Shown: positions 1 through 64,000 of the stretch, piece by piece
Numbering within the stretch: the first letter of the stretch is position 1
Layout of the letters: the number at the start of each line of letters is the position of its first letter
Assembly (NCBI GenBank): GCA_017163975.1
Contig: JAFFSR010000316.1
Coordinates: forward strand, 3,074,001-3,138,000
DNA: 64,000 nucleotides
From: Anastatus disparis
Lineage: Eukaryota; Arthropoda; Insecta; Hymenoptera; Eupelmidae
Reading direction: 5' to 3'
Program-made: the position numbers and the translations under genes
The notes under the pieces: model-generated
What the model was told of the DNA's origin: nothing
What the model saw: the letters and a program-made list of their open reading frames with translations, nothing else
Databases searched by the model: none

Positions 1-76
1 GCGCACATACATACGCACCTGGGCTCATATATATGCAACATTTCGTGTCGACCCAAACGCACACATACAGACAAGT

Positions 77-155
<79 letters not shown>

Positions 156-290
156 CATACATACATACATACGTGAGACATTCCACGTCAATTAGAACGC
201 ACCCACAGACAGGTTTATATATATGGGACATTTCATGCCAATGCGCATGCACACACACAGGATTATATATGTATATATATATATATATAC
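1..290 (+). repeat. AT/AC-rich satellite, first block
   Basis: A long (AT)n run at about 78-150 is surrounded by monomers with the conserved block GGGACATTTCATGYCAA, followed by GCATGCACACACACAGG and a TATATA spacer. The same monomers recur at 6485-7945 and, inverted, at 14528-16370. Reading frames here encode only YIYIYI-type low-complexity peptides, so I call no gene. Confidence 0.85.
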
Positions 291-499
291 TAGGGGGGGT
301 ACCCCCCTGCTCGCGCTGCTCGCCAACCCCCAGTTATGCTATAAATATAATTATATATTAAACATTTATTATTAATATTATATTATATAATGTAATATTA
401 TTTAATTTATTATATAATATAATTTTTATCTAAACTCTAAATAAATATTTTTACTATTTCTATTAATATTAATTATTTATGTTACTTTATATAAAAATA

Positions 500-635
500 C
501 CTCAACACTATTTTGTTCATTATATTTCAAAAAGAAGAGATATATATAATTATTATTAATTCATTATTTTTTTATTTTTATAAAAAAAGAAGAGATATAT
601 AGTGTTGAGGTTCGGCTTTCCACACCACCTTACAT
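500..635. repeat. Helitron terminal palindrome, low-coordinate end
   Basis: Foot CCTCAACACTAT at 500-511 pairs with ATAGTGTTGAGG at 599-610, enclosing 87 nt. It is followed by an inner block at 611-635. Everything is repeated in inverted order at 5911-6047. Confidence 0.85.
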
Positions 636-1474
636 TTCAAACCTTTATCAATATAACTTATAAATATTTATTTTTTAAATCAATATTAATTTTGAATAAA
701 TTTGTAAAATTTTTTTGTTAATATAATTATATAATATATGAAGTTTTAAAAAAGGTGTGTAACATAGAGGTACCTTGATGGCGCGTTAGATTTTTTGATT
801 AGTGGAAACCCTCGCCAGTAGCCCTAAAAACCACTTAGTCTTATAAAATATATTTTATTTTAAATATTTATAATATATTTAATTATATGTAGTATAACTT
901 AAAAATAGTGTTATTATTGTTATGATATTAATGATCATTAGTTTAAAATATATTGAAAATTTTGTTGATAATTTAGTATATTATTTGATATATCGTAATG
1001 ATTTTGAGTTTTATAAGATTTATAGGATTATTTTGTTATAATTCCTTTTTATATCTTTTTCTCATTTTAAACATTTTATGAGATATATCAAAAATTCATA
1101 CTAAAATTTATAAATTTATTATGATATTGTAAATGAAATTATTACATGATCATTATATCATATTTTATTTAAAATTTAGTTATTTATATAACAAATAAAT
1201 AAATAAAATAATTTTAAATTATTTTATACTTACTTATACTATATTTACCTGTATAAAAGTTATGAATATGAATTTTTTATTTATTGTTGTTATTAGTTAA
1301 ATTATTTATTTATTAAAATTTCGTTTTATAAATTTTAAATAATCATAACTTTTAAATATTTTAGTTAATTTTTAAATATTCTAATTTTTTTTGTTTTTAA
1401 TAATATTAATAATTTAAAAATTTTTTTTAAATTTATTATTATATATTTAAATATTTATGATTTATTTTAATTTT
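636..1474. other. AT-rich non-coding stretch inside the Helitron
   Basis: Very AT-rich sequence with stops in all frames. I see no gene, RNA or repeat array here. It is the 3' non-coding part of the element, reading from its minus strand. Confidence 0.6.
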
Positions 1475-1927
1475 TCATATTTTATTAATAATGTTAGCTA
1501 ATCTTAATAAATAATTAGAATAAATTTCATGACTTTGATTAAAGTAATATTCTGCTATTGGTTCGCTTATATTTATTTTATATTTTATAATTTCATTCGC
1601 ATAATATTTATAATACTCTGGTACTTCATTCCAATTTTTAAATTCAAATTGTTCATTATTTTCCTCTATATACGAATTAATAATATTATTTAATTTAGAA
1701 ATTATTGTATTGCTTATTGAACTATTATTATCTAGACTTTCTAAATAATATTCATATTCTTCTTGGAAATTTAAATGTTCTTCAATTTGATCATTTAAAT
1801 TTTCCATCAATTGTTGATCATTGACATTGTTAATTTCAACATAATGACCTTCTATTGGATCCCATTCAATCATTTGTTGATCATTAACATTGTCAATTTC
1901 AACATCATTAATTGAATTCCATTCCAT
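1475..1927 (-). CDS. Intact small acidic protein carried by the Helitron
   Basis: An uninterrupted 150-residue ORF lies downstream of the decayed helicase, on the same strand and inside the element ends. I do not recognise it. The N-terminal third holds two copies of a short repeat (VEIDNVNDQQ at residues 9-18 and VEINNVNDQQ at 30-39), each followed by an acidic stretch. The rest is rich in Glu, Asn, Ile and Tyr, with coiled-coil-like spacing but no transmembrane segment or signal peptide. No catalytic motif is visible, and it is not the OTU or apurinic endonuclease domain reported in some Helentrons. An intact frame beside genes broken many times is notable, but in AT-rich DNA with few GC codons chance cannot be excluded. 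It could be an element accessory protein or a captured host fragment. Confidence 0.5.
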   Translation of the reverse strand: MEWNSINDVEIDNVNDQQMIEWDPIEGHYVEINNVNDQQLMENLNDQIEEHLNFQEEYEYYLESLDNNSSISNTIISKLNNIINSYIEENNEQFEFKNWNEVPEYYKYYANEIIKYKINISEPIAEYYFNQSHEIYSNYLLRLANIINKI

Positions 1928-2075
1928 TATGTTTTTTTTATTTATATATTATTAAAAATTTTTAATGTTTATAATTAATATAAATATAACCTGAAAAAAA
2001 TAAAGTTTAATTAATAAAATAATTTATAAAAAATTTATTTAAATAACATTAAATTTTTGTTAAATTATAATAAAA

Positions 2076-3996
2076 TTATTTTTCTAATATTTCTTTCCAA
2101 ACTATGTTAGGTATAATATCTTTGTTTTCCGATTCATTTTGAATATATATTTTATTTACATTTTTACAACGTGAAAGAGCAACATATAATTGCCCGTGAG
2201 AAAATAAAGGTTTTTTGATGAATATTCCTATATTTTCGAAACTTTGGCCTTGAGATTTATTAATTGTTATAGCAAAAGCTAATATAACAGGAAATTGTTT
2301 TCTATATAAAATAAATGGTAAAGATGATGATTCATTAGTGTTTAATGTAATACGTGGTATAAAAACTTTATTTCCTTTATTTTCTCCAGTAATTATTTGT
2401 GCTTCTATGTTATATTTGAATAATTTAGTTATTTTTAATCGCGTTCCATTACATAATCCATTTTTATACTTAAATTTCGAATTAACATAATTATGGTATT
2501 TACTTTTAATTTCAGTTCGTGTGGAGGTAATCCTTCTCTTATGTTATTTAACATTTCTATTGGATAATTCAAATGAATATTATCATCTGTTTGATCTACA
2601 CCTTTGTATGTTGCATAGTCAATGCTATAATAAGTTTTTGTTTCATTCTTAATTAATTTTAAAATTCTGTTATTTAAAATATTTACATCTTCATTATGTG
2701 TACTCAAAATGACATTTTTTGAAAAACAATAATTTTCGTTAATGTTTTTATAAATTTTGGCACAGACGTCATTAGTTTTCCATTCTTCTGGAATAATAAA
2801 TGGATTAATGTTTCCTTCTCCTATATTTAATAAAAATGAAGAGAAACTGTCATTATTAGATCTTATGTTTTTTTTTAATTTAAAAATATGAAATAAGGGC
2901 CAAAGATTTGAATATTTTATAGTCTCTTCAATTATAGTATTTCTTCTTCCATATTTTAATACTGGTAGAATTTGTCGAAAATCTCCACCTAAAATAATTA
3001 TTTTTCCACCAAAACTTTTATCATTATGACAAACATCTTTTAAAGTTTTGTCTACGATTTCTAAAGCTTTTTTAGGAATCATAGATGCTTCATCCCATAT
3101 AATTATATCTGTTTCTCTTAATTTTTTTTTATCTGAATTAAATTTTAAAAATGCGCTTTCAATGTTATTTAAATCCAATGGTAATCTAAAAGTTCTGTGA
3201 CTTGTTAAACCTTTAGGTAATAAAATTGAAGCTATTCCGGTCCAAGCCATCGATAAAAATTTTTTTTAATGCTTATATAATAATATATTAATGTTTTGTA
3301 TAAGAAAGTTTTTCCGGAACCTCCTGGTCCATCTATGAAAAATATTTTTTGTTTATTATTTATTATTTTTTCAAAAATTTGTTTTTGATCATTATTTAAT
3401 TGTTTATACATTTTATCAAATTTTTTTTACTAAAATTTATAATTTCATCATTAATTTCTTCATTTTCTTTAATGTATGTTTTATTTGGTTCTGGTAAACC
3501 AAAATTTTCACATGACATATCTTCTAAATTTAATATTTGATTAATATGTGATAAAGCTTTATTTTCTTTATTATCTTTAAAATCTTCTGTAAAAATTTTT
3601 ATATTTGTTCCAAATAATTTTACCTTGAATATTTTCACATAGTAAAAAACATGCAAAAAATTTACGTAGTTGTATTGGTAACATAACTTGACATGCTTCT
3701 TCAAAAATATAATAAATTTCATTTTCGTGCTCAATTAAATTCATTGCTAAAGCTGTTTCTTTATAAGTATTATAAGTAATATTTTCGTGAGTTCGTAAAT
3801 CTGTATAAGATGTTGCACCTTTTATTCTATTTAATATTAATTTTTAAAAAAACGTTCACTATCTTTAGGAGATACTACATTTAATCTACCAATAGCTATG
3901 TTTTTTCTATTTTTTGATCGTTTTATCCAAGATTTTGTGTTAGAATTGAAAATATAATATTGTGGTATGTTAACATATTTAATTTTTTTAGCAAAA
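2076..3996 (-). pseudogene. PIF1-family helicase half of Helitron protein (broken)
   Basis: This is the C-terminal helicase part of a Helitron Rep-helicase, which would unwind DNA during rolling-circle transposition. Reading from high to low coordinates, a linker with LSHINQILNLED and FGLPEPN lies at 3396-3734. Walker A (GPGGSGKT) is at 3307-3330. A long piece at 2435-3250 holds Walker B-like IIIWDEASM and GGDFRQILP. The final part at 2076-2330 carries TINKSQGQSF, FSHGQLYVALSRC and the usual C-terminal VWKEIL before a stop. Frames change after Walker A, near 3734 and near 2434, so at least three indels have accumulated. Family assignment is secure; function in this copy is lost. Confidence 0.9.
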
Positions 3997-5765
3997 TCAT
4001 CTTTTTTTATTCAAAGTAAACCATGCGGTTAACGTTGTTTCGTATTTATTTAATGCTGAATCTATATCATTTTCATTAAAAATTATTTTTTGTTGATTTT
4101 CTGTATGAATACTTAATCTTATTACAGAATGACTTCTGCCACATAATGGTAATTCTTGTAATCTCCATGCTGCTTCCATTGGACTTAAGTATCTACCATC
4201 TATATATTGTGTTATTTCATCATATACTTCTTCTTCATTTTCTTTTATTTTATTTTCTTTTATTTTGCAATATGCTTTATCTACTCCTTTATAAATATAG
4301 TCGTAAATATATTTAATACTTTGTATTGACATACAAAGTTCAGTATTAATATGAGCAGCATATTTTGCTAATAAAAAACTATTGTAAGGAATTACCATTG
4401 AATTATCAACTTTTATAATTTTTTTGTTATTTTTAAAATTGTAGATATAATTATCAGAAATATTATTTCGTCGTTTGTATTGTGGATATTTATTTTCTTC
4501 AATTTTAGTACATTCAGTAAATGGTTTTGGAAAATTTTTTTACATATATTTTTATTTTCATCATAACATGGAGATTTGCTAGTATATGGTCCGTGTAACA
4601 TATGTTTAATTACTAATTTTTGTAAATATATATTTTCCGATGATGGTATTTCAGCTGAAATATACTTATCAATAGATTCTACAGTAAATATTTTATGATT
4701 ATGGTGTAATGTGATAATGATATGTGCATGAGGTAATCCTCTTTTTGAAATTCTATGGAAAATACATAAGCTATTACAGGACCAAAAATTTCATTTTTTA
4801 TTATATCATTTAATAGCATTTTAAATTTTGCATAAAATAATCTTACTGTAATATTTGGTATATCATTAGGAGTTGTTCCTTCAGGAAAATTTTTAAAATT
4901 TCTTTAAGTTCTTTCCATTTTGGGTTACATGTCATTGTTATGAATAAATCAGGTTTTCCTACAGTTCTCATTATTGCCATTGCATCTTGGTAATATTGTT
5001 GCATATATCTTGGACTTCCAATATATGTTGACGGTAAGATAAAAAGATTTCCAATTCTTTCTTTATTTTCAAAATTTGTTGAAACATTTGAAGCACTATT
5101 TTTTACATGATCTAATAAACCTTGATAACATTCTATTCGCAATTGTTTTTGATTATTACGAAAGAAGTTCATTCTGTTACTTTCGACCATTACGTAAGCA
5201 TGTATTATATATTGTTGAGTTAATCGTCCACTATATAATATAGGACTAAAATTTACATTATTTTGTCTGTAATTTATTCTATATAAATAATATTGTAAAA
5301 TTGTAAGATAATCGCTATTTGTAATATTATAATTTTTTTTATATCCAACACTCCAACCTAAATCTCCTGCTGGAAACATTAAAGGAAAAATCATAGGGTC
5401 CACATGATGAAATAATTTATTTAAATAAGTATGAGTAACTTTTTCTCCTGATTTATTATTGGGATAAATGCAAATATCATAATCATCTGGAATTCCCGAA
5501 TTAGTTACAATAATAGCTCCACATTCTGATGTTACAGGTTTATTATATCTATGTTTTTGTTTATCGTTTTTTCTTATAAAATATAATTTATAATTCGGAA
5601 TATTTTTAATATTTGATATTTGATGTAAATGTTTAAAATTTTTAGCCATTGGATTTTTATTCATTATCACTGTTATGATTTGAATATGTTCTTTAATTAA
5701 TTTATCATTATTTTTTAATCTTTTTTCAATAGCAGTGGAATTATCGTATATATATAATTGAATAA
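3997..5765 (-). pseudogene. Rep (HUH nuclease) half of Helitron protein (broken)
   Basis: This is the N-terminal replication-initiator part, which would nick the element end through tyrosines. The Helitron_like_N region starts near 5765 with LYIYDNSTAIEKRL and continues through the piece at 4843-5670, which has the family signature FITMTCNPKWKEL near its end. After a frameshift the HUH motif follows as QKRGLPHAHI, with the His-Ala-His codons at 4722-4730. The two-tyrosine region is in 3997-4398 as QYIDGRYLSPMEAAWRL. The pieces lie in different frames, so the gene is dead. The same order of motifs in the second Helitron at 17020-20307 confirms the reading. Confidence 0.9.
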
Positions 5766-5910
5766 CGGTACCGCTATATTATACACCTTTTTCTATTCAA
5801 TAAATAAATATAAATAGTTATTAATCTTGAAAGTTATATAAATTTAAACATAAATATTAATATCAATTAATTTTAAAAGTTGCATAAATCAATACTATTA
5901 AAGGCTTATA

Positions 5911-6047
5911 ATGTAAGGTGGTGTGGAAATCTGAATCCTCAACACTATATGCTTATTTTTATTTTAATACAATAAAATATTTATAATATGAATAAATTAT
6001 TAAAAATCATTATGTTTTCAACAAATGAATTAATTATAGTGTTGAGG
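5911..6047. repeat. Helitron terminal palindrome, high-coordinate end
   Basis: Inverted counterpart of 500-635. The inner block is at 5911-5936, foot CCTCAACACTAT at 5937-5948, then 87 nt, then foot ATAGTGTTGAGG at 6036-6047. This would be the 5' end of the element on its coding strand. Confidence 0.85.
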
Positions 6048-6302
6048 AATTGTAATAGAATTAATTTAAATTTATATTTATTAATTTCAGATAAACTATG
6101 TAAAAAATGGTAATAAGATATCTGATGAGGCACATGTTTTTCATTTTAAATATTATAAATTGTAATTTTATGCAACTACTTTCGAGTTTTCAACAAAAAA
6201 AAAATTAAAATTTTTATATTTTTATGTAATATTATACATAAATAAAATATAATAAAAAAATATAAAACTATATTATGCAGTATTTGATGGTTCTAAAAAG
6301 TT

Positions 6303-6460
6303 GTGGGGGGGGGGGGGGTTAGTGGGGGTCTGTGGGGGGGACGTGGGGGGACGTGGGGGTAATGATCGATAACATAAAATAACGTAAATTTACGTTATTT
6401 AATTAATAAAAATCATGTGGGGAGCTGTTGGGGGGCTGTGGGGGGGATGTGGGGGGCACC
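6303..6460 (+). other. G-run clusters flanking a perfect palindrome
   Basis: Two clusters of G runs (6303-6358 and 6418-6460), with many runs of four or more G, flank an AT-rich centre that contains the palindrome AATAACGTAAAT / ATTTACGTTATT. Each cluster has enough G runs to form a four-stranded structure in principle. It sits between the Helitron end and the satellite block. Confidence 0.6.
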
Positions 6461-6484
6461 GACTGAATTTTGGTTCATATAACT

Positions 6485-6776
6485 ATATAATATAGGGAGA
6501 TATATATATATATACATGGGACATTTCGGGTCAACTCGTACGTACTCATGATCACAGGCTTCTCTATCTATATGGAACATTTCATGACAACTCTCACATA
6601 CCTATCCGAGTTCCTTCAGGTTCGCATATATGGGACGTTTCATGTCAATTTTCATTCATGCACACACACGTTAATATACATGGGATTTTTTATGTAAATT
6701 TCAACGCACACACATACAGGTTTATATATATGGGACATTTCATGCCAATGCGCACGCACACATACACACACACAGC

Positions 6777-6849
<73 letters not shown>

Positions 6850-6892
6850 GACATTTCATGCCAATGCGCACGCACACATACACACACACAGC

Positions 6893-6965
<73 letters not shown>

Positions 6966-7212
6966 GACATTTCATGTCAACTTGTACATACTCATAATCA
7001 CAGGCTCATCTATATATATGGAACATTTCATGACAACTCTCACACACCTATCCGAGTTCTCAGGTTTTCATACATGGGACGTTTCGTGTCAATTTTCATT
7101 CATGCACACACACGTTGATATACATGAGATTTTTTCTGTAAATTTCAACGCACGCACATACAGGTTTATATATATGGGACATTTCATGCCAATGCGCATG
7201 CACACACACAGG

Positions 7213-7247
<35 letters not shown>

Positions 7248-7510
7248 GACATTTCATGTTAACTCGTATGTACTCATAATCACAGGCTTTTCTATATATA
7301 TGGAACATTTCATGACAACTCTCACACACCTATCCAAGTTCCTTCAGGTTTACATATATGCGAAGTTTCATGTCAATTTGCATTCATGCATACACGCTTT
7401 TATATACATGCGACTCTTCATGTCAACTCATGTACGACCTTACTGACAGGTTTTTGCATATGTATATATGGTCCATTTCATATCAAATTGCTCACGTTTA
7501 CCCGCAATTT

Positions 7511-7570
<60 letters not shown>

Positions 7571-7945
7571 GACATTTCATGTCAACTTGCACGTACTCGC
7601 AAGCACAGGTTTTTCTATATATATATGGGACATTTCATGACAACTTGTACACACCTATCTAAGTACCCTTAGGTTTATATATATGAGACGTTTCATGTCA
7701 ATTCGCATGCATGCACACACGCGTTCATGTACGTGGGACTTTTCATGTCGACTTACAAACATGATATAAACATATATATATATACATAAGGGACATTTCA
7801 TGTAGAATCGCACGTACACACACAGGTTTATTCAAGTTTATATGGAACATTTAATTTCAACTCATACGCACACGCACACGCTCACACATACAAACACATA
7901 TTTAACTTTATATATATATATATATATACATACTTCACCTTATCG
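6485..7945 (+). repeat. Higher-order satellite with GGGACATTTCATG monomers
   Basis: Tandem monomers share a core GGGACATTTCATGTCAA followed by different tails: a CGTACTCATAATCACAGG tail, a CTCTCACACACCTATCC tail, a CATTCATGCACACACACG tail, and so on. The set of tails returns in the same order, for example near 6541, 6985 and 7263, so there is a higher-order unit of several monomers whose length varies with the (AT)n runs at 6778-6846, 6894-6962 and 7519-7567. All reading frames here are repeat-encoded. Confidence 0.85.
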
Positions 7946-8560
7946 ATGTAGACAATATTTAAAAAATAGTTATTTATTATGCTGTGGTACCCACGATCGC
8001 CGTCTTTGGATACCTAGGTGTTAATGACAACTTAAACATCATCTACAGCTAAAACTTTTAAATTTCAACTTATAGTTTAATAACTACTTTGAAGTTGTTT
8101 CAAATGTTATCTAGCCAAACATGGATGTTCCGAGTAAGATAAACATTGTCTACAAGAATATCTTTTGAAATTTAGCCATTATTTATTAATAACATGTACG
8201 TTTCCCGAGATGACATCTCACAATATCCAGGTGATCCTGGCTACCTGGAAATCGTCTATATGAATGAATTTTGAAATTTTCCATACCGATTATGAAGTTT
8301 ACAGATATTTGCAGGGACTACGTCAAATGAAACTTGGAGATTCTTTTAGATTTCGATTCTAAGGTTGTTTGATTAGGTTGGAGAATACTCGGAAATAAAA
8401 AGATTTTAAAAGAACAATTGTTTAAGATTCATGCAAGTTCCATGAAATATGTTGATTTACTCGTAGTCGATACCCATATATAAAGATCATTCATACAAAT
8501 CATCTCGCATATAAATTTGCGGTAGTATCCCTACTAATTTATGAATTTTTCGTTCGAATA
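7946..8560. repeat. Degenerate repeats of about 130 bp, non-coding
   Basis: Three or four diverged copies of a motif like ATTGTCTACAAGAATAT followed by TTTGAAATTTAGCC and an AT-rich block are spaced roughly 110-140 bp apart. No gene is visible. Confidence 0.4.
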
Positions 8561-8944
8561 ATGCCAGCGAAATTTAACTTCGAGAAAGCATATTACTATT
8601 GTAATTAGTGAATAATTTTAACATTTTTTCATCAAACATCATTCCGATATACAGGTAATAAGCGCTATTATTTAAAAAATTTAAAAAAAGTTAATTTATT
8701 TATTTTATACTTTTTAGTCTATTTATTCAATTATTGTATTTTATTTTTAAAGCATGTTTTTAAAATTTTGTATTTTCTATTTTTAAGTTAAAATTGTTTT
8801 TATTATCATTTAGAGTTACATTGCAACCAGACTTTTCGAAGATTACACTCAGGTACATCCGTTATCGGCGACTTGGTACTCCAGTTCGACCTCTTCATCC
8901 TAAATCATTATTATGCATTATAGATTCACTTTCAAACCTTGAAT

Positions 8945-9175
8945 TAGGTTTTAGCAGCCCTGAAATCCCCGGGAACCCACCTCGACCCAGAGAAAGCCTC
9001 CCCACTTGTACTTCCTCGGAGACGACGTCCATGCGTATTCTGGACAACGTGCATCACTTTGTGGCAATTGTTTGATCTCAAATTCGGTTTTAGCAACCCT
9101 GAAAACCCCCGAGAAACTCGCCTTGACCCAAAGAAAGCCTCCCCATTTATACTTCCTCGGAGATGACTTTTCACA
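8945..9175 (+). repeat. Direct duplication of about 143 bp
   Basis: The segment starting GGTTTTAGCAGCCCTGAAA near 8947 is repeated near 9090 with about 80 to 85 percent visible identity. Each copy ends with the CTTCCTCGGAGA block. Overlapping short ORFs in both strands repeat the same peptide, which is what a duplication produces; I call no gene. Confidence 0.7.
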
Positions 9176-9910
9176 CCCATTATCATCGACCTGGATGTCC
9201 AGGTACCAAAATGACAACTGATTATTGTATTGTCATCCAAGACCAAAGTCTATGCCAATTGTCAGAATTTATATCTGTCAAAAAGTGCCTGAAATCGAGC
9301 GCGCAAGATTTGATTACAGACAGACAAACATGCAAACAGACATGAAGGCGAATATAAGAAAAGCGTATATAAAAAAATAATATTTACCCACGTTAAGTCT
9401 GCTTTGAGACTAATTATCTTTCGTTTTTTATGACAAAAACAAGTAAATTGAATTTGAGAAAATTTCTATAATTTACTTAAATTTATGAAAAAGTCAATAT
9501 AAATCGTCATTTTTGCAGAATTATGAAGATTATGATTATTTTCCGTGAAATTATAAAGTTATGGAAATTATTTATGGAAACGTTTTCGATTGGAAAATTT
9601 GTGATTATTGCAGTTGAATTTTGTTACATCATCATCAGTTATATCCTCGTTAAAATGACCCTAAAATTTCTAAAAGAATCGGAACAAATATTTTTCCGGT
9701 CTTTAAAGAATGTTTAAGAACTATTATGAAATGAAAATTGATAAATGTTTCAAGTTTTCCGAATCGTTCCGACATTGAAATTTCAATTATAAGCCGTTAC
9801 TCATAAAATTTGGAAAAGTCTATTGTATGCAACTATTTTTCCAGTGATTCAGTTGTAATTTATAAAATTGTGAATTAGGGTAATTCATTATGTTTCTTTC
9901 CGTAATATTT
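9176..9910. other. No recognisable feature
   Basis: AT-rich sequence without a convincing gene. The 64-codon frame at 9523-9717 has no family signature. Confidence 0.4.
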
Positions 9911-9913
9911 ATC

Positions 9914-10885
9914 TGATGTTGGAGCTACAGCAATCAAGTTTTGCTTTTTTTATTTCATTAATATCATTTTAAATTCGTAAATTAATAGTATATTGTGTAA
10001 CGAGTAAGGTTTAGTTGACTATTGCGCACGAGGGCAAGTTGGCGCACGAGCGTAGCGAATAGCGCCATTGCCCGAGACTCTCTCTCTCTCTCATATCTGC
10101 CGTACGACTGACTCGCAATAGTATATTTCAATACTTTTTGGTACTATTATTTGTAATTAAATTACATACTTTTAGTTCACCAATTTCACGTTTATACGGA
10201 ATAATTACGATTTCGTTAATGTAAAAATAATACAAGAATAGATGATACGATTTACTTTGTCAGAAGTTAAAGCGAGATAGAGTATAAAATTCATCATATG
10301 GTCGATGAGATACAGTATGAGGGCGCTGCGCTTGTATAAACCTTTGCGATTTTACATTAATTAACGCTTTTGCGTGACATTATTTTACAGAATGTAACGT
10401 ATTTACGTGATTTAATACAAAATAATATTATACATAGCTGTGAAACACACGCCCTCAAAAAACAACACACGCAGCGCGCGCTATTAGCTACTTACTACCC
10501 CGAAAACGCATGCGCTATAGGCCGCTTACTCAGCACGGATGAGAAAAACAAATATAATGACTTGTCCGCACTAAAGCTATGTTAATACAATAATTTTTGT
10601 TAAAATAAAAAATCATTTAAACTTGTAAATTTTTTATGAACTTGGATTGGAAATTATATCAAGCTCGACAAACCTAATCTTAAAATACGTTACATTGAAA
10701 GTTTGTATTATTACTTTTTATGTAGTATTTTCGTGGGTTTCTTGAGTTGTCCGCACTCGAGTTGAATCTTACAAATTTTTTCTTTGTCGCAAAAAAATGT
10801 TATTGAACGCATTGTTTATTCATAACTTGGGATTGGAAATATTATTAGAAGACTGGAAGCTTCGTCATGCTCTTAAAAATAAAAA
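9914..10885 (+). repeat. Dispersed repeat, split copy (partner at 54735-55133)
   Basis: 9914-9984 and 10545-10885 together match, in reverse complement, the continuous segment 54735-55133. Shared landmarks are GGAGCTRCAGCAATC, TTGTCCGCACTAAAGCT, GAGTTGTCCGCACTC and CTTCGTCATGCTCTTAA. The comparison shows that about 560 bp (9985-10544) were inserted into this copy or lost from the other. No coding potential is visible. Confidence 0.7.
9985..10544. mobile_element. Probable insertion with hairpin inside the dispersed repeat
   Basis: Absent from the paralogous copy at 54735-55133. It contains a strong hairpin region at 10015-10125: ACTATTGCG near 10018 pairs with CGCAATAGT near 10113, and GAGGGCAA pairs with TTGCCCGAG across a GCGTAGCGAAT loop. 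It also holds most of a 71-codon frame at 10370-10585 with no family signature. No transposase is present. Confidence 0.5.
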
Positions 10886-10995
10886 TAATGTTATCTAATT
10901 TTAAAAATAATATTAATCTGAATAATATATCCTCATCTGAAAAGTTATTGTAATTTATATATTTTTAGAACCTTTCCAATTTCATGTGTACCACT

Positions 10996-11390
10996 ATGGT
11001 ATTACATGGGGATATCCATCCAACTTTAAATTCTCTAGTAACAGGTCATTATTTAAACTAGGTTATAATCTTTTGTGCTATCCTTTAACTCTATTTCTGA
11101 TGTATTTTGTAAATGTGCCACAAACGGCGCAGCAGATAATTCTATAAAAAGTAAATTTACACATAAGATAAATTACGGTAATTTTTTATGTGGAAAAATG
11201 AATGTTTCATAGAAATATCTACTGCGCCGTTTGTTAAACATTTACAAAATACATCGGAAATAGAGTTACAGGATAGCACAAAAGATTTGAACCTAGTTTA
11301 AACAATGTGCATCATGCGGTAACCCAGTAACAGCTGTAATATGACCTGTTACTAGACAATTAAAAGTTTTGTGGATATCCCCATATATCA
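10996..11390. mobile_element. Palindromic MITE (foldback)
   Basis: The two arms are inverted copies. CATGGGGATATCC near 11007 matches GGATATCCCCATAT near 11373, AGTAACAGGTCAT matches ATGACCTGTTACT, and TTGTGCTATCCT matches AGGATAGCACAAAAG. The centre is near 11165-11200. No ORF is present. Confidence 0.8.
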
Positions 11391-11724
11391 AAAAATATGA
11401 TTATGACTTCTTCAGATTCTTTATGAATTTCTAATATATTGAATAGTGATTTTTGAAGGGCATATCATAGTATTAATTAAATTAACTTATTAATAAACTG
11501 AAAAATTGCCTAGTATTAATAAATTAGTGCGATTTATTGTATTTATTCACCAAAAAAAATTTATAGCTTAGTCGTGTAAAATGGCTTTATTTCCACTATC
11601 AAACAATTCTATGGTATGCTTAACTATTTCAAGAGTTAAAAAAATTTAATAATATGTATATTTTTTTATAACTTCAAGATCGTTACTGAGAATCATAAAT
11701 AATTTTCACGGTATTTTATTAATA

Positions 11725-12106
11725 GCAGGTCGCACATCTCTATCCTTTTATAATAAAAAAATTCAATTTTCTGCAAAACCTTATGATTGTAGCAAAAATA
11801 AGAAGAAAGCCCCATCTCGTATACTAAAAAGCAATATTTTCTCTTATGAGAAAAAATTATTTTTATCGCTTCGTTTCAAAGAAAACTTTGAAAAACTGAA
11901 TTGTCCATCCAAACCTCGATATTTGATGTTTTTCAAGGTTTTTTTCAAAACGAATCGATAAAAAAATTTTTTCCTAATCAAAGAAAATATTGCTTTTTAT
12001 GATACAAGATGGGGCTTTCTCTTTATTTTTTGCTAAAATTATTAGTTTTTGTAAAAAAATCAATTTTTTGATTACAATAGGACATATATACTCGACCTCC
12101 TCTTAA
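11725..12106. mobile_element. Palindromic MITE (foldback)
   Basis: Inverted arms. GAAAGCCCCATCTCGTAT near 11810 matches ATACAAGATGGGGCTTTC near 12005, AAAAAGCAATATTTTCT matches AGAAAATATTGCTTTTT, and AGGTCGCACAT near the left edge matches the right edge near 12100. Arms are about 160 bp and diverged. No ORF is present. Confidence 0.75.
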
Positions 12107-12251
12107 GGATCTTTAATAGCTATTAAACTCTTTACAAGATTGTAATAATTCATCTCGATTTACTTCCACAGAGTTCGTGAAGTTTCATTAACCTTTCAAT
12201 CAATATACAGAAAATATAAAGATTCATCCGTATTCTTAAATGATCTCATAG

Positions 12252-12451
12252 GAGTCGGTCTGTGGCTCATTCGGTACAGCGTTGGATTCGTAATCTCGAG
12301 GTTCGGAGTTCGAATCCCGCTCTCGGCCGATTGATACAAGCACCACTGTACGTTACATGTGCTTTGTTCACAAACACACTTACGAGCTCCGTCGCTGATT
12401 AGCATAGCAATAATAGCATAGCATAAATATAGCGACGTTAAAAAAAAAAAA
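12252..12451 (+). mobile_element. tRNA-derived SINE with poly-A tail and 14-bp target duplication
   Basis: The head has an A-box-like TGGCTCATTCGGTACAGC and a B-box-like GAGTTCGAATCCC. There is an anticodon-loop-like TTCGTAA, which would be a Thr CGT if it were a tRNA. The T stem pairs poorly, so it is not a working tRNA gene. An unrelated body of about 120 bp follows and ends in an A run at 12441-12454. Flanking direct repeats AAATGATCTCATAG (12238-12251) and AAATGATTTCATAG (12452-12465) differ by one base, as expected for LINE-driven insertion. Confidence 0.85.
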
Positions 12452-12469
12452 AAATGATTTCATAGATTT

Positions 12470-14520
12470 ATAATCATTTATTTACCAATAATTTAATAAA
12501 TATATTCATACGATGATAAAACGTGAAAAATATTTCTAAAGAATTTTTTAAAATACAATCTAGAAGGATTCTCCTGAAAACTTTACAGTGCTGTTCAATT
12601 CTAAAGCGATCTTAATTGTTTATTAATTGTGAATACGATAAAATTAAGGTTACTATTCCTTAGTAAAACTTAATGAATCAAAAAAGTTCAGAAGGTATCA
12701 ACGAAAATCATGACAATTTTTTTCATAAGAGTTCACAAAGTTGTATTATGGACTGGTACCAAAAACCGCAAAAAATTAGAAAGGTTCTTTTACATCAGAA
12801 TTTTTCCAAACCTTAATGTATATGTTCACCGGGGTATTTCACCTGAATACGGAGGACATTTATAACTAATATAGGTAGCTAGGAGAGTTTCCGTAGCCGA
12901 TGGAGATCCACGGCTCCACCAAAGTTTTTCCTATGTATTTTGGTGCCTTGAACACGAATTTCGAGGGTGGATAGCTGGAAAATAGTTAGGAAAATCTCTA
13001 AAGTAAATTTTCTGGTTGTTAATTCTTCGCAGAAAAACATAATTTTTCGTGTTTTTCATCAAATATTAAGTCGAAAATATTCTTATCAATTTTGCTGTAC
13101 ATTGCACCATTTCGCTGTAAAAACATCATAAATATAAAAAAAATCATTTTGCCATTTTTAATGATTTTTTTTATTTTATTGCACTAATCATTGGTGACCA
13201 ATATAATTAAGAATTTTTACATTTTAATTAGCTAAAATTATTCTTTAATCCACCAACTGTTGATAAAAAAAGAATGGTTTAGGCTGGTTGCGGTCTTCCT
13301 TTAATTTTTCACGAATAATTGAACCGCTTATTCAGAAAGTACCACGCAACGGTGCTCACATGAAAAAGTCAGGTCGGAAAATAGGGAGATTGCTATAGTA
13401 ACATTAAAGTCCACGGTTCCAAAAATTTTTTTATATATTTTGTCACTAAACATTAATTTAAAGGGGTGAAGTCGGAAAATGTCCAGGAAAATTTGTATGA
13501 TATAATTTCCAAAAATTTGAAAAGTCTATTTTTTAAATAAAAAACATTTTGTCGCTTATTTCATGCAATTTTCATGCCAAAGTTATAAAAAAGAATAAGT
13601 TTTATATTTTTTTCAATTTTTCATATTAGAATGAGACTATTGTTACAGTGCAGCAGAGATTAGAATAAGATTTCCTAAAATTTTATTTCATTTGCTAAAT
13701 TTATGTTATAATTTATAAATACGTTTAATTAATCGTTATTTGTATTTTAATCTTATTACATTTTTTACATGTAGAATTTTTGCTACAAGAACAATATGTA
13801 CAGTACGCTATTCATTATTTTATGAAGTTTAAAAAACTTGTGTTTTTATAATTTATAAAATTTTTTAACGAAGTACAATTTTTTTCTGTGAACTACTCTT
13901 TTACTGTTACATATTTTGTAAAAATATATCTTTTTAATAAAAAAAATAGGTATATGATTGATTAAAAATATTAATTTTAATTAATTTAATTTATGTATAA
14001 CCCTGTTGAAAAAACTCACTGACATGGTAACATTTTTTTTTAACTATTAATAATTGAATTTATTGATTTGTTGATTGTAATTCTTTAATCATTTATTTTA
14101 TTTCCGCAATTCAATCCAGAATATCCTTAATTTATAATCCTTCAGTTGAAAATTGAGGCAGCACACTAATTATAACACATCCAAAATAATTTATAGTAGC
14201 ATCATCAGTGTCACAACCAAATTTTAAAATTGCTAAGCATAAACTTTCAAAACGAATGTCAGGAAAAAGTAATTAACATTGTAAAAGAATTTTTTTATTA
14301 CAGATAACTATTATGGGGAAAACTTTTTTGAAAATAAAATCATATTATCAAATTATCCATCAAAAAGTAAAACCATTCCTTAAAAATCTTTAAGATTTTT
14401 ATCAGTATTAATATTAGCAATTTTTCCTAAATTAGAATTTTTTTTATTTTAAGTAACATAGAAAAAATAACCTATTTGTGTAACTGATTAAAAACTGCTC
14501 ACTTGTTTAAAAAAAATCTG
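12470..14520. other. Non-coding AT-rich stretch
   Basis: I see no gene. Two diverged copies of a segment containing TCCACGGYTCCA followed by CTATGTATTTTGGT-like sequence occur near 12905 and 13410, about 500 bp apart, suggesting an old duplication or element remnant. Confidence 0.4.
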
Positions 14521-14526
14521 GTGGCA

Positions 14527-14527
<1 letters not shown>

Positions 14528-14613
<86 letters not shown>

Positions 14614-15297
14614 GTGTGTGTGTGTGTGTGCGTGCATGTGAATTGACATAAAATATCCCATGTATATGTATATACATATATTCATAAGCCCATGTGTGTG
14701 CGTGCATGCGCCTTGACAGGAACAGCCCCATATATATATATATATAAAGAAAAATATAATAAACTCAAGTACGTGTGTCATGCATGTAAATTGACATGAA
14801 ACGTCCCGTGTATATAAACCTGTGTGTATGTGCGCGCGTGTGAATTAACATTAAATATCCCATGTATACGTGTACACAGATATACACACATATATATGTG
14901 TGTATATATAATATATATATATATATATTCATAAGCTCATGTGTGTGCGTACATGCGAATTGACAGAAACGGTCCCATATATATAAATACAAATTTCAAA
15001 TACATGTTTAGATGTGTTTGCGTGTTCGAGTTGACAAGATATGTCAAATATATGAACACCGGTGCGTGCGTGTTGACATGATACGTCCCATATATGTGAA
15101 CCTAAGGGCGCTTGGATAGGTGTGTTAGAGTTGTCATGAAATGTCCCATATATATACACCTGTATAGGCGTGGGTAATAATTGACGTGAAAAATCCTATG
15201 TATATTAACGTGTGTGCATGCATGCAAATCGATATGAAATGTACCATATGTATAAATCTGTGTGTGTGTGCGTGCATGCGCAACGACATGTACTGTC

Positions 15298-15364
<67 letters not shown>

Positions 15365-15715
15365 TGTAAACGACATGAAATATCTCATATATATATATAC
15401 CTGTATGTGCGTACGTTCCAATTGACGTGAAAAATCCAATATTTATTAAAGTTTGTGTGCATGCATGCGAATTGACATGAAATGTCCCATATATATGTAA
15501 ACCTGTGTGTGTGCGTTCGAATTGACGTGAAAAATCCTATATATATTAACGTGCGTGTGCATGCATGCGAATCGACATGAAATGTCCCATATATATATAT
15601 AAACCTAAGGTTACTAGGATGGGTGTGTGCGTGTTGTCATAAAATGTCCCACATATATAAAAAAGCCTGTCATTATGAGTATGTACGAGTTGACATGAAA
15701 TGTCCCATATATAAT

Positions 15716-15756
<41 letters not shown>

Positions 15757-16187
15757 ATTGGCATGAAATGTCCCATATATCTAAACCTGTAAGTGCGTGC
15801 GTTCCAATTGACGTGAAAAATCCCATGTTTATTAAAGTCTGTGTGCATGCATGCGAATAGACATGAAATGTCCCATATATATAAACCTGTGTGTGTGCTT
15901 TCGAATTGACGTGAAAAATCCTATGTTTATTAACGTGCGTGTGCATGCATGCGAATCGACATGAAATGTCCCATATATGTAAATCTAAGGGTACACGAAT
16001 GGGTGTGTGCGTGTTGTCATGAAATGTACCACATATAAAGAAAACCTGTACTTATGAGTACGTGCTAACCGACATGAAATATCCCATGTATGTATGTATG
16101 TATGTATGTATGTATGTATATATATATACATATATATAAACCAAAATATATACGGGTCAACGGGTGCAAGTTGACATGAAACGGACG

Positions 16188-16261
<74 letters not shown>

Positions 16262-16370
16262 CAACTTGTCCGTATGTGTGCGTGTGGGTCGACATGAAAT
16301 GTTGCATATATACGAGCCTAGGTGCGTATGTATGTGCGCGTCCACATATGTTTTTCTATATACATATATA
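14528..16370 (-). repeat. Higher-order satellite, inverted block
   Basis: The same monomers as 6485-7945 on the opposite strand (TTGACATGAAATGTCCC on the + strand), in the same order of tails. Long (AT)n runs are at 14528-14609, 15299-15359 and 16190-16246. There is also a (GT)n run near 15719-15754 and a (GTAT)n run near 16090-16118. Several monomers carry GAAAAATCC instead of GAAATGTCC. Confidence 0.85.
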
Positions 16371-16464
16371 TGATACAAATTCCTTAGTACGTTTAATTAA
16401 AAAGGAATTGTGGAATTTTTAATTAAAGCCCTCGAATTCACAAATCATAATCATAACTGACGCT

Positions 16465-16915
16465 CTTCCAATTCACGATTACATTTTGATTTCTTAATTG
16501 AAATTTATTTAATTAAGGATTCCTTTTGATTTTGGAATTAAAGCCCTTTCAATTCACGATTAAATTTTGATTTCTTAATTGAAATTTATTTAATTAAGAA
16601 TTCCTTTTGATTTTGGAATTAAAGCCCTTTCAATTCACGATTACATTTTGATTTCTTAATTGAAATTTATTTAATTAAGGATTCCTTTTGATTTTGGAAT
16701 TAAAGCCCTTTCAATTCACGATTAAATTTTGATTTCTTAATTGAAATTTATTTAATTAAGAATTCCTTTTGATTTTGTAATTAAAGCCCTTTCAATTCAC
16801 GATTACATTTTGATTTCTTAATTGAAATTCATTTAATTGAGAATTCCTTTTGATTTTTTAATTAAAGCCTTTTCAATTCACGATTAGATTTTGATTTGTT
16901 AATTAAAATATTTTT
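16465..16915 (+). repeat. 81-bp tandem repeat
   Basis: Copies of AATTAAAGCCCTTTCAATTC occur at 16540, 16621, 16702, 16783 and 16864, an exact 81-bp spacing, with a diverged start near 16424-16470. Adjacent copies alternate between TTACATTTTG and TTAAATTTTG variants, hinting at a 162-bp higher-order unit. It abuts the truncated start of the second Helitron. Confidence 0.9.
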
Positions 16916-17019
16916 AATTATTAATGTAAAAGGAATTGTTAATTAAATAAAACTTTAATTACAAATTCAAAAATGATTCGTGATTCAAATAATTTTTAAT
17001 TACTTTTTTCGCAACCCTG

Positions 17020-17685
17020 CGTAGAAGTTTGTTCCACTGTACAATGCATTAAATATTTATTCAAATACTATTATAAAGATCATGATTGTGCATACATTAA
17101 AATACATCAAGTAAATGTAGATTTTCAATCAGAAAATAAAGACACTTTTAAAAATGACAATAGTGAAAATGTTGAATATGAATATGACGAAATCCAACAA
17201 TACATTAATACACGGTATTTATGTCCACCTGAAGCAATGCACAGATTATGAGAATATCCTTTACATGTTATTTCACATACTATAAAACGTCTCAGCGTTC
17301 ATGAAGAAAATCAACAGAACGTATTTTTTAAAGAAGGAAAAGAAGAAATGATCGTGCAAAAAAATGTGGGAACAACATTAATAGCATATTTTGAATTGAA
17401 TAGAGAAGATTTTGAAGCACGAAATTACTTGTATTCAGAAATACCAAATTTTTATACATTTGATGAAAAACTGAAAAAGTGGAATAAAAGAAAAAAAAAC
17501 CAATACTTAGTAGAATGTATTTAGTAAGTCCGAAAGATAGAGAACGTTATTTTAATAAGTTATTACTATTACATGTGAAAGGAGCCACATCTTTTGAAGC
17601 TTTTGATTTTGCGTATTGTTGATGATGTGATGTACAATTCGTTTTATGAGGCAGCTAAGGCAAAACAATTGGGTCTTCGCATGAA
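17020..17685 (+). pseudogene. Second Helitron: Rep region fragment
   Basis: Translation in shifting frames gives the Helitron middle region: a KYLFKYYYKDHDCAYI segment, the tyrosine motif QQYINTRYLCPPEAMHRL, KRLSVHEENQQ, then KDRERYFNKLLLLHVKGA and YNSFYEAAKAKQLGLR just before the break. It resembles 3997-4398 on the other strand (IDGRYLSPMEAAWRL; RLSIHTENQQ), so it is the same family. It has an in-frame stop after the tyrosine motif, lacks the HUH half, and is cut at about 17685 by inserted DNA. The truncated left edge adjoins the 81-bp array. Confidence 0.85.
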
Positions 17686-17690
17686 AATTT

Positions 17691-18157
17691 TTTTCTCTAT
17701 CCCTTAGGCGAAACCACGCGACCTAACCAAAACTGTTGGTAAAAGCCGTAGGCTCGTGTTTATGATTGTATTCTGTCTTTGTCTCTCTCATAACAAAAAA
17801 AAAGACAGACGGTATATACGTTGCGCTTATAAATTAAAACGAATTGTATTCTAATGAAATATGATTCTAAACTTTAAAATCTTATATCATAAGTAGTGTA
17901 GTGTCTTTCTCGTTCATAAAAGAGGATTCTTGTGTGCGTGTTTTTTATGTGTCTTTCTTTATCTCGTGATTTAGGCTCGTGCATGTGTTTTTCTTTGCTG
18001 CCGCCGCCAGCCCCGTCACGCTCGTTGTCACTCGCGTGACAAATGCTGGGCGGCAGCAAAGAACAACACATACACGCGCTAAAACAAAAAAAGCAAATAT
18101 AATTGTTAATTTATATAACAATTATATTTACGTGGTTTCGCCTAGGGATAGAGAAAA
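17691..18157. mobile_element. MITE with 27-bp terminal inverted repeats, inserted in Helitron
   Basis: The left end 17691-17718 and right end 18131-18157 are inverted copies (CTCTATCCCTTAGGCGAAAC and GTTTCGCCTAGGGATAGAG). A second inner hairpin lies near 17990-18070: TTTGCTGCCGCC pairs with GGCGGCAGCAAAG. Short ORFs on both strands are products of this inverted repeat. No transposase is present. Confidence 0.85.
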
Positions 18158-18163
18158 GCATTA

Positions 18164-18284
18164 TTTCTTACACGGAGATTAAATGAAACGCCCGCACGTA
18201 CGTGTTTATGACGGTCGAGGCGTCAGCCGAGACCGTCATAACACGTACGTGCGGAAGTTTCATTTTATCTCCTTGTAAGAAAAT
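18164..18284. repeat. Near-perfect 120-bp hairpin
   Basis: Arms of about 55 bp (TTTCTTACACGGAGAT and ATCTCCTTGTAAGAAA at the feet; CACGTACGTG repeated in both arms) enclose a GC-rich tip with GACGGTCGAGGCG and GCCGAGACCGTC. It sits directly beside the MITE 17691-18157. Confidence 0.85.
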
Positions 18285-18507
18285 CTACTATTTTTGAATC
18301 CATTATATCCGTCATTTAGAAAAAGAAAAAATAAAAGACACGTATTTTTTCTTATATCATCAAAATGAAAACTCAAAGAGATAGAAGCAGTTAAAATTGT
18401 GCGACGTCAAGGTTATTTTAGCAATCGTGACGTCATATACATTGGTGCTATATATATATATATATATCAAAATTGTATTAATTTCTACTGGCTATAACTT
18501 TTGCAAT

Positions 18508-20307
18508 TCATCATATTTTAAAAAACAAAAAAATACGGGTCTTTTATTTTTTCGTATTCTACCTGACGGATGTAATGCATTTCTTCATGCAAAGACCCAA
18601 TTAACTAATGAAGATGAAGAATGGAATGGATGTTTGGAAGAAGCATCTTTAACAGGATCCCCTTATGCTCTTTGTGAATTATTTGCTTTTATTTGCGTTT
18701 TTCATTATCCTATAAATGCACGAGATTTATATGAAAAAGATAAAGATAAATTTTAGCACCCTGAATACAAAAAAAATATAGGTGAAGATCATGCATTGAA
18801 TGTTATTAAAAATAATTTACAAGTCAATGGATTTTCATTAAACGATTTTAATTTACCTAACATAAGCACATTTATAGAAGAAGATAATAATCAAACAATT
18901 TTAAATCATAATAATAATATTCTTAATGAATTAGAAATGAAAATAAATTCTAATGATAAACAAAAGCAAATATTCAACTCTACTATAAAAAGTTTAAACA
19001 ACCAAAGTAAAGAAAAATATATTTTTATAGATGGACCAGGTGGAAGTGGGAAAAGTTATTTACTTAACGTTTAAATAGCTTATTTTAAATATCATACCAT
19101 ACATTATTTATGTGTAGCTTGGACAGGTATAGCAGCGAATTTATTAGTCGATGAAAAAACCGTGCATACAACATTTAAACTACCGTTAAATATAACAGAT
19201 TGTACAAGTTGTAATGTTAAGCCTAATTCTGCAGAAGGCAAACAATTGAAGAAAACACAAATAATTATTTGGGATGAAACATCCATGACTTCAAAATTTG
19301 ATTTTGAAGCAGTTGATCGTTTTTTCAAGATTTATGCGATGTAAACCAACCCGTTCGGTGGTAAAACTGTAATTGTATCAGAAGATTTCAGGCAAACATT
19401 ACCAATTGTACGACATAATAGCCGTATGAACATTATTGAAAATTCAGTTAAATTTAGTTTATCATGGCAAAATTTTAAGCAAATGAAGTTAAATGAAAAT
19501 CTGCGAGTTTCGGATAGTGATAATAATTTCAAACAATGGTTATTAGAAATCGGAGAAGGGAAATGCCGCAATGTTTTTGAAGATGATAATGAACTAAGTG
19601 CTATACCAGATAATTTTATCATTAAAATAAACAATACGAATCTAACGGAAAAAGTTATTTAGGCTCCTAAAAATAATGATAATATTGAAATCAATAACAA
19701 TGTTTTGAATTCAATGGAAGGAAACCATGTTGAATATTTAAGTATTGATACAGCTGAAGATGATAACAAAGAAAATTTAGATATTATGTTACCTACAGAA
19801 TTTTTAAATATGTTAACTCCTAATGGAGTTCCACCACATAAATTACATTTAAAAGTAGGGGCTATAATAATACTTTTAAGAAATTTAAATGTCAATAAGG
19901 GACTTTGTAATAGAACAAGGTTGATAGTGAAAAAATTGCCTAAATATTCCGTTCAAGCAGAATTAGCAACTGGTCAAAACAAAGGTAAATTAGTTTTTAT
20001 TCCAAGAATAAGTTTATTTCCATCTACGGAAGAAATTCCATTCAATATGCAACGAAAACAGTTTCCTATTAGATTAGGATTTGCAATGACTATTAATAAA
20101 TCACAAGGACAATCTTATAAAAAAATTGGTATTTATTTGCATTCACCAGTTTTCAGTCATGGGCAATTATATGTTGTTCTTTCAAGGACGAAATTTAAAA
20201 ATAATTAAAAATTATTTTTAGGTGACCACGCTATTGTCAACGGAGAAAATAAAAATGATCAGAACACAATATATACAAAAAACATTGTTTATAAAGAGAT
20301 ACTATAA
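18508..20307 (+). pseudogene. Second Helitron: PIF1 helicase region (broken)
   Basis: The Helitron continues after the inserted DNA with LTNEDEEWNGCLEEASLTGSP at about 18600-18660. Walker A as IDGPGGSGKSYLL is near 19028-19066, then IIIWDETSMTSKFDFEAVD, and SEDFRQTLP-like sequence near 19380-19400. The C-terminal block (INKSQGQSYKKIGIY, FSHGQLYVVLSR) is at 20090-20190, and a VYKEIL terminus ends at 20307. Stops after Walker A, near 19344 and near 19662, plus one near 20208, break it. Motif order is complete for a helicase, but no working protein is possible. Its closest relative in this window is the minus-strand Helitron at 500-6047. Confidence 0.9.
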
Positions 20308-20469
20308 AGAATATGTCAAGAGATGTTGTTTATATTTATGTTTTAGATTGTGTAATAGTTGAACTCGAAATATAATAAAAAATATAATATTTACTAAAAT
20401 ATATATATATGATATCAACTGACGCTTTCAAAATAGTTTATATGATGTTGAATCAGCTATATAAGAGGA

Positions 20470-20580
20470 CGTGCTGTTAAATCGGCTGCATATGGGGATG
20501 CGCTGTTGAATCGGCTGCATATTGGGATGCGCTGTTGAATTGGCTGCATATTGGGATGCGCTGTTTAATATATATTGGCT
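20470..20580 (+). repeat. 29-bp tandem repeat
   Basis: About four copies of CGGCTGCATATTGGGATGCG plus CTGTTGAAT; consecutive copies start at 20483 and 20512. Confidence 0.85.
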
Positions 20581-20599
20581 GCATATTTATAGAGCTAAA

Positions 20600-21135
20600 T
20601 AAAATATGGAACCTAAAAATTATTGGGCCCAAAAAAATATGAGGCCCAAAAAAATATAAAGCCCAAAAAATATAGAGACCAAAAAAAATATTGGGTTCAA
20701 AAAATTATTGGGCCCAAAAAAATATAGGGCGCAAGAAAATATAGGGCTCAAAAAATATAAGACCCAAAAAATATAGAGACGAAAAAATTATTGGGCCCAA
20801 AAAAAATAAGGCTTAAGAAAATATAAAACCCAAAAAATATAGAGACCAAAAAAATATTGGACCCAAAAAAATATTGGGCCCAAAAAAATATTGAGTCCAA
20901 AAAAATATAAGGTGCAAGAAAATATAAGGCCCAAAAAAATATAAAGCCCAAAAAAATATAGAACCAAAAAAATATTGGACCCAAAAAAATATAAGACCCA
21001 AAAAAATAAGGCTCATAAAAATAAAAAGCCCAAGAAAATATAAGGATGAAAAAAAGAAGGGCCCAAAAAAATGGACACTGAATAAAAATATAGGGCCCAA
21101 AATAATATAAGACCCAAAAAAATATGGCTCAAAAA
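20600..21135 (+). repeat. Short minisatellite, GGGCCCAAAAAAATAT type
   Basis: About 30 irregular copies, 17-20 bp each, of an AAAAAAATAT block followed by a two-to-six base GC-rich block (GGGCCC, AAGCCC, AGACCC). Minus-strand frames give repeated FFWALYFFG-like hydrophobic peptides that are only repeat translation. Confidence 0.9.
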
Positions 21136-21650
21136 GAAGCTTGTGGCTAATGAGTACTAATTATATAGGGCCCAATAAAAAATTGCTACTTTTATTGCCA
21201 AAAGATTAGACCTATTTAAAAAATGCGGAGAACCGGAGAACTGGAGAACCGGAGAACCAGAGAAACGGAAAAAAGAGGTTTTACTCTAATATAATATAAG
21301 ATAATGTGACGTCCCGTATATATACTCTTTTGCTTAAGGTGTGATTGTATTTATTGGCTGAATGGTTAGTGAGTGAACGCTTTACTTGTTTTTATTATTT
21401 TGACTGCGTTTTTGTGCTACTGCATACGCTTTATTATTTTATTGCATTATTTATCATTTTTCATTTTGTATTTTAAATAAAAATTTTTATATACTATGAC
21501 TGATAGATATTATATGAGTGACTTTTAATTTATCGGATTGTTGCGTGTATTTTACTATTTTTTTGTATCTGTGATATCACTTCTTTTGTTGTGACTTACT
21601 TATTCAGTATTATTAGGTTTAGTAACTGACTGTGATATCAATTTCAGTAT
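21136..21650. other. No recognisable feature
   Basis: AT-rich, non-coding. A short direct repeat with GAGAACCGGAGAAC is at 21225-21268. Confidence 0.4.
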
Positions 21651-21745
21651 TTTGTATTTATACATTGTTTTATGTGCAATATTTTATATTTATACATTGT
21701 TTTATGTGCAATATTTTTATATTCATACATTGTTTATGTGCAACA
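21650..21745 (+). repeat. Three copies of a roughly 37-bp repeat
   Basis: ATACATTGTTTTATGTGCAA occurs three times in about 90 bp. Confidence 0.8.
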
Positions 21746-21939
21746 TTTATTATTATATTTATGAATTGTATTACACGCCCTTTGTATAATGATATGATAT
21801 ACAATAAATAGTATTTATCTATCTATCTAGAGTATCAGCTCTGAAATGATTATAAAAGGATATCAATTTCAATATGTTTAATTTTTAATATATTAGTACA
21901 TACTTAAATTATATTAAAATTCAATTATTTTCCTGGCTA

Positions 21940-22345
21940 AATTTTATCTGACTTTTAGATAAATTCATCCAATTTTAGCTAAATTCTAGCTATCTTTCAA
22001 CTAATTTTAGCTTAATTCTAGCTAACTTGCAACTAATTTTAGCTGAATTTTAAATAAAAATTAGAAACTAAAAATAAGCGGTGTATTTCAGACGGCGACA
22101 GCGTCGACAGCTGCAATATATTTTTAATAGTATGGAGAGAAAATTAAAATTTTAGCTAAAATTAATATAAATTAGCTAAAATTCTCAATAAATTAGCTAA
22201 ACTTAGCTAAAATATTAAAGTTTTAGCTAAAATTCACAATAAATCAGCTAAAATTAGCTAAAACATGAAATTTTTAGCTAAAATTCACAATTAATTAGCT
22301 AAGATTCACAATAAATTAGCTAAAATTTACCATAAATTAGCTAAA
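21940..22345. repeat. TTAGCTAAAATT repeat cluster
   Basis: The first half (21940-22060) is rich in TTTTAGCTAAATTC and its variants. The second half (22140-22345) has tandem TTAGCTAAAATTCACAATAA units. A GACAGCG-containing spacer near 22085-22140 recurs near 22385-22435. Confidence 0.75.
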
Positions 22346-22439
22346 TTTATCAGTAAAAAGGAAGAGTCAAGGTAGGAAGTTGAGAGACTGACAGCGACAG
22401 CGGTGAAAATCTTTTATAGTATAGAGAGAAATACAGAAA

Positions 22440-23095
22440 CACACACGAAAATATATATGAAAATGTATGTAAAAATATATGTAAAGTTTATGATATCAGG
22501 TGTCTCCGCTCTTACGCAATAACCAAGTGTGTGTACCGTAAAAGATTCCAGGGGATCGACGAATACTACACACCTAATCATCTGAGCTAAAGAACCTGCT
22601 ATTTCATTAAACAAGGAAGTTAAAATATAAAAGAGATTACTTTAAAAATAATTATGCTGAGAAAACCGGTTCCTCGCACTCAGCAACGCTAATTCAAACG
22701 ATGATTTGTTGACCTCGAGGTAGTACCTTTTCACGATGATGATCTTGAATTTTCTATTTATTTTGTTGGGAACTAGCCGTTTCTTACTTGTGATTTTATA
22801 ATTTCAAAGTTTGCAATCGCGTGAAAAGAATTGCATGCACTAAGCATTTAATAATTTTTACTTTTGCATGTGATTATCGGGCACAGAATTACGTGAAATA
22901 TAAAAAAAAATATTACTTATCATGTTTGAAAAGCTTACTAGACGTCTAGAGAGTAATCAATGTGTGTGTGCCTACACTATTTTTGAAAAATTTTCCAAGC
23001 CCGAATTTTTCAAAAATATTCTCTAATCGATAATTTCAAACTTACCATAATAAAAAATATTGTCAAATGAGATTTCGGCATGCAATCTCATTTGA
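22440..23095. other. No recognisable gene
   Basis: A short frame at 22414-22614 has no signature. A small palindromic cluster ATCTCATTTGAGAT repeats at 23068-23110, next to the truncated edge of the gypsy fragment. Confidence 0.4.
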
Positions 23096-23099
23096 GATC

Positions 23100-24000
23100 T
23101 CATTTGAGATTTTTCAGTAGGGTTGGCTTACCATCAGGACCGGCCTTTTTAGGCATAGCCCATAAGCTTGTATTGCAGGCAGACCTTAAAGGTCTGATAA
23201 TGCCTTTATCTAATAAATCTTGAATTTTTTTTTCGACTTCCTCTTTAAGCATATGAGGGAGTCTATACTGCTTGTTATTGACTGGTATATCATCAGTCGT
23301 TTTTATTTTATATTTAGTCACATTTGTGACTGTTAGTTCGTCACCCTCTAAGTGAAATCCATCAGAGTGTTTTTCTATCAAGCCTTTAGCCTATTCACGC
23401 TCTTCTTTATTTAAATGTTCTAGATGGATGATATTTAATATTCTCTCTCATTGAGACTCCTTCATCGTTATTTAAAGTGACCTTTTCTATTTTGTCATTT
23501 AGTAGGTAAACGTTAAAATGTTTAATTGTTTTCACCCCCGATTCTTCAAATACATTTTGTTCAGAGTCAATATACTTAAATGCTTTACCAATACTAGACA
23601 AATTCTCATTATCTATATTGATGTTACTGACCATGAAGTTATAATCGTTTTCAATCTCTGGGCCACTAGAAAGGTCAACATCTTGTATATTTAACTCTTT
23701 CTCTAAATTTTCTATGTCAGAGTTAAAATTTTTTTTATTTAATTTTCTTTTTGCAATTAATAAACAACTTTAAAATCAATCAAGTGCTCATTGACCTTGA
23801 TACGTGCCACTCCTAGCCGTGGTGTGGTTTGACCATTAATTCCTTGAAGATAAGCAATATCAGACTCATCCATCATATAATTTTTTGGAATTAATTTTTT
23901 CTTGATGACACTCCTTTCTGAACCAGTATTAATCAATATAACGTCATTGTCTCTTCCTCTATGATTTTTTACTTCAAAAAACGGTAAGTTATCGTTTTGA
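23100..24000 (-). pseudogene. Ty3/gypsy pol fragment: protease and start of reverse transcriptase
   Basis: Reading from high to low coordinates, a retropepsin-like segment at about 23760-23960 contains VILINTGSERSVI. The expected catalytic Asp-Thr-Gly-Ser is Asn-Thr-Gly-Ser here, so the active site is lost. A poorly conserved linker follows at 23407-23760. The RT start at 23100-23381 has TTDDIPVNNKQYRLP, KGIIRPL and SLWAMPKKAGPDG. The frame then runs into unrelated palindromic sequence at about 23120, so fingers and palm are missing. This is the classical gypsy order (protease then RT), but the protein is too diverged to be the parent of the element at 28431-39599. Confidence 0.85.
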
Positions 24001-24379
24001 TTTAAATTTCTGTTTGCTTAGCGAGAAATTTCCTAGTCTTGGTGATTTCTTTTGTCTTGATTGAATTTTATTATTATGTTATTAAACGTAATGGTTTTGG
24101 CACCATAGTCAATAATTAATTTAGTTTCTCTAAAAAAGATGGCATCTTAAATTCCGCAATATGGTATTGCGATATTGTTTCTTATATAATACAAATTTCT
24201 TATAGCGCCACCTATCTTGATATTAATAGTACCTATAGTATATTCAGGGTCGTTGTTTATTCCTTTAAATATACTTCATTTTTATAATTCATTGTTGATT
24301 GTTCCGGTATTAATCCAATCTTAATTATGTTGCCTTATGATCCTGAATCTAGTATTAGGTTCACCATAGTATTTCGCAT
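24001..24379 (-). other. Decayed continuation of the gypsy fragment
   Basis: Weakly coding on the minus strand, with repeated protease-region-like phrases but many frameshifts. I cannot assign domains. Confidence 0.3.
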
Positions 24380-24383
24380 TTAA

Positions 24384-25101
24384 GGTGGTTCTTCCATGAA
24401 AGATAAATGAACAAAATATTATAAAAATTTAGGAGGTCATAGATCAAACCTATTTTTTATATCTATTAAATTTCAGACTCAGTTATCGATAAAATAATAG
24501 AAAATAATGATTTTGAAATTGAGTGTTTTATGATATAATTTTGTATTCTAACCCTTAATTTCATGTTTAAACTTAATATTTTTATAATTTCAAATGAACA
24601 TATATTAATAAAAAACTATTTATTGAATTCTGCAGAATTCATAGATTTAGAACATAAAAAAAGTAGTAAGTTGATGAATCATCTAGAAAGATATTGAATA
24701 TTAAAAAAAAAATTTAAAAAAATAATTTAAATTATGATTCTGTAATACTTGACAATATTGTGGAATGAAAATGTAAACACGTATCTTATTTCTTTAGAAA
24801 ATGTGACATTCTACTGAGGTTATAATGAGTCTAACCTTATGTAATAAATAATAATATAACAAATCGAAATTCACAACGTTGCCGAAATTCCAATATGTTC
24901 AGGAACGTATGAATAATCAAATTTTATAAAATTACATATTATTTCAGTATTATTTGAAAATATTGCATGAATTTACCTAATATTTATTAATAAAGCGTTT
25001 AGAATGAATTTTACTATATTCATAATACTAAGAATTTATGCATTGAGTGGGGCCCCCCGGCCAAGCTCCCGCAACATACGGACCTGCATGGAAGAACCAC
25101 C
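24384..25101. mobile_element. TTAA-flanked MITE, element A
   Basis: A 718-bp element with perfect 15-bp inverted ends (GGTGGTTCTTCCATG at 24384-24398 and its complement at 25087-25101). It is flanked on both sides by TTAA (24380-24383 and 25102-25105), the target of piggyBac-type transposases. There is no transposase ORF. A GC-rich spot with GGGGCCCCCCGGCC lies near 25050. Superfamily is inferred from the TTAA only. Confidence 0.85.
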
Positions 25102-25105
25102 TTAA

Positions 25106-25785
25106 GGATGTTCTATGATTATATCAAAATATACAGAAATGCATGAAACTTCAAAATATGATAATTTAACATATAAAGAACAAGCTAGAATTTTTTCAGT
25201 ATTTTTTATCGCGAGTTTTTTATTAAAAATCTAGTTTAAAAATAGTCCCAAATAACATTGCTCTTATGGGAGACTAATGCAATTTTTGCTTATGTCTTGA
25301 ATTTTTCATATACGCAATGTACAGAATTAAAAAAAAAACTGATATTATGAAAGAATAGGTTTAAGGAATAATTTGATATTTTGTTTTTTATACCTCATCG
25401 GAAATTTCGCAAAGATAAATGTACTTAAAGTTTATATTTTCATTCATTATCGGAACACTATCACAAAAAAATGAAAAAGTTGGCAGCGCCGTACAAATAT
25501 ATATAGATATACTTATCTGGTAGTCTTTATAACAGCTGACTTACGAACGTAAGTTTTGAGGAAGACTGTGATGCGTCAATAATTTATATAAAAAGTAAAT
25601 GAATAATTTATATAAAAACTAAAAAAGTTAATATCCAATGACATTTTATGGTTTTACATTTATTTTTTATGTAATTTATTTAGACTGATTTTTTTTTGTA
25701 AGATTGGTAGCTCTACATCTTTCAATGCTTTTAACCCATATCTCCCCTGTCCCCGCTACCTTCCCTTTGGCATCATAGAACATCC
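25106..25785. mobile_element. TTAA-flanked MITE, element B, sharing a TTAA with A
   Basis: A 680-bp element with 14-bp inverted ends (GGATGTTCTATGAT at 25106-25119 and its complement at 25772-25785). It is flanked by TTAA at 25102-25105 and 25786-25789; the first is also the right-hand target copy of element A. No ORF is present. The end sequence differs from A but has the same GG start and length class. Confidence 0.85.
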
Positions 25786-25789
25786 TTAA

Positions 25790-26219
25790 ATGCTGCAAAT
25801 GATATTAGTCTGCAAAGAATTTTTATTACAATTGTAGAAACTCTAAAGTTTCTTCGATGCTGTTCATGATCATATTAATAAATAAATCATATTAATATTA
25901 ATAAATTAATACTAAAAGTGAATAGATCACTACTGTGGCTACTCTTTTTCAAGTCTAAGCATTAGCTTAAGAGCTCTGGATTTGCATTAGTTACTGAACG
26001 CAATAAGAACAAAAATTTTTATAATAATATAATTATAGAAGTCAAAGGGTCATAGTGATCTTCACTTGATAAACATATATCCTCTAGAGTTATTAGCTTA
26101 TGGGTTATAGCATAATGCTAATTCATGCCCATTTAGCCCTATCTTTTACGCAATCATTACTATCCCAGTAAAAGTATACTGATGGGTTAGAAACTTGCAA
26201 GCAAGTAACTGTGTACCTC
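25790..26219. other. No recognisable gene
   Basis: AT-rich non-coding sequence between the TTAA pair and the hairpin cluster. Confidence 0.4.
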
Positions 26220-26560
26220 TCAGTTAGCGTTCGAATTACAGGAGTAATTATTTTTCTATTAATTGAATAGAAAAGTTGTTGGGTTAGTAACACCCATCAT
26301 CTATCTTTCAATCATTCCTTTTAAAGAAAACTATTGAGTGACTAAACAAGCTGAGTTTTATACTCAAATAGAAAAAAGCGAAGAGTATAGATAATTCTTT
26401 TCGCTTAGCGTTCAAAAGGTTGGTGTTTCTAAAATAGAAACTGTCTTGAAGAGTCAGTTATATCCTTTAACCATGCGTTCGATTTTTAATTTCCTATTAT
26501 AAATAGTAATCGATTTGAAGGATTAGTTACATCCACCAAATCGTGTATTCAGAAGTAAAA
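26220..26560 (+). repeat. Cluster of related small hairpins
   Basis: Three units start with GCGTTC (26228, 26409, 26476). Each has a variable stem near CTAT...ATAG followed by a conserved block of the type GGRTTAGTWACAYCC. In two units the block itself folds with different paired bases (GGGT/ACCC and GGAT/ATCC) around the loop TAGTWAC. The function is unknown. Confidence 0.5.
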
Positions 26561-26879
26561 AAAAGAAGAGAAAAAAACATTAATTTTTAAATTTTACTCG
26601 CTCTTATTTTTTTTTTAAGCTAAACTCGTACAAGAAAAACCTCGGAAGCAAATTAGAAAACGGGAAATAGAAAATTGAAAATTAGGAAAAGAAAAATACT
26701 TTGAAATTAAACAAAAAGGTCTGAGAAGAAATGAAAAAAATGTAATAACAGACTTAAAAGTCTGCAGAAAAGAATTTTGAAAAGACCCGGAGGTCCATAA
26801 ATAAGCTTACGCAAAGTTGTGATACAAGTCACGATTATGCAACTTGTAATTGGTCCTTTTATATATAAATAAAATTTTA

Positions 26880-26925
26880 AATTCACGGAGAAGGATTTGC
26901 ATCGAGAAATGTGATGCAAGTCGCA
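26880..26925 (-). repeat. Dispersed repeat related to 39851-39890
   Basis: CACGGAGAAGG followed by TTGCATCGAG and AATGTGATGCA is an inverted match to 39851-39890 (GCATCACATTTTGTGAAGC then CCTTCTCCGTA). Both lie in GCATC-rich non-coding DNA outside the young gypsy element. Confidence 0.5.
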
Positions 26926-27225
26926 CTAAAAAAGATGATGCTTACTTGCACTACACGATGGCGCTCATGCTTATCGAATTTTGATGCAAAATGCTCTATG
27001 TTTCATTGTGCGTCCCGCTTCGCGTTTTACAAAGTATAAATCACTTTATGTCGTGCGTACACGAGTTAACGCAAAGAGAGGAAAGCGCGTTTTTAATAGA
27101 TGTTATTTATTTGTTAGTAATTTTGAAAATTTATATAATATATATCGTTTTATAAAGATATTTTAAAAATTATTTTTTATATGAAAAAATATTGTTTTAA
27201 TTTCAATTTAATGACAAAAAGATAG

Positions 27226-27439
27226 TCTATTATATGCAAAATAATATATTTTTCGCCATTCTAACCCTAAAATCGCAACTTCGTTGCTCTTTTTTGGATC
27301 TCATGGCGAAAAATATACTACGCAACTAGTATGGAAAGGCTTTTTTATAAAACTCGTTACGACCCTCACCTTCGGCTCAGGCCGTAAACTTCTCGTTTCC
27401 ATACCCGTTACGTAATGTACTAATTCTGCATATAATAGA
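27226..27439. mobile_element. Small foldback MITE
   Basis: 13-bp perfect inverted ends (TCTATTATATGCA and TGCATATAATAGA). It includes the inner pair TTTTTCGCCAT / ATGGCGAAAAA and a GC-rich loop with CCTCACCTTCGGCTCAGG. Confidence 0.75.
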
Positions 27440-28426
27440 TTATTTAATAATTCTATTTAATTCAAGGGTTAGAGCGATACAAAACTTACGCTTTTCAACT
27501 AAAATTCTATTTTTGCTTTGTATATTTGAAAATTTTCATTAACTACTATTTAATTGAAAAATAATTTTGATTAATTAACCCTTACAGTCACAGGAGCCGA
27601 TATATCGGCTACCTAATCTTCTTTTTTTTTACCTCAATATTTTTGCAATATCATGCTTGATTCTTGGATTTTTTGTATTTTCAGATACACATAGCCTTAC
27701 TATTTATAATGCTGATGATATTTTATAAATTTATAACTATTAATTATTATTATAAACAAATACATACGAAAAAATTGAATTGAATTGCATGACTGAAAGG
27801 GTTAAATAATCGTTTTTAATATAAAATATTTCTTAAGGAATATGTAAACGTTTCTATAAATAGCATTCAAGAAATTAAGAAGATAAAATTTGGAGCAAAC
27901 TAAAAACATTTTTTTAGAATACATCAATTATTTCTTGACATGTAACATTATCAGGAAAAATATATTAAACGAATGAGTTTTTTTCTGTTAAACGGTTATT
28001 TTGAAACAAATATTATGTATTGTTTTAATATACATTAATATATTATTAGTATATTATGAGTAATCCACAATTATAATTTTTCATTATAACACGATTGTTC
28101 ATATGTCAATTTTTCTAAAAATTACTATTTAATGTTTTAAGATAAAAGCAACATTAGCCTTCACAACTTTGCCGATTGCATGATTTAATTTTCAGAAATT
28201 TATTTAAAAAGTTTGATTAAAATCATTGAACTAAAACATTTTACTTGAATGTTTAATATACAATTTAATAAAAAATCTGTTTTATTTATCAATTTTTTAT
28301 CAATAAAAAAAAATTCATAACGTTTATGAAATAATGATTTCAAACAACAAATTATAAATAAACATTTAATTTGATTGATAAACAATTAACATTGATTTAT
28401 CAATAAATGTAACCTTAAAATGATAT
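27440..28426. other. No recognisable gene
   Basis: AT-rich non-coding sequence left of the gypsy insertion. Confidence 0.4.
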
Positions 28427-28584
28427 ATTATGTAACATGGCAATTTGACCATGTTACTTAAACGTATAATATTAAGCGTCAAGACGACAGAAAGAAGCCT
28501 ACAACTGTCGGCAAGAAGGAAAGCAGACCACGCGAGTCAAACTCTTAGCCCCGTACACGAGTTCGTTGGCACACACGCGCGAGC

Positions 28585-28590
28585 ATATAA
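28585..28590 (+). promoter_or_regulatory. Probable LTR TATA box
   Basis: ATATAA in the context GAGCATATAAGG, the only good TATA-like element in a GC-richer stretch of the LTR. Transcription would then start near 28615, which is inferred. The identical box in the 3' LTR is at 38895-38900. Confidence 0.5.
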
Positions 28591-29185
28591 GGCTGGCATA
28601 GGGCTAGCAAGCCGCTTGACTAGAGTAGCTAACTTGGGGTCCGTTGAGGATCGTCTGTCTCTCTCTTGCGGCGCGCGCAGCAGACCGCAAGAGCAACGAG
28701 CTTGGTCGACAGAAAGAAATCGCCATTGCTTTATTCTTTCTGTCGTCGTCACGAAGTAAAGAGCGTTCGTCACTGTAATATTATACAGTATTTTCCTTAT
28801 TTCTTTTTTTTGTGCTCTATAGAGAGTAAATTGCTGTGTGAGTGAGACTCATTAGCGTTATTTTTCTTGTATCTAATAAAATCAAGTCTTGAGCCTTGAT
28901 TTTGCTAGTGCCAGCGTGCTTTATCACTAGCTTAACGTTATTGCTTTCTTTTTGTTGTGCGACGTGTGTGCCGGGCGACTTCGTGCGCGTACTAGTGCTA
29001 AATACCCTTCGTGCTATTAATATTATTTTTTTGTGTGCTTGTGCCCTTTTTTTTTAGTGCGTAATTGTTGAAACTATCTGCGTTTCTCTTGCCGATAGTT
29101 TCTCTACTATTAAATACGGCGTCGCGTACGTTATACGCGGCTGGCGTCCATCTTGAACGTGCGTGTTTTAACTCTGTAATTAATT

Positions 29186-29191
29186 AATAAA
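29186..29191 (+). terminator. LTR polyadenylation signal
   Basis: AATAAA about 100 bp before the LTR end, repeated at 39497-39502 in the 3' LTR, where it would end the genomic transcript. Confidence 0.6.
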
Positions 29192-29290
29192 GTACATTGT
29201 CTGTATCATTATTCTATATATAATTTTATGCATAATTCCTTAAAATACATATATTTAGTGCAACCTCCTAATCCCCAAGGTTGTCACAAC

Positions 29291-29309
29291 TGACGCAACC
29301 AACGTGGGG
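29291..29309 (+). promoter_or_regulatory. Primer-binding site region
   Basis: TGACGCAACCAACGTGGGG starts three bases after the 5' LTR. Relatives in the window (43191, 50250) have TGGCGCCCAACG at this place, so this copy's site is a modified version. The primer tRNA was not identified. Confidence 0.65.
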
Positions 29310-30679
29310 CCGACAAAAATTTCAGTGAAAATTTTTGTTAAAATCACGGGATTAAAATAATTTTTTTTGTGCTTGTGCGTAAAAATTCAGAGAAAAAAAT
29401 TGTGCGTAAAAATTAAAAGAAAAATTTGTGCGAAAAATTAAAGAAAAATTTGTGCGAAAAATTGTGCGTAGAATTAATCGAAAAAATTTATAAAATTAAC
29501 ACGAAATAGAAAAAAAAAAAAAAAAAAAAACTGTTACAACTTGAACAAGACTTTTTTTTGTTTGTGCGAAAAAATTAATAGAGAAAATTTTGTGCATAAA
29601 TCAAAAATATAAACAGTGCTAAAAGTGAAAGACATTTGGCTGTGCGAACATTCACGCGTTTCCGGTTCGCCACGTGGTCGCCATTACGAACGACGCACAC
29701 ACGACGAAGCTGAAAGAGGACGCTCTGGCAGCCATTTTCTTTTTTTTCTCTCTTGTCCTTCCTTGATGCTGTCGCTTGGTAAAGTATAGAGAAAATTTTT
29801 AATTATCTTGCAGCAAGTTTGTCGTTAGCTTTTAATCGCTTTAAACTAAAATTTTTTATTTTAACGAAAAATAATTTTTTTTGGTTGTGTGCTTTGACAC
29901 TTAAAATAAATTTTTTTTTCTAGTTGTTTCGTGCGTTCACATGAAATTTTTTTTTGCTTCTAGAGTGCATTGAGATAAGTTTTTTTGGGTATTAAAATTA
30001 TAAAAAGTTTTTTGCTTCGATTTTGCTTAAAATTAGTAGCTTAATTTATATATGTATAGCTGCACAGTTGGGTGATCGAACAAATTGTTTGATTCGCCAT
30101 TATACAAGCCAACGCAACGACAAGTTTCGTTAGTATTTCAAGTGTGGCGAATTTTGGTCGCTGTAAATTGACGCTATCGTTTACGAACTATTAGTGCGCA
30201 ATTCAATTAGCATAGCACGATTTTTTTTAATGCTTATTGCCTTGGCTTGTCACAAGTGTGCAACTATATAGAGCAATCATTATACATACATATGCATATT
30301 CATATTTGTATCGTGTTCTCACGTAGTCGTGCCGCGCAGTCAGAGAACAAATCGTTCCTTTGACTGTGCTTCGTAAAGTACTTTTCGGTGAAAATTTCTT
30401 TTTTGTGCTGGCTGTTAAAAATAATTCTTTTTATTACTTAAAACTTTTCATAATAATATTTGTCCTTCATTTCATAATTTTCTTTTGCTTTTATGTACTT
30501 AAATATTGGTCCAGAATTTTTTTTATATTCCCTATAATAGTTTAAACTTTTCAAATTTTTAGTATTTACCTGATTTAATAAAATAACTATACGGCTCTTT
30601 TGAGAGTAGAAGCTTAACTATAAAACTAAGTAGTTTTTGTTAAGTCTTAAATCGTGTAGCACGACTACGTTATAATCTA

Positions 30680-30725
<46 letters not shown>

Positions 30726-31371
30726 TATCATTTATTTTTGTCTGTGCTTGTCCATTTTTTTTTCTTGCAATCCCTACCCTTATAGCATCCTAACCATCCA
30801 GCATATATTCCTTTGAGCGACGCCATCTTTAGCAAGTTTGCTTGGTAGTAGCTTATTACACGTGCTTCGAATCCTTATCCACCGCGCGCAGTGACTATAC
30901 CGACCGGACAATACCGTCGGCGTAGATAGTTCGTTATACGTGAACATTTTCTTGCTTGGCTTTGACGATTATTATTCGTTTTTTTAATACAATTTTTTTT
31001 GTTGTGCTTTAGTGTACGTAATTAACATTTTTTTTTGCTATTAAAAATTTTTTTTGTTTCTCAAAGTAGAATAAGTTTTGTGCTTGTTTTTTTTCCTTTC
31101 TTGCTTACGAAGCTAAGATTGCATTGCCTACTGCTAATAATTAAAGTAATTTAATTAACCGTAGAATAGTGCCTAAGCTTAAAGTTGAGCTTATGATTTT
31201 TTTTTGTTGTAAATAAAGATCAACGTGTTTTAAATTTAATTACGGAATACAGCACTGAGACATTCCTTAGAGCAACCCTCCTGAGATAACGTCTCGTATA
31301 AAATTATTAGCGAATTTTTGTTAGCAACCTTTAGATAGGATTTAGCTTGAAAGATTTTTTTATATATACGA
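29310..31371 (+). other. Long untranslated leader of the gypsy element
   Basis: About 2.06 kb between primer site and gag start, with many homopolymer A and T runs, repeated TTGTGCGAAAAATT phrases at 29360-29600 and a (TA)n run at 30683-30720. Short ORFs here look accidental. Packaging or internal translation signals might lie here, but none can be named from sequence alone. Confidence 0.6.
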
Positions 31372-33300
31372 ATGGCGAACCGACAATTAGAATTAGAACC
31401 CCTTTTGATTTCGGCTGATTTGTGCCGTCGAGATGTTTTTAGAGCGGCTGACGAGATCGCCCACCTCGTCGAACGACTTTCAATTGATCAAATGTTTGCC
31501 TATAGTCGTAGAGGAATCAGCACGGCGGGATGTCAAGCTAATTTTAAGTATCGAGTCTTGAGATATGAGCTCAGAAGACATTTGGGCGAACGAAGCGCGG
31601 CGTGGGACCCAATGGTCGATGAAGTCGCGGATGAATCGCGATTAGGGTGTAGTACGCTCCCCACCGGCAACTCCACCACTCTGCTCAATGAACAGCACGA
31701 AGCTCAGACGACTATACAGGCGGACGTTCATGCTAGTAACGAGCCAGTACTCCCTACTGGTCAAACACTAGGGATGTACCGAGATCCAATAACGTTTAAT
31801 AACTCGACTGCACAATCGCGTAGCAACCCGTTCCTACCTTCAACGAGTGAATCTGGAACCCATGTGCCTCCCAGCGCTGGTAATGTTGTTGGTCAACCGT
31901 TGACCACTCCTCAAGCCCAATCCACCCAATACCCCACTACATCAAGAGCGGTAACGTGGCCAGATGCCACCCAGTATTCTGAAGCGATGGATCTCACCGC
32001 AGCTGCCAATCGAAGAAACGGGCCACTTAACCTTATTACGTGTGCCAGCAATAATGTCGTTGTCACCAATACTACCAATGTTTGCCCTTCTTCACTAGTT
32101 ACTTCAAGCCAGTCGTATAGAGCAGCGAGCACCCTTCAAGCTAACTACGGAGGACGTACCCAAGCACCAGCTTCGTATTCATACCATTACACTCAAGCAC
32201 CTTCCTATTCTCATCCGTGGAGTCAGATCCCTCCCATTATACCCCCTCCTGGATATGTGCCCCGATCACCACCTCTGATCCCACCGCCACCTTTTTTCCC
32301 TACTGTTCCAGCGCAACCTATGACTAGGCCCACAATCTATAGGCCACATAACCCCCTGGAGGCGAATTCGGCTCATGCTTTTACCGAACATTTCCCGTCA
32401 AGCATAAACGCGTCAATGTTCAATCGTGAGAAATATACTAGTCAAATTTTTGCCAATTGGCATGTTTCATTCAAGGGAGACCGAAGAAAGGACCCTGAAT
32501 CCTTTTTAACTAATTTGCAAGGGTGTAGAGCGGCACATGACCTCACTGTAGATACTATTATTAAGGCGTTACCTGCAGTATTGGATGAAGAGGCTTATCA
32601 ATGGTTTCGGAGGGAGAATCCAAGTTGGCGCACCTTCGAAGATCTAGTTGAAGCTTTTCGCCTGCAGTTCTGCATGGAAAACGTGCAAGAACATCTTAAA
32701 ATTGAACTCGAGCGCAGAACGCAAGGCTCTCAGGAAGATGTTAGTACTTATCTGACTAAACTGAGAGACCTTATGGACCAAGTTCGTCCGCTGATGACCT
32801 TAGATGAACAATTGAATCGAGCATACCGAAATCTGCATCCTAGCTACCGTCAACGAATCTACAGGGACCAGTTCAATAGTTTCACGGAACTACAACGCCT
32901 TGGCAAGAGAGAAGAAACCCGCAGAGCCCAAGATAAAGCGTACCGGCCTCCTCCAGCCCCTAGCGAGTCGTTATTCCCTACTACAGCGTGCACGGGTACT
33001 AAGCAGTCTCGATTAAATAAAACTGCTCTCATTTCTCCTCTTGATCACATCGATGAGCAACAGCATCATGACCAAACTCCTATATTAGCCCCTGTCACCA
33101 GTACCCTTCAAGCACCCGTCACAAACCCCTCTGCTGTTACCCAACCACCAAGGAAACCGGAACCTAGTAGAATTCAGCAAAACCCGCTTCAAGAAATTCC
33201 AACGCGCGGTTTACTAATAAATCCGGAAATACTAATCAAGTCAGGCCTCCCAACAACCAAGCGCGTACGCAGAACCAAAATAGTGCCAAGCGTCCCTTAA
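31372..33300 (+). CDS. gag: Gag polyprotein, matrix and capsid part
   Basis: 642 residues from ATG, after a long leader. Residues 1-90 form a helical N-terminal region (MANRQLELEPLL, then charged). Residues 95-345 are Ser/Thr/Pro/Tyr-rich and probably disordered. Residues about 349-540 are capsid-like: FANWHVSFKGD, ALPAVLDEEAYQWFR, FRLQFCMENVQEHL and RRTQGSQEDVSTYL match the general retrotransposon gag capsid pattern. The C-terminal 60 residues are low complexity. It would form the cytoplasmic particle that packages element RNA. It ends without nucleocapsid zinc knuckles; these follow in the -1 frame (33171-33497), so full Gag probably needs a frameshift, or this copy has a one-base indel near 33180-33300. 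Confidence 0.93.
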   Translation: MANRQLELEPLLISADLCRRDVFRAADEIAHLVERLSIDQMFAYSRRGISTAGCQANFKYRVLRYELRRHLGERSAAWDPMVDEVADESRLGCSTLPTGNSTTLLNEQHEAQTTIQADVHASNEPVLPTGQTLGMYRDPITFNNSTAQSRSNPFLPSTSESGTHVPPSAGNVVGQPLTTPQAQSTQYPTTSRAVTWPDATQYSEAMDLTAAANRRNGPLNLITCASNNVVVTNTTNVCPSSLVTSSQSYRAASTLQANYGGRTQAPASYSYHYTQAPSYSHPWSQIPPIIPPPGYVPRSPPLIPPPPFFPTVPAQPMTRPTIYRPHNPLEANSAHAFTEHFPSSINASMFNREKYTSQIFANWHVSFKGDRRKDPESFLTNLQGCRAAHDLTVDTIIKALPAVLDEEAYQWFRRENPSWRTFEDLVEAFRLQFCMENVQEHLKIELERRTQGSQEDVSTYLTKLRDLMDQVRPLMTLDEQLNRAYRNLHPSYRQRIYRDQFNSFTELQRLGKREETRRAQDKAYRPPPAPSESLFPTTACTGTKQSRLNKTALISPLDHIDEQQHHDQTPILAPVTSTLQAPVTNPSAVTQPPRKPEPSRIQQNPLQEIPTRGLLINPEILIKSGLPTTKRVRRTKIVPSVP

Positions 33301-33497
33301 ACAAGAACCCGACCCCTATAGTCGAGGATTTTTGGCGAAAACAAAAAGAACCGTGCTTCAGGTGCGGACAACTGGGCCATTGGTTGCGGGAATGCACTCA
33401 ACCTCGTAAATGTTACGGCTGTGGGCAGTTGAATACTCACATCAAAGAATGCAAACGATGTAATTTAGCGGGAAACGAACAACGGAGGGAACATTAA
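33171..33497 (+). CDS. Gag nucleocapsid segment in the -1 frame, two CCHC knuckles
   Basis: The frame is open from the stop at 33168 to the stop at 33495-33497 and has no start of its own. It overlaps the end of gag by 130 bp. It encodes an Asn/Arg/Gln-rich basic linker and then two perfect CX2CX4HX4C knuckles: CFRCGQLGHWLREC and CYGCGQLNTHIKEC (about 33355-33456). These normally bind the element RNA. Within the overlap, the only X-XXY-YYZ heptamer in the gag frame is A-AAC-CCG at 33180-33186, a weak-looking slip site; an indel in this copy is the alternative. Its own 3' end holds the GGGAAAC site that leads to pol. Confidence 0.85.
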   Translation, partial: NSAKPASRNSNARFTNKSGNTNQVRPPNNQARTQNQNSAKRPLNKNPTPIVEDFWRKQKEPCFRCGQLGHWLRECTQPRKCYGCGQLNTHIKECKRCNLAGNEQRREH

Positions 33498-36400
33498 GAG
33501 TCGGTGTTTCTTCCGATGAAGCGTGTCAGACTCGACCGCTTCTAAATCGACAAAGTAGTCCGTCTACATGCTCGAACCACGAAAACCTAGAGCAAAGCGT
33601 AGTTCGACCATTAGAAGCGGGTCATAAGTTAAAAGAGAGCAATATAGCAGATAGCCATTACAGCGTCGAAAAATCGACGACTTTAAAGAGCGAGCAACTA
33701 AAAAGTGAGCAGAGCAAACGAGCAATACGTTCTAGTGAGAACATAGATAGCAAAATAGCACAAACTGGGACAAATAACCCAGGTTTTAATCAATCGTGCC
33801 CATTTACCCCTTCTAGCAACATAAAATATTCACCTTTAGCCACGAGCAATGTAGCATCACCCAAACCTGTATCATTGGTGCAACAAAACCTTGATATTAC
33901 GGGAGAACCACGGCAATTTTTAGTTTTAAACCTCAATGGACATAAAATAAAGGGCTTATTGGATAGTGGTTCTGTGCATTCGTATTTGGGCATGAATGTA
34001 GCATTAGAATGGAAAGATAAAAGTACGCCTCAGTCTACCTTTGTGAGTGTTGCTGATGGTACTTCAGTCAATATAGATGGGCTGTTACAGGTCACAGTAA
34101 CGATAGACGACGATACACAGACCATACCCTTTAGAGTTGCAGAAAATATACTTTACGAATGCATTTTAGGTATCGATTTCATGCGTTTAATGAAAATTAG
34201 CATCGATTATGAGCACGATACCTGGTGTACCCCTAAAAAGATTCCTCATTACTTTTATCCTTATAGCACTGACCCTTTTAGCTACGCTGCACTAGCTACC
34301 CTTGGAGGTTTAATACGAGCCACTGAAGCAGAGAAGAACGAAATAAACCTTGTGTTAAATAATTTAATACCACCCACACCCGAGATCCTAGGAGTTACTA
34401 ATTTAGCTATACACAAGATTGATGTTCAAGGACATGACCCTATTCGCCAGAAAACTAGGAGATACTCACCACAAATGCTGAAGGTTGCCCAAGAAGAAGT
34501 CGACCGAATGTTAAAAGAAGGTATCATAGAACCTTCAACAGGTCCGTGGAGTAGCTGCCCCGTTTTAGCTCCTAAACCAAATGGAAAATATATGTTTTGC
34601 ATTGATTATAGGCAAGTGAATGATGTCACTAAGAAGTTCGCCTACCCTATCAAAAATATGGATGATATTCTTGATAAATTAAGATGTGCTAAGTATATTT
34701 CCAAATTAGATTTAAGTCAAGCTTACCACCAAATACCAATGGATCCTGATAGCAAGGAGATTACCGCGTTTGCAGTCCCAGGCAGAGGCCTATTTCAATT
34801 TAATCGCATGCCGTACGGCCTGACCAACGCTCCCGGGTCCTTCCAAAAAGTCATGGATAATTTAATCAAACCGAGCTGGGAACCGTACGTATTCTCCTAT
34901 TTAGATGATGTCATTATAGCAACCACCACTTTTAGCGAGCACTTACAATGGTTAAGCAAAGTATTAAGGGCCCTAAAAACAGCAAATCTGCAAATCAATA
35001 GAGATAAATCAGAGTTCTGTTGCTCAGAAGTAAGATATCTTGGATATATTGTAAATGAAAAAGGTCTAAGAACCGATGAAGAGAAAATTCGACCTATTTT
35101 AGAATATCCGGCGCCAACCAATCTTAAACAACTACGAAGATTTTTAGGAATGGTTGGTTGGTACGCACGTTTTATTCCCAATTTAGCTCAAATAAAAATA
35201 CCATTAACTTGTTTAACAAGGAAAACAACGCGATGGCATTGGCAGGAAGAGCAAGAATCAGCATTTCAGCAGCTTAAGCAAGCCCTCACCGAAGCACCCG
35301 TTCTAGCACGTCCCAATTTTGATTATCCTTTTATTCTACAAACGGATGCCAGTAACTTCGCCATTGCAGGTGTATTAATTCAAGAGATCAATGGAGAAGA
35401 ACACCCCATCTACTATATAAGTAGAACCTTAAATCGTGCCGAGCGTAACTACACCGTATCCGAAAAGGAGTGCTTAGCAGTTATTTGGGCAGCAGAACGA
35501 CTCAGGGCATATCATCAAGGGACCCCATTAAATGTAATCACTGACCACCATAGCCTTCTATGGCTGAAAAATCTAAAAGATGCAACGGGTAGATTAGCTA
35601 GGTGGCACACACGATTACAACAATTTGATATTAAACTAACTCATCGCCGCGGAAGCCAGCTTAAAGTCCCCGATGCTCTTTCACGAGCTCAAGAAAACCT
35701 TATTGATTTAGCCCCTTTTGCAGCCCTGGATACCGATGATACCTGGTACAAAAGAAGAAAAGAAATGGTGCAGCAATACCCCACTAAGTACCCCGATTTC
35801 AGAATAGAAAATGAACTACTTTACTTCCATCACCCAAATGATAACATAGACCCTATTATCCCCGACCTAGATGCCTGGAAATTAGTTCTCCCTTTTGCTG
35901 ATCGTGAAAAAGCCCTTTTTGAAGCCCATAACACCCCTCAAGCAGGCCATATGGGAATGGAGAAAACCTTCGCTCGTTTAGCTACTTATTATTATTGGCC
36001 GGGATATTACCACGACACTTGTCAGTATATAAGAGCGTGCCAAGAGTGTCAAGCTCATAAACAGTCTCAACAGGCTCCAGCCGGTCTAATGGGAGAAAGG
36101 TATATTCAAGGCCCATGGACGGTAGTCTCAGCAGATATAAATGGCCCAAAACCACCTTCAAGAGCCGGTTATAAATATATTATAGTGTTTGAAGACCTTT
36201 TTACTCGGTATGTAGAATTAAAACCCCTCCGTAAAGCAGACGGTAAAAACGTGATTCAAGCATTCGAAGAACTTGTCATAAATAGATGGGGCTGTCCACA
36301 ATGTCTAGTCACCGATAACGGACTAGAATTTAAAAATCAAATCGTAGATGACCGTTTAGAGATGTATGGCATTAAACATTCTACTACTCCCCCTTATCAT

Positions 36401-37168
36401 GCGCAATCAAATCCGGTAGAGCGAATCAATCGTAATTTAAAACCTATGATTAACAGTTTTATAGAGCAAGACCATCGTGATTGGGATAAACACTTAGGAG
36501 AATTTAGCTTCGCGTTAAATACTATGTTACATTCGTCAACGAAATTTACTCCAGCATTCTTAAATATGGGTCGCAATCCTATCCCTACAATCCTATTCCG
36601 TAAATCCATAGAAAATCCTACACCAATTCAGCAAGGTAATATAGAAGAATGGGCAGACAGAGCAAAAAGATTGCCTGCGATACATGATCTCGTTAAGAAA
36701 TATGCAGATCAAGCAACGGCTCGTCAAGCTAAATATTATAATAAAAATAGACGGCATGTAACGTTTGAACCGGGAGATCTTGTAAGTCGTAGAAACCATG
36801 CATTGTCATCAGCTGTAGACAAATTCGCTGCAAAGTTAGCGCCAAAATTCATTGGCCCGGCCAAAGTTATTAAGATATTCTCACCGGTGGTATATCTAGT
36901 TGAAGACGTCGACACCAAGCGACAGACTAAAGTTTTTGTTAATGATCTTAAAAGATATATACCGCCTCGACGACAACAGCACCATAACCCATCCTCTTCT
37001 ATTTCAGAAAATGCAACGAGCAAGGCCGACCAATTTACATCAAATGAGGCGGCAAGTGTGCGTAGGACCCGGCAGAGGGCCATACAACGATCTGACGTTC
37101 CGTCCACCGCACGAGGAGATGTGCGCAAACGTGGAAGACCACGAAAAGCCACCATGCCCACGCACTAG
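33464..37168 (+). CDS. pol: Pol polyprotein: protease, RT, RNase H, integrase
   Basis: The frame is open from 33464; the first ATG is at 33875 and residues are counted from it. Aspartic protease LLDSGS (catalytic Asp 30). Reverse transcriptase from about 190, with FCIDYRQVND and catalytic YLDD at 342-345. RNase H with TDAS (Asp 491) and ITDHHSLLWL. Integrase zinc region with His 685, His 692 and CQECQ. Core residues Asp 754, Asp 814 and Glu 849, the last spacing being 34 rather than the usual 35. The C terminus is basic and ends in an AT-hook-like RKRGRPRK. There is no internal stop, so the copy may be functional. Entry is probably by the slip at 33470. Protease precedes RT and integrase comes last, as in Ty3/gypsy. 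Confidence 0.96.
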   Translation, partial: FSGKRTTEGTLRVGVSSDEACQTRPLLNRQSSPSTCSNHENLEQSVVRPLEAGHKLKESNIADSHYSVEKSTTLKSEQLKSEQSKRAIRSSENIDSKIAQTGTNNPGFNQSCPFTPSSNIKYSPLATSNVASPKPVSLVQQNLDITGEPRQFLVLNLNGHKIKGLLDSGSVHSYLGMNVALEWKDKSTPQSTFVSVADGTSVNIDGLLQVTVTIDDDTQTIPFRVAENILYECILGIDFMRLMKISIDYEHDTWCTPKKIPHYFYPYSTDPFSYAALATLGGLIRATEAEKNEINLVLNNLIPPTPEILGVTNLAIHKIDVQGHDPIRQKTRRYSPQMLKVAQEEVDRMLKEGIIEPSTGPWSSCPVLAPKPNGKYMFCIDYRQVNDVTKKFAYPIKNMDDILDKLRCAKYISKLDLSQAYHQIPMDPDSKEITAFAVPGRGLFQFNRMPYGLTNAPGSFQKVMDNLIKPSWEPYVFSYLDDVIIATTTFSEHLQWLSKVLRALKTANLQINRDKSEFCCSEVRYLGYIVNEKGLRTDEEKIRPILEYPAPTNLKQLRRFLGMVGWYARFIPNLAQIKIPLTCLTRKTTRWHWQEEQESAFQQLKQALTEAPVLARPNFDYPFILQTDASNFAIAGVLIQEINGEEHPIYYISRTLNRAERNYTVSEKECLAVIWAAERLRAYHQGTPLNVITDHHSLLWLKNLKDATGRLARWHTRLQQFDIKLTHRRGSQLKVPDALSRAQENLIDLAPFAALDTDDTWYKRRKEMVQQYPTKYPDFRIENELLYFHHPNDNIDPIIPDLDAWKLVLPFADREKALFEAHNTPQAGHMGMEKTFARLATYYYWPGYYHDTCQYIRACQECQAHKQSQQAPAGLMGERYIQGPWTVVSADINGPKPPSRAGYKYIIVFEDLFTRYVELKPLRKADGKNVIQAFEELVINRWGCPQCLVTDNGLEFKNQIVDDRLEMYGIKHSTTPPYHAQSNPVERINRNLKPMINSFIEQDHRDWDKHLGEFSFALNTMLHSSTKFTPAFLNMGRNPIPTILFRKSIENPTPIQQGNIEEWADRAKRLPAIHDLVKKYADQATARQAKYYNKNRRHVTFEPGDLVSRRNHALSSAVDKFAAKLAPKFIGPAKVIKIFSPVVYLVEDVDTKRQTKVFVNDLKRYIPPRRQQHHNPSSSISENATSKADQFTSNEAASVRRTRQRAIQRSDVPSTARGDVRKRGRPRKATMPTH
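33470..33476 (+). promoter_or_regulatory. Canonical -1 slip site GGGAAAC between Gag and Pol
   Basis: In the nucleocapsid frame the codons read G-GGA-AAC, the same heptamer used for -1 frameshifting by several retroviruses. It lies inside the 34-bp window (33464-33497) where the nucleocapsid and pol frames are both open. Slipping here joins the zinc-knuckle frame to pol. I found no strong stem-loop at the usual 5-9 nt distance by eye; a small one (TCGG/CCGA) begins about 22 nt downstream. Confidence 0.75.
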
Positions 37169-37892
37169 GGCCTGCATGAGAGGCACCCGCCATTTATGCG
37201 ATGCTAACGAGGAGATAGATGCGCCGTCAGCCTCTGCCACCCTTCCAGCTCCACCACAAAACCTTCCAGCTCCAACATCACCACCACTTCCAGCCATACA
37301 ACAACCACTACCAAATCCTATCCCCAACTCACCCTCCTTCAACCCATTCCGGTTAACCTCACCACCTCTTCCTCAAATCCCTGTTCCTGCTCCAACTCCT
37401 ACCCTTTCCCCTTCCCAAGCTGTCCTATGTCTCCAATCCATATTACCATCTATTGCAGCCATTAACCCCTTCCAGCTTCCCTCCCAAAAACCATATCCCA
37501 TCCTACACATACCATCCAATCACCAACACAATCCTTCAACACATACACCACCGCCACTGTTAGCTACACTGTCACCCTGTCCTATACCTAGCACTTCCCA
37601 AACTACCCCTCCAAATATCCCTTCCTTGATGTCCCTAGAAATATCCCCTCCAGCTAATTTCCCAATCCCTGCCCTTCCAGCTCGTGAAAAATCGCCTACG
37701 CGACCTGTCGCGGCTGGAGAAAAGCCCGATCCAGCACTGGGAGCTGCAAGACCAAAGTGCTGGAATTGTAAAGGGGACAATCATAATTGGACCGTGTGTA
37801 GGGCACCTAAACGGACCTTTTGTCATGGGTGCGGCGAACCAGGCGTGACCAAGCGTACGTGTCTTAGGTGTAGACGCCACGAACGTCGCTAA
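36900..37892 (+). CDS. ORF3: proline-rich protein with C-terminal zinc knuckles
   Basis: A frame of 330 codons, +1 relative to pol, overlapping the end of pol by 269 bp. The first 80-90 codons lie under pol and may not be used; an ATG at 37011 is another start. Residues about 125-270 are very rich in Pro, Ser, Leu and Thr. The C terminus has CWNCKGDNHNWTVC (37758-37799), a CX2CX4HX4C knuckle, followed by a cysteine cluster CHGCGEPGVTKRTCLRC and a basic end. This cysteine pattern is typical of nucleocapsids in other insect gypsy gag proteins but differs from this element's own gag knuckles. No membrane segment is seen, so it is not an envelope. It might be a captured gag tail or an RNA-binding accessory protein. 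How it is translated is unknown. Confidence 0.75.
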   Translation: MKTSTPSDRLKFLLMILKDIYRLDDNSTITHPLLFQKMQRARPTNLHQMRRQVCVGPGRGPYNDLTFRPPHEEMCANVEDHEKPPCPRTRACMRGTRHLCDANEEIDAPSASATLPAPPQNLPAPTSPPLPAIQQPLPNPIPNSPSFNPFRLTSPPLPQIPVPAPTPTLSPSQAVLCLQSILPSIAAINPFQLPSQKPYPILHIPSNHQHNPSTHTPPPLLATLSPCPIPSTSQTTPPNIPSLMSLEISPPANFPIPALPAREKSPTRPVAAGEKPDPALGAARPKCWNCKGDNHNWTVCRAPKRTFCHGCGEPGVTKRTCLRCRRHERR

Positions 37893-38728
37893 AAAATCTA
37901 AGTAATAAATAGTAAAATCAAATTTCTTTAGTTAATTATAGAACCTTACCAACCCATTACCCTTTCAGCATATTATATCATTATCTACAATCATTATTCT
38001 TTTGTGTGTACTTAATAAGCTTGTTAAATTACCCTTCATTCATTCATATTCATTATTAAGCTCATTCAAATTGATAGCTACTTGTAACGATTTTTTTTAC
38101 TCAAAAACTTATTCATGCAATATTTTGTTTTAATTGATTACCATTTAATACAACATAAAAAAATTATCTTAGCTAAATTTCATGTAATGTAATTTAATGG
38201 CGTATATAATTATAAAAATTTGCTGCAATGTAATAATCACAGAACCCAGCATGCATCGACAAAATACCAGAGCGTCATCTCTCAGTAAGTAAAATTTGCT
38301 TTATCTAAATATTCAATAGTGTTTTTTTTGTATGAATAATAAATATATTAGAATTTTCTTAGGCGTATGAATGTAACTACATGTAAGAATGGGATATGCG
38401 TGCTTTAACTAGGTAAATATTCATATAACTAGATTTAAGAAATATAACTTTTGTAAATGATATTAAATGGACCAGCCAGTCGCGTCATTTTACATTAAGC
38501 TCCCTCACATACAGCGCGGAACACTTACCCTTAATTTAAATAAGTAATATCAACAGACATAGCAGAAGAAGATTTTCTTATATACACTTTACACCGATGC
38601 AGATAACACCGGTTATCTTAGACTAAGCCCTAATATTTAAATATAGCCAAAAATTTTTTTTGTTTGTTTCTAGTTTGTGCTCTCGATATTTAACGAAATT
38701 ATCGGTTCCACCGAAGTACTTTCGTGTG
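37893..38728 (+). other. 3' non-coding region of the gypsy element
   Basis: AT-rich, no ORF. It ends with the block TCGGTTCCACCG...CTTTCGTGTGG before the polypurine tract, a block also present at both old LTR starts near 50365 and 50700. Confidence 0.6.
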
Positions 38729-38739
38729 GCGGGGGGGAA
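38729..38739 (+). promoter_or_regulatory. Polypurine tract
   Basis: GCGGGGGGGAA directly before the 3' LTR, the expected primer site for plus-strand DNA synthesis. Confidence 0.85.
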
Positions 38740-38740
38740 T

Positions 38741-39599
38741 TGTAACATGGCAATTTGACCATGTTACTTAAACGTATAATATTAAGCGTCAAGACGACAG
38801 AAAGAAGCCTACAACTGTCGGCAAGAAGGAAAGCAGACCACGCGAGTCAAACTCTTAGCCCCGTACACGAGTTCGTTGGCACACACGCGCGAGCATATAA
38901 GGCTGGCATAGGGCTAGCAAGCCGCTTGACTAGAGTAGCTAACTTGGGGTCCGTTGAGGATCGTCTGTCTCTCTCTTGCGGCGCGCGCAGCAGACCGCAA
39001 GAGCAACGAGCTTGGTCGACAGAAAGAAATCGCCATTGCTTTATTCTTTCTGTCGTCGTCACGAAGTAAAGAGCGTTTGTCACTGTAATATTATACAGTA
39101 TTTTCCTTATTTCTTTTTTTTGTGCTCTATAGAGAGTAAATTGCTGTGTGAGTGAGACTCATTAGCGTTATTTTTCTTGTATCTAATAAAATCAAGTCTT
39201 GAGCCTTGATTTTGCTAGTGCCAGCGTGCTTTATCACTAGCTTAACGTTATTGCTTTCTTTTTGTTGTGCGACGTGTGTGCCGGGCGACTTCGTGCGCGT
39301 ACTAGTGCTAAATACCCTTCGTGCTATTAATATTATTTTTTTTGTGTGCTTGTGCCCTTTTTTTTTAGTGCGTAATTGTTGAAACTATCTGCGTTTCTCT
39401 TGCCGATAGTTTCTCTACTATTAAATACGGCGTCGCGTACGTTATACGCGGCTGGCGTCCATCTTGAACGTGCGTGTTTTAACTCTGTAATTAATTAATA
39501 AAGTACATTGTCTGTATCATTATTCTATATATAATTTTATGCATAATTCCTTAAAATACATATATTTAGTGCAACCTCCTAATCCCCAAGGTTGTCACA
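38741..39599 (+). repeat. 3' LTR of the young gypsy
   Basis: 859 bp, near-identical to 28431-29288 (one substitution and one T-run length change). Followed by the target duplicate ATTA. Confidence 0.97.
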
Positions 39600-39603
39600 A
39601 TTA

Positions 39604-40215
39604 CATGATAAGGTTTAACTTTTTCATCCATGGTAAATGATAATCCAGCACATAAAATTTTTAAATTTTGCACAACAATAATTGATGCTTTAAATATTTT
39701 GCATCACAAAATATGATTCATGCGCAGCAAAACCTGAACACAAACGCATCGAAAAACGTAGAGCAGGCAAGCATCAAGGTTTGTGAAGCATGCTTTATGA
39801 AAATAGATACATGCACGCCGCCTTTCGGTGTCTTATTTAACTGCATCACATTTTGTGAAGCAAAACCTTCTCCGTATACTTATACCGCACACTCATGCAT
39901 AAGAAAATGCATTGGTGTTAGAAAGAAAACAATAGTTTTCACTCAGTTTTCTCCAATTTGCTTCCCTTAAGGTACAAGAGAGAGAGATAGAGAGAGAGAG
40001 AAGAGAGATCATATTAAAGGAAAGAAAAAGCGTGGGAGGAGCGTACTTTCAACTTTCCTGCCTTATCTTCCTTCTTTATATCTTTACAATATTCTTAGTT
40101 ATAGTTAACTAAAGTAAATTATTAAGAGAAAATTAAAATAATAATTAGTATTGTAATGTTAACAATTAATATCATTATTCATTAGTAGAGTTTAACGACA
40201 GTGTAAATAATTCCT
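39604..40215. other. Non-coding flank with GCATC-rich repeat and (GA)n
   Basis: GCATCA/TGATGC-rich sequence at 39680-39900, related in inverted orientation to 26880-26925, and a GA-rich run at 39972-40008. The 85-codon frame at 39713-39970 has no signature. Confidence 0.4.
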
Positions 40216-40219
40216 TTAA

Positions 40220-40647
40220 GAAGCGGTCGGAACCAAATCGGTGACTAGTTCGGTGCTTGTAATAAATGCTTACAATAATTTATTCATTTATTAATATGGT
40301 AAAAATATAGTCATTTCCTCTAGTCATGTATATAAAGAATAATTTAAAATAGTTGAAGCCACAAAAATATACAAAATATTGTTATAAAGCGAAAAATGCC
40401 ACCTAACAATCGACACGACAGTTTTTTGCATGCGGTATATGTCAAGTCAGTTTGATATTTGTAATGAATGCTTATAATAATTTATTTACTTATTCATATG
40501 GTAAAAATATAGTCATTTCCTCTAGTCATATATATAAAGAATAATTTGAAATAGTTTAAGCCATAAAAATATACAAAATATTATCGTAAAGCGAAAAATG
40601 CTGAATTGATATATACCGCAAGTCACCGTTTTGGTTCCGACCGCCTC
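40220..40647. mobile_element. TTAA-flanked MITE, element C
   Basis: 428 bp with inverted ends GAAGCGGTCGGAACC / GGTTCCGACCGCCTC (one mismatch) between TTAA at 40216-40219 and 40648-40651. The interior is two direct copies of a roughly 150-bp segment (from CTTGTAATAAATGC near 40255 and from TTTGTAATGAATGC near 40456). No ORF is present. Confidence 0.85.
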
Positions 40648-40651
40648 TTAA

Positions 40652-41873
40652 TAATGATACAAACAACTATTAACTGTAAATAATACTTTTTATTGCTGGT
40701 TAATCATACAACGTTCCAGTCATATTTATGATGACCCTTTTCAAGTGCAAAAAATTGATTTAAATTAATTTACATAACTATGAGTAACATTCTTTTCCTT
40801 TCAACTCTCCAAAACCAATAATAAATATTATAAAATCCATTAAAAAACAATTTTACAATAAACATTGCTATTTAAACAATTAATAATAGAAACCATTCAG
40901 TAGTATAGGTTTCAGTCTATAGTATAAATAAGCTATAAAGAAACACGATCAAACAAGAAGCCGTGAAGTCGTTTACAACAATAGTTAAACATTGTTTAAC
41001 TATTAATGTCCCATATAATCTCTAATATACCTAGCCTTTTTGCTCTTCATCAAAAGTCATAGTAAGAACAAAACAAAGGCAGATATCAAAATCTTTTTCT
41101 ATTTCTTTTTCAAAATCTCTTAAATTTGAAACAAAAAAAAAACAAATTGTATACATTATAATGTATATGTATACATTGTATTATATTGTTATTTAGTTAA
41201 AAATGTGTGTGATGAAAAATGTGGGCATAGAAACAGAGTGTATCGAAGAATAACTCTATCAGATTGAATAATAAATTTTTTTTTTTTATTAATGAACTAT
41301 CATTACTAATGTTACCGTGTAGTGTGTTATTGTGTAGTGTGTATAATAAAACAAAGCATAGAATCTTTAAAAATGTGTGTGATGAAAATTGGAATAATTC
41401 ATAACATCTTTTTTTATTAATGAATTATCATTACGAGTGTTACCGTGTAGTGTGATATCGTGTAGTGTATCTAGTAGAACAATATAGCATAACGTTTATG
41501 TTATACGTAATTTTAGTTGGCAACTTTCGGCTTGGCTATGGTAAAAAATTGTATACGCGCCACGGGAGTGAAGAGGGACATCTTAACCCGCGCGTTTATC
41601 GCCCTCGCCTTCGGCTCGGGCGATAACATACGCGCGGGTTAGAATGTCCCCCTTCCCTCCCTTGGTGCGTAATATACTATTTTAATGGATTTTATAATAT
41701 TTATTATTGGTTTTGGAGAGTTGAAAGGAAAAGAATGTTACTCATAGTTATGTAAATTAATTTAAATCAATTTTTTGCACTTGAAAAGGGTCATCATAAA
41801 TATGACTGAAACGTTGTATGATTAACCAGCAATAAAAAGTATTATTGACAGTTAATAGTTGTTTGTATCATTA
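40652..41873. mobile_element. TTAA-flanked long-TIR element, element D, sharing a TTAA with C
   Basis: 1,222 bp between TTAA at 40648-40651 and 41874-41877. The inverted ends are about 195 bp and nearly identical (TAATGATACAAACAACTATT near 40652 versus its complement ending 41873; ATAAATATTATAAAATCCAT at the inner limit). The centre holds a nested GC-rich hairpin (41537-41690). No transposase ORF. Confidence 0.85.
41537..41690. repeat. Nested hairpin with GC-rich tip
   Basis: Inverted arms: TACGCGCC...GGGACAT and ATGTCCC...GGTGCGTA at the feet, CCCGCGCG / CGCGCGGG inside, and a tip of CCCTCGCCTTCGGCTCGGGC. The tip resembles those in 27226-27439 and 18164-18284. Confidence 0.75.
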
Positions 41874-41879
41874 TTAAAA

Positions 41880-42739
41880 CAATTAATATCGCTGATAAAA
41901 AATAAGAAATTACAAAATTTAATCATGATTTCACTCAATTTTCTTTATGTAATTATTCGAAAATTATAAAAGAAAATCAGTTCATATTAAATTGTTAATA
42001 TTAAATATACGCAATAATTTCTAGTTAGTACATCTTAAACTAAACTATACGAAATCGTTGCTAAAATTAAAAATTAAGACAACAAGTTACTATTGTCGTT
42101 ATTATGAAAAAATTGTTTCTAAAAGTAAATTCTTTAAGCTTACGATGGCTAATTTTTAATAAAAAGAGATAAAAAAGATACAAAACAAAGTTTACAATAG
42201 ATTATAAGTACTTACAATAATAGTTCTATAAATATTTACACAGAAAGTCAGAAATTTTAATATAAATCTATTTCAAATGATAATTCTTTGTCGGGGCATT
42301 ACATAATTCAAATAAAAATTTAACACATTTATAATTGACAAGGTTGCGCAACATAATTCCAATTATAACAGTCGTGTATTAAACGAAAACAGACTTTATT
42401 TTAACCTAAGGCGCGATTTTTTTGGCTTTAACAGTTCTTGCATTTTTGTCATGAAAATAACTAAAAATGCATGATTTTAAATAAAAGAAAAAAATATTTA
42501 TTGAATTAATGTTTAGGATTATATCGATAAGATTTAATACGCTTATATTAATAGATATTTAACTAGGTTAGATGTATATCATGAGAGAAACAGTTTTTTA
42601 GTTACATTAAAATTAAAACTAATTTAAAGTACACTAAAATAATACATTTGCTAAACAAAATGCAACTAACTTATTCTTAAAAGTGAATCACTAATATAAT
42701 ATTATTGCGTAAGTTTTAAAAGCATAAATGCTTCGTAAT
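41880..42739. other. No recognisable gene
   Basis: AT-rich non-coding sequence; it may include the decayed U3 of the LTR that follows. Confidence 0.4.
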
Positions 42740-43188
42740 AATCTCTATTTTTTTTGGGCTTTAACGATAAAGATATATCATTTCTTTTTTTGCTTTGTGC
42801 GCGTATGTGCTGGTGACCACGTACGCGGCATTAAATAGTGCGTCCGTTTTTCCTTTCTAGCTTTCGTTCAAGCTCAATCTCAATGTAGCTTTCGGGTAAC
42901 ATACCCATATAAATTAATCAAACGCATCGTTGGCTCTTTTTTCGCTGCGTTGATTTACATTAATACGATTAAGATATTTCACGGAGTCGCGTCCACATCA
43001 CGCGACTGGCACCCTTTTTTCTGTATAGCTAGAATTCGTATCTAAATAAAATCTATAAGTTTGTACCTTCCAGCTCATTTCTTTTTTTGTGTATGTGTAG
43101 TTTATAGTGTAATTAATAATAATAATACATACCTAGCTAATACATTTAGCTACTCTTGTGCGGCCACCTGATCCCCACAGCCGTTACA
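42740..43188 (+). repeat. Truncated old gypsy LTR (R-U5 part)
   Basis: Ends CCGTTACA two bases before a primer-binding site. It has the same layout as the young LTR: a hairpin-forming stretch, a CGCG-rich palindrome (GTCGCGTCC...CGCGACTGG), an AATAAA at about 43046, and a CCTGATCCCCA-type end. Confidence 0.7.
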
Positions 43189-43190
43189 AT

Positions 43191-43207
43191 TGGCGCCCAA
43201 CGTGGGG
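43191..43207 (+). promoter_or_regulatory. Primer-binding site of the old gypsy
   Basis: TGGCGCCCAACGTGGGG immediately after the LTR end, followed by leader sequence. A related TGGCGCCCAACG occurs at 50250-50261, beyond the inserted element. Confidence 0.75.
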
Positions 43208-45371
43208 AGACATATTTTCCAAGTCTCACCTAATCACACTTGAGACATGCACTGAGAAAAAAATTTAGTTGGATTAAGTAAGGCTTAATTGAATCAATGA
43301 AATTCCTTAGGTGCGGGCGGCACATAAAATATTTTGTTACATTAACACAAATATTTTAATTGAGTCAAATAAATATTTCATTTTTTAAAATAAATATTTG
43401 ATTCTACTAAACATCACAAATATTGGTTGAATAAAATTAATTTATTGTTTTAAAAAAATTTTTTATTAATTCAAATGTATATTTGTTTTTCCAATTGCTT
43501 ATTTCATTACATCAATATGCATATAGTAACTGAATCAAATAATATTTTGTATTTTCAAATAAATATTTGACTTACTAAATGTCGCGAAGATTGATTCAAT
43601 AAAATTAATTCATTGTTTTAACAAAAAAAATTATCAATTAAAATATCCATTTGTTTTTCTAATTAATTATTTCATCATTTTAATGCTATATTGAAATTAA
43701 ATTAGTTCAATATTTTATATTTTCAAATAAAAGTTTAATTTATTGAATATTGCGAAAATTGATTCAATAAAATTAATTGATTGTTTAAAAAAAAATTCAT
43801 CGCATCAAAAGTATATTTAATTAAATTAATTATGTATTTTATTTTCCGCACTTAAAATCAAATCCATTTAATATCGTAAATATTGATTTAATAAAATTAA
43901 TTCATTGTTTTTATACAATATTTAAGTAATTCAAACAAAATTTTGTTTTTTAATAAATAATTTCATCAAATTAATTCTAATTTGAACATTAAGATTTTTT
44001 GATCTACACAAATATGTTTTTGAATTTATGAATTATTTTTAAAAGTAATAAAATATTTTGTATTACCAATTAAATAAAATAATAGTCTATTTGAATAAAA
44101 ATCCATCCAGTAAAATTGAAGTCCATTTGAATATTAAGTTTTGTTAATCAAAACAAATATTACTCGACATTGATAAATTATTCGGTTTCACAAATGAAAT
44201 TTTTCTTCAAAGTAAAGAAATATTTAATTAATTCGATTTATAGATATTTTAATCGAACAAATACTGTCTTTAATCAACAGTATTTGCTTTCAGTGATTTA
44301 TATTTATTTATTAACATCAATGAATTGATGACTCTCATCAAAGGACAGGTGAATATAATTACATTTATTTATATGGTAAAGAATAACAATTATTAACATA
44401 CTAACATTAGTATGCTTTATACAGTGATCGCACACGCAGTAAATCTAACATAAATTTCGCTCGCATTACAATTTACGTATTATCTTGGAATTTTAACGTC
44501 CTTATATATCAACTTGGAGACCCTCTTACCGCTTGCGAGATCGAAAATTAACGACGCCACCAAGTGGTAGTATCATTAAACCATCGAACTAAATGATTTT
44601 GTTAAAACAATAAATGTTTCTTTTAGATCAAATATGTGTTATTTGAATGAAATAAATTATGTAGTTGAATCAAATAGTGGATTTACTTGATTTTGACAAG
44701 TATTTAATCAGATTTCTCTGTAATATTTATTAACTTTAGTACATATTTTGCTAAGTTATTCACTTAGCAAGACACGTATTTAAAACATGAGTTTGTTTGA
44801 GTATAAAGAATGATAACTTATACAAAAAAATAATTTTCAATAATATTAAATATTAATTTTGACATTATATTTCATTCGATTTAATAAATATGTTATTAAA
44901 TAATAATTGATTGTTTTAATAAATATTTCATTAAGATAATCAAATAATTATTTTGATAAAGAAATTAATTAACACAACAAAATATTTAATTGGAACATAA
45001 ATAATGAAATATTTAATTGTTAAAAATAGTAATTAATTCAATTAATCACCGATTTCATAGACGCAATATAATTAAATAATAAAAGTAATAAAATAATTTT
45101 ATAGAACAAAATAAATCAAATATTTGAATCAATTAAAAATTTAATTAATTTAATGCATCCAATCAATTATAATATAGCAATGAAATTATTTGATTAAAAG
45201 ACAATGAGATATTTCATAGAATCAATCATATATTTCAAAAAAAGAAAAAACGCATTCATCAAAGCAACTAAATATTGAATTAAAATGATTAGGTATTTCA
45301 TTGACCAGTGAAATAATTTAATATAAGTCATACAATATTTAATTAGAACAATGAAATATCTTTTTGTTACT

Positions 45372-46723
45372 CCCTGGTAGAAAATTTCATTATAACTTGA
45401 TCATATTTTAACCATTTTTAACGAAAATGATCAATAACTGACTAATTTTCATTAAAAAATGATCAGTTTATCTCATAACTGACGACGGTTAATAATCAAA
45501 AACTGGTCAAATTATGGTAGTTTTAGAATAATAGTTTTATTAAATATATTTATTTTTATTTGATTCTTTGATAAATATAAGTATTTGAAAATTAATGAGA
45601 AAATTTAATTTGAATTATAAAGAGAGTTAAAGTGAAGGTTTAAAGAAGATCTATAAAGATTAAAAGCTTAAGAGGAAGAAAAGATAATTTATGTATTATT
45701 AAATTAAATATATATATTAGATTTCATAATAAAATATTTTTATAATCAAAATGTTTTATTTATTTTCCCTGTTTATTTAACATTTTCTAAGTATAAAAAA
45801 TAACAAAATGAGTTAATATATTTTTTTTAATAATAAAATAATAAATAAAATAAAATATATTTATATCAGGAATCATATTTTATAAAATAGCTTTGAAGTT
45901 TGCAATGGTAAATAATGTTATGTTTGAATATTATGCCAAATATATTTGAAAAAAATAACCTAAAAAATTAGAAAAATAAATTTATTTTTCTAATTTTTTA
46001 GGTTATTTTTTTCAAATATATTTGGCATAATATTCAAACATAACATTATTTACCATTGCAAACTTCAAAGCTATTTTATAAAATATGATTCCTGATATAA
46101 ATATATTTTATTTTATTTATTATTTTATTATTAAAAAAAATATATTAACTCATTTTGTTATTTTTTATACTTAGAAAATGTTAAATAAACAGGGAAAATA
46201 AATAAAACATTTTGATTATAAAAATATTTTATTATGAAATCTAATATATATATTTAATTTAATAATACATAAATTATCTTTTCTTCCTCTTTTTTATACA
46301 ACTAGTGTATTTCTCAACTAGATCGTTTAGCCTACATTTTTTCTTTTTGTTAGCATATTTACTTTTTCTATTAATGTTCTTCATAGTGTATTATTAAATG
46401 TTTTAAAGCAGATATGTATGTTTCAAGTAACATAACCTGCGTACTACGCAATCAATTGTAGTTAGCGAACGTTGCTTCAAAATTTTTAAATTGTTTTTCT
46501 CTCTCTTTCTCTCTGTTAGTCTCTTGACCTATCTTTTGATACATGAGCGCAAGTAAACAACTTAAAACTGCAAGAATAGGGACGGCCGTTATCGACTGAG
46601 CGACTACATATTTAAAGCGAGTTTACTATTTTTTTATCAGTTAATAATCAGTTTTATTGGTCATGAAAAACTGATAAATAAATGATCATTGATCATTTTT
46701 AGATAGTGTATTTTCTACCAGGG
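45372..46723. mobile_element. Palindromic element with CCCTGGTAGAAAAT ends
   Basis: 1,352 bp with perfect 14-bp ends CCCTGGTAGAAAAT / ATTTTCTACCAGGG. The next bases also mirror (TGATCATTTTT-type blocks). Most of the interior is the palindrome at 45671-46290. The asymmetric part at 46291-46620 holds a CT-rich run. It interrupts the satellite of the larger TIR element. No ORF is present. Confidence 0.85.
45671..46290. repeat. Perfect 620-bp palindrome with no spacer
   Basis: The two 310-bp arms meet between 45980 and 45981 (AAATAAA|TTTATTT). I compared the arms block by block and found no mismatch. Confidence 0.9.
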
Positions 46724-46739
46724 CTATTAAAAATTTATT

Positions 46740-47846
46740 GAATAAATAAAACAATCTTGACATTATTAAATATCTCATTAATATAACTAAATATATTATT
46801 GAACAGTAAAGTAATTTAATAGAGGTGATATAATAATTAATTGGATCAATGTAATATATTCTTCTTTTAATAAAAATTTAATAAAAATAATAGAATCAAT
46901 ACGTTAGAATTAGTAAACATTTTATTAAGATAATTAAATATATTATTAAACATTAAAGTAATTTAGTAAAAGTATTATAATATTCAATTGAATTAGTGAA
47001 ATATATTCTTATGTCAATCAAAACTTGATAGAATTAATATAATAAATATATTCGGTTTAATAAATATTTCATTGAGATAATCAAATATATTATTAAACAT
47101 TAAAGTAATTTTATGGAAGTGTTAATATAATATTTAATTGAATCAATGAAATCTATTCTTGTTTCAATAACAACTTGATAGAAATAATAGAATAAATATA
47201 TTTGATTCAATAAATACTTCATTAAGATAATCGAATTTATTATTGAACATTAAAGTAATTCAACGGAAGTGATAATGTAACATTTAATTAAATCAGTGAA
47301 ATATATTCTTGTTTCAATAACAATTTAATAGAAATAATAGAATAAATATATTTGGTTTAATAAATATTTCATTAAGATAATCAAATAAATTATTAAACAT
47401 TAAAGTAATTTAATAGAAGTGTTAATACAATATTTAATTAAATCAGTGAAATATATTCTTGATTCAATAACAATTTGATAGAAATAATAAAATGAATATA
47501 TTTGGTTTAATAAATATTTCATTAAGATAATCAAATATATTATTAAACATTAAAGTAATTTAATAGAAGTGTTAATACAATATTTAATTAAATCAGAGAA
47601 ATATATTCTTGATTTAATAACAATTGGATAGAAATAATAAAATAAATATATTTGGTTTAATAAATATTTCATTAAGATAATCAAATATATTATTGTACAT
47701 TAAAGTAATTTTATGGAAGTTTTAATATAATATTTAATTAAATGAGTGAAATATATTCTTGTTCCAATAACAACTTGATAGAAATAATAAAATGAATATA
47801 TTTGGTTTAATAAATATTTCATTAAGATAATCAAATATATTATTGT
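46740..47846 (+). repeat. 150-bp tandem repeat
   Basis: The phrase CATTAAAGTAATTT recurs at 46951, 47098, 47248, 47398, 47548 and 47698, a 147-150 bp spacing. The array resumes at 49185 after the solo LTR. Confidence 0.9.
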
Positions 47847-47850
47847 ACAG

Positions 47851-49184
47851 TGAAGCGTTCCCGACTTTATTCACGGTCGCCAGGTAATATTTTAATTACC
47901 GAATTTAAATTTACTTCATTATTTTAATTAATTACATGCATATACAAGGTGCATACAACAATATTGTATAAGAAAATTATGTTTATCGACGATCTCCTCC
48001 AGTGCAATACTCTTGGAGATGCGATAATTTATAATTTTCTTTACGTGTGGAGGAGAGGGTAGAATGATAAAAGTTATTATCGACGACTCCGTTGAGTGCA
48101 ATACTCTAAAGAGTGCGATAATCAACTTTTTTATTATATGAGATATGTAGAAAAGTGTTTAAATCGACGACATCTTTGAGTGCAATACTCTTAGATGTGC
48201 GATAAATAACACTTCTATTTAATGCAAAATGAATAAACAAATTATTATCGACGACATATCCAAGTGCAATACTCTTCAATGTGCGATAATTAATTTGTTT
48301 AGTATTTATATGAAAAATGATTAATGAGATGAGATGAGTTATACTTTTATCAATAACTTTTTAAACACAGTCTCATTTAAATTTGAAATACTTAATCTTT
48401 TTATTAAAAAATTAAGAAAATATATATTTTACAAAGATTCAAAAGTTACTTAGTATTTTAAGACAGAATGCTTAAATCTTATACTTTTGACAGTATAAGA
48501 TTGAATGAATATAGTATCCATGTTAGATGTTACATGGTCGAACATCTAAAAGATAATGAGAGAGCTTGCTTGAGTTCACGCTCTTTTATATTATTTCTTA
48601 AACCTTCTATGAGGTTCTATTTCTTATTGAAGAATTATATTTTAGGAAATAGAATGTTCCATAACATTTATTTTAGATATTTACAAAAGAAACATTTAAT
48701 TAAGATAAATGTATTAGTAAAAGAAACATTCTATTTCCTTTACATTTCAAATAACTATTTTTTATAGTTAATTTTATTATTTATTAATTGAAAAAGTTAA
48801 TCTTTTATATTTTAATTAATATCTTTAAACTTTAAACAGAGTAATCAGTTTCATACATATTATATAAATTGAATGTTCTATTTATATATACACAATTATT
48901 TTAGAAAGTTACATTTTATTATTAACCATTAAATATTGATAATACTTTTTATTAAAAGAAATAGAACATTCCATTTCTATAATCATTTTACTATATCTAT
49001 ATATATACATTTGAGTTATCTTATCGACCTCAGTAGGTAACTATGAAGTCCTACTTATTCTTTTAATGTAATTTAAATTTCTTATAACTAAAATTTATTC
49101 TATCTTTTAAATAATATAGTCATTCTTATGACATATTTGTGTTTAATTTAATAATTATACCCAAAATCAATATGAGCCGTTACA
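47851..49184 (+). mobile_element. Solo LTR inserted in the 150-bp array
   Basis: 1,334 bp beginning TGAAGCGTTCCC and ending GAGCCGTTACA. It interrupts the satellite exactly within ACAT: left flank ACAG (47847-47850) and right flank ACAT (49185-49188), a 4-bp duplication with one change. The end CCGTTACA matches the old gypsy LTR end at 43188, so a Ty3/gypsy origin is likely. It contains many hairpins: the tandem set at 47972-48301, then ATCTTATAC/GTATAAGAT near 48475-48500, TTAGATGTT/AACATCTAA near 48521-48549, and GAAATAGAATGTT/ACATTCTATTTC between about 48655 and 48740. The 99-codon frame at 48468-48767 crosses these hairpins and is probably not a gene. Confidence 0.75.
47972..48301 (+). 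other. Four tandem structured hairpins with invariant loops
   Basis: Units: 47972-48039, 48069-48130, 48154-48213 and 48234-48301. Their ATCG starts are at 47985, 48079, 48163 and 48247 (spacing 94, 84, 84). Each folds as an outer stem, stem TATCG/CGATA, a 3-versus-1 internal loop (ACG opposite G), a middle stem, an internal loop, and a terminal AGT-GCAAT-ACT hairpin. Invariant: ATCGACGA, AGTGCAATACTCT and TGCGAT. Variable but always paired: the middle stem (ATCTCC/GGAGAT, ACTC/GAGT, ACATCT/AGATGT, ACAT/ATGT) and the outer stem (for example GAAAATTAT/ATAATTTTC and AAAGTT/AACTTT). I match it to no known ribozyme, riboswitch or tRNA-like family. Confidence 0.85.
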
Positions 49185-49480
49185 ACATTAAAGTAATTTT
49201 ATGGAAATGTTAATATAATATTTAATTAAATCAGTAAAATATATTCTTATTTCAATAACAACTTGATAGAAATAATAAAATAAATATATTTGGCTTAATA
49301 AATATTTCATTAAGATAATCAAATATATTATTAAACATTAAAGTAATCTAATGGAAGTGTTAATATAAAATATAATTAAATCAGTGAAATATATTCTTGA
49401 TTCAATAACAACTTGATAGAAATAATAGAATAAATATATTTGGTTTAATAAATATATCTTTAAAAAAAATTTAATATCTG
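49185..49480 (+). repeat. 150-bp array resumed after the solo LTR
   Basis: CATTAAAGTAAT at 49186 and about 49337 continues the spacing of 46740-47846. Confidence 0.85.
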
Positions 49481-50160
49481 ATTTTACGTTGCACCTTTCT
49501 TGACTTTAAAAAAATAATTTATTGGTTTTCTTTTTGTAAATTCATTGAAGTTGGATTTGTTCATTTTAAGGAACCTATTTCTTTAAATTGATTGTAATCT
49601 ATATTGAAATGCTGATCAAATTTTATGTGTTATATACAACAAAATATTTTTTTTATACAATCACATATATTATTAATTAAATGACAATGTTATTAACTTA
49701 GTGAAGCATTTATTTACAATATAAGCTTCTCTAACTTAATCGGATGACCGTTAATTCAAGCAAATATTATATTGATGATTGATCAATATTTTTTTATTGT
49801 TATAAAAGATTTTGTTAATTTAACAAACGATTTACTAAAATAAATATTTAATTACTGTAAAAAAATATATAGATAATTTACAAACATATTCTATTGTTTC
49901 AAATAAATATTTTATAAAATTTTATCAGCTGCCTTATTGAAATTGATTTTATTAAATCAATCAAATAATTTAACCAAAACAATAAATTTTTCTTTATTTT
50001 AAAAAAATATTTATTTTTTTTTAACTTAAGTATCAATTTTTTTTATCCCAACTAAATATTTCAGTTATTTAATAACCTTGCATATTACTTCAATCAAAAT
50101 TAATTTTTATCAACAAAATATTTAATATCTAAATTTATTTCATTGACTCAACTAAATTTT
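49481..50160. other. Degenerate satellite part of the TIR element
   Basis: AT-rich with scattered AATATTT motifs like those at 43300-44700; no gene. Confidence 0.45.
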
Positions 50161-50402
50161 TTCTCAGTGTGTCTCTGTTTTCGGAAAAAATTGATAGGTA
50201 TACCGACTCTTAATTGATAAATCCCAACTTCTCTGCCACTCCTTAACAATGGCGCCCAACGTAATAACCCACAAAACCAACGTAATAACCCAAGGAAGCA
50301 TTTTTAAGCGTTAATATTAAGTGTTTAGTTTCAAGTTTTGACATTAAAGCAAGGCGAATTGAAATATCGGTTCCACCGTATACTCACGTGTGGTGGGGGG
50401 AA

Positions 50403-50658
50403 TGTAACATAGTGGATTTCCATCTACATATTATCATTCCATAAAGATGCCTACTATACCGACGAAAGTCGTTATGTGCAGTATTTTAGCTTGTATATAC
50501 TAGCGTGACACTGGCTCAGTGGTTAGAACTCGTGCCTGGAGATCTCGAGGAACGGTGTCCGCATATTTTTTAATTTAAAAAATCTCATGTTTCAATGGCG
50601 CCTAACGTAGGTATCTTTATGGAATTATAACATGTGGATGGAAATCCACCATGTTACA
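50403..50658. repeat. Two truncated LTR starts facing each other
   Basis: The left end (50403 onward, + strand) and right end (50658 downward, minus strand) both start TGTAACATRGTGGATTTCC and stay alike for about 52 bp. Each is preceded on its own strand by CGTGTGGTGGGGGGAA, the polypurine tract of this gypsy family (compare 38721-38740). Between them lie a tRNA-like stretch and a TGGCGCCTAACG primer-site-like piece. Confidence 0.8.
50508..50568 (+). other. tRNA-like fragment
   Basis: ACTGGCTCAGTGGTTAGAAC resembles a tRNA A box and D arm. Downstream GGAACGGTGTCCGC is a poor B box. It shares ATCTCGAGG with the SINE head at 12252. Probably a decayed tRNA-derived piece, not a tRNA gene. Confidence 0.4.
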
Positions 50659-50974
50659 TTCCCCCCACCACACGAAAGTATACGGTGAGACCGATACTTT
50701 CATAATACGTACTGGACACTAGGCCGCTAAACTGGATGGATGCTGGAAGGGTCGTCACATGTAACGTATACACACTGCCACTGCTGCTACTTCTTCTTTT
50801 CTAATAAGGCATTCCCGCACGTTTTAAAAAAGTCATACTTTTTCACGAGGATTGGTCTAATTTCGGTGTAAGTTGTTGTGAGTGCAAGATGTAGAGAATG
50901 AGAATGATGGTAAAGGTCTTTAATAAGACAAGAAAAGTATATAAGTATACTGCGACTTTATTACTAGTCAAGCG

Positions 50975-51665
50975 ACTAATAAGTAGAGCACCCCACCTCC
51001 GGGAAAAGGATTCGACTGAAACTGCAGGATATGATTTTTTGATGGAAAAAATGAACCCGTGTTTTTTCTTTTCGTTGAATAGGCTCCCTAGGCAATAATA
51101 TAGACATTTTTTCAAAAATATGGTGAATAAAAGCCTTTATAAGAACTTAAATAACCAAAGAACTAAGACTCTTACAAAAAAATGCATAAAAAATCAAATG
51201 AAGCACAAATTAAATGCTTTAATTTAAGCTTTGTTGCATTAAAAAAGTTTTTCTTGTTCGAAAGTTATTCTTAATGAAATATTACCACGTATTTACTTAA
51301 AATTTTTAGCATATGAAATATGATCAATTTTTCACGTTATTTCATTAACATATTTTAATCACCTATAACTTTTGAACCACTAAAGATTTTTTAATGTAAC
51401 AAAGCTTAAATTAAAGCATTCAGTTCATACTTTATTTTATCTCTCATTCATTTTTCTGTAAGAATCTTAGTTCTTTAGTTATTTGAGTTCTTATAAAGGC
51501 TCTTATTCACCATATTTCTGAAAAAATGTCTATATCCTTGTCTATTAGGGGGCCTATTCGACGAAAAGAAAACACACGGGTTCATTTTTTTTTTCATCAA
51601 AAAATCATATCCTGCAGTTTCAGCCGAATCCGTTTCCTGGAGATGGGGTTCTCTCCTTGTAAGTG
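50975..51665. repeat. Large inverted repeat
   Basis: The left arm about 50975-51245 and right arm about 51385-51665 are inverted copies with scattered differences. Landmarks are ACTGAAACTGCAGGATATGA versus TCATATCCTGCAGTTTCAG, and AAGCCTTTATAAGAACT versus AGTTCTTATAAAGGCT. Opposed short ORFs here are arm translations. No transposase. Confidence 0.85.
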
Positions 51666-51669
51666 CTGT

Positions 51670-52250
51670 GATTGTCAGAGCGAGACTGTTACACAGTAGT
51701 TGTCGCTCTGATGCTTCTTCCTACTCTAATCTGATGCCTGCGCAGAGGCGTTCACATGTATTCACTAGTCTATGTCTGAGTGCGCTTACAACGCCGCTAG
51801 AGAGTTATCAATGTATGTGCATACAAAGTAAACCAAATTAGACTTTGCACCGCCCATTTTATGAAAGATTAATAGCCATTTTAAATGTTTTTTTTCGTAT
51901 AATTTGACTATTATTTTAATTCTCTATAGAAAGTACAGATAAGTTCCTGTTTAATGACATATTTCACTACATTTGTACTAAAAAGAAGCTATCTTTATGA
52001 ATTTTTGGTGTTCATTGGAAGGAATGCACTCTCAAATTCTTAGGCTTTAAGATTTGAATTTGACATATGCAACTTCTTATGTGGTTATATGACTTTGGAA
52101 ATATTTTTTTCTGAAAATTCAGAAAATTTCCTAAAAATAAGTATAAATAAACATATAGCAAAAAATGCTTTTTTTTTATTTATGCAATTTTAATTTCATG
52201 TGAGAGATTATTTTGCTCTAATACATTTTTACATATAATTTTTTTTGCAC
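51670..52250. other. No recognisable gene
   Basis: A small hairpin CAGAGCGA / TCGCTCTG lies near 51678-51707; otherwise AT-rich sequence at the 3' side of the LINE. Confidence 0.4.
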
Positions 52251-52322
52251 TTAACAATATAATTGGTCACAATTTATGGTTACATAATAGTGTATTCATG
52301 ATTAGAGAAACTTGTGCTGTGA

Positions 52323-53215
52323 TTACAATTTGATATTACAATCGCTAAGATAAGAGTATAATATTCTATATATTGGTATAGACAGATTGGAAAGCAGAGA
52401 GCTAGAAATCATTGGTAGGGTATAATTGAATTTGAGTTTTTCAACAAATGATTTGCGCTGGGTGTCGAATAAAGGACATCGCCATAGTACATGGTCAAGG
52501 TCTTGCATTCCGCTTATACATTCGCATTGTGGGCTTTTTGTAATGTTTATACGTGCGAGTGAAGCGTTTAAATTGTAATGATTGAAACGGCATCTATTTA
52601 TTGTAGATATTATGCTTCTTGTTAAATTTTTTTTTTAAAACCAAGGGTTAGGAGTTCTATTATAATAATTTTGAAAATATATTTTTCCTTTGATATTGCT
52701 TTCATTTAATATAAAATCATGCGTGTTTTTGTTAACCGTTTTTTCGCGGTCTCTTTTAAATCTGAGAAAGGAATTTTATAAACCTCAATTGGCATCGAGC
52801 CCGATGCCTCTTTAGCTGTTTTGTCTGCTTTGTCATTCCCCCGGATTCCATTGTGGGCTGGAATCCAGAAGAACTCTATTTTGTTGGAAGATTTTAGGTT
52901 AAATTCATGTATTATACTTTTTATTTCATAAATATAAGGATTTGTTTTGATATTATTTTTAAAATGTTTGAGAGATGTTAACACACTTAATGAATCATTA
53001 AAAATACAGTAATTTCGGTTTGGGTCTGATAAGGCGATTTCTACTGCGTTTAGTAGGGCGATGCTTTTAGCTGTACAAATGAAAGCATTATTGATTAGAC
53101 TGTTTTCGTCAACTAAGTTAAGTTAAGTACAAATACATGTGGTTCCCGCGGAATTAGACTCTGTGGAATTGCTTCCATCCGTGTAAATCACGGTGGCGTT
53201 TTTTTCTTTGATTTA
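52323..53215 (-). pseudogene. LINE ORF2: RNase H and C-terminal cysteine motif
   Basis: RNase H would remove RNA from the RNA-DNA hybrid during target-primed synthesis. Reading from 53215 down, VIYTDGSNSTE holds the first catalytic Asp, AKSIALLNAVEIAL the Glu, and IFNDSLSVLTSLK the next Asp. FFWIPAHNGIRGNDKADKTAKEA (52802-52870 region) is the C-terminal H...GN.KAD block. After further frames CECISG and DLDHVLWRCPLF give the C-x-C...H....C motif found at the end of many insect LINE ORF2 proteins. A stop near 53125 and frame changes after 52706 break it, but all catalytic motifs remain readable. Confidence 0.85.
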
Positions 53216-53599
53216 AGAGGTAATAATAGTGTTCGAGTCTTTATTTTTTGCTTGCATTCCACCAATCTCTATATTAATATCAGCTTTGCATTTGTTAATT
53301 TCGAATTATAATTATACATGTTGTAATGTTTCCTGGCTAAAATATTTTCCATCCCTTGTAAATTCTTTATTATTTCAAAAAGAAGCCTTTTATTGTTTTC
53401 AAATTTTTTAGTTTCAATTTTTTTTTGAGCATAGTGATGTTTTTGTGAACTGGAAGTTCAGTATGAGACATTATTTTATGCAAATAGCATTTGTATAAGA
53501 GTATTGTTCGTTCTTTTATAGTTGTTAGTTTAGATACTGCTGTTAATATGTTAGTAGGTGTAGATCTTCTGTAACCTAAGGAATATCTTATAGCTGTGT

Positions 53600-54720
53600 G
53601 TTATATTTGCTCTAGTTTATAACTAAGATTTTTTTGACTTGGGAAATAAATAAAAAAGCCGTAATCTATGATAGGGTGCACAAAACTCTTATATAGCAAT
53701 ATAAGAGTGTCCGCTTTCGTTCTACACCAGGTGGTCCTCATGAATTTTATAATATTCAATGATTTTAGGCATTTGTTAATTATATATGAGGTGTGTTCTT
53801 CAAATGTCAATTTATTATCAAATATTATGCCGAGAAATTTAACTGATGTGCTAGTTTTAATTTCAACATTATCGATGTTAATTGTGTCTTCGTTTGGATC
53901 ATGATTTTGCTTGCTAAATCTAACGAAAGTGGTTCTGCTAGGATTTGGGCTTAGTCCTAGTTCGTGTAAGCTAATAAATATTTTATTTATTGATTCAACT
54001 AGTAGGTTTTTGCTCGAAGAAGTAGAGGCGCGACTACAATATGGCGCGATGTCGTCAGCGAATTGCGATACTACAATCGATTTTGGAAGATTCGCTATGA
54101 TATTAGATACATATATACAGTATAGTAACGGGCTTAATTTACTCCCCTTGGGGTACTCCTTTATTTACTAATCTCCCCGATGCTTCCATAGAGCCGTAAA
54201 ATATTATTCTGTCTGTTAGCAAGAATTCAATGAATTGTATCAAGTTTGAAAAACAATTAATTTCTGCTAATTTTTTAAATAATATTTCGATGTTAACATT
54301 ATCAAATGCGGCGCTGACATCCAAAAAGGCGGCAAGTACGTCTTTATTGTTAACAAAAGCTTGGTTTATATGAAGTGTTAGATTTACAAGATTGTCGATC
54401 GTACATTACCCCTTTCTAAAGCCGGTTTGAGAATGTGGTAAAATGTTATTAATTTCTATCCAATATTGTAGTTTATTTTTAATTGAAGACTCGAATACTT
54501 TACAAAGACAGGATGCTAAGCAAATTGGTCTAACACTTTTATTTTCGCTTTTATTTATAAAATGAATATAGGAGTTTTTCCAATCTTTGGAATAGGAATT
54601 AGTGGAAAATATTTCATTAAAAATGTCTAAAAGAATTAATTTATATGTCAAAGGTAAACATTGAATAATTTTGTAATCGATTCCATCGATACTCGGACTT
54701 GATCGTGTGCTTTAGCTATT
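53600..54720 (-). pseudogene. LINE ORF2: reverse transcriptase
   Basis: From high to low coordinates: SIDGIDYKIIQ near 54690, then WKNSYIHFINK, SVRPICLASCLCKVFES and HSQTGFRKG in 54406-54651. The motif with the first catalytic Asp, DVSAAFDNVN, starts the piece at 54139-54324, which also carries GVPQG. After a frameshift come SPLLYCIYVSN and the catalytic FADD at 54051-54062. The thumb-like HTSYIINKCLKSLNIIK and LYKSFVHPIIDYG are at 53601-53810. At least three frame breaks are visible. Order and motifs are those of LINE RT, not of the gypsy RT in this window. Confidence 0.88.
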
Positions 54721-54734
54721 TATGACCGCATTAA

Positions 54735-55133
54735 GAGCATGACGAAGCTGCCCGCCTTTTAATAATATTTCCAATCTTAACTTATGAATAAATGATGCGT
54801 TTAATCGAGTTTTTTTGCTACAAAGAAAAAATTTGTAAGATTAAACTCTAGTGCGGACAACTCAAGAAATCCACCAAAATATTATACATACAAAGTTATA
54901 ATAAAAACTTTCAATATATCGTATTTTAAGGTTAGGTCTGTCGAGTTTGATATATAATTTCCAATCCAAGCTTATAAAAAAATAACAAATCCAAATGATT
55001 TTTTATTTTAACAAAAATTATTGTATTAATATAGCTTTAGTGCGGACAAGTCATTATATTTGTTTAATTTATGAATTTAAAAAGATATTGATAAAATAAA
55101 AAAGCAAAACGCGATTGCTGCAGCTCCGACATC
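54735..55133 (-). repeat. Dispersed repeat inside the LINE (partner at 9914-10885)
   Basis: Continuous copy of the repeat split at 9914-10885, in the opposite orientation. It carries GTGCGGACAA twice, about 190 bp apart. It lies where the LINE reading frames are lost between the endonuclease linker and the RT. Confidence 0.7.
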
Positions 55134-55479
55134 CCGTTAAATTCTGCAAAACTAAATGGAGAGCTTAAGAATTTATTCATTTTACAATAAGAGTCATTAA
55201 TTTTTTTAATATCATTAATTTTTTTCTGATCTTGGTGGTTTTTGGGAGTGTGACTAGGTTTGATTTTTGTCCATTTATTTTTCAGAATTTTACTTGTTTT
55301 CCAAACGTAGCTTTAATTGGTATTTATGTCAATTTTTTCTGTAAATTTAATATAATCTCTTTTCTTTTTCTTAAAAGTTTTACGCGCTTCTGAGCAATAT
55401 TAAATATATATAAGCTAACCGTTTTTTGAATTTGTAAATCTATACTTTTTGAATTTAGTTTTTGTTAACCTTATGATTC

Positions 55480-56123
55480 TGTCACACTCTGAGTCCCATC
55501 AAGGAACAGGATTGTTGTGTGATTCAATGTTTACCTTTTTCTTGATTGGCGTGTTTTGTTTGATTACCTCTCTCATAATGTTAGTAAATAATGTGTATTT
55601 TTCGTTAGCGCTAGAACAATCATAATCGCTTGTGTATAGTTGAAATGTACTATCGCCTAAGTACGAATTTACATTGCTCCAGTTTGTTCAAACTGATGTA
55701 ATGTTGAATGATTTTTTTAAGTAGATAGATTTTTCTGTATTAATTTCTATGTTTACAGGATAGTGATTAGAGCTCCACGTGTCATCTTCTATAGTTATAT
55801 TAATTTTGTCTACAAGATGAGTATTGGTAAAACTTAAGTCTAAGTTTGAATGTTTTTTCGTGTGTGAGTCTAGGTGAGTGAGTGTGTTCGAATTGTGCAA
55901 GATTATATTTTTGCTAGCAAAACTGTTGTAAAGGTTTTCTCTGTTTTTATCAATTTTTGTACAATTCCAGTTCTCATGATGCGCGTTGAAATCGCCTAGG
56001 AAGATGGAATGTTTACCATTGTTAATATTTTCAAGAATAGTATCCCATTCAAGTTCTGATAAAATGACACCTAGAGCTCTGTAATAAATTATAAATTGTA
56101 TAGGGAATTTTAGGTTGGTTACG
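55480..56123 (-). pseudogene. LINE ORF2: endonuclease C-terminal half and linker
   Basis: The frame at 55688-56131 starts inside the inserted element's end and then gives FIIYYRALG, HSIFLGDFNAHHENWNC (the GDFNAHH catalytic block), LDLSFTN and DDTWSSNHYPVNIEI (SNHYPV block). These are the late motifs of the AP-endonuclease that nicks the target. A linker with the conserved W..SECDR phrase follows near 55490-55510. The N-terminal half is at 58618-58941, separated by a 2.5-kb insertion. Confidence 0.88.
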
Positions 56124-56249
56124 CCCCACACAGCATGAAAGAATTTCGAAATAATTTCATGAAATATTACAAGTAATAATACGTTGAAAAAATTTAAAAA
56201 GGACTTAAAAAGATAACCATATTCTTTTGAAAAGAATTTATGAAATAAT

Positions 56250-57530
56250 ACACAGAAAGATTACAAAGTCTTTACAAAAATAATACCAAGAAGGAAATGA
56301 AAGTTAAAATATGAAATATTACACGAATCCTTTCTAAAAGGACTTTGAAATGACTTCTTGAAAGGAAACAAGAAATAACTCAGAAATCTTCCAAAGATTC
56401 TAGTCATGAAATAATTTAGAAAGATTTTCGAAATAATCTAAGGTATTCTTTCTACGAATCATTTCAAGATACTTACAAAAAGCTTTTATGTAATAATTCC
56501 AAGCAAGGTTTTGGTAATATTTCAAGTAATCTTACATGAAATAATTTTAAAACCTTTTTGAAATAATTCATGAAAGAACTTATCATGACGATAAAAGTTA
56601 TTACATGAATCCTTACTGAAAGGACTTTGAGAGAACTTCTTGAAAGGAAACAAGAAATAACTCAAAAATCTTCCAAAGATTCTAGTCATGAAATAATTTA
56701 GAAAGATTTTCGAAATAATCTAAGGTATTCTTTCAACGAATCATTTCAATATACTTACAAAAGCTTTTATGTAATAATTCCAAGCAAGGTTTTGGTAATA
56801 TTTCAAGTAATCTTACATGAAATAATTTTAAAACCTTTTGAAATAATTCATGAAAGAACTTATCATGACGATAAAAGTTATTACATGAATCCTTACTGAA
56901 AGGACTTTGAGAGAACTTCTTGAAAGGAAATAAGAAATAACTCAAAAATCTTCCAAAGATTCTAGTCATGAAATAATTTAGAAAGATTTTTTAAATAATC
57001 TAAGGTATTCTTTCAACGAATCATTTCAAGATACTTACAAAAAGTTTTTATGTAATAATTCATGCAATATTTTGGTAAAGTCTCAAGAAATCTTACATGA
57101 AATAATTTTGAAATCTTTTTGAAATATTTCATGAAATAACTTATGATGAGAATAAAAGTTATTAAATAAATCCTTACTGAAAGGACTTTGAAAAGACTTC
57201 TTGAAAGGAAACAAGAAAGAACTCAGAAATCTTCTAACGATTAAAATCAGAAAATAATTTAGAAAGATTTTCGGAATGATCTAAGGTATTCTTTCACCGA
57301 ATCATTTCAAGATTCATTCAAAAAGCTTTCATGAAATAATTCATGCAATATTTTGGTAAAGTCTCAAGAAATCTTACATGAAATAATTTTGAAATCTTTT
57401 GAAATATTTCATGAAATAACTTATGATAAGAATAAAAGTTATTACATGAATCCTTACTGAAAGGACTTTGAAAGGACTTTATGAAAGAAAACGTGAAAGA
57501 TAACAGAATCATTTAGAAATATTTTCGGGA
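56250..57530 (+). repeat. 280-bp tandem repeat
   Basis: CCTTACTGAAAGGACTTTGA and its variants occur at 56329, 56611, 56891, 57172 and 57452 (spacing 280-282). Confidence 0.9.
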
Positions 57531-57849
57531 TTAGTTTATAATTTATCCGCTTGATGGCGGTATCTCTTATTCTCGCAAGCGGTAAGAGTGCTTCCCGTTT
57601 CATATATAAGGAAAATAAGAATCTTAAATGGAAACTATAAATTGTTATGCGTGCGATGTCTGTGTTATGATAACTTCGATTTTAACCGCTGTAAAACTAT
57701 TCGTAATCCTATGAATAATTATATCATCATATATCCGTTATATATATATATGTGTGTGTGTGTGTATTGATTCTAAATTGATTCTTAAATAATACAGGAA
57801 AGAATAAAATTTCTAGAACTTTACACGTCTCTCAACTAAAGATAGATGA

Positions 57850-58470
57850 AAAGATTAATGCATTATTACTAAAAGAATTCATGGATCCTTACAGAATTCT
57901 TTCATTGAAAGGATTCTGTAATAATTCTATGTCCGAGGTATATTTCTTTCAGAAATAATACAATGAAATATTTTTAAAATATTTTATATCATTCTTACAG
58001 AATACTTTCAATGAAAGATGTATGAAAAGATTTAAGAATTATTACCAAAAGAATTCATGGATCCTTACAGAATTCTTTTATTGAAAGGATTCTGTAATAA
58101 TTCTATGTCCGAGGTATATTCCTTTTAGAAATAATACAATGAAATATTTAAAAATATTTCATATTATTCTTACAGAATCCTTTCAATGGAAGATGTATGA
58201 AAAGATTTACGAATTATTACCAAAAGAATTCATGGATCCTTACAGAATTCTTTCATTGAAAGGATTCTGTAATAATTCTATGTCCGAGGTATATTCCTTT
58301 TAGAAATAATACAATGAAATATTTTAAAAATATTTCATATTATTCTTACAGAATCCTTTCAATGGAAGATGTATGAAAAGATTTACGAATTATTACCCAA
58401 AGAATTCATGGATCCTTACAGAATTCTTTCATTGAAAGGATTTTGAAATGACTTGTGAATTCTTTATGAA
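57850..58470 (+). repeat. 176-bp tandem repeat
   Basis: ATGGATCCTTACAGAATTCT recurs at 57881, 58057, 58232 and 58408 (spacing 175-176). Confidence 0.9.
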
Positions 58471-58617
58471 ATATTTTTATGTATTATTTTTAAAAGAATA
58501 ATACCTCGGACATAGAATTATTTCAGAATCCTTTCAGTGAAATATTTCTGAAAGATTGTAGTCTTTTTATGAATCCTTTCAGAATCCTTTCAAAGTCCTT
58601 TCATGCTGTATGGGGCT

Positions 58618-58941
58618 TATACCTGTTATTTCTGTTGAAGGCGCGGAGTTTTTTATGTCAGTTATTTCGTAAAAAGCGAGGTTGTTTCGGATTAAAAGTA
58701 GTATACCGCCTTCTTTTGAATGATAACGATCTTTACGGAACGTTTTGAGTCCAGGAAGATGAAAGTTTTCTTTTGAGTCTGTTAACCAAGACTCTACACA
58801 TATAAATATGTCGATGTTGACGAAATTCTTCCTAAGTTCTTCTTTTTTATTTACTATGCTTCTCGAGTTATAAAAAACAATTTTTAGATTTTTTGCTTCG
58901 TAATTGCTCAGTTTTTTTATTTTAAGTTTATTTGTAGGCAT
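58618..58941 (-). pseudogene. LINE ORF2: endonuclease N-terminal half
   Basis: Starts MPTNKLKIKKLSNYEAKN, then IVFYNSRSIVNKKEEL (N of the first catalytic motif), DIFICVESWLTDS (the catalytic Glu in ESWL), then a FRKDRYHSKEGGILLLIR segment and an EITDI tail, all standard for insect LINE endonucleases. The reading continues a few codons into the inserted element and stops at 58579. The ATG sits a few bases from the edge of the palindrome at 58952, so the original start may lie upstream on the far side. No internal stop in this half. Confidence 0.88.
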
Positions 58942-58951
58942 ATTATTCTTT

Positions 58952-59990
58952 CCCTATTAAAAAAAACATGTTATTTTTTTTAGAAAACACGTGAAAAAAG
59001 CACGTGAAAATAACACTTGTTCCAAACATGTTAAATTTGCATGTTTTTCAAGTGTTTTTTTCATGTGTTTTTTTCATGTGTTTTTTTCATGTGTTTTTAT
59101 CACGTATTTTTATCACGTATTTTTTCACATATTTTTGTTGACGTCAAATTTTGTGAAAAATTCTTGCCTATTGAAAAAAACACGTGTTTTTTGTACGTAT
59201 AAATAACACATTTAAAAGACACGTATTTTTTACACGTGTTTTTTACATGTAAAATTTTCGGGTTTTTTCATGTATTTTGTTATTTTTTCACGTGTTTTGT
59301 GCACATCTTTTTTACACATCAAAATTTATATAAGGGATGACAAAACTTTAAAAAATGCCACTTAGTAATTTAAAATCGCTATTGATGATCGATTATGTCG
59401 GTCTGACTTTAAGTCACTAGGTGGCGTTTTTCTAAGTTTTGTCATCCCTTATATAAATTTTGAAGACACATTAGATATAAGAAGCCAGACACTCTGGGTC
59501 GTAGAAGCTCTTCGACCTTCGAGGAGTTATTAAATATACGTGTAGAAACACGTATTTTTTGTCAATAGGGTCGAAATAAAGTATTATAAATACTACTCAT
59601 AAAAAATGTTTATCGTAATAAAAATAAAAAGTTCATTAATGAAAAATGCATAGCTTTCAATATGAAAAAATATACAAAAAAGATGTGTTCAAAACACGAG
59701 AAAAAATAACAAAATACATGAAAAAACCCGAAAACTTTACATGTGAAAAACACGTGTAAAAAATACGTGTCTTTTAAATGTGTTATTTACACATACAAAA
59801 AACACGTGTTTTTTTCAATAGGCAAGAATTTTTCACAAAATTTTACGTCAACAAAAATATGTGAAAAAATACGTGAAAAAAACACTTGGAAAAACATGCA
59901 AACTTAACATGTTTAGAACAAGTGTTATTTTCACATGCTTTTTTTACGTGTTTTCTAACACGTGAAAATAACATGTTTTTTTTAAATAGG
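58952..59990. mobile_element. CACGTG-rich palindromic element
   Basis: 1.04 kb with ends CCCTATT + AAAAAAAACATGTTATT and the complement ending AATAGGG at 59990. Arms of about 350 bp each are mirror images with many ACACGTGT, ACATGT and CACGTG blocks. The unique centre (59300-59640) holds a second hairpin at 59332-59461 (ATAAGGGATGACAAAACT / AGTTTTGTCATCCCTTAT). It lies between ORF1 and the endonuclease of the LINE. No ORF. Confidence 0.85.
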
Positions 59991-59994
59991 GTTG

Positions 59995-61250
59995 TTACTC
60001 TTCATCCATTTTTTGAGAGTTTTCTGAGTCACTAACGTACCGATCGGAACTGCCCAATTGTTTGTTTTTTATACGTATGCATCTTGACTTGAGGCAACGA
60101 TCATCGAGGAATGGATAAACACTTTCTATCATTTTTATAATATTTTCGTTATTGTTTGTGTAATTACTGGCGAGAGCAACTACATTAGGACATCCGTGTG
60201 ATCCTTCAAGGAATTCTGTAAATGTTTCGCGGTCTAGTGTGAGAAATGTATTCGAATCCAGTAGGGCGCTGATGGTAGGTATCACTATGTTTCTTATATT
60301 TGGTTTGTTTGCGTTTTTGTCTTGTGTACCATCATTTCATAGTCTTTTTGATTGTGATGCTTTGAACGTTTTCTTTTCGGTGTTTATTGAATTCTTTTCT
60401 GGGTTTGCATCGATTGTAGTAGTAGTATGATTTTCTTGTTCACTGATGGTCGATGTGTTGCTGTCGGTAGATGATGGTGGTGGGGGCCTTTTTAGTGTTT
60501 TGCCTGTATTTGTTAGTTGTTCTAAGTTGAGGTTGACATTTTCTTGTGAAAATTTTGGTGTAATGTTGTCGTTAATTATTTTTGTGTTGATACTTTGTGT
60601 AACAGAACTGGAATTTTTTATGGCATAGTTTTGCTGTATGGCCGCTTTGTTTACAAATGAAACAGCGTGTCAAGTCCGTACTGAAATAAATCCAAAATCT
60701 AAATTCTTTTTAAATAATTTTCATTGATTCAGGTAGTAAATGAATTTCTTCTTCCTTTATTTAAATTTGGCGATGGAAAGATAGAATGTGCGCTCTGCCT
60801 GATTTTTCTAGGCTTGCTTTTAAATCATGTATGCTTGATACGGGCGTTATGCTTTTATTTTTTAGAGAAGTCAGCACTATTTCGTCTGAAATGATTGGGT
60901 TAACGTTTGAGATGATTACCCTTTTATTTCTCTCGATATATGGCCTGATATTCAAGATCATGTCTTTAAAATTCACTTTTTTATTGGTTAATTTTTCAAC
61001 CTACTCTTCACTTGACAAAAATATACATACACGTCCTGCTGACATTTTAGAGATGTAACGAATTTCTTTAGGGTCGATTAATTTTTTTAAACCATCTATA
61101 TAGTCGTCATTTGTGTATCCTTCAACTGATTCGATTACTATTCCTTGTAGCTATGATGGGTGAACATTTAGAGCTGCCGTACTAGCGTATGATTTAACTT
61201 GGGTTTGAGTGGAACTTTTATTTTGTAACTGGTTAATTGCAGGGCCTAAG
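59995..61250 (-). pseudogene. LINE ORF1 (gag-like, zinc knuckle)
   Basis: Read from high to low: GYTNDDYIDGLKKLIDPKEI near 61090-61130, MSAGRVCIFLSS near 61020-61045 (RNA-binding-like fold of insect LINE ORF1), an in-frame stop near 61010, then NVNPIISDEIVL and RAHILSFHRQI in 60761-60976. A perfect CX2CX4HX4C knuckle (CFICKQSGHTAKLC) is at 60623-60664. A C-terminal piece of about 97 codons lies at 59995-60285, ending MDEE. The protein would coat LINE RNA. Two or more stops and frame changes make it non-functional. Confidence 0.8.
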
Positions 61251-61435
61251 CCTTGCTAAAAGAGTGCACTAGCCTATCAAACTACAATGCAGTTCGAAAA
61301 TGCCAGAGCTTGGGCTTGGTTTACGGACTATTTCACTTAATCACTCCGAACTGTGTTCCTAATTTCTTCGAATGAACTCGTATTGATACAAGTGTTTACG
61401 TTCGCGGAACGATTGAAAACACGTCTACACCTCTC

Positions 61436-61574
61436 GGCAACTCAAACCAAACTGATCCAAAAATGCTTATATGTAGAGCTAGAAATAATTAAAAAGGGTT
61501 GAAAATTGAAAAAATCAGTAAACAGCCAAACTTTGATGTTATGTAGTTCCAAAAAATTTAGGGTAGTTCGTGGG
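61436..61574. other. Flank of the LINE 5' end
   Basis: No feature recognised. Confidence 0.3.
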
Positions 61575-61953
61575 ATAGCGGTAAGAAAAATCAGGTAAGA
61601 AATCACCTGATTTATTAGATGATTTGTCATGCCAAAACATCATGTGATAATTATTTTGGGTTTTACACGTTTTGAACCATGCTTAGTCAATTGAGAACTA
61701 TTTTCCAAAATTTAAAAACATTTTGAAATTAAAAAAATTTTTTAGTTTGATTTTAGAAAAAATTTTGACTAATTCTACAAAAAAAAAATTTTTCTGAATT
61801 CAATATTTAAAAAAATTTTCAAAAATAGTTTTCAATCGACTAAGCATGGTTGGAAAGGTGTAAAAACAAAATAAAAATCATCACATGATGTTTTGCCATG
61901 ATAGATCATTTGAGAAATCAGGTGATTTCTCAGCTGATTTTTTTTAACAGGGC
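61575..61953. mobile_element. Palindromic MITE
   Basis: Mirror arms: AAATCAGGTAAGAAATCACC near 61588 versus GGTGATTTCTCAGCTGATTT near 61921, ATGCCAAAACATCATGTGAT versus ATCACATGATGTTTTGCCAT, and ACCATGCTTAGTC versus GACTAAGCATGGT. The A/T-run centre is at 61720-61800. Confidence 0.85.
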
Positions 61954-62139
61954 CCTGTTAAATTATAAAATATTAATTTATTCCGTTGCTCCAATTTTTG
62001 AAATCATGGATCATGCATCAACCATAGATGATGAACAATATAAATGTTTTGAAATTGTGACGCATTGCAAGTGACCGATCGCTTCGCACGTCGCATCGAA
62101 CTAGTCTGGAGGCAACCTTACGGATATATCCATTTTCAT

Positions 62140-62285
62140 AAAGAGTTAAGGTTCAAATTCATAAACGTTACTCAAGTAACGGTTGCATCATCTCTTGTTT
62201 TCTTAATATGAGAGAGACAAAGATAGAATGAGGTTTAAGTAACAATCGTTACATGAGTTGGGTCTATGAACTCAAGTCTCATCTA
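62140..62285. repeat. Small inverted repeat
   Basis: TTCATAAACGTTACTCAAGT versus ACATGAGTTGGGTCTATGAA at the arms, plus TCTTGTTTTCTTAATATGAGA at the tip. It adjoins the Harbinger-like MITE. Confidence 0.6.
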
Positions 62286-62296
62286 ATAGAACATAA

Positions 62297-62671
62297 GGGA
62301 GAGTCCAGATGAAGGAATTTTTTCAAAATCCTACCCATACCCTACCCGTACCCTACCCCGTACTATTCACGAGTGGAGTGTTCCATCTAAACTACCTCGT
62401 GTTTTCTGAGAAGTCCGATAGTAAACGTATGATGCCTTTCTACTAAATTTCTTATGAAATTTAGTAGAAAGGCAACGTACGTTTCTTCTTATATAAATTT
62501 CTTATAAAATTTAGTAGAAAGACATCGTACGTTTACTATCAAACTTCTCAGGGAACACGAGGTAGTCTAGATGGAACACTCCACTCGAGAATCGTACGGG
62601 GTAGGGTATAGGTACGGTACGGGTAGGGTATGGGTAGGGTCTCGAAAAAATTCCTTCATCTGGACTCTCCC
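62297..62671. mobile_element. PIF/Harbinger-like MITE with TAA duplication
   Basis: 375 bp, ends GGGAGAGTCCAGATGAAGGA / TCCTTCATCTGGACTCTCCC, flanked by TAA at 62294-62296 and 62672-62674 (three-base TWA duplications are typical of the superfamily). The inside mirrors too, with GTACCCTACCCGTACC-type short repeats near both ends. No ORF. Confidence 0.85.
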
Positions 62672-62995
62672 TAAATATATATGATAATATATCATGTCCA
62701 TTTTACAAGAATTTACTTATTATTTTGTAATTTGCAAATTTTGAAAATTAATAAAAGAAAGCATTAGTTAATAAACAGAATTAATTTTTCATAGTTACTC
62801 AATTACTTTGATTTATTTGGCTGAATCCATTCAGATTCATGCAGGCCGTCACTGATCGAATTTTTTTTTTGTTCTAAGTAATAAAAATACCTTCTATTAT
62901 GTATATAAAGATAAAATTTACCTCATAGAACGCTCAAAATTTTTTTTTTTTTTCACTACAGCAGTTTTAGTGTTGGATGTAAAAACGAAAATTCA

Positions 62996-63487
62996 CCCTA
63001 GTGGAAATCGAATCTGTGAATAACTGGGAATAACTGGAAATAACTGGAAATAACTGGGAATAACTGTGAATAACTGGGAATAACTGTTATAAACTGTTCA
63101 GTTTGAGACAGGAATAACAGTTATTCCCAGTTATTCCCAGTTATTCCCAGTTATTCCCAGTTATTCTCAGTTATTCCCAGTTATTCACAGTTTATAACTT
63201 AAAAATAATTTGAAAAAACAGAGGTACGAATAACAGTTATTCCCAAATATATTTATAATAAAAAAAAATAAAAAAATATATATTTTTTTCATTTTTTCAA
63301 ATTTATATTTTTCAAATTATTATTAAACTAAACTGTAAATAACTGGGAATAACTGTGAATAACTGGGAATAACTGGGAATAACTGGGAATAACTGTTATT
63401 CCTGTCTCAAACTGAACAGTTTATAACAGTTATTCCCAGTTATTCACAGTTATTCCCAGTTATTCACAGATTCGATTTCCACTAGGG
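62996..63487. mobile_element. Palindromic element with internal AATAACTGGG repeats
   Basis: 492 bp, ends CCCTAGTGGAAATCGAATC / GATTCGATTTCCACTAGGG. Both arms are largely made of the 12-bp tandem unit GGGAATAACTGT and variants, in opposite orientation, around an AT-rich centre (63190-63330). A 2-bp CA flanks both sides and may be the target duplication. Confidence 0.85.
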
Positions 63488-64000
63488 CAAAAATTGAAAA
63501 TGAACCTCTACTTTTAAATGACTATAGCTCCGTCAATTTTTAACATTTTTGGACGTTCTTTTAACGAAAGTGTGCGAAATTTGGTCTAGTTTTAAATGCA
63601 ATCTTGATTTTTGTAATACAATTTGATCTCGCTGAGTTATTTACGAAAAACCGAAAAAAGCGATTTTTTTCAAACACGATTTTCTCAAAAACTATATTTT
63701 TTTTTTTTTTTAATTTTTATATGATTTTATACATAAAAAATACTAACTTTTAGGGTAGGTGAGAATATGCGATTTTGCCTTATTTTTTTAAAACAGATTT
63801 TTAAACGTTTTTTTTATATTTTCGATTTATAACATTGATACCATGGTGCATCGTACTATTTTTCCAACTTTACGTGTTCTTACAACTATTTTTATGCTTT
63901 TATTTATTAATATATCAAAAATATCAACAATAATCTTTAAAATAAACCCCGGATCGAATATTTTGATCAATTAGAACAAAAGTTATGATGATTTAAAGTT
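63488..64000. other. No recognisable feature
   Basis: AT-rich with T runs near 63690-63715; no gene, repeat array or inverted repeat is evident. Confidence 0.4.

Follow-up and report, generated by a model that had tools for sequence, protein, structure and literature searches.

Structured R and leader regions are known in retroviruses and in LTR elements (PMC3601003, PMC5454406, PMC11381356, PMC4974528). In the long R regions of retroviral LTRs, conservation has been linked to stem-loops (PMC3601003), and hairpins or palindromes at the 5' end are reported to be used for dimerisation by both Ty1 and Ty3 (PMC5454406, PMC11381356). Ribozymes are reported in the LTRs of plant retrozymes (PMC4918200), and the retrotransposon Evade carries an ENE that is described as binding the poly(A) tail in a triple helix (PMC12501189). 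Tandem repeats are reported in the 5' UTRs of some mosquito gypsy elements (PMC3286476).

The locus described here lies in a 64-kb window (the whole stretch of DNA that was analysed) and consists of four tandem hairpin units, with invariant internal and apical letters but variable stems, inside an LTR-like insert. A literature search using narrow terms, and covering for the most part journals outside subscription, found no published description of such an array.

Results

An LTR-like insert in a satellite

The array is contained in an insert of 1334 bp (47851..49184, with 47851 a deduced boundary and minus the probable sense strand), which interrupts a monomer of a 150-bp satellite. The satellite runs from 46763 to 47844 on the left and from 49184 to 49463 on the right, and the flanks resume it in register with a 3-bp overlap. 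The insert reads TGAAGCG...GTTACA from end to end on the plus strand and TGTAACGG...GCTTCA on the minus strand; because TG...CA is symmetric, and is found on both strands, the ends do not give the orientation. The flanking tetramers ACAG (47847..47850) and ACAT (49185..49188) match in three of four letters and may represent a target-site duplication. No second copy of the insert is present within the 64-kb window. The earlier note had placed the array in what looked like a solo gypsy LTR. The TG/CA ends and the in-register interruption of the satellite support a solo-LTR setting, as may the one-mismatch flank repeat ACAG/ACAT.

Other repeats share the window. A separate full Ty3/gypsy element (28431-39600), with 860-bp LTRs that are 99.8% identical and with gag and pol ORFs that have Pfam matches, looks recently inserted; in the best 120 of 1401 matches, the nearest named relatives of its Pol are from Trichogramma wasps (53% for P0006), which points indirectly to an insect host. 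Helitron pieces occur at 2435-5670 on the minus strand (PIF1 helicase and Helitron_like_N) and at 19705-20208 on the plus strand (Pif1 2B domain). Arrays of a 10-bp unit (CTGGGAATAA) alternate with arrays of its reverse complement at 63014-63469, and a 17-bp minisatellite, AAAAAATATAAGGCCCA, fills 20588-21135 with about 30 copies.

Four units with one invariant core

The hairpin units, for which minus is the inferred sense although both strands fold, span 47975..48036, 48069..48130, 48153..48214 and 48237..48298. Each contains a 41-nt core (47985-48025, 48079-48119, 48163-48203 and 48247-48287, with starts spaced by 94, 84 and 84) that follows one formula in all four units, ATCGACGA-N8-AGTGCAATACTCT-N6-TGCGAT, in which the spacers between blocks are constant at 8 and 6 nt. 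Copies of ATCGACGA start at 47985, 48079, 48163 and 48247, those of AGTGCAATACT at 48001, 48095, 48179 and 48263, and those of TGCGAT at 48020, 48114, 48198 and 48282.

In an 85-column alignment of the four units, all 27 columns of the three blocks are invariant, as against 9 of the 58 columns elsewhere. Mean identity among the units falls to 35% in N8 and 36% in N6, and stands at 44% and 54% in the 22-nt outer flanks. The chance of finding 27 invariant columns at the outside rate is about 1e-22, a rough figure that takes the columns as independent. Plain recent tandem duplication is excluded by this contrast between block and other columns. The three blocks had been described as unchanged across four units at this same spacing, which holds for 27 of 27 letters, and the accompanying argument against simple tandem duplication is borne out as well.

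Paired changes in the stems

On either strand each unit is predicted to fold into a single rod. The z-scores of the RNA folds, for units 1 to 4, are -6.3, -4.6, -5.3 and -3.6 on the plus strand and -5.6, -4.9, -5.4 and -3.9 on the minus strand. The common fold starts with an outer stem and AUCG/CGAU, continues with a bulge, one C-G pair and a second bulge, and reaches a small loop by way of an inner stem (4-6 pairs), mismatches and AGU/ACU; in unit 1 it is modelled as a stem with two one-base bulges, a 3x3 internal loop and the invariant apical hairpin. Both one-base bulges recur in the folds of all four units, and all or nearly all of them share mismatches at inner positions 6-8. The inner stems named in the earlier note (ATCTCC/GGAGAT, ACTC/GAGT, ACATCT/AGATGT and ACAT/ATGT) are present in the predicted folds, the weakest being that of unit 4, which has ACAT/ATGT only.

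Scored on an ungapped alignment of the four units, the RNAalifold consensus structure leaves 89 of 92 cells paired and 3 broken. Nine of its 23 pairs have changed on both sides and none on one side only, a count made on the consensus of the same four units, which favours that structure, and from a sample of only four sequences, which are related by duplication and so hold few independent events. Within that sample of related units, the counts agree with the description given before this analysis, of loops that are held while stems change in pairs. When partners were shuffled, none of 500 trials reached the observed value on four of five covariation measures; on the remaining measure, pair types, 3 of 500 did so. 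Sliding the register by 1-3 gave far worse results, with 28-52% paired and 1-4 pairs changed on both sides. At inner stem positions 1-5, which were picked after inspection, 16 of 20 pairs are Watson-Crick, a value reached in 0 of 20000 shuffles.

The outer arms, compared with local arms, give p values for units 1 to 4 of 0.0025, 0.020, 0.034 and 0.0055 on the plus strand and of 0.0075, 0.0535, 0.060 and 0.012 on the minus strand (1e-5 and 2e-4, respectively, by Fisher combination); taken singly, they beat the local AT-rich sequence only modestly. The outer arms of unit 2 alone, in a free-register duplex, are not significant (p 0.10), and on the plus strand units 2 and 3 could swap theirs with little loss (total -37.3 vs -37.5 kcal/mol). 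When the inner 8-nt arms were permuted in all 24 ways on the minus strand, the true pairing was outdone (-13.5 vs -15.1).

Matched changes in two arms could arise by mutation and without selection if one arm serves as the template from which the other is rewritten, by template switching. This process reportedly gives rise to hairpins that show multibase compensatory changes, and preserves them (PMC8794818), and the satellite setting here is AT-rich. Homogenisation of that kind, however, would erase the recurrent bulges and the inner mismatches (positions 6-8), and it leaves unexplained why 27 letters, those in the bulges and the loop among them, are unchanged, so that we consider a purely mutational origin very unlikely.

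In a 678-nt context (47883-48560) the model helices are also predicted to form, with mean probabilities of 0.80-1.00 on the minus strand and 0.71-1.00 on the plus strand. Folds computed with DNA parameters are as significant as the RNA folds (z -3.3 to -6.7). That equivalence, together with the ability of both strands to fold about equally, would suit hairpins of single-stranded DNA that act in reverse transcription, or extruded cruciforms bound by protein, and invariant blocks at fixed spacing also suit a DNA-binding protein acting on double-strand sites, as in gypsy insulators. A duplex-DNA site, however, needs no complementary arms, the LTR setting supplies a transcript, and to our knowledge there is no DNA system of this shape in an LTR; a role as DNA is in our judgment unlikely. 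The array is, in either form, a real, structured and selected-looking folded RNA or DNA element.

The probable sense strand

A candidate core promoter, TATAAAAG, lies upstream of the array on the minus strand at 48583..48590, with a second TATAAAAG starting at 48809 on the same strand. A candidate polyadenylation signal, AATAAA (47866..47871, minus), is found about 15 nt before the LTR end and is one of nine minus-strand AATAAA in this AT-rich LTR. These minus-strand promoter and poly(A) signals are short and AT-rich and occur several times in the LTR; the plus strand has one TATAAA and one AATAAA, in an order that is not useful. A 12-mer, TGGCGACCGTGA (47871..47882, minus), which we take to equal the 3' end of insect tRNA-Arg, is a possible primer-binding site. 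If it serves as one, the LTR may end near 47884, and the insert would then be an LTR plus a bit of leader. With either end, 47851 or near 47884, the array follows the promoter on the minus strand.

The minus strand is also slightly favoured as sense because, in the 678-nt context, the inner stems are firmer there (0.95-1.00 vs 0.73-0.92); the tally of G-U against A-C mismatches favours neither strand. The LTR is probably read from the minus strand, opposite to the letters quoted in the earlier note. That note had taken the plus strand as the transcript, and its quoted strings are thus probably antisense. If minus is indeed the sense strand, the array lies between the TATA box and AATAAA, in R, and would consequently sit at both ends of the element RNA.

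The U3 side of the LTR (48600-49185) has three heat-shock-element-like GAAnnTTC cores, at 48652, 48871 and 48964, where 0.26 would be expected; at least three occurred in 0.24% of 5000 mononucleotide shuffles. The core is palindromic and therefore carries no strand information.

Known families and relatives

The absence of known structural cores had been claimed from inspection, with Rfam put forward as the check. Across the 64-kb window, none of 4227 Rfam families, known ribozymes included, matched at its gathering score, which supports the claim. With E values up to 10 allowed, the best match between 47940 and 48330 was mir-507 (E 0.97, 16.7 bits vs a gathering score of 79), and the near-matches in the array were dismissed as chance.

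This outcome bears on two further readings. The retrozymes, with hammerheads in their LTRs, show that LTRs can carry ribozymes (PMC4918200), and conserved internal-loop and apical letters combined with free stems in LTR repeats would fit a self-cleaving RNA. Against this, the Rfam search with E values up to 10 returned only unrelated weak matches, few of the invariant letters are unpaired (a five-base loop and two single bulges), and an element with four cleavage sites in R would cut its own RNA; we consider a ribozyme highly improbable. The four clustered hairpins are likewise of pre-miRNA size, and the weak match was to a microRNA family, which might point to a microRNA or other small-RNA precursor. 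Its score, however, is far short of the gathering threshold, and the conservation is reversed, with arms 35-54% identical and the loop 100%, where conserved arms would mark a precursor, so that this origin is extremely unlikely.

A covariance model of the four units, run over the 64-kb window, listed two of the four units on the plus strand and three minus-strand matches on the units; our reading is that the other two plus-strand units are absent from the list through a one-base alignment overlap with listed units or with each other. The sole match outside the array (11872-11951, E 0.35) was rejected as a fold-back repeat that lacks the conserved blocks. The surrounding sequence, 11850-11975, is a fold-back palindrome with ATCG...CGAT near its arms.

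Exact or relaxed core patterns had no match in three pattern searches of viral contigs, and two LTR-end patterns had none in the same viral collection, which has little power for an insect element. The same limited power applies to prokaryotic genome contigs, where core patterns again gave no match. Looser core patterns in viral contigs gave 1 + 16 loci, and all 17 were discarded for having at least 8 mismatches among 27 letters at the best site.

Discussion

A loop and bulges fixed in sequence, with stems fixed only in pairing, are the usual pattern of a protein-bound RNA hairpin. Because the loop and bulge letters of this array are fixed, its stems free but paired, and the distances between its modules fixed, we propose that a protein reads a composite surface. 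The array would then act in cis, as a structured RNA of a Ty3/gypsy-type LTR retrotransposon that provides multi-copy docking for Gag or a host factor, a reading that we think could equally well prove right or wrong. It rests on one LTR copy and four related units; that the array is transcribed, from which strand, and that a protein binds it, and which one, are inferences.

According to this proposal, the array would be transcribed, probably from the minus strand, within R, which would place four copies near the 5' end of the RNA and, in a full element, four also near its 3' end. Each copy would be a rod with an outer stem of free sequence, the invariant AUCG/CGAU helix and a C-G pair set between single bulged bases, a U and a C on the sense strand; above these would come an inner stem of free sequence, a purine-rich mismatch and, at the apex, the invariant loop AGUAUUGCACU. 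Bulge module and loop, both invariant, might together present a single composite surface for recognition on one side of the rod, with stems of indifferent sequence holding the two modules at fixed distance and register, and the four copies could lend avidity for one RNA-binding protein. The partner might be the element's own Gag, for packaging, by analogy with retroelement leader hairpins, or a host factor that controls how the RNA is exported, translated or formed at its 3' end.

The U1A pre-mRNA site tunes polyadenylation, and SNF is the counterpart of U1A in insects. A specific form of the docking reading would make the array a set of U1A/SNF sites, whose position in R, ahead of the poly(A) signal, would let them adjust polyadenylation of the element's RNA. 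U1A is reported to bind the heptamer AUUGCAC in many contexts (PMC2203988), and exactly this heptamer occurs in the invariant sense (minus) loop of all four units, where its first five letters are predicted to be unpaired with probability of at least 0.91; moreover, only about 100 nt lie between the end of the array and the terminal AATAAA downstream of it. The final A and C of the heptamer are nevertheless predicted to be paired (unpaired probability 0.06-0.16 and 0.00-0.01), and AUUGCAC as a U1A site is for this reason a lead only. The predicted loop is closed by U-A, lacks the closing C-G pair of the U1 site and does not leave the whole heptamer accessible, while 20 further invariant letters, the bulge module among them, are left unexplained. 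The idea also needs the minus strand as sense, and its motif was picked after the fact from many known ones. A literature search found no paper joining AUUGCAC, U1A and a retrotransposon. We regard U1A/SNF docking as quite unlikely.

If protein docking is the function, the units could exemplify a new class, a 41-nt two-bulge hairpin with an invariant loop, spreading in tandem arrays within R of insect Ty3/gypsy-type LTRs, such that a single dedicated protein (Gag, or a host factor, for instance U1A/SNF) would be recruited repeatedly to each RNA, at both ends. We offer this generalisation tentatively and with more doubt than belief. The ways in which animal Ty3/gypsy elements label their RNA for packaging, or control the RNA ends, are poorly understood. 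A motif in four copies in which invariant letters stand out from free stems is a ready-made bait, giving both a precise consensus for searching insect genomes and a short RNA for pulling down the partner.

Comparison with known systems

The array would be a variant of a kind of structure already known, the cis-acting RNA structure of LTRs. It would resemble the R and leader stem-loops of retroviruses and LTR elements, among them the packaging and dimerisation hairpins of Ty1 and Ty3, in being structured RNA in or beside an LTR, near the RNA 5' end, with stems conserved by pairing; unlike them, it repeats one 27-letter motif, which has two fixed bulges, in four tandem copies that are nearly identical. 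No palindromic kissing loop is evident in it. With the hammerhead-bearing retrozymes it shares a small conserved RNA motif inside LTRs, but it has four copies in one LTR and matches neither the hammerhead nor any other Rfam ribozyme. The Evade ENE, similarly, belongs to an LTR element and acts in cis, as an RNA structure close to the 3' end of the transcript. ENE triple helices use a U-rich internal loop, whereas the sense-strand internal loop of the array is purine-rich. The U1A sites (U1 snRNA stem-loop 2 and the U1A pre-mRNA element) likewise present AUUGCAC in a hairpin loop; the loop of the array is predicted to be smaller, has no closing C-G pair and is accompanied by an extra invariant bulge module. 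In BIV TAR RNA, a stem that lies in R has two one-base bulges with just one base pair between them. The array has the same arrangement of two one-base bulges around one base pair, in a stem that is probably also in R, but its sequence is different, its bulges lie on the 3' side in the sense strand, and its loop is invariant.
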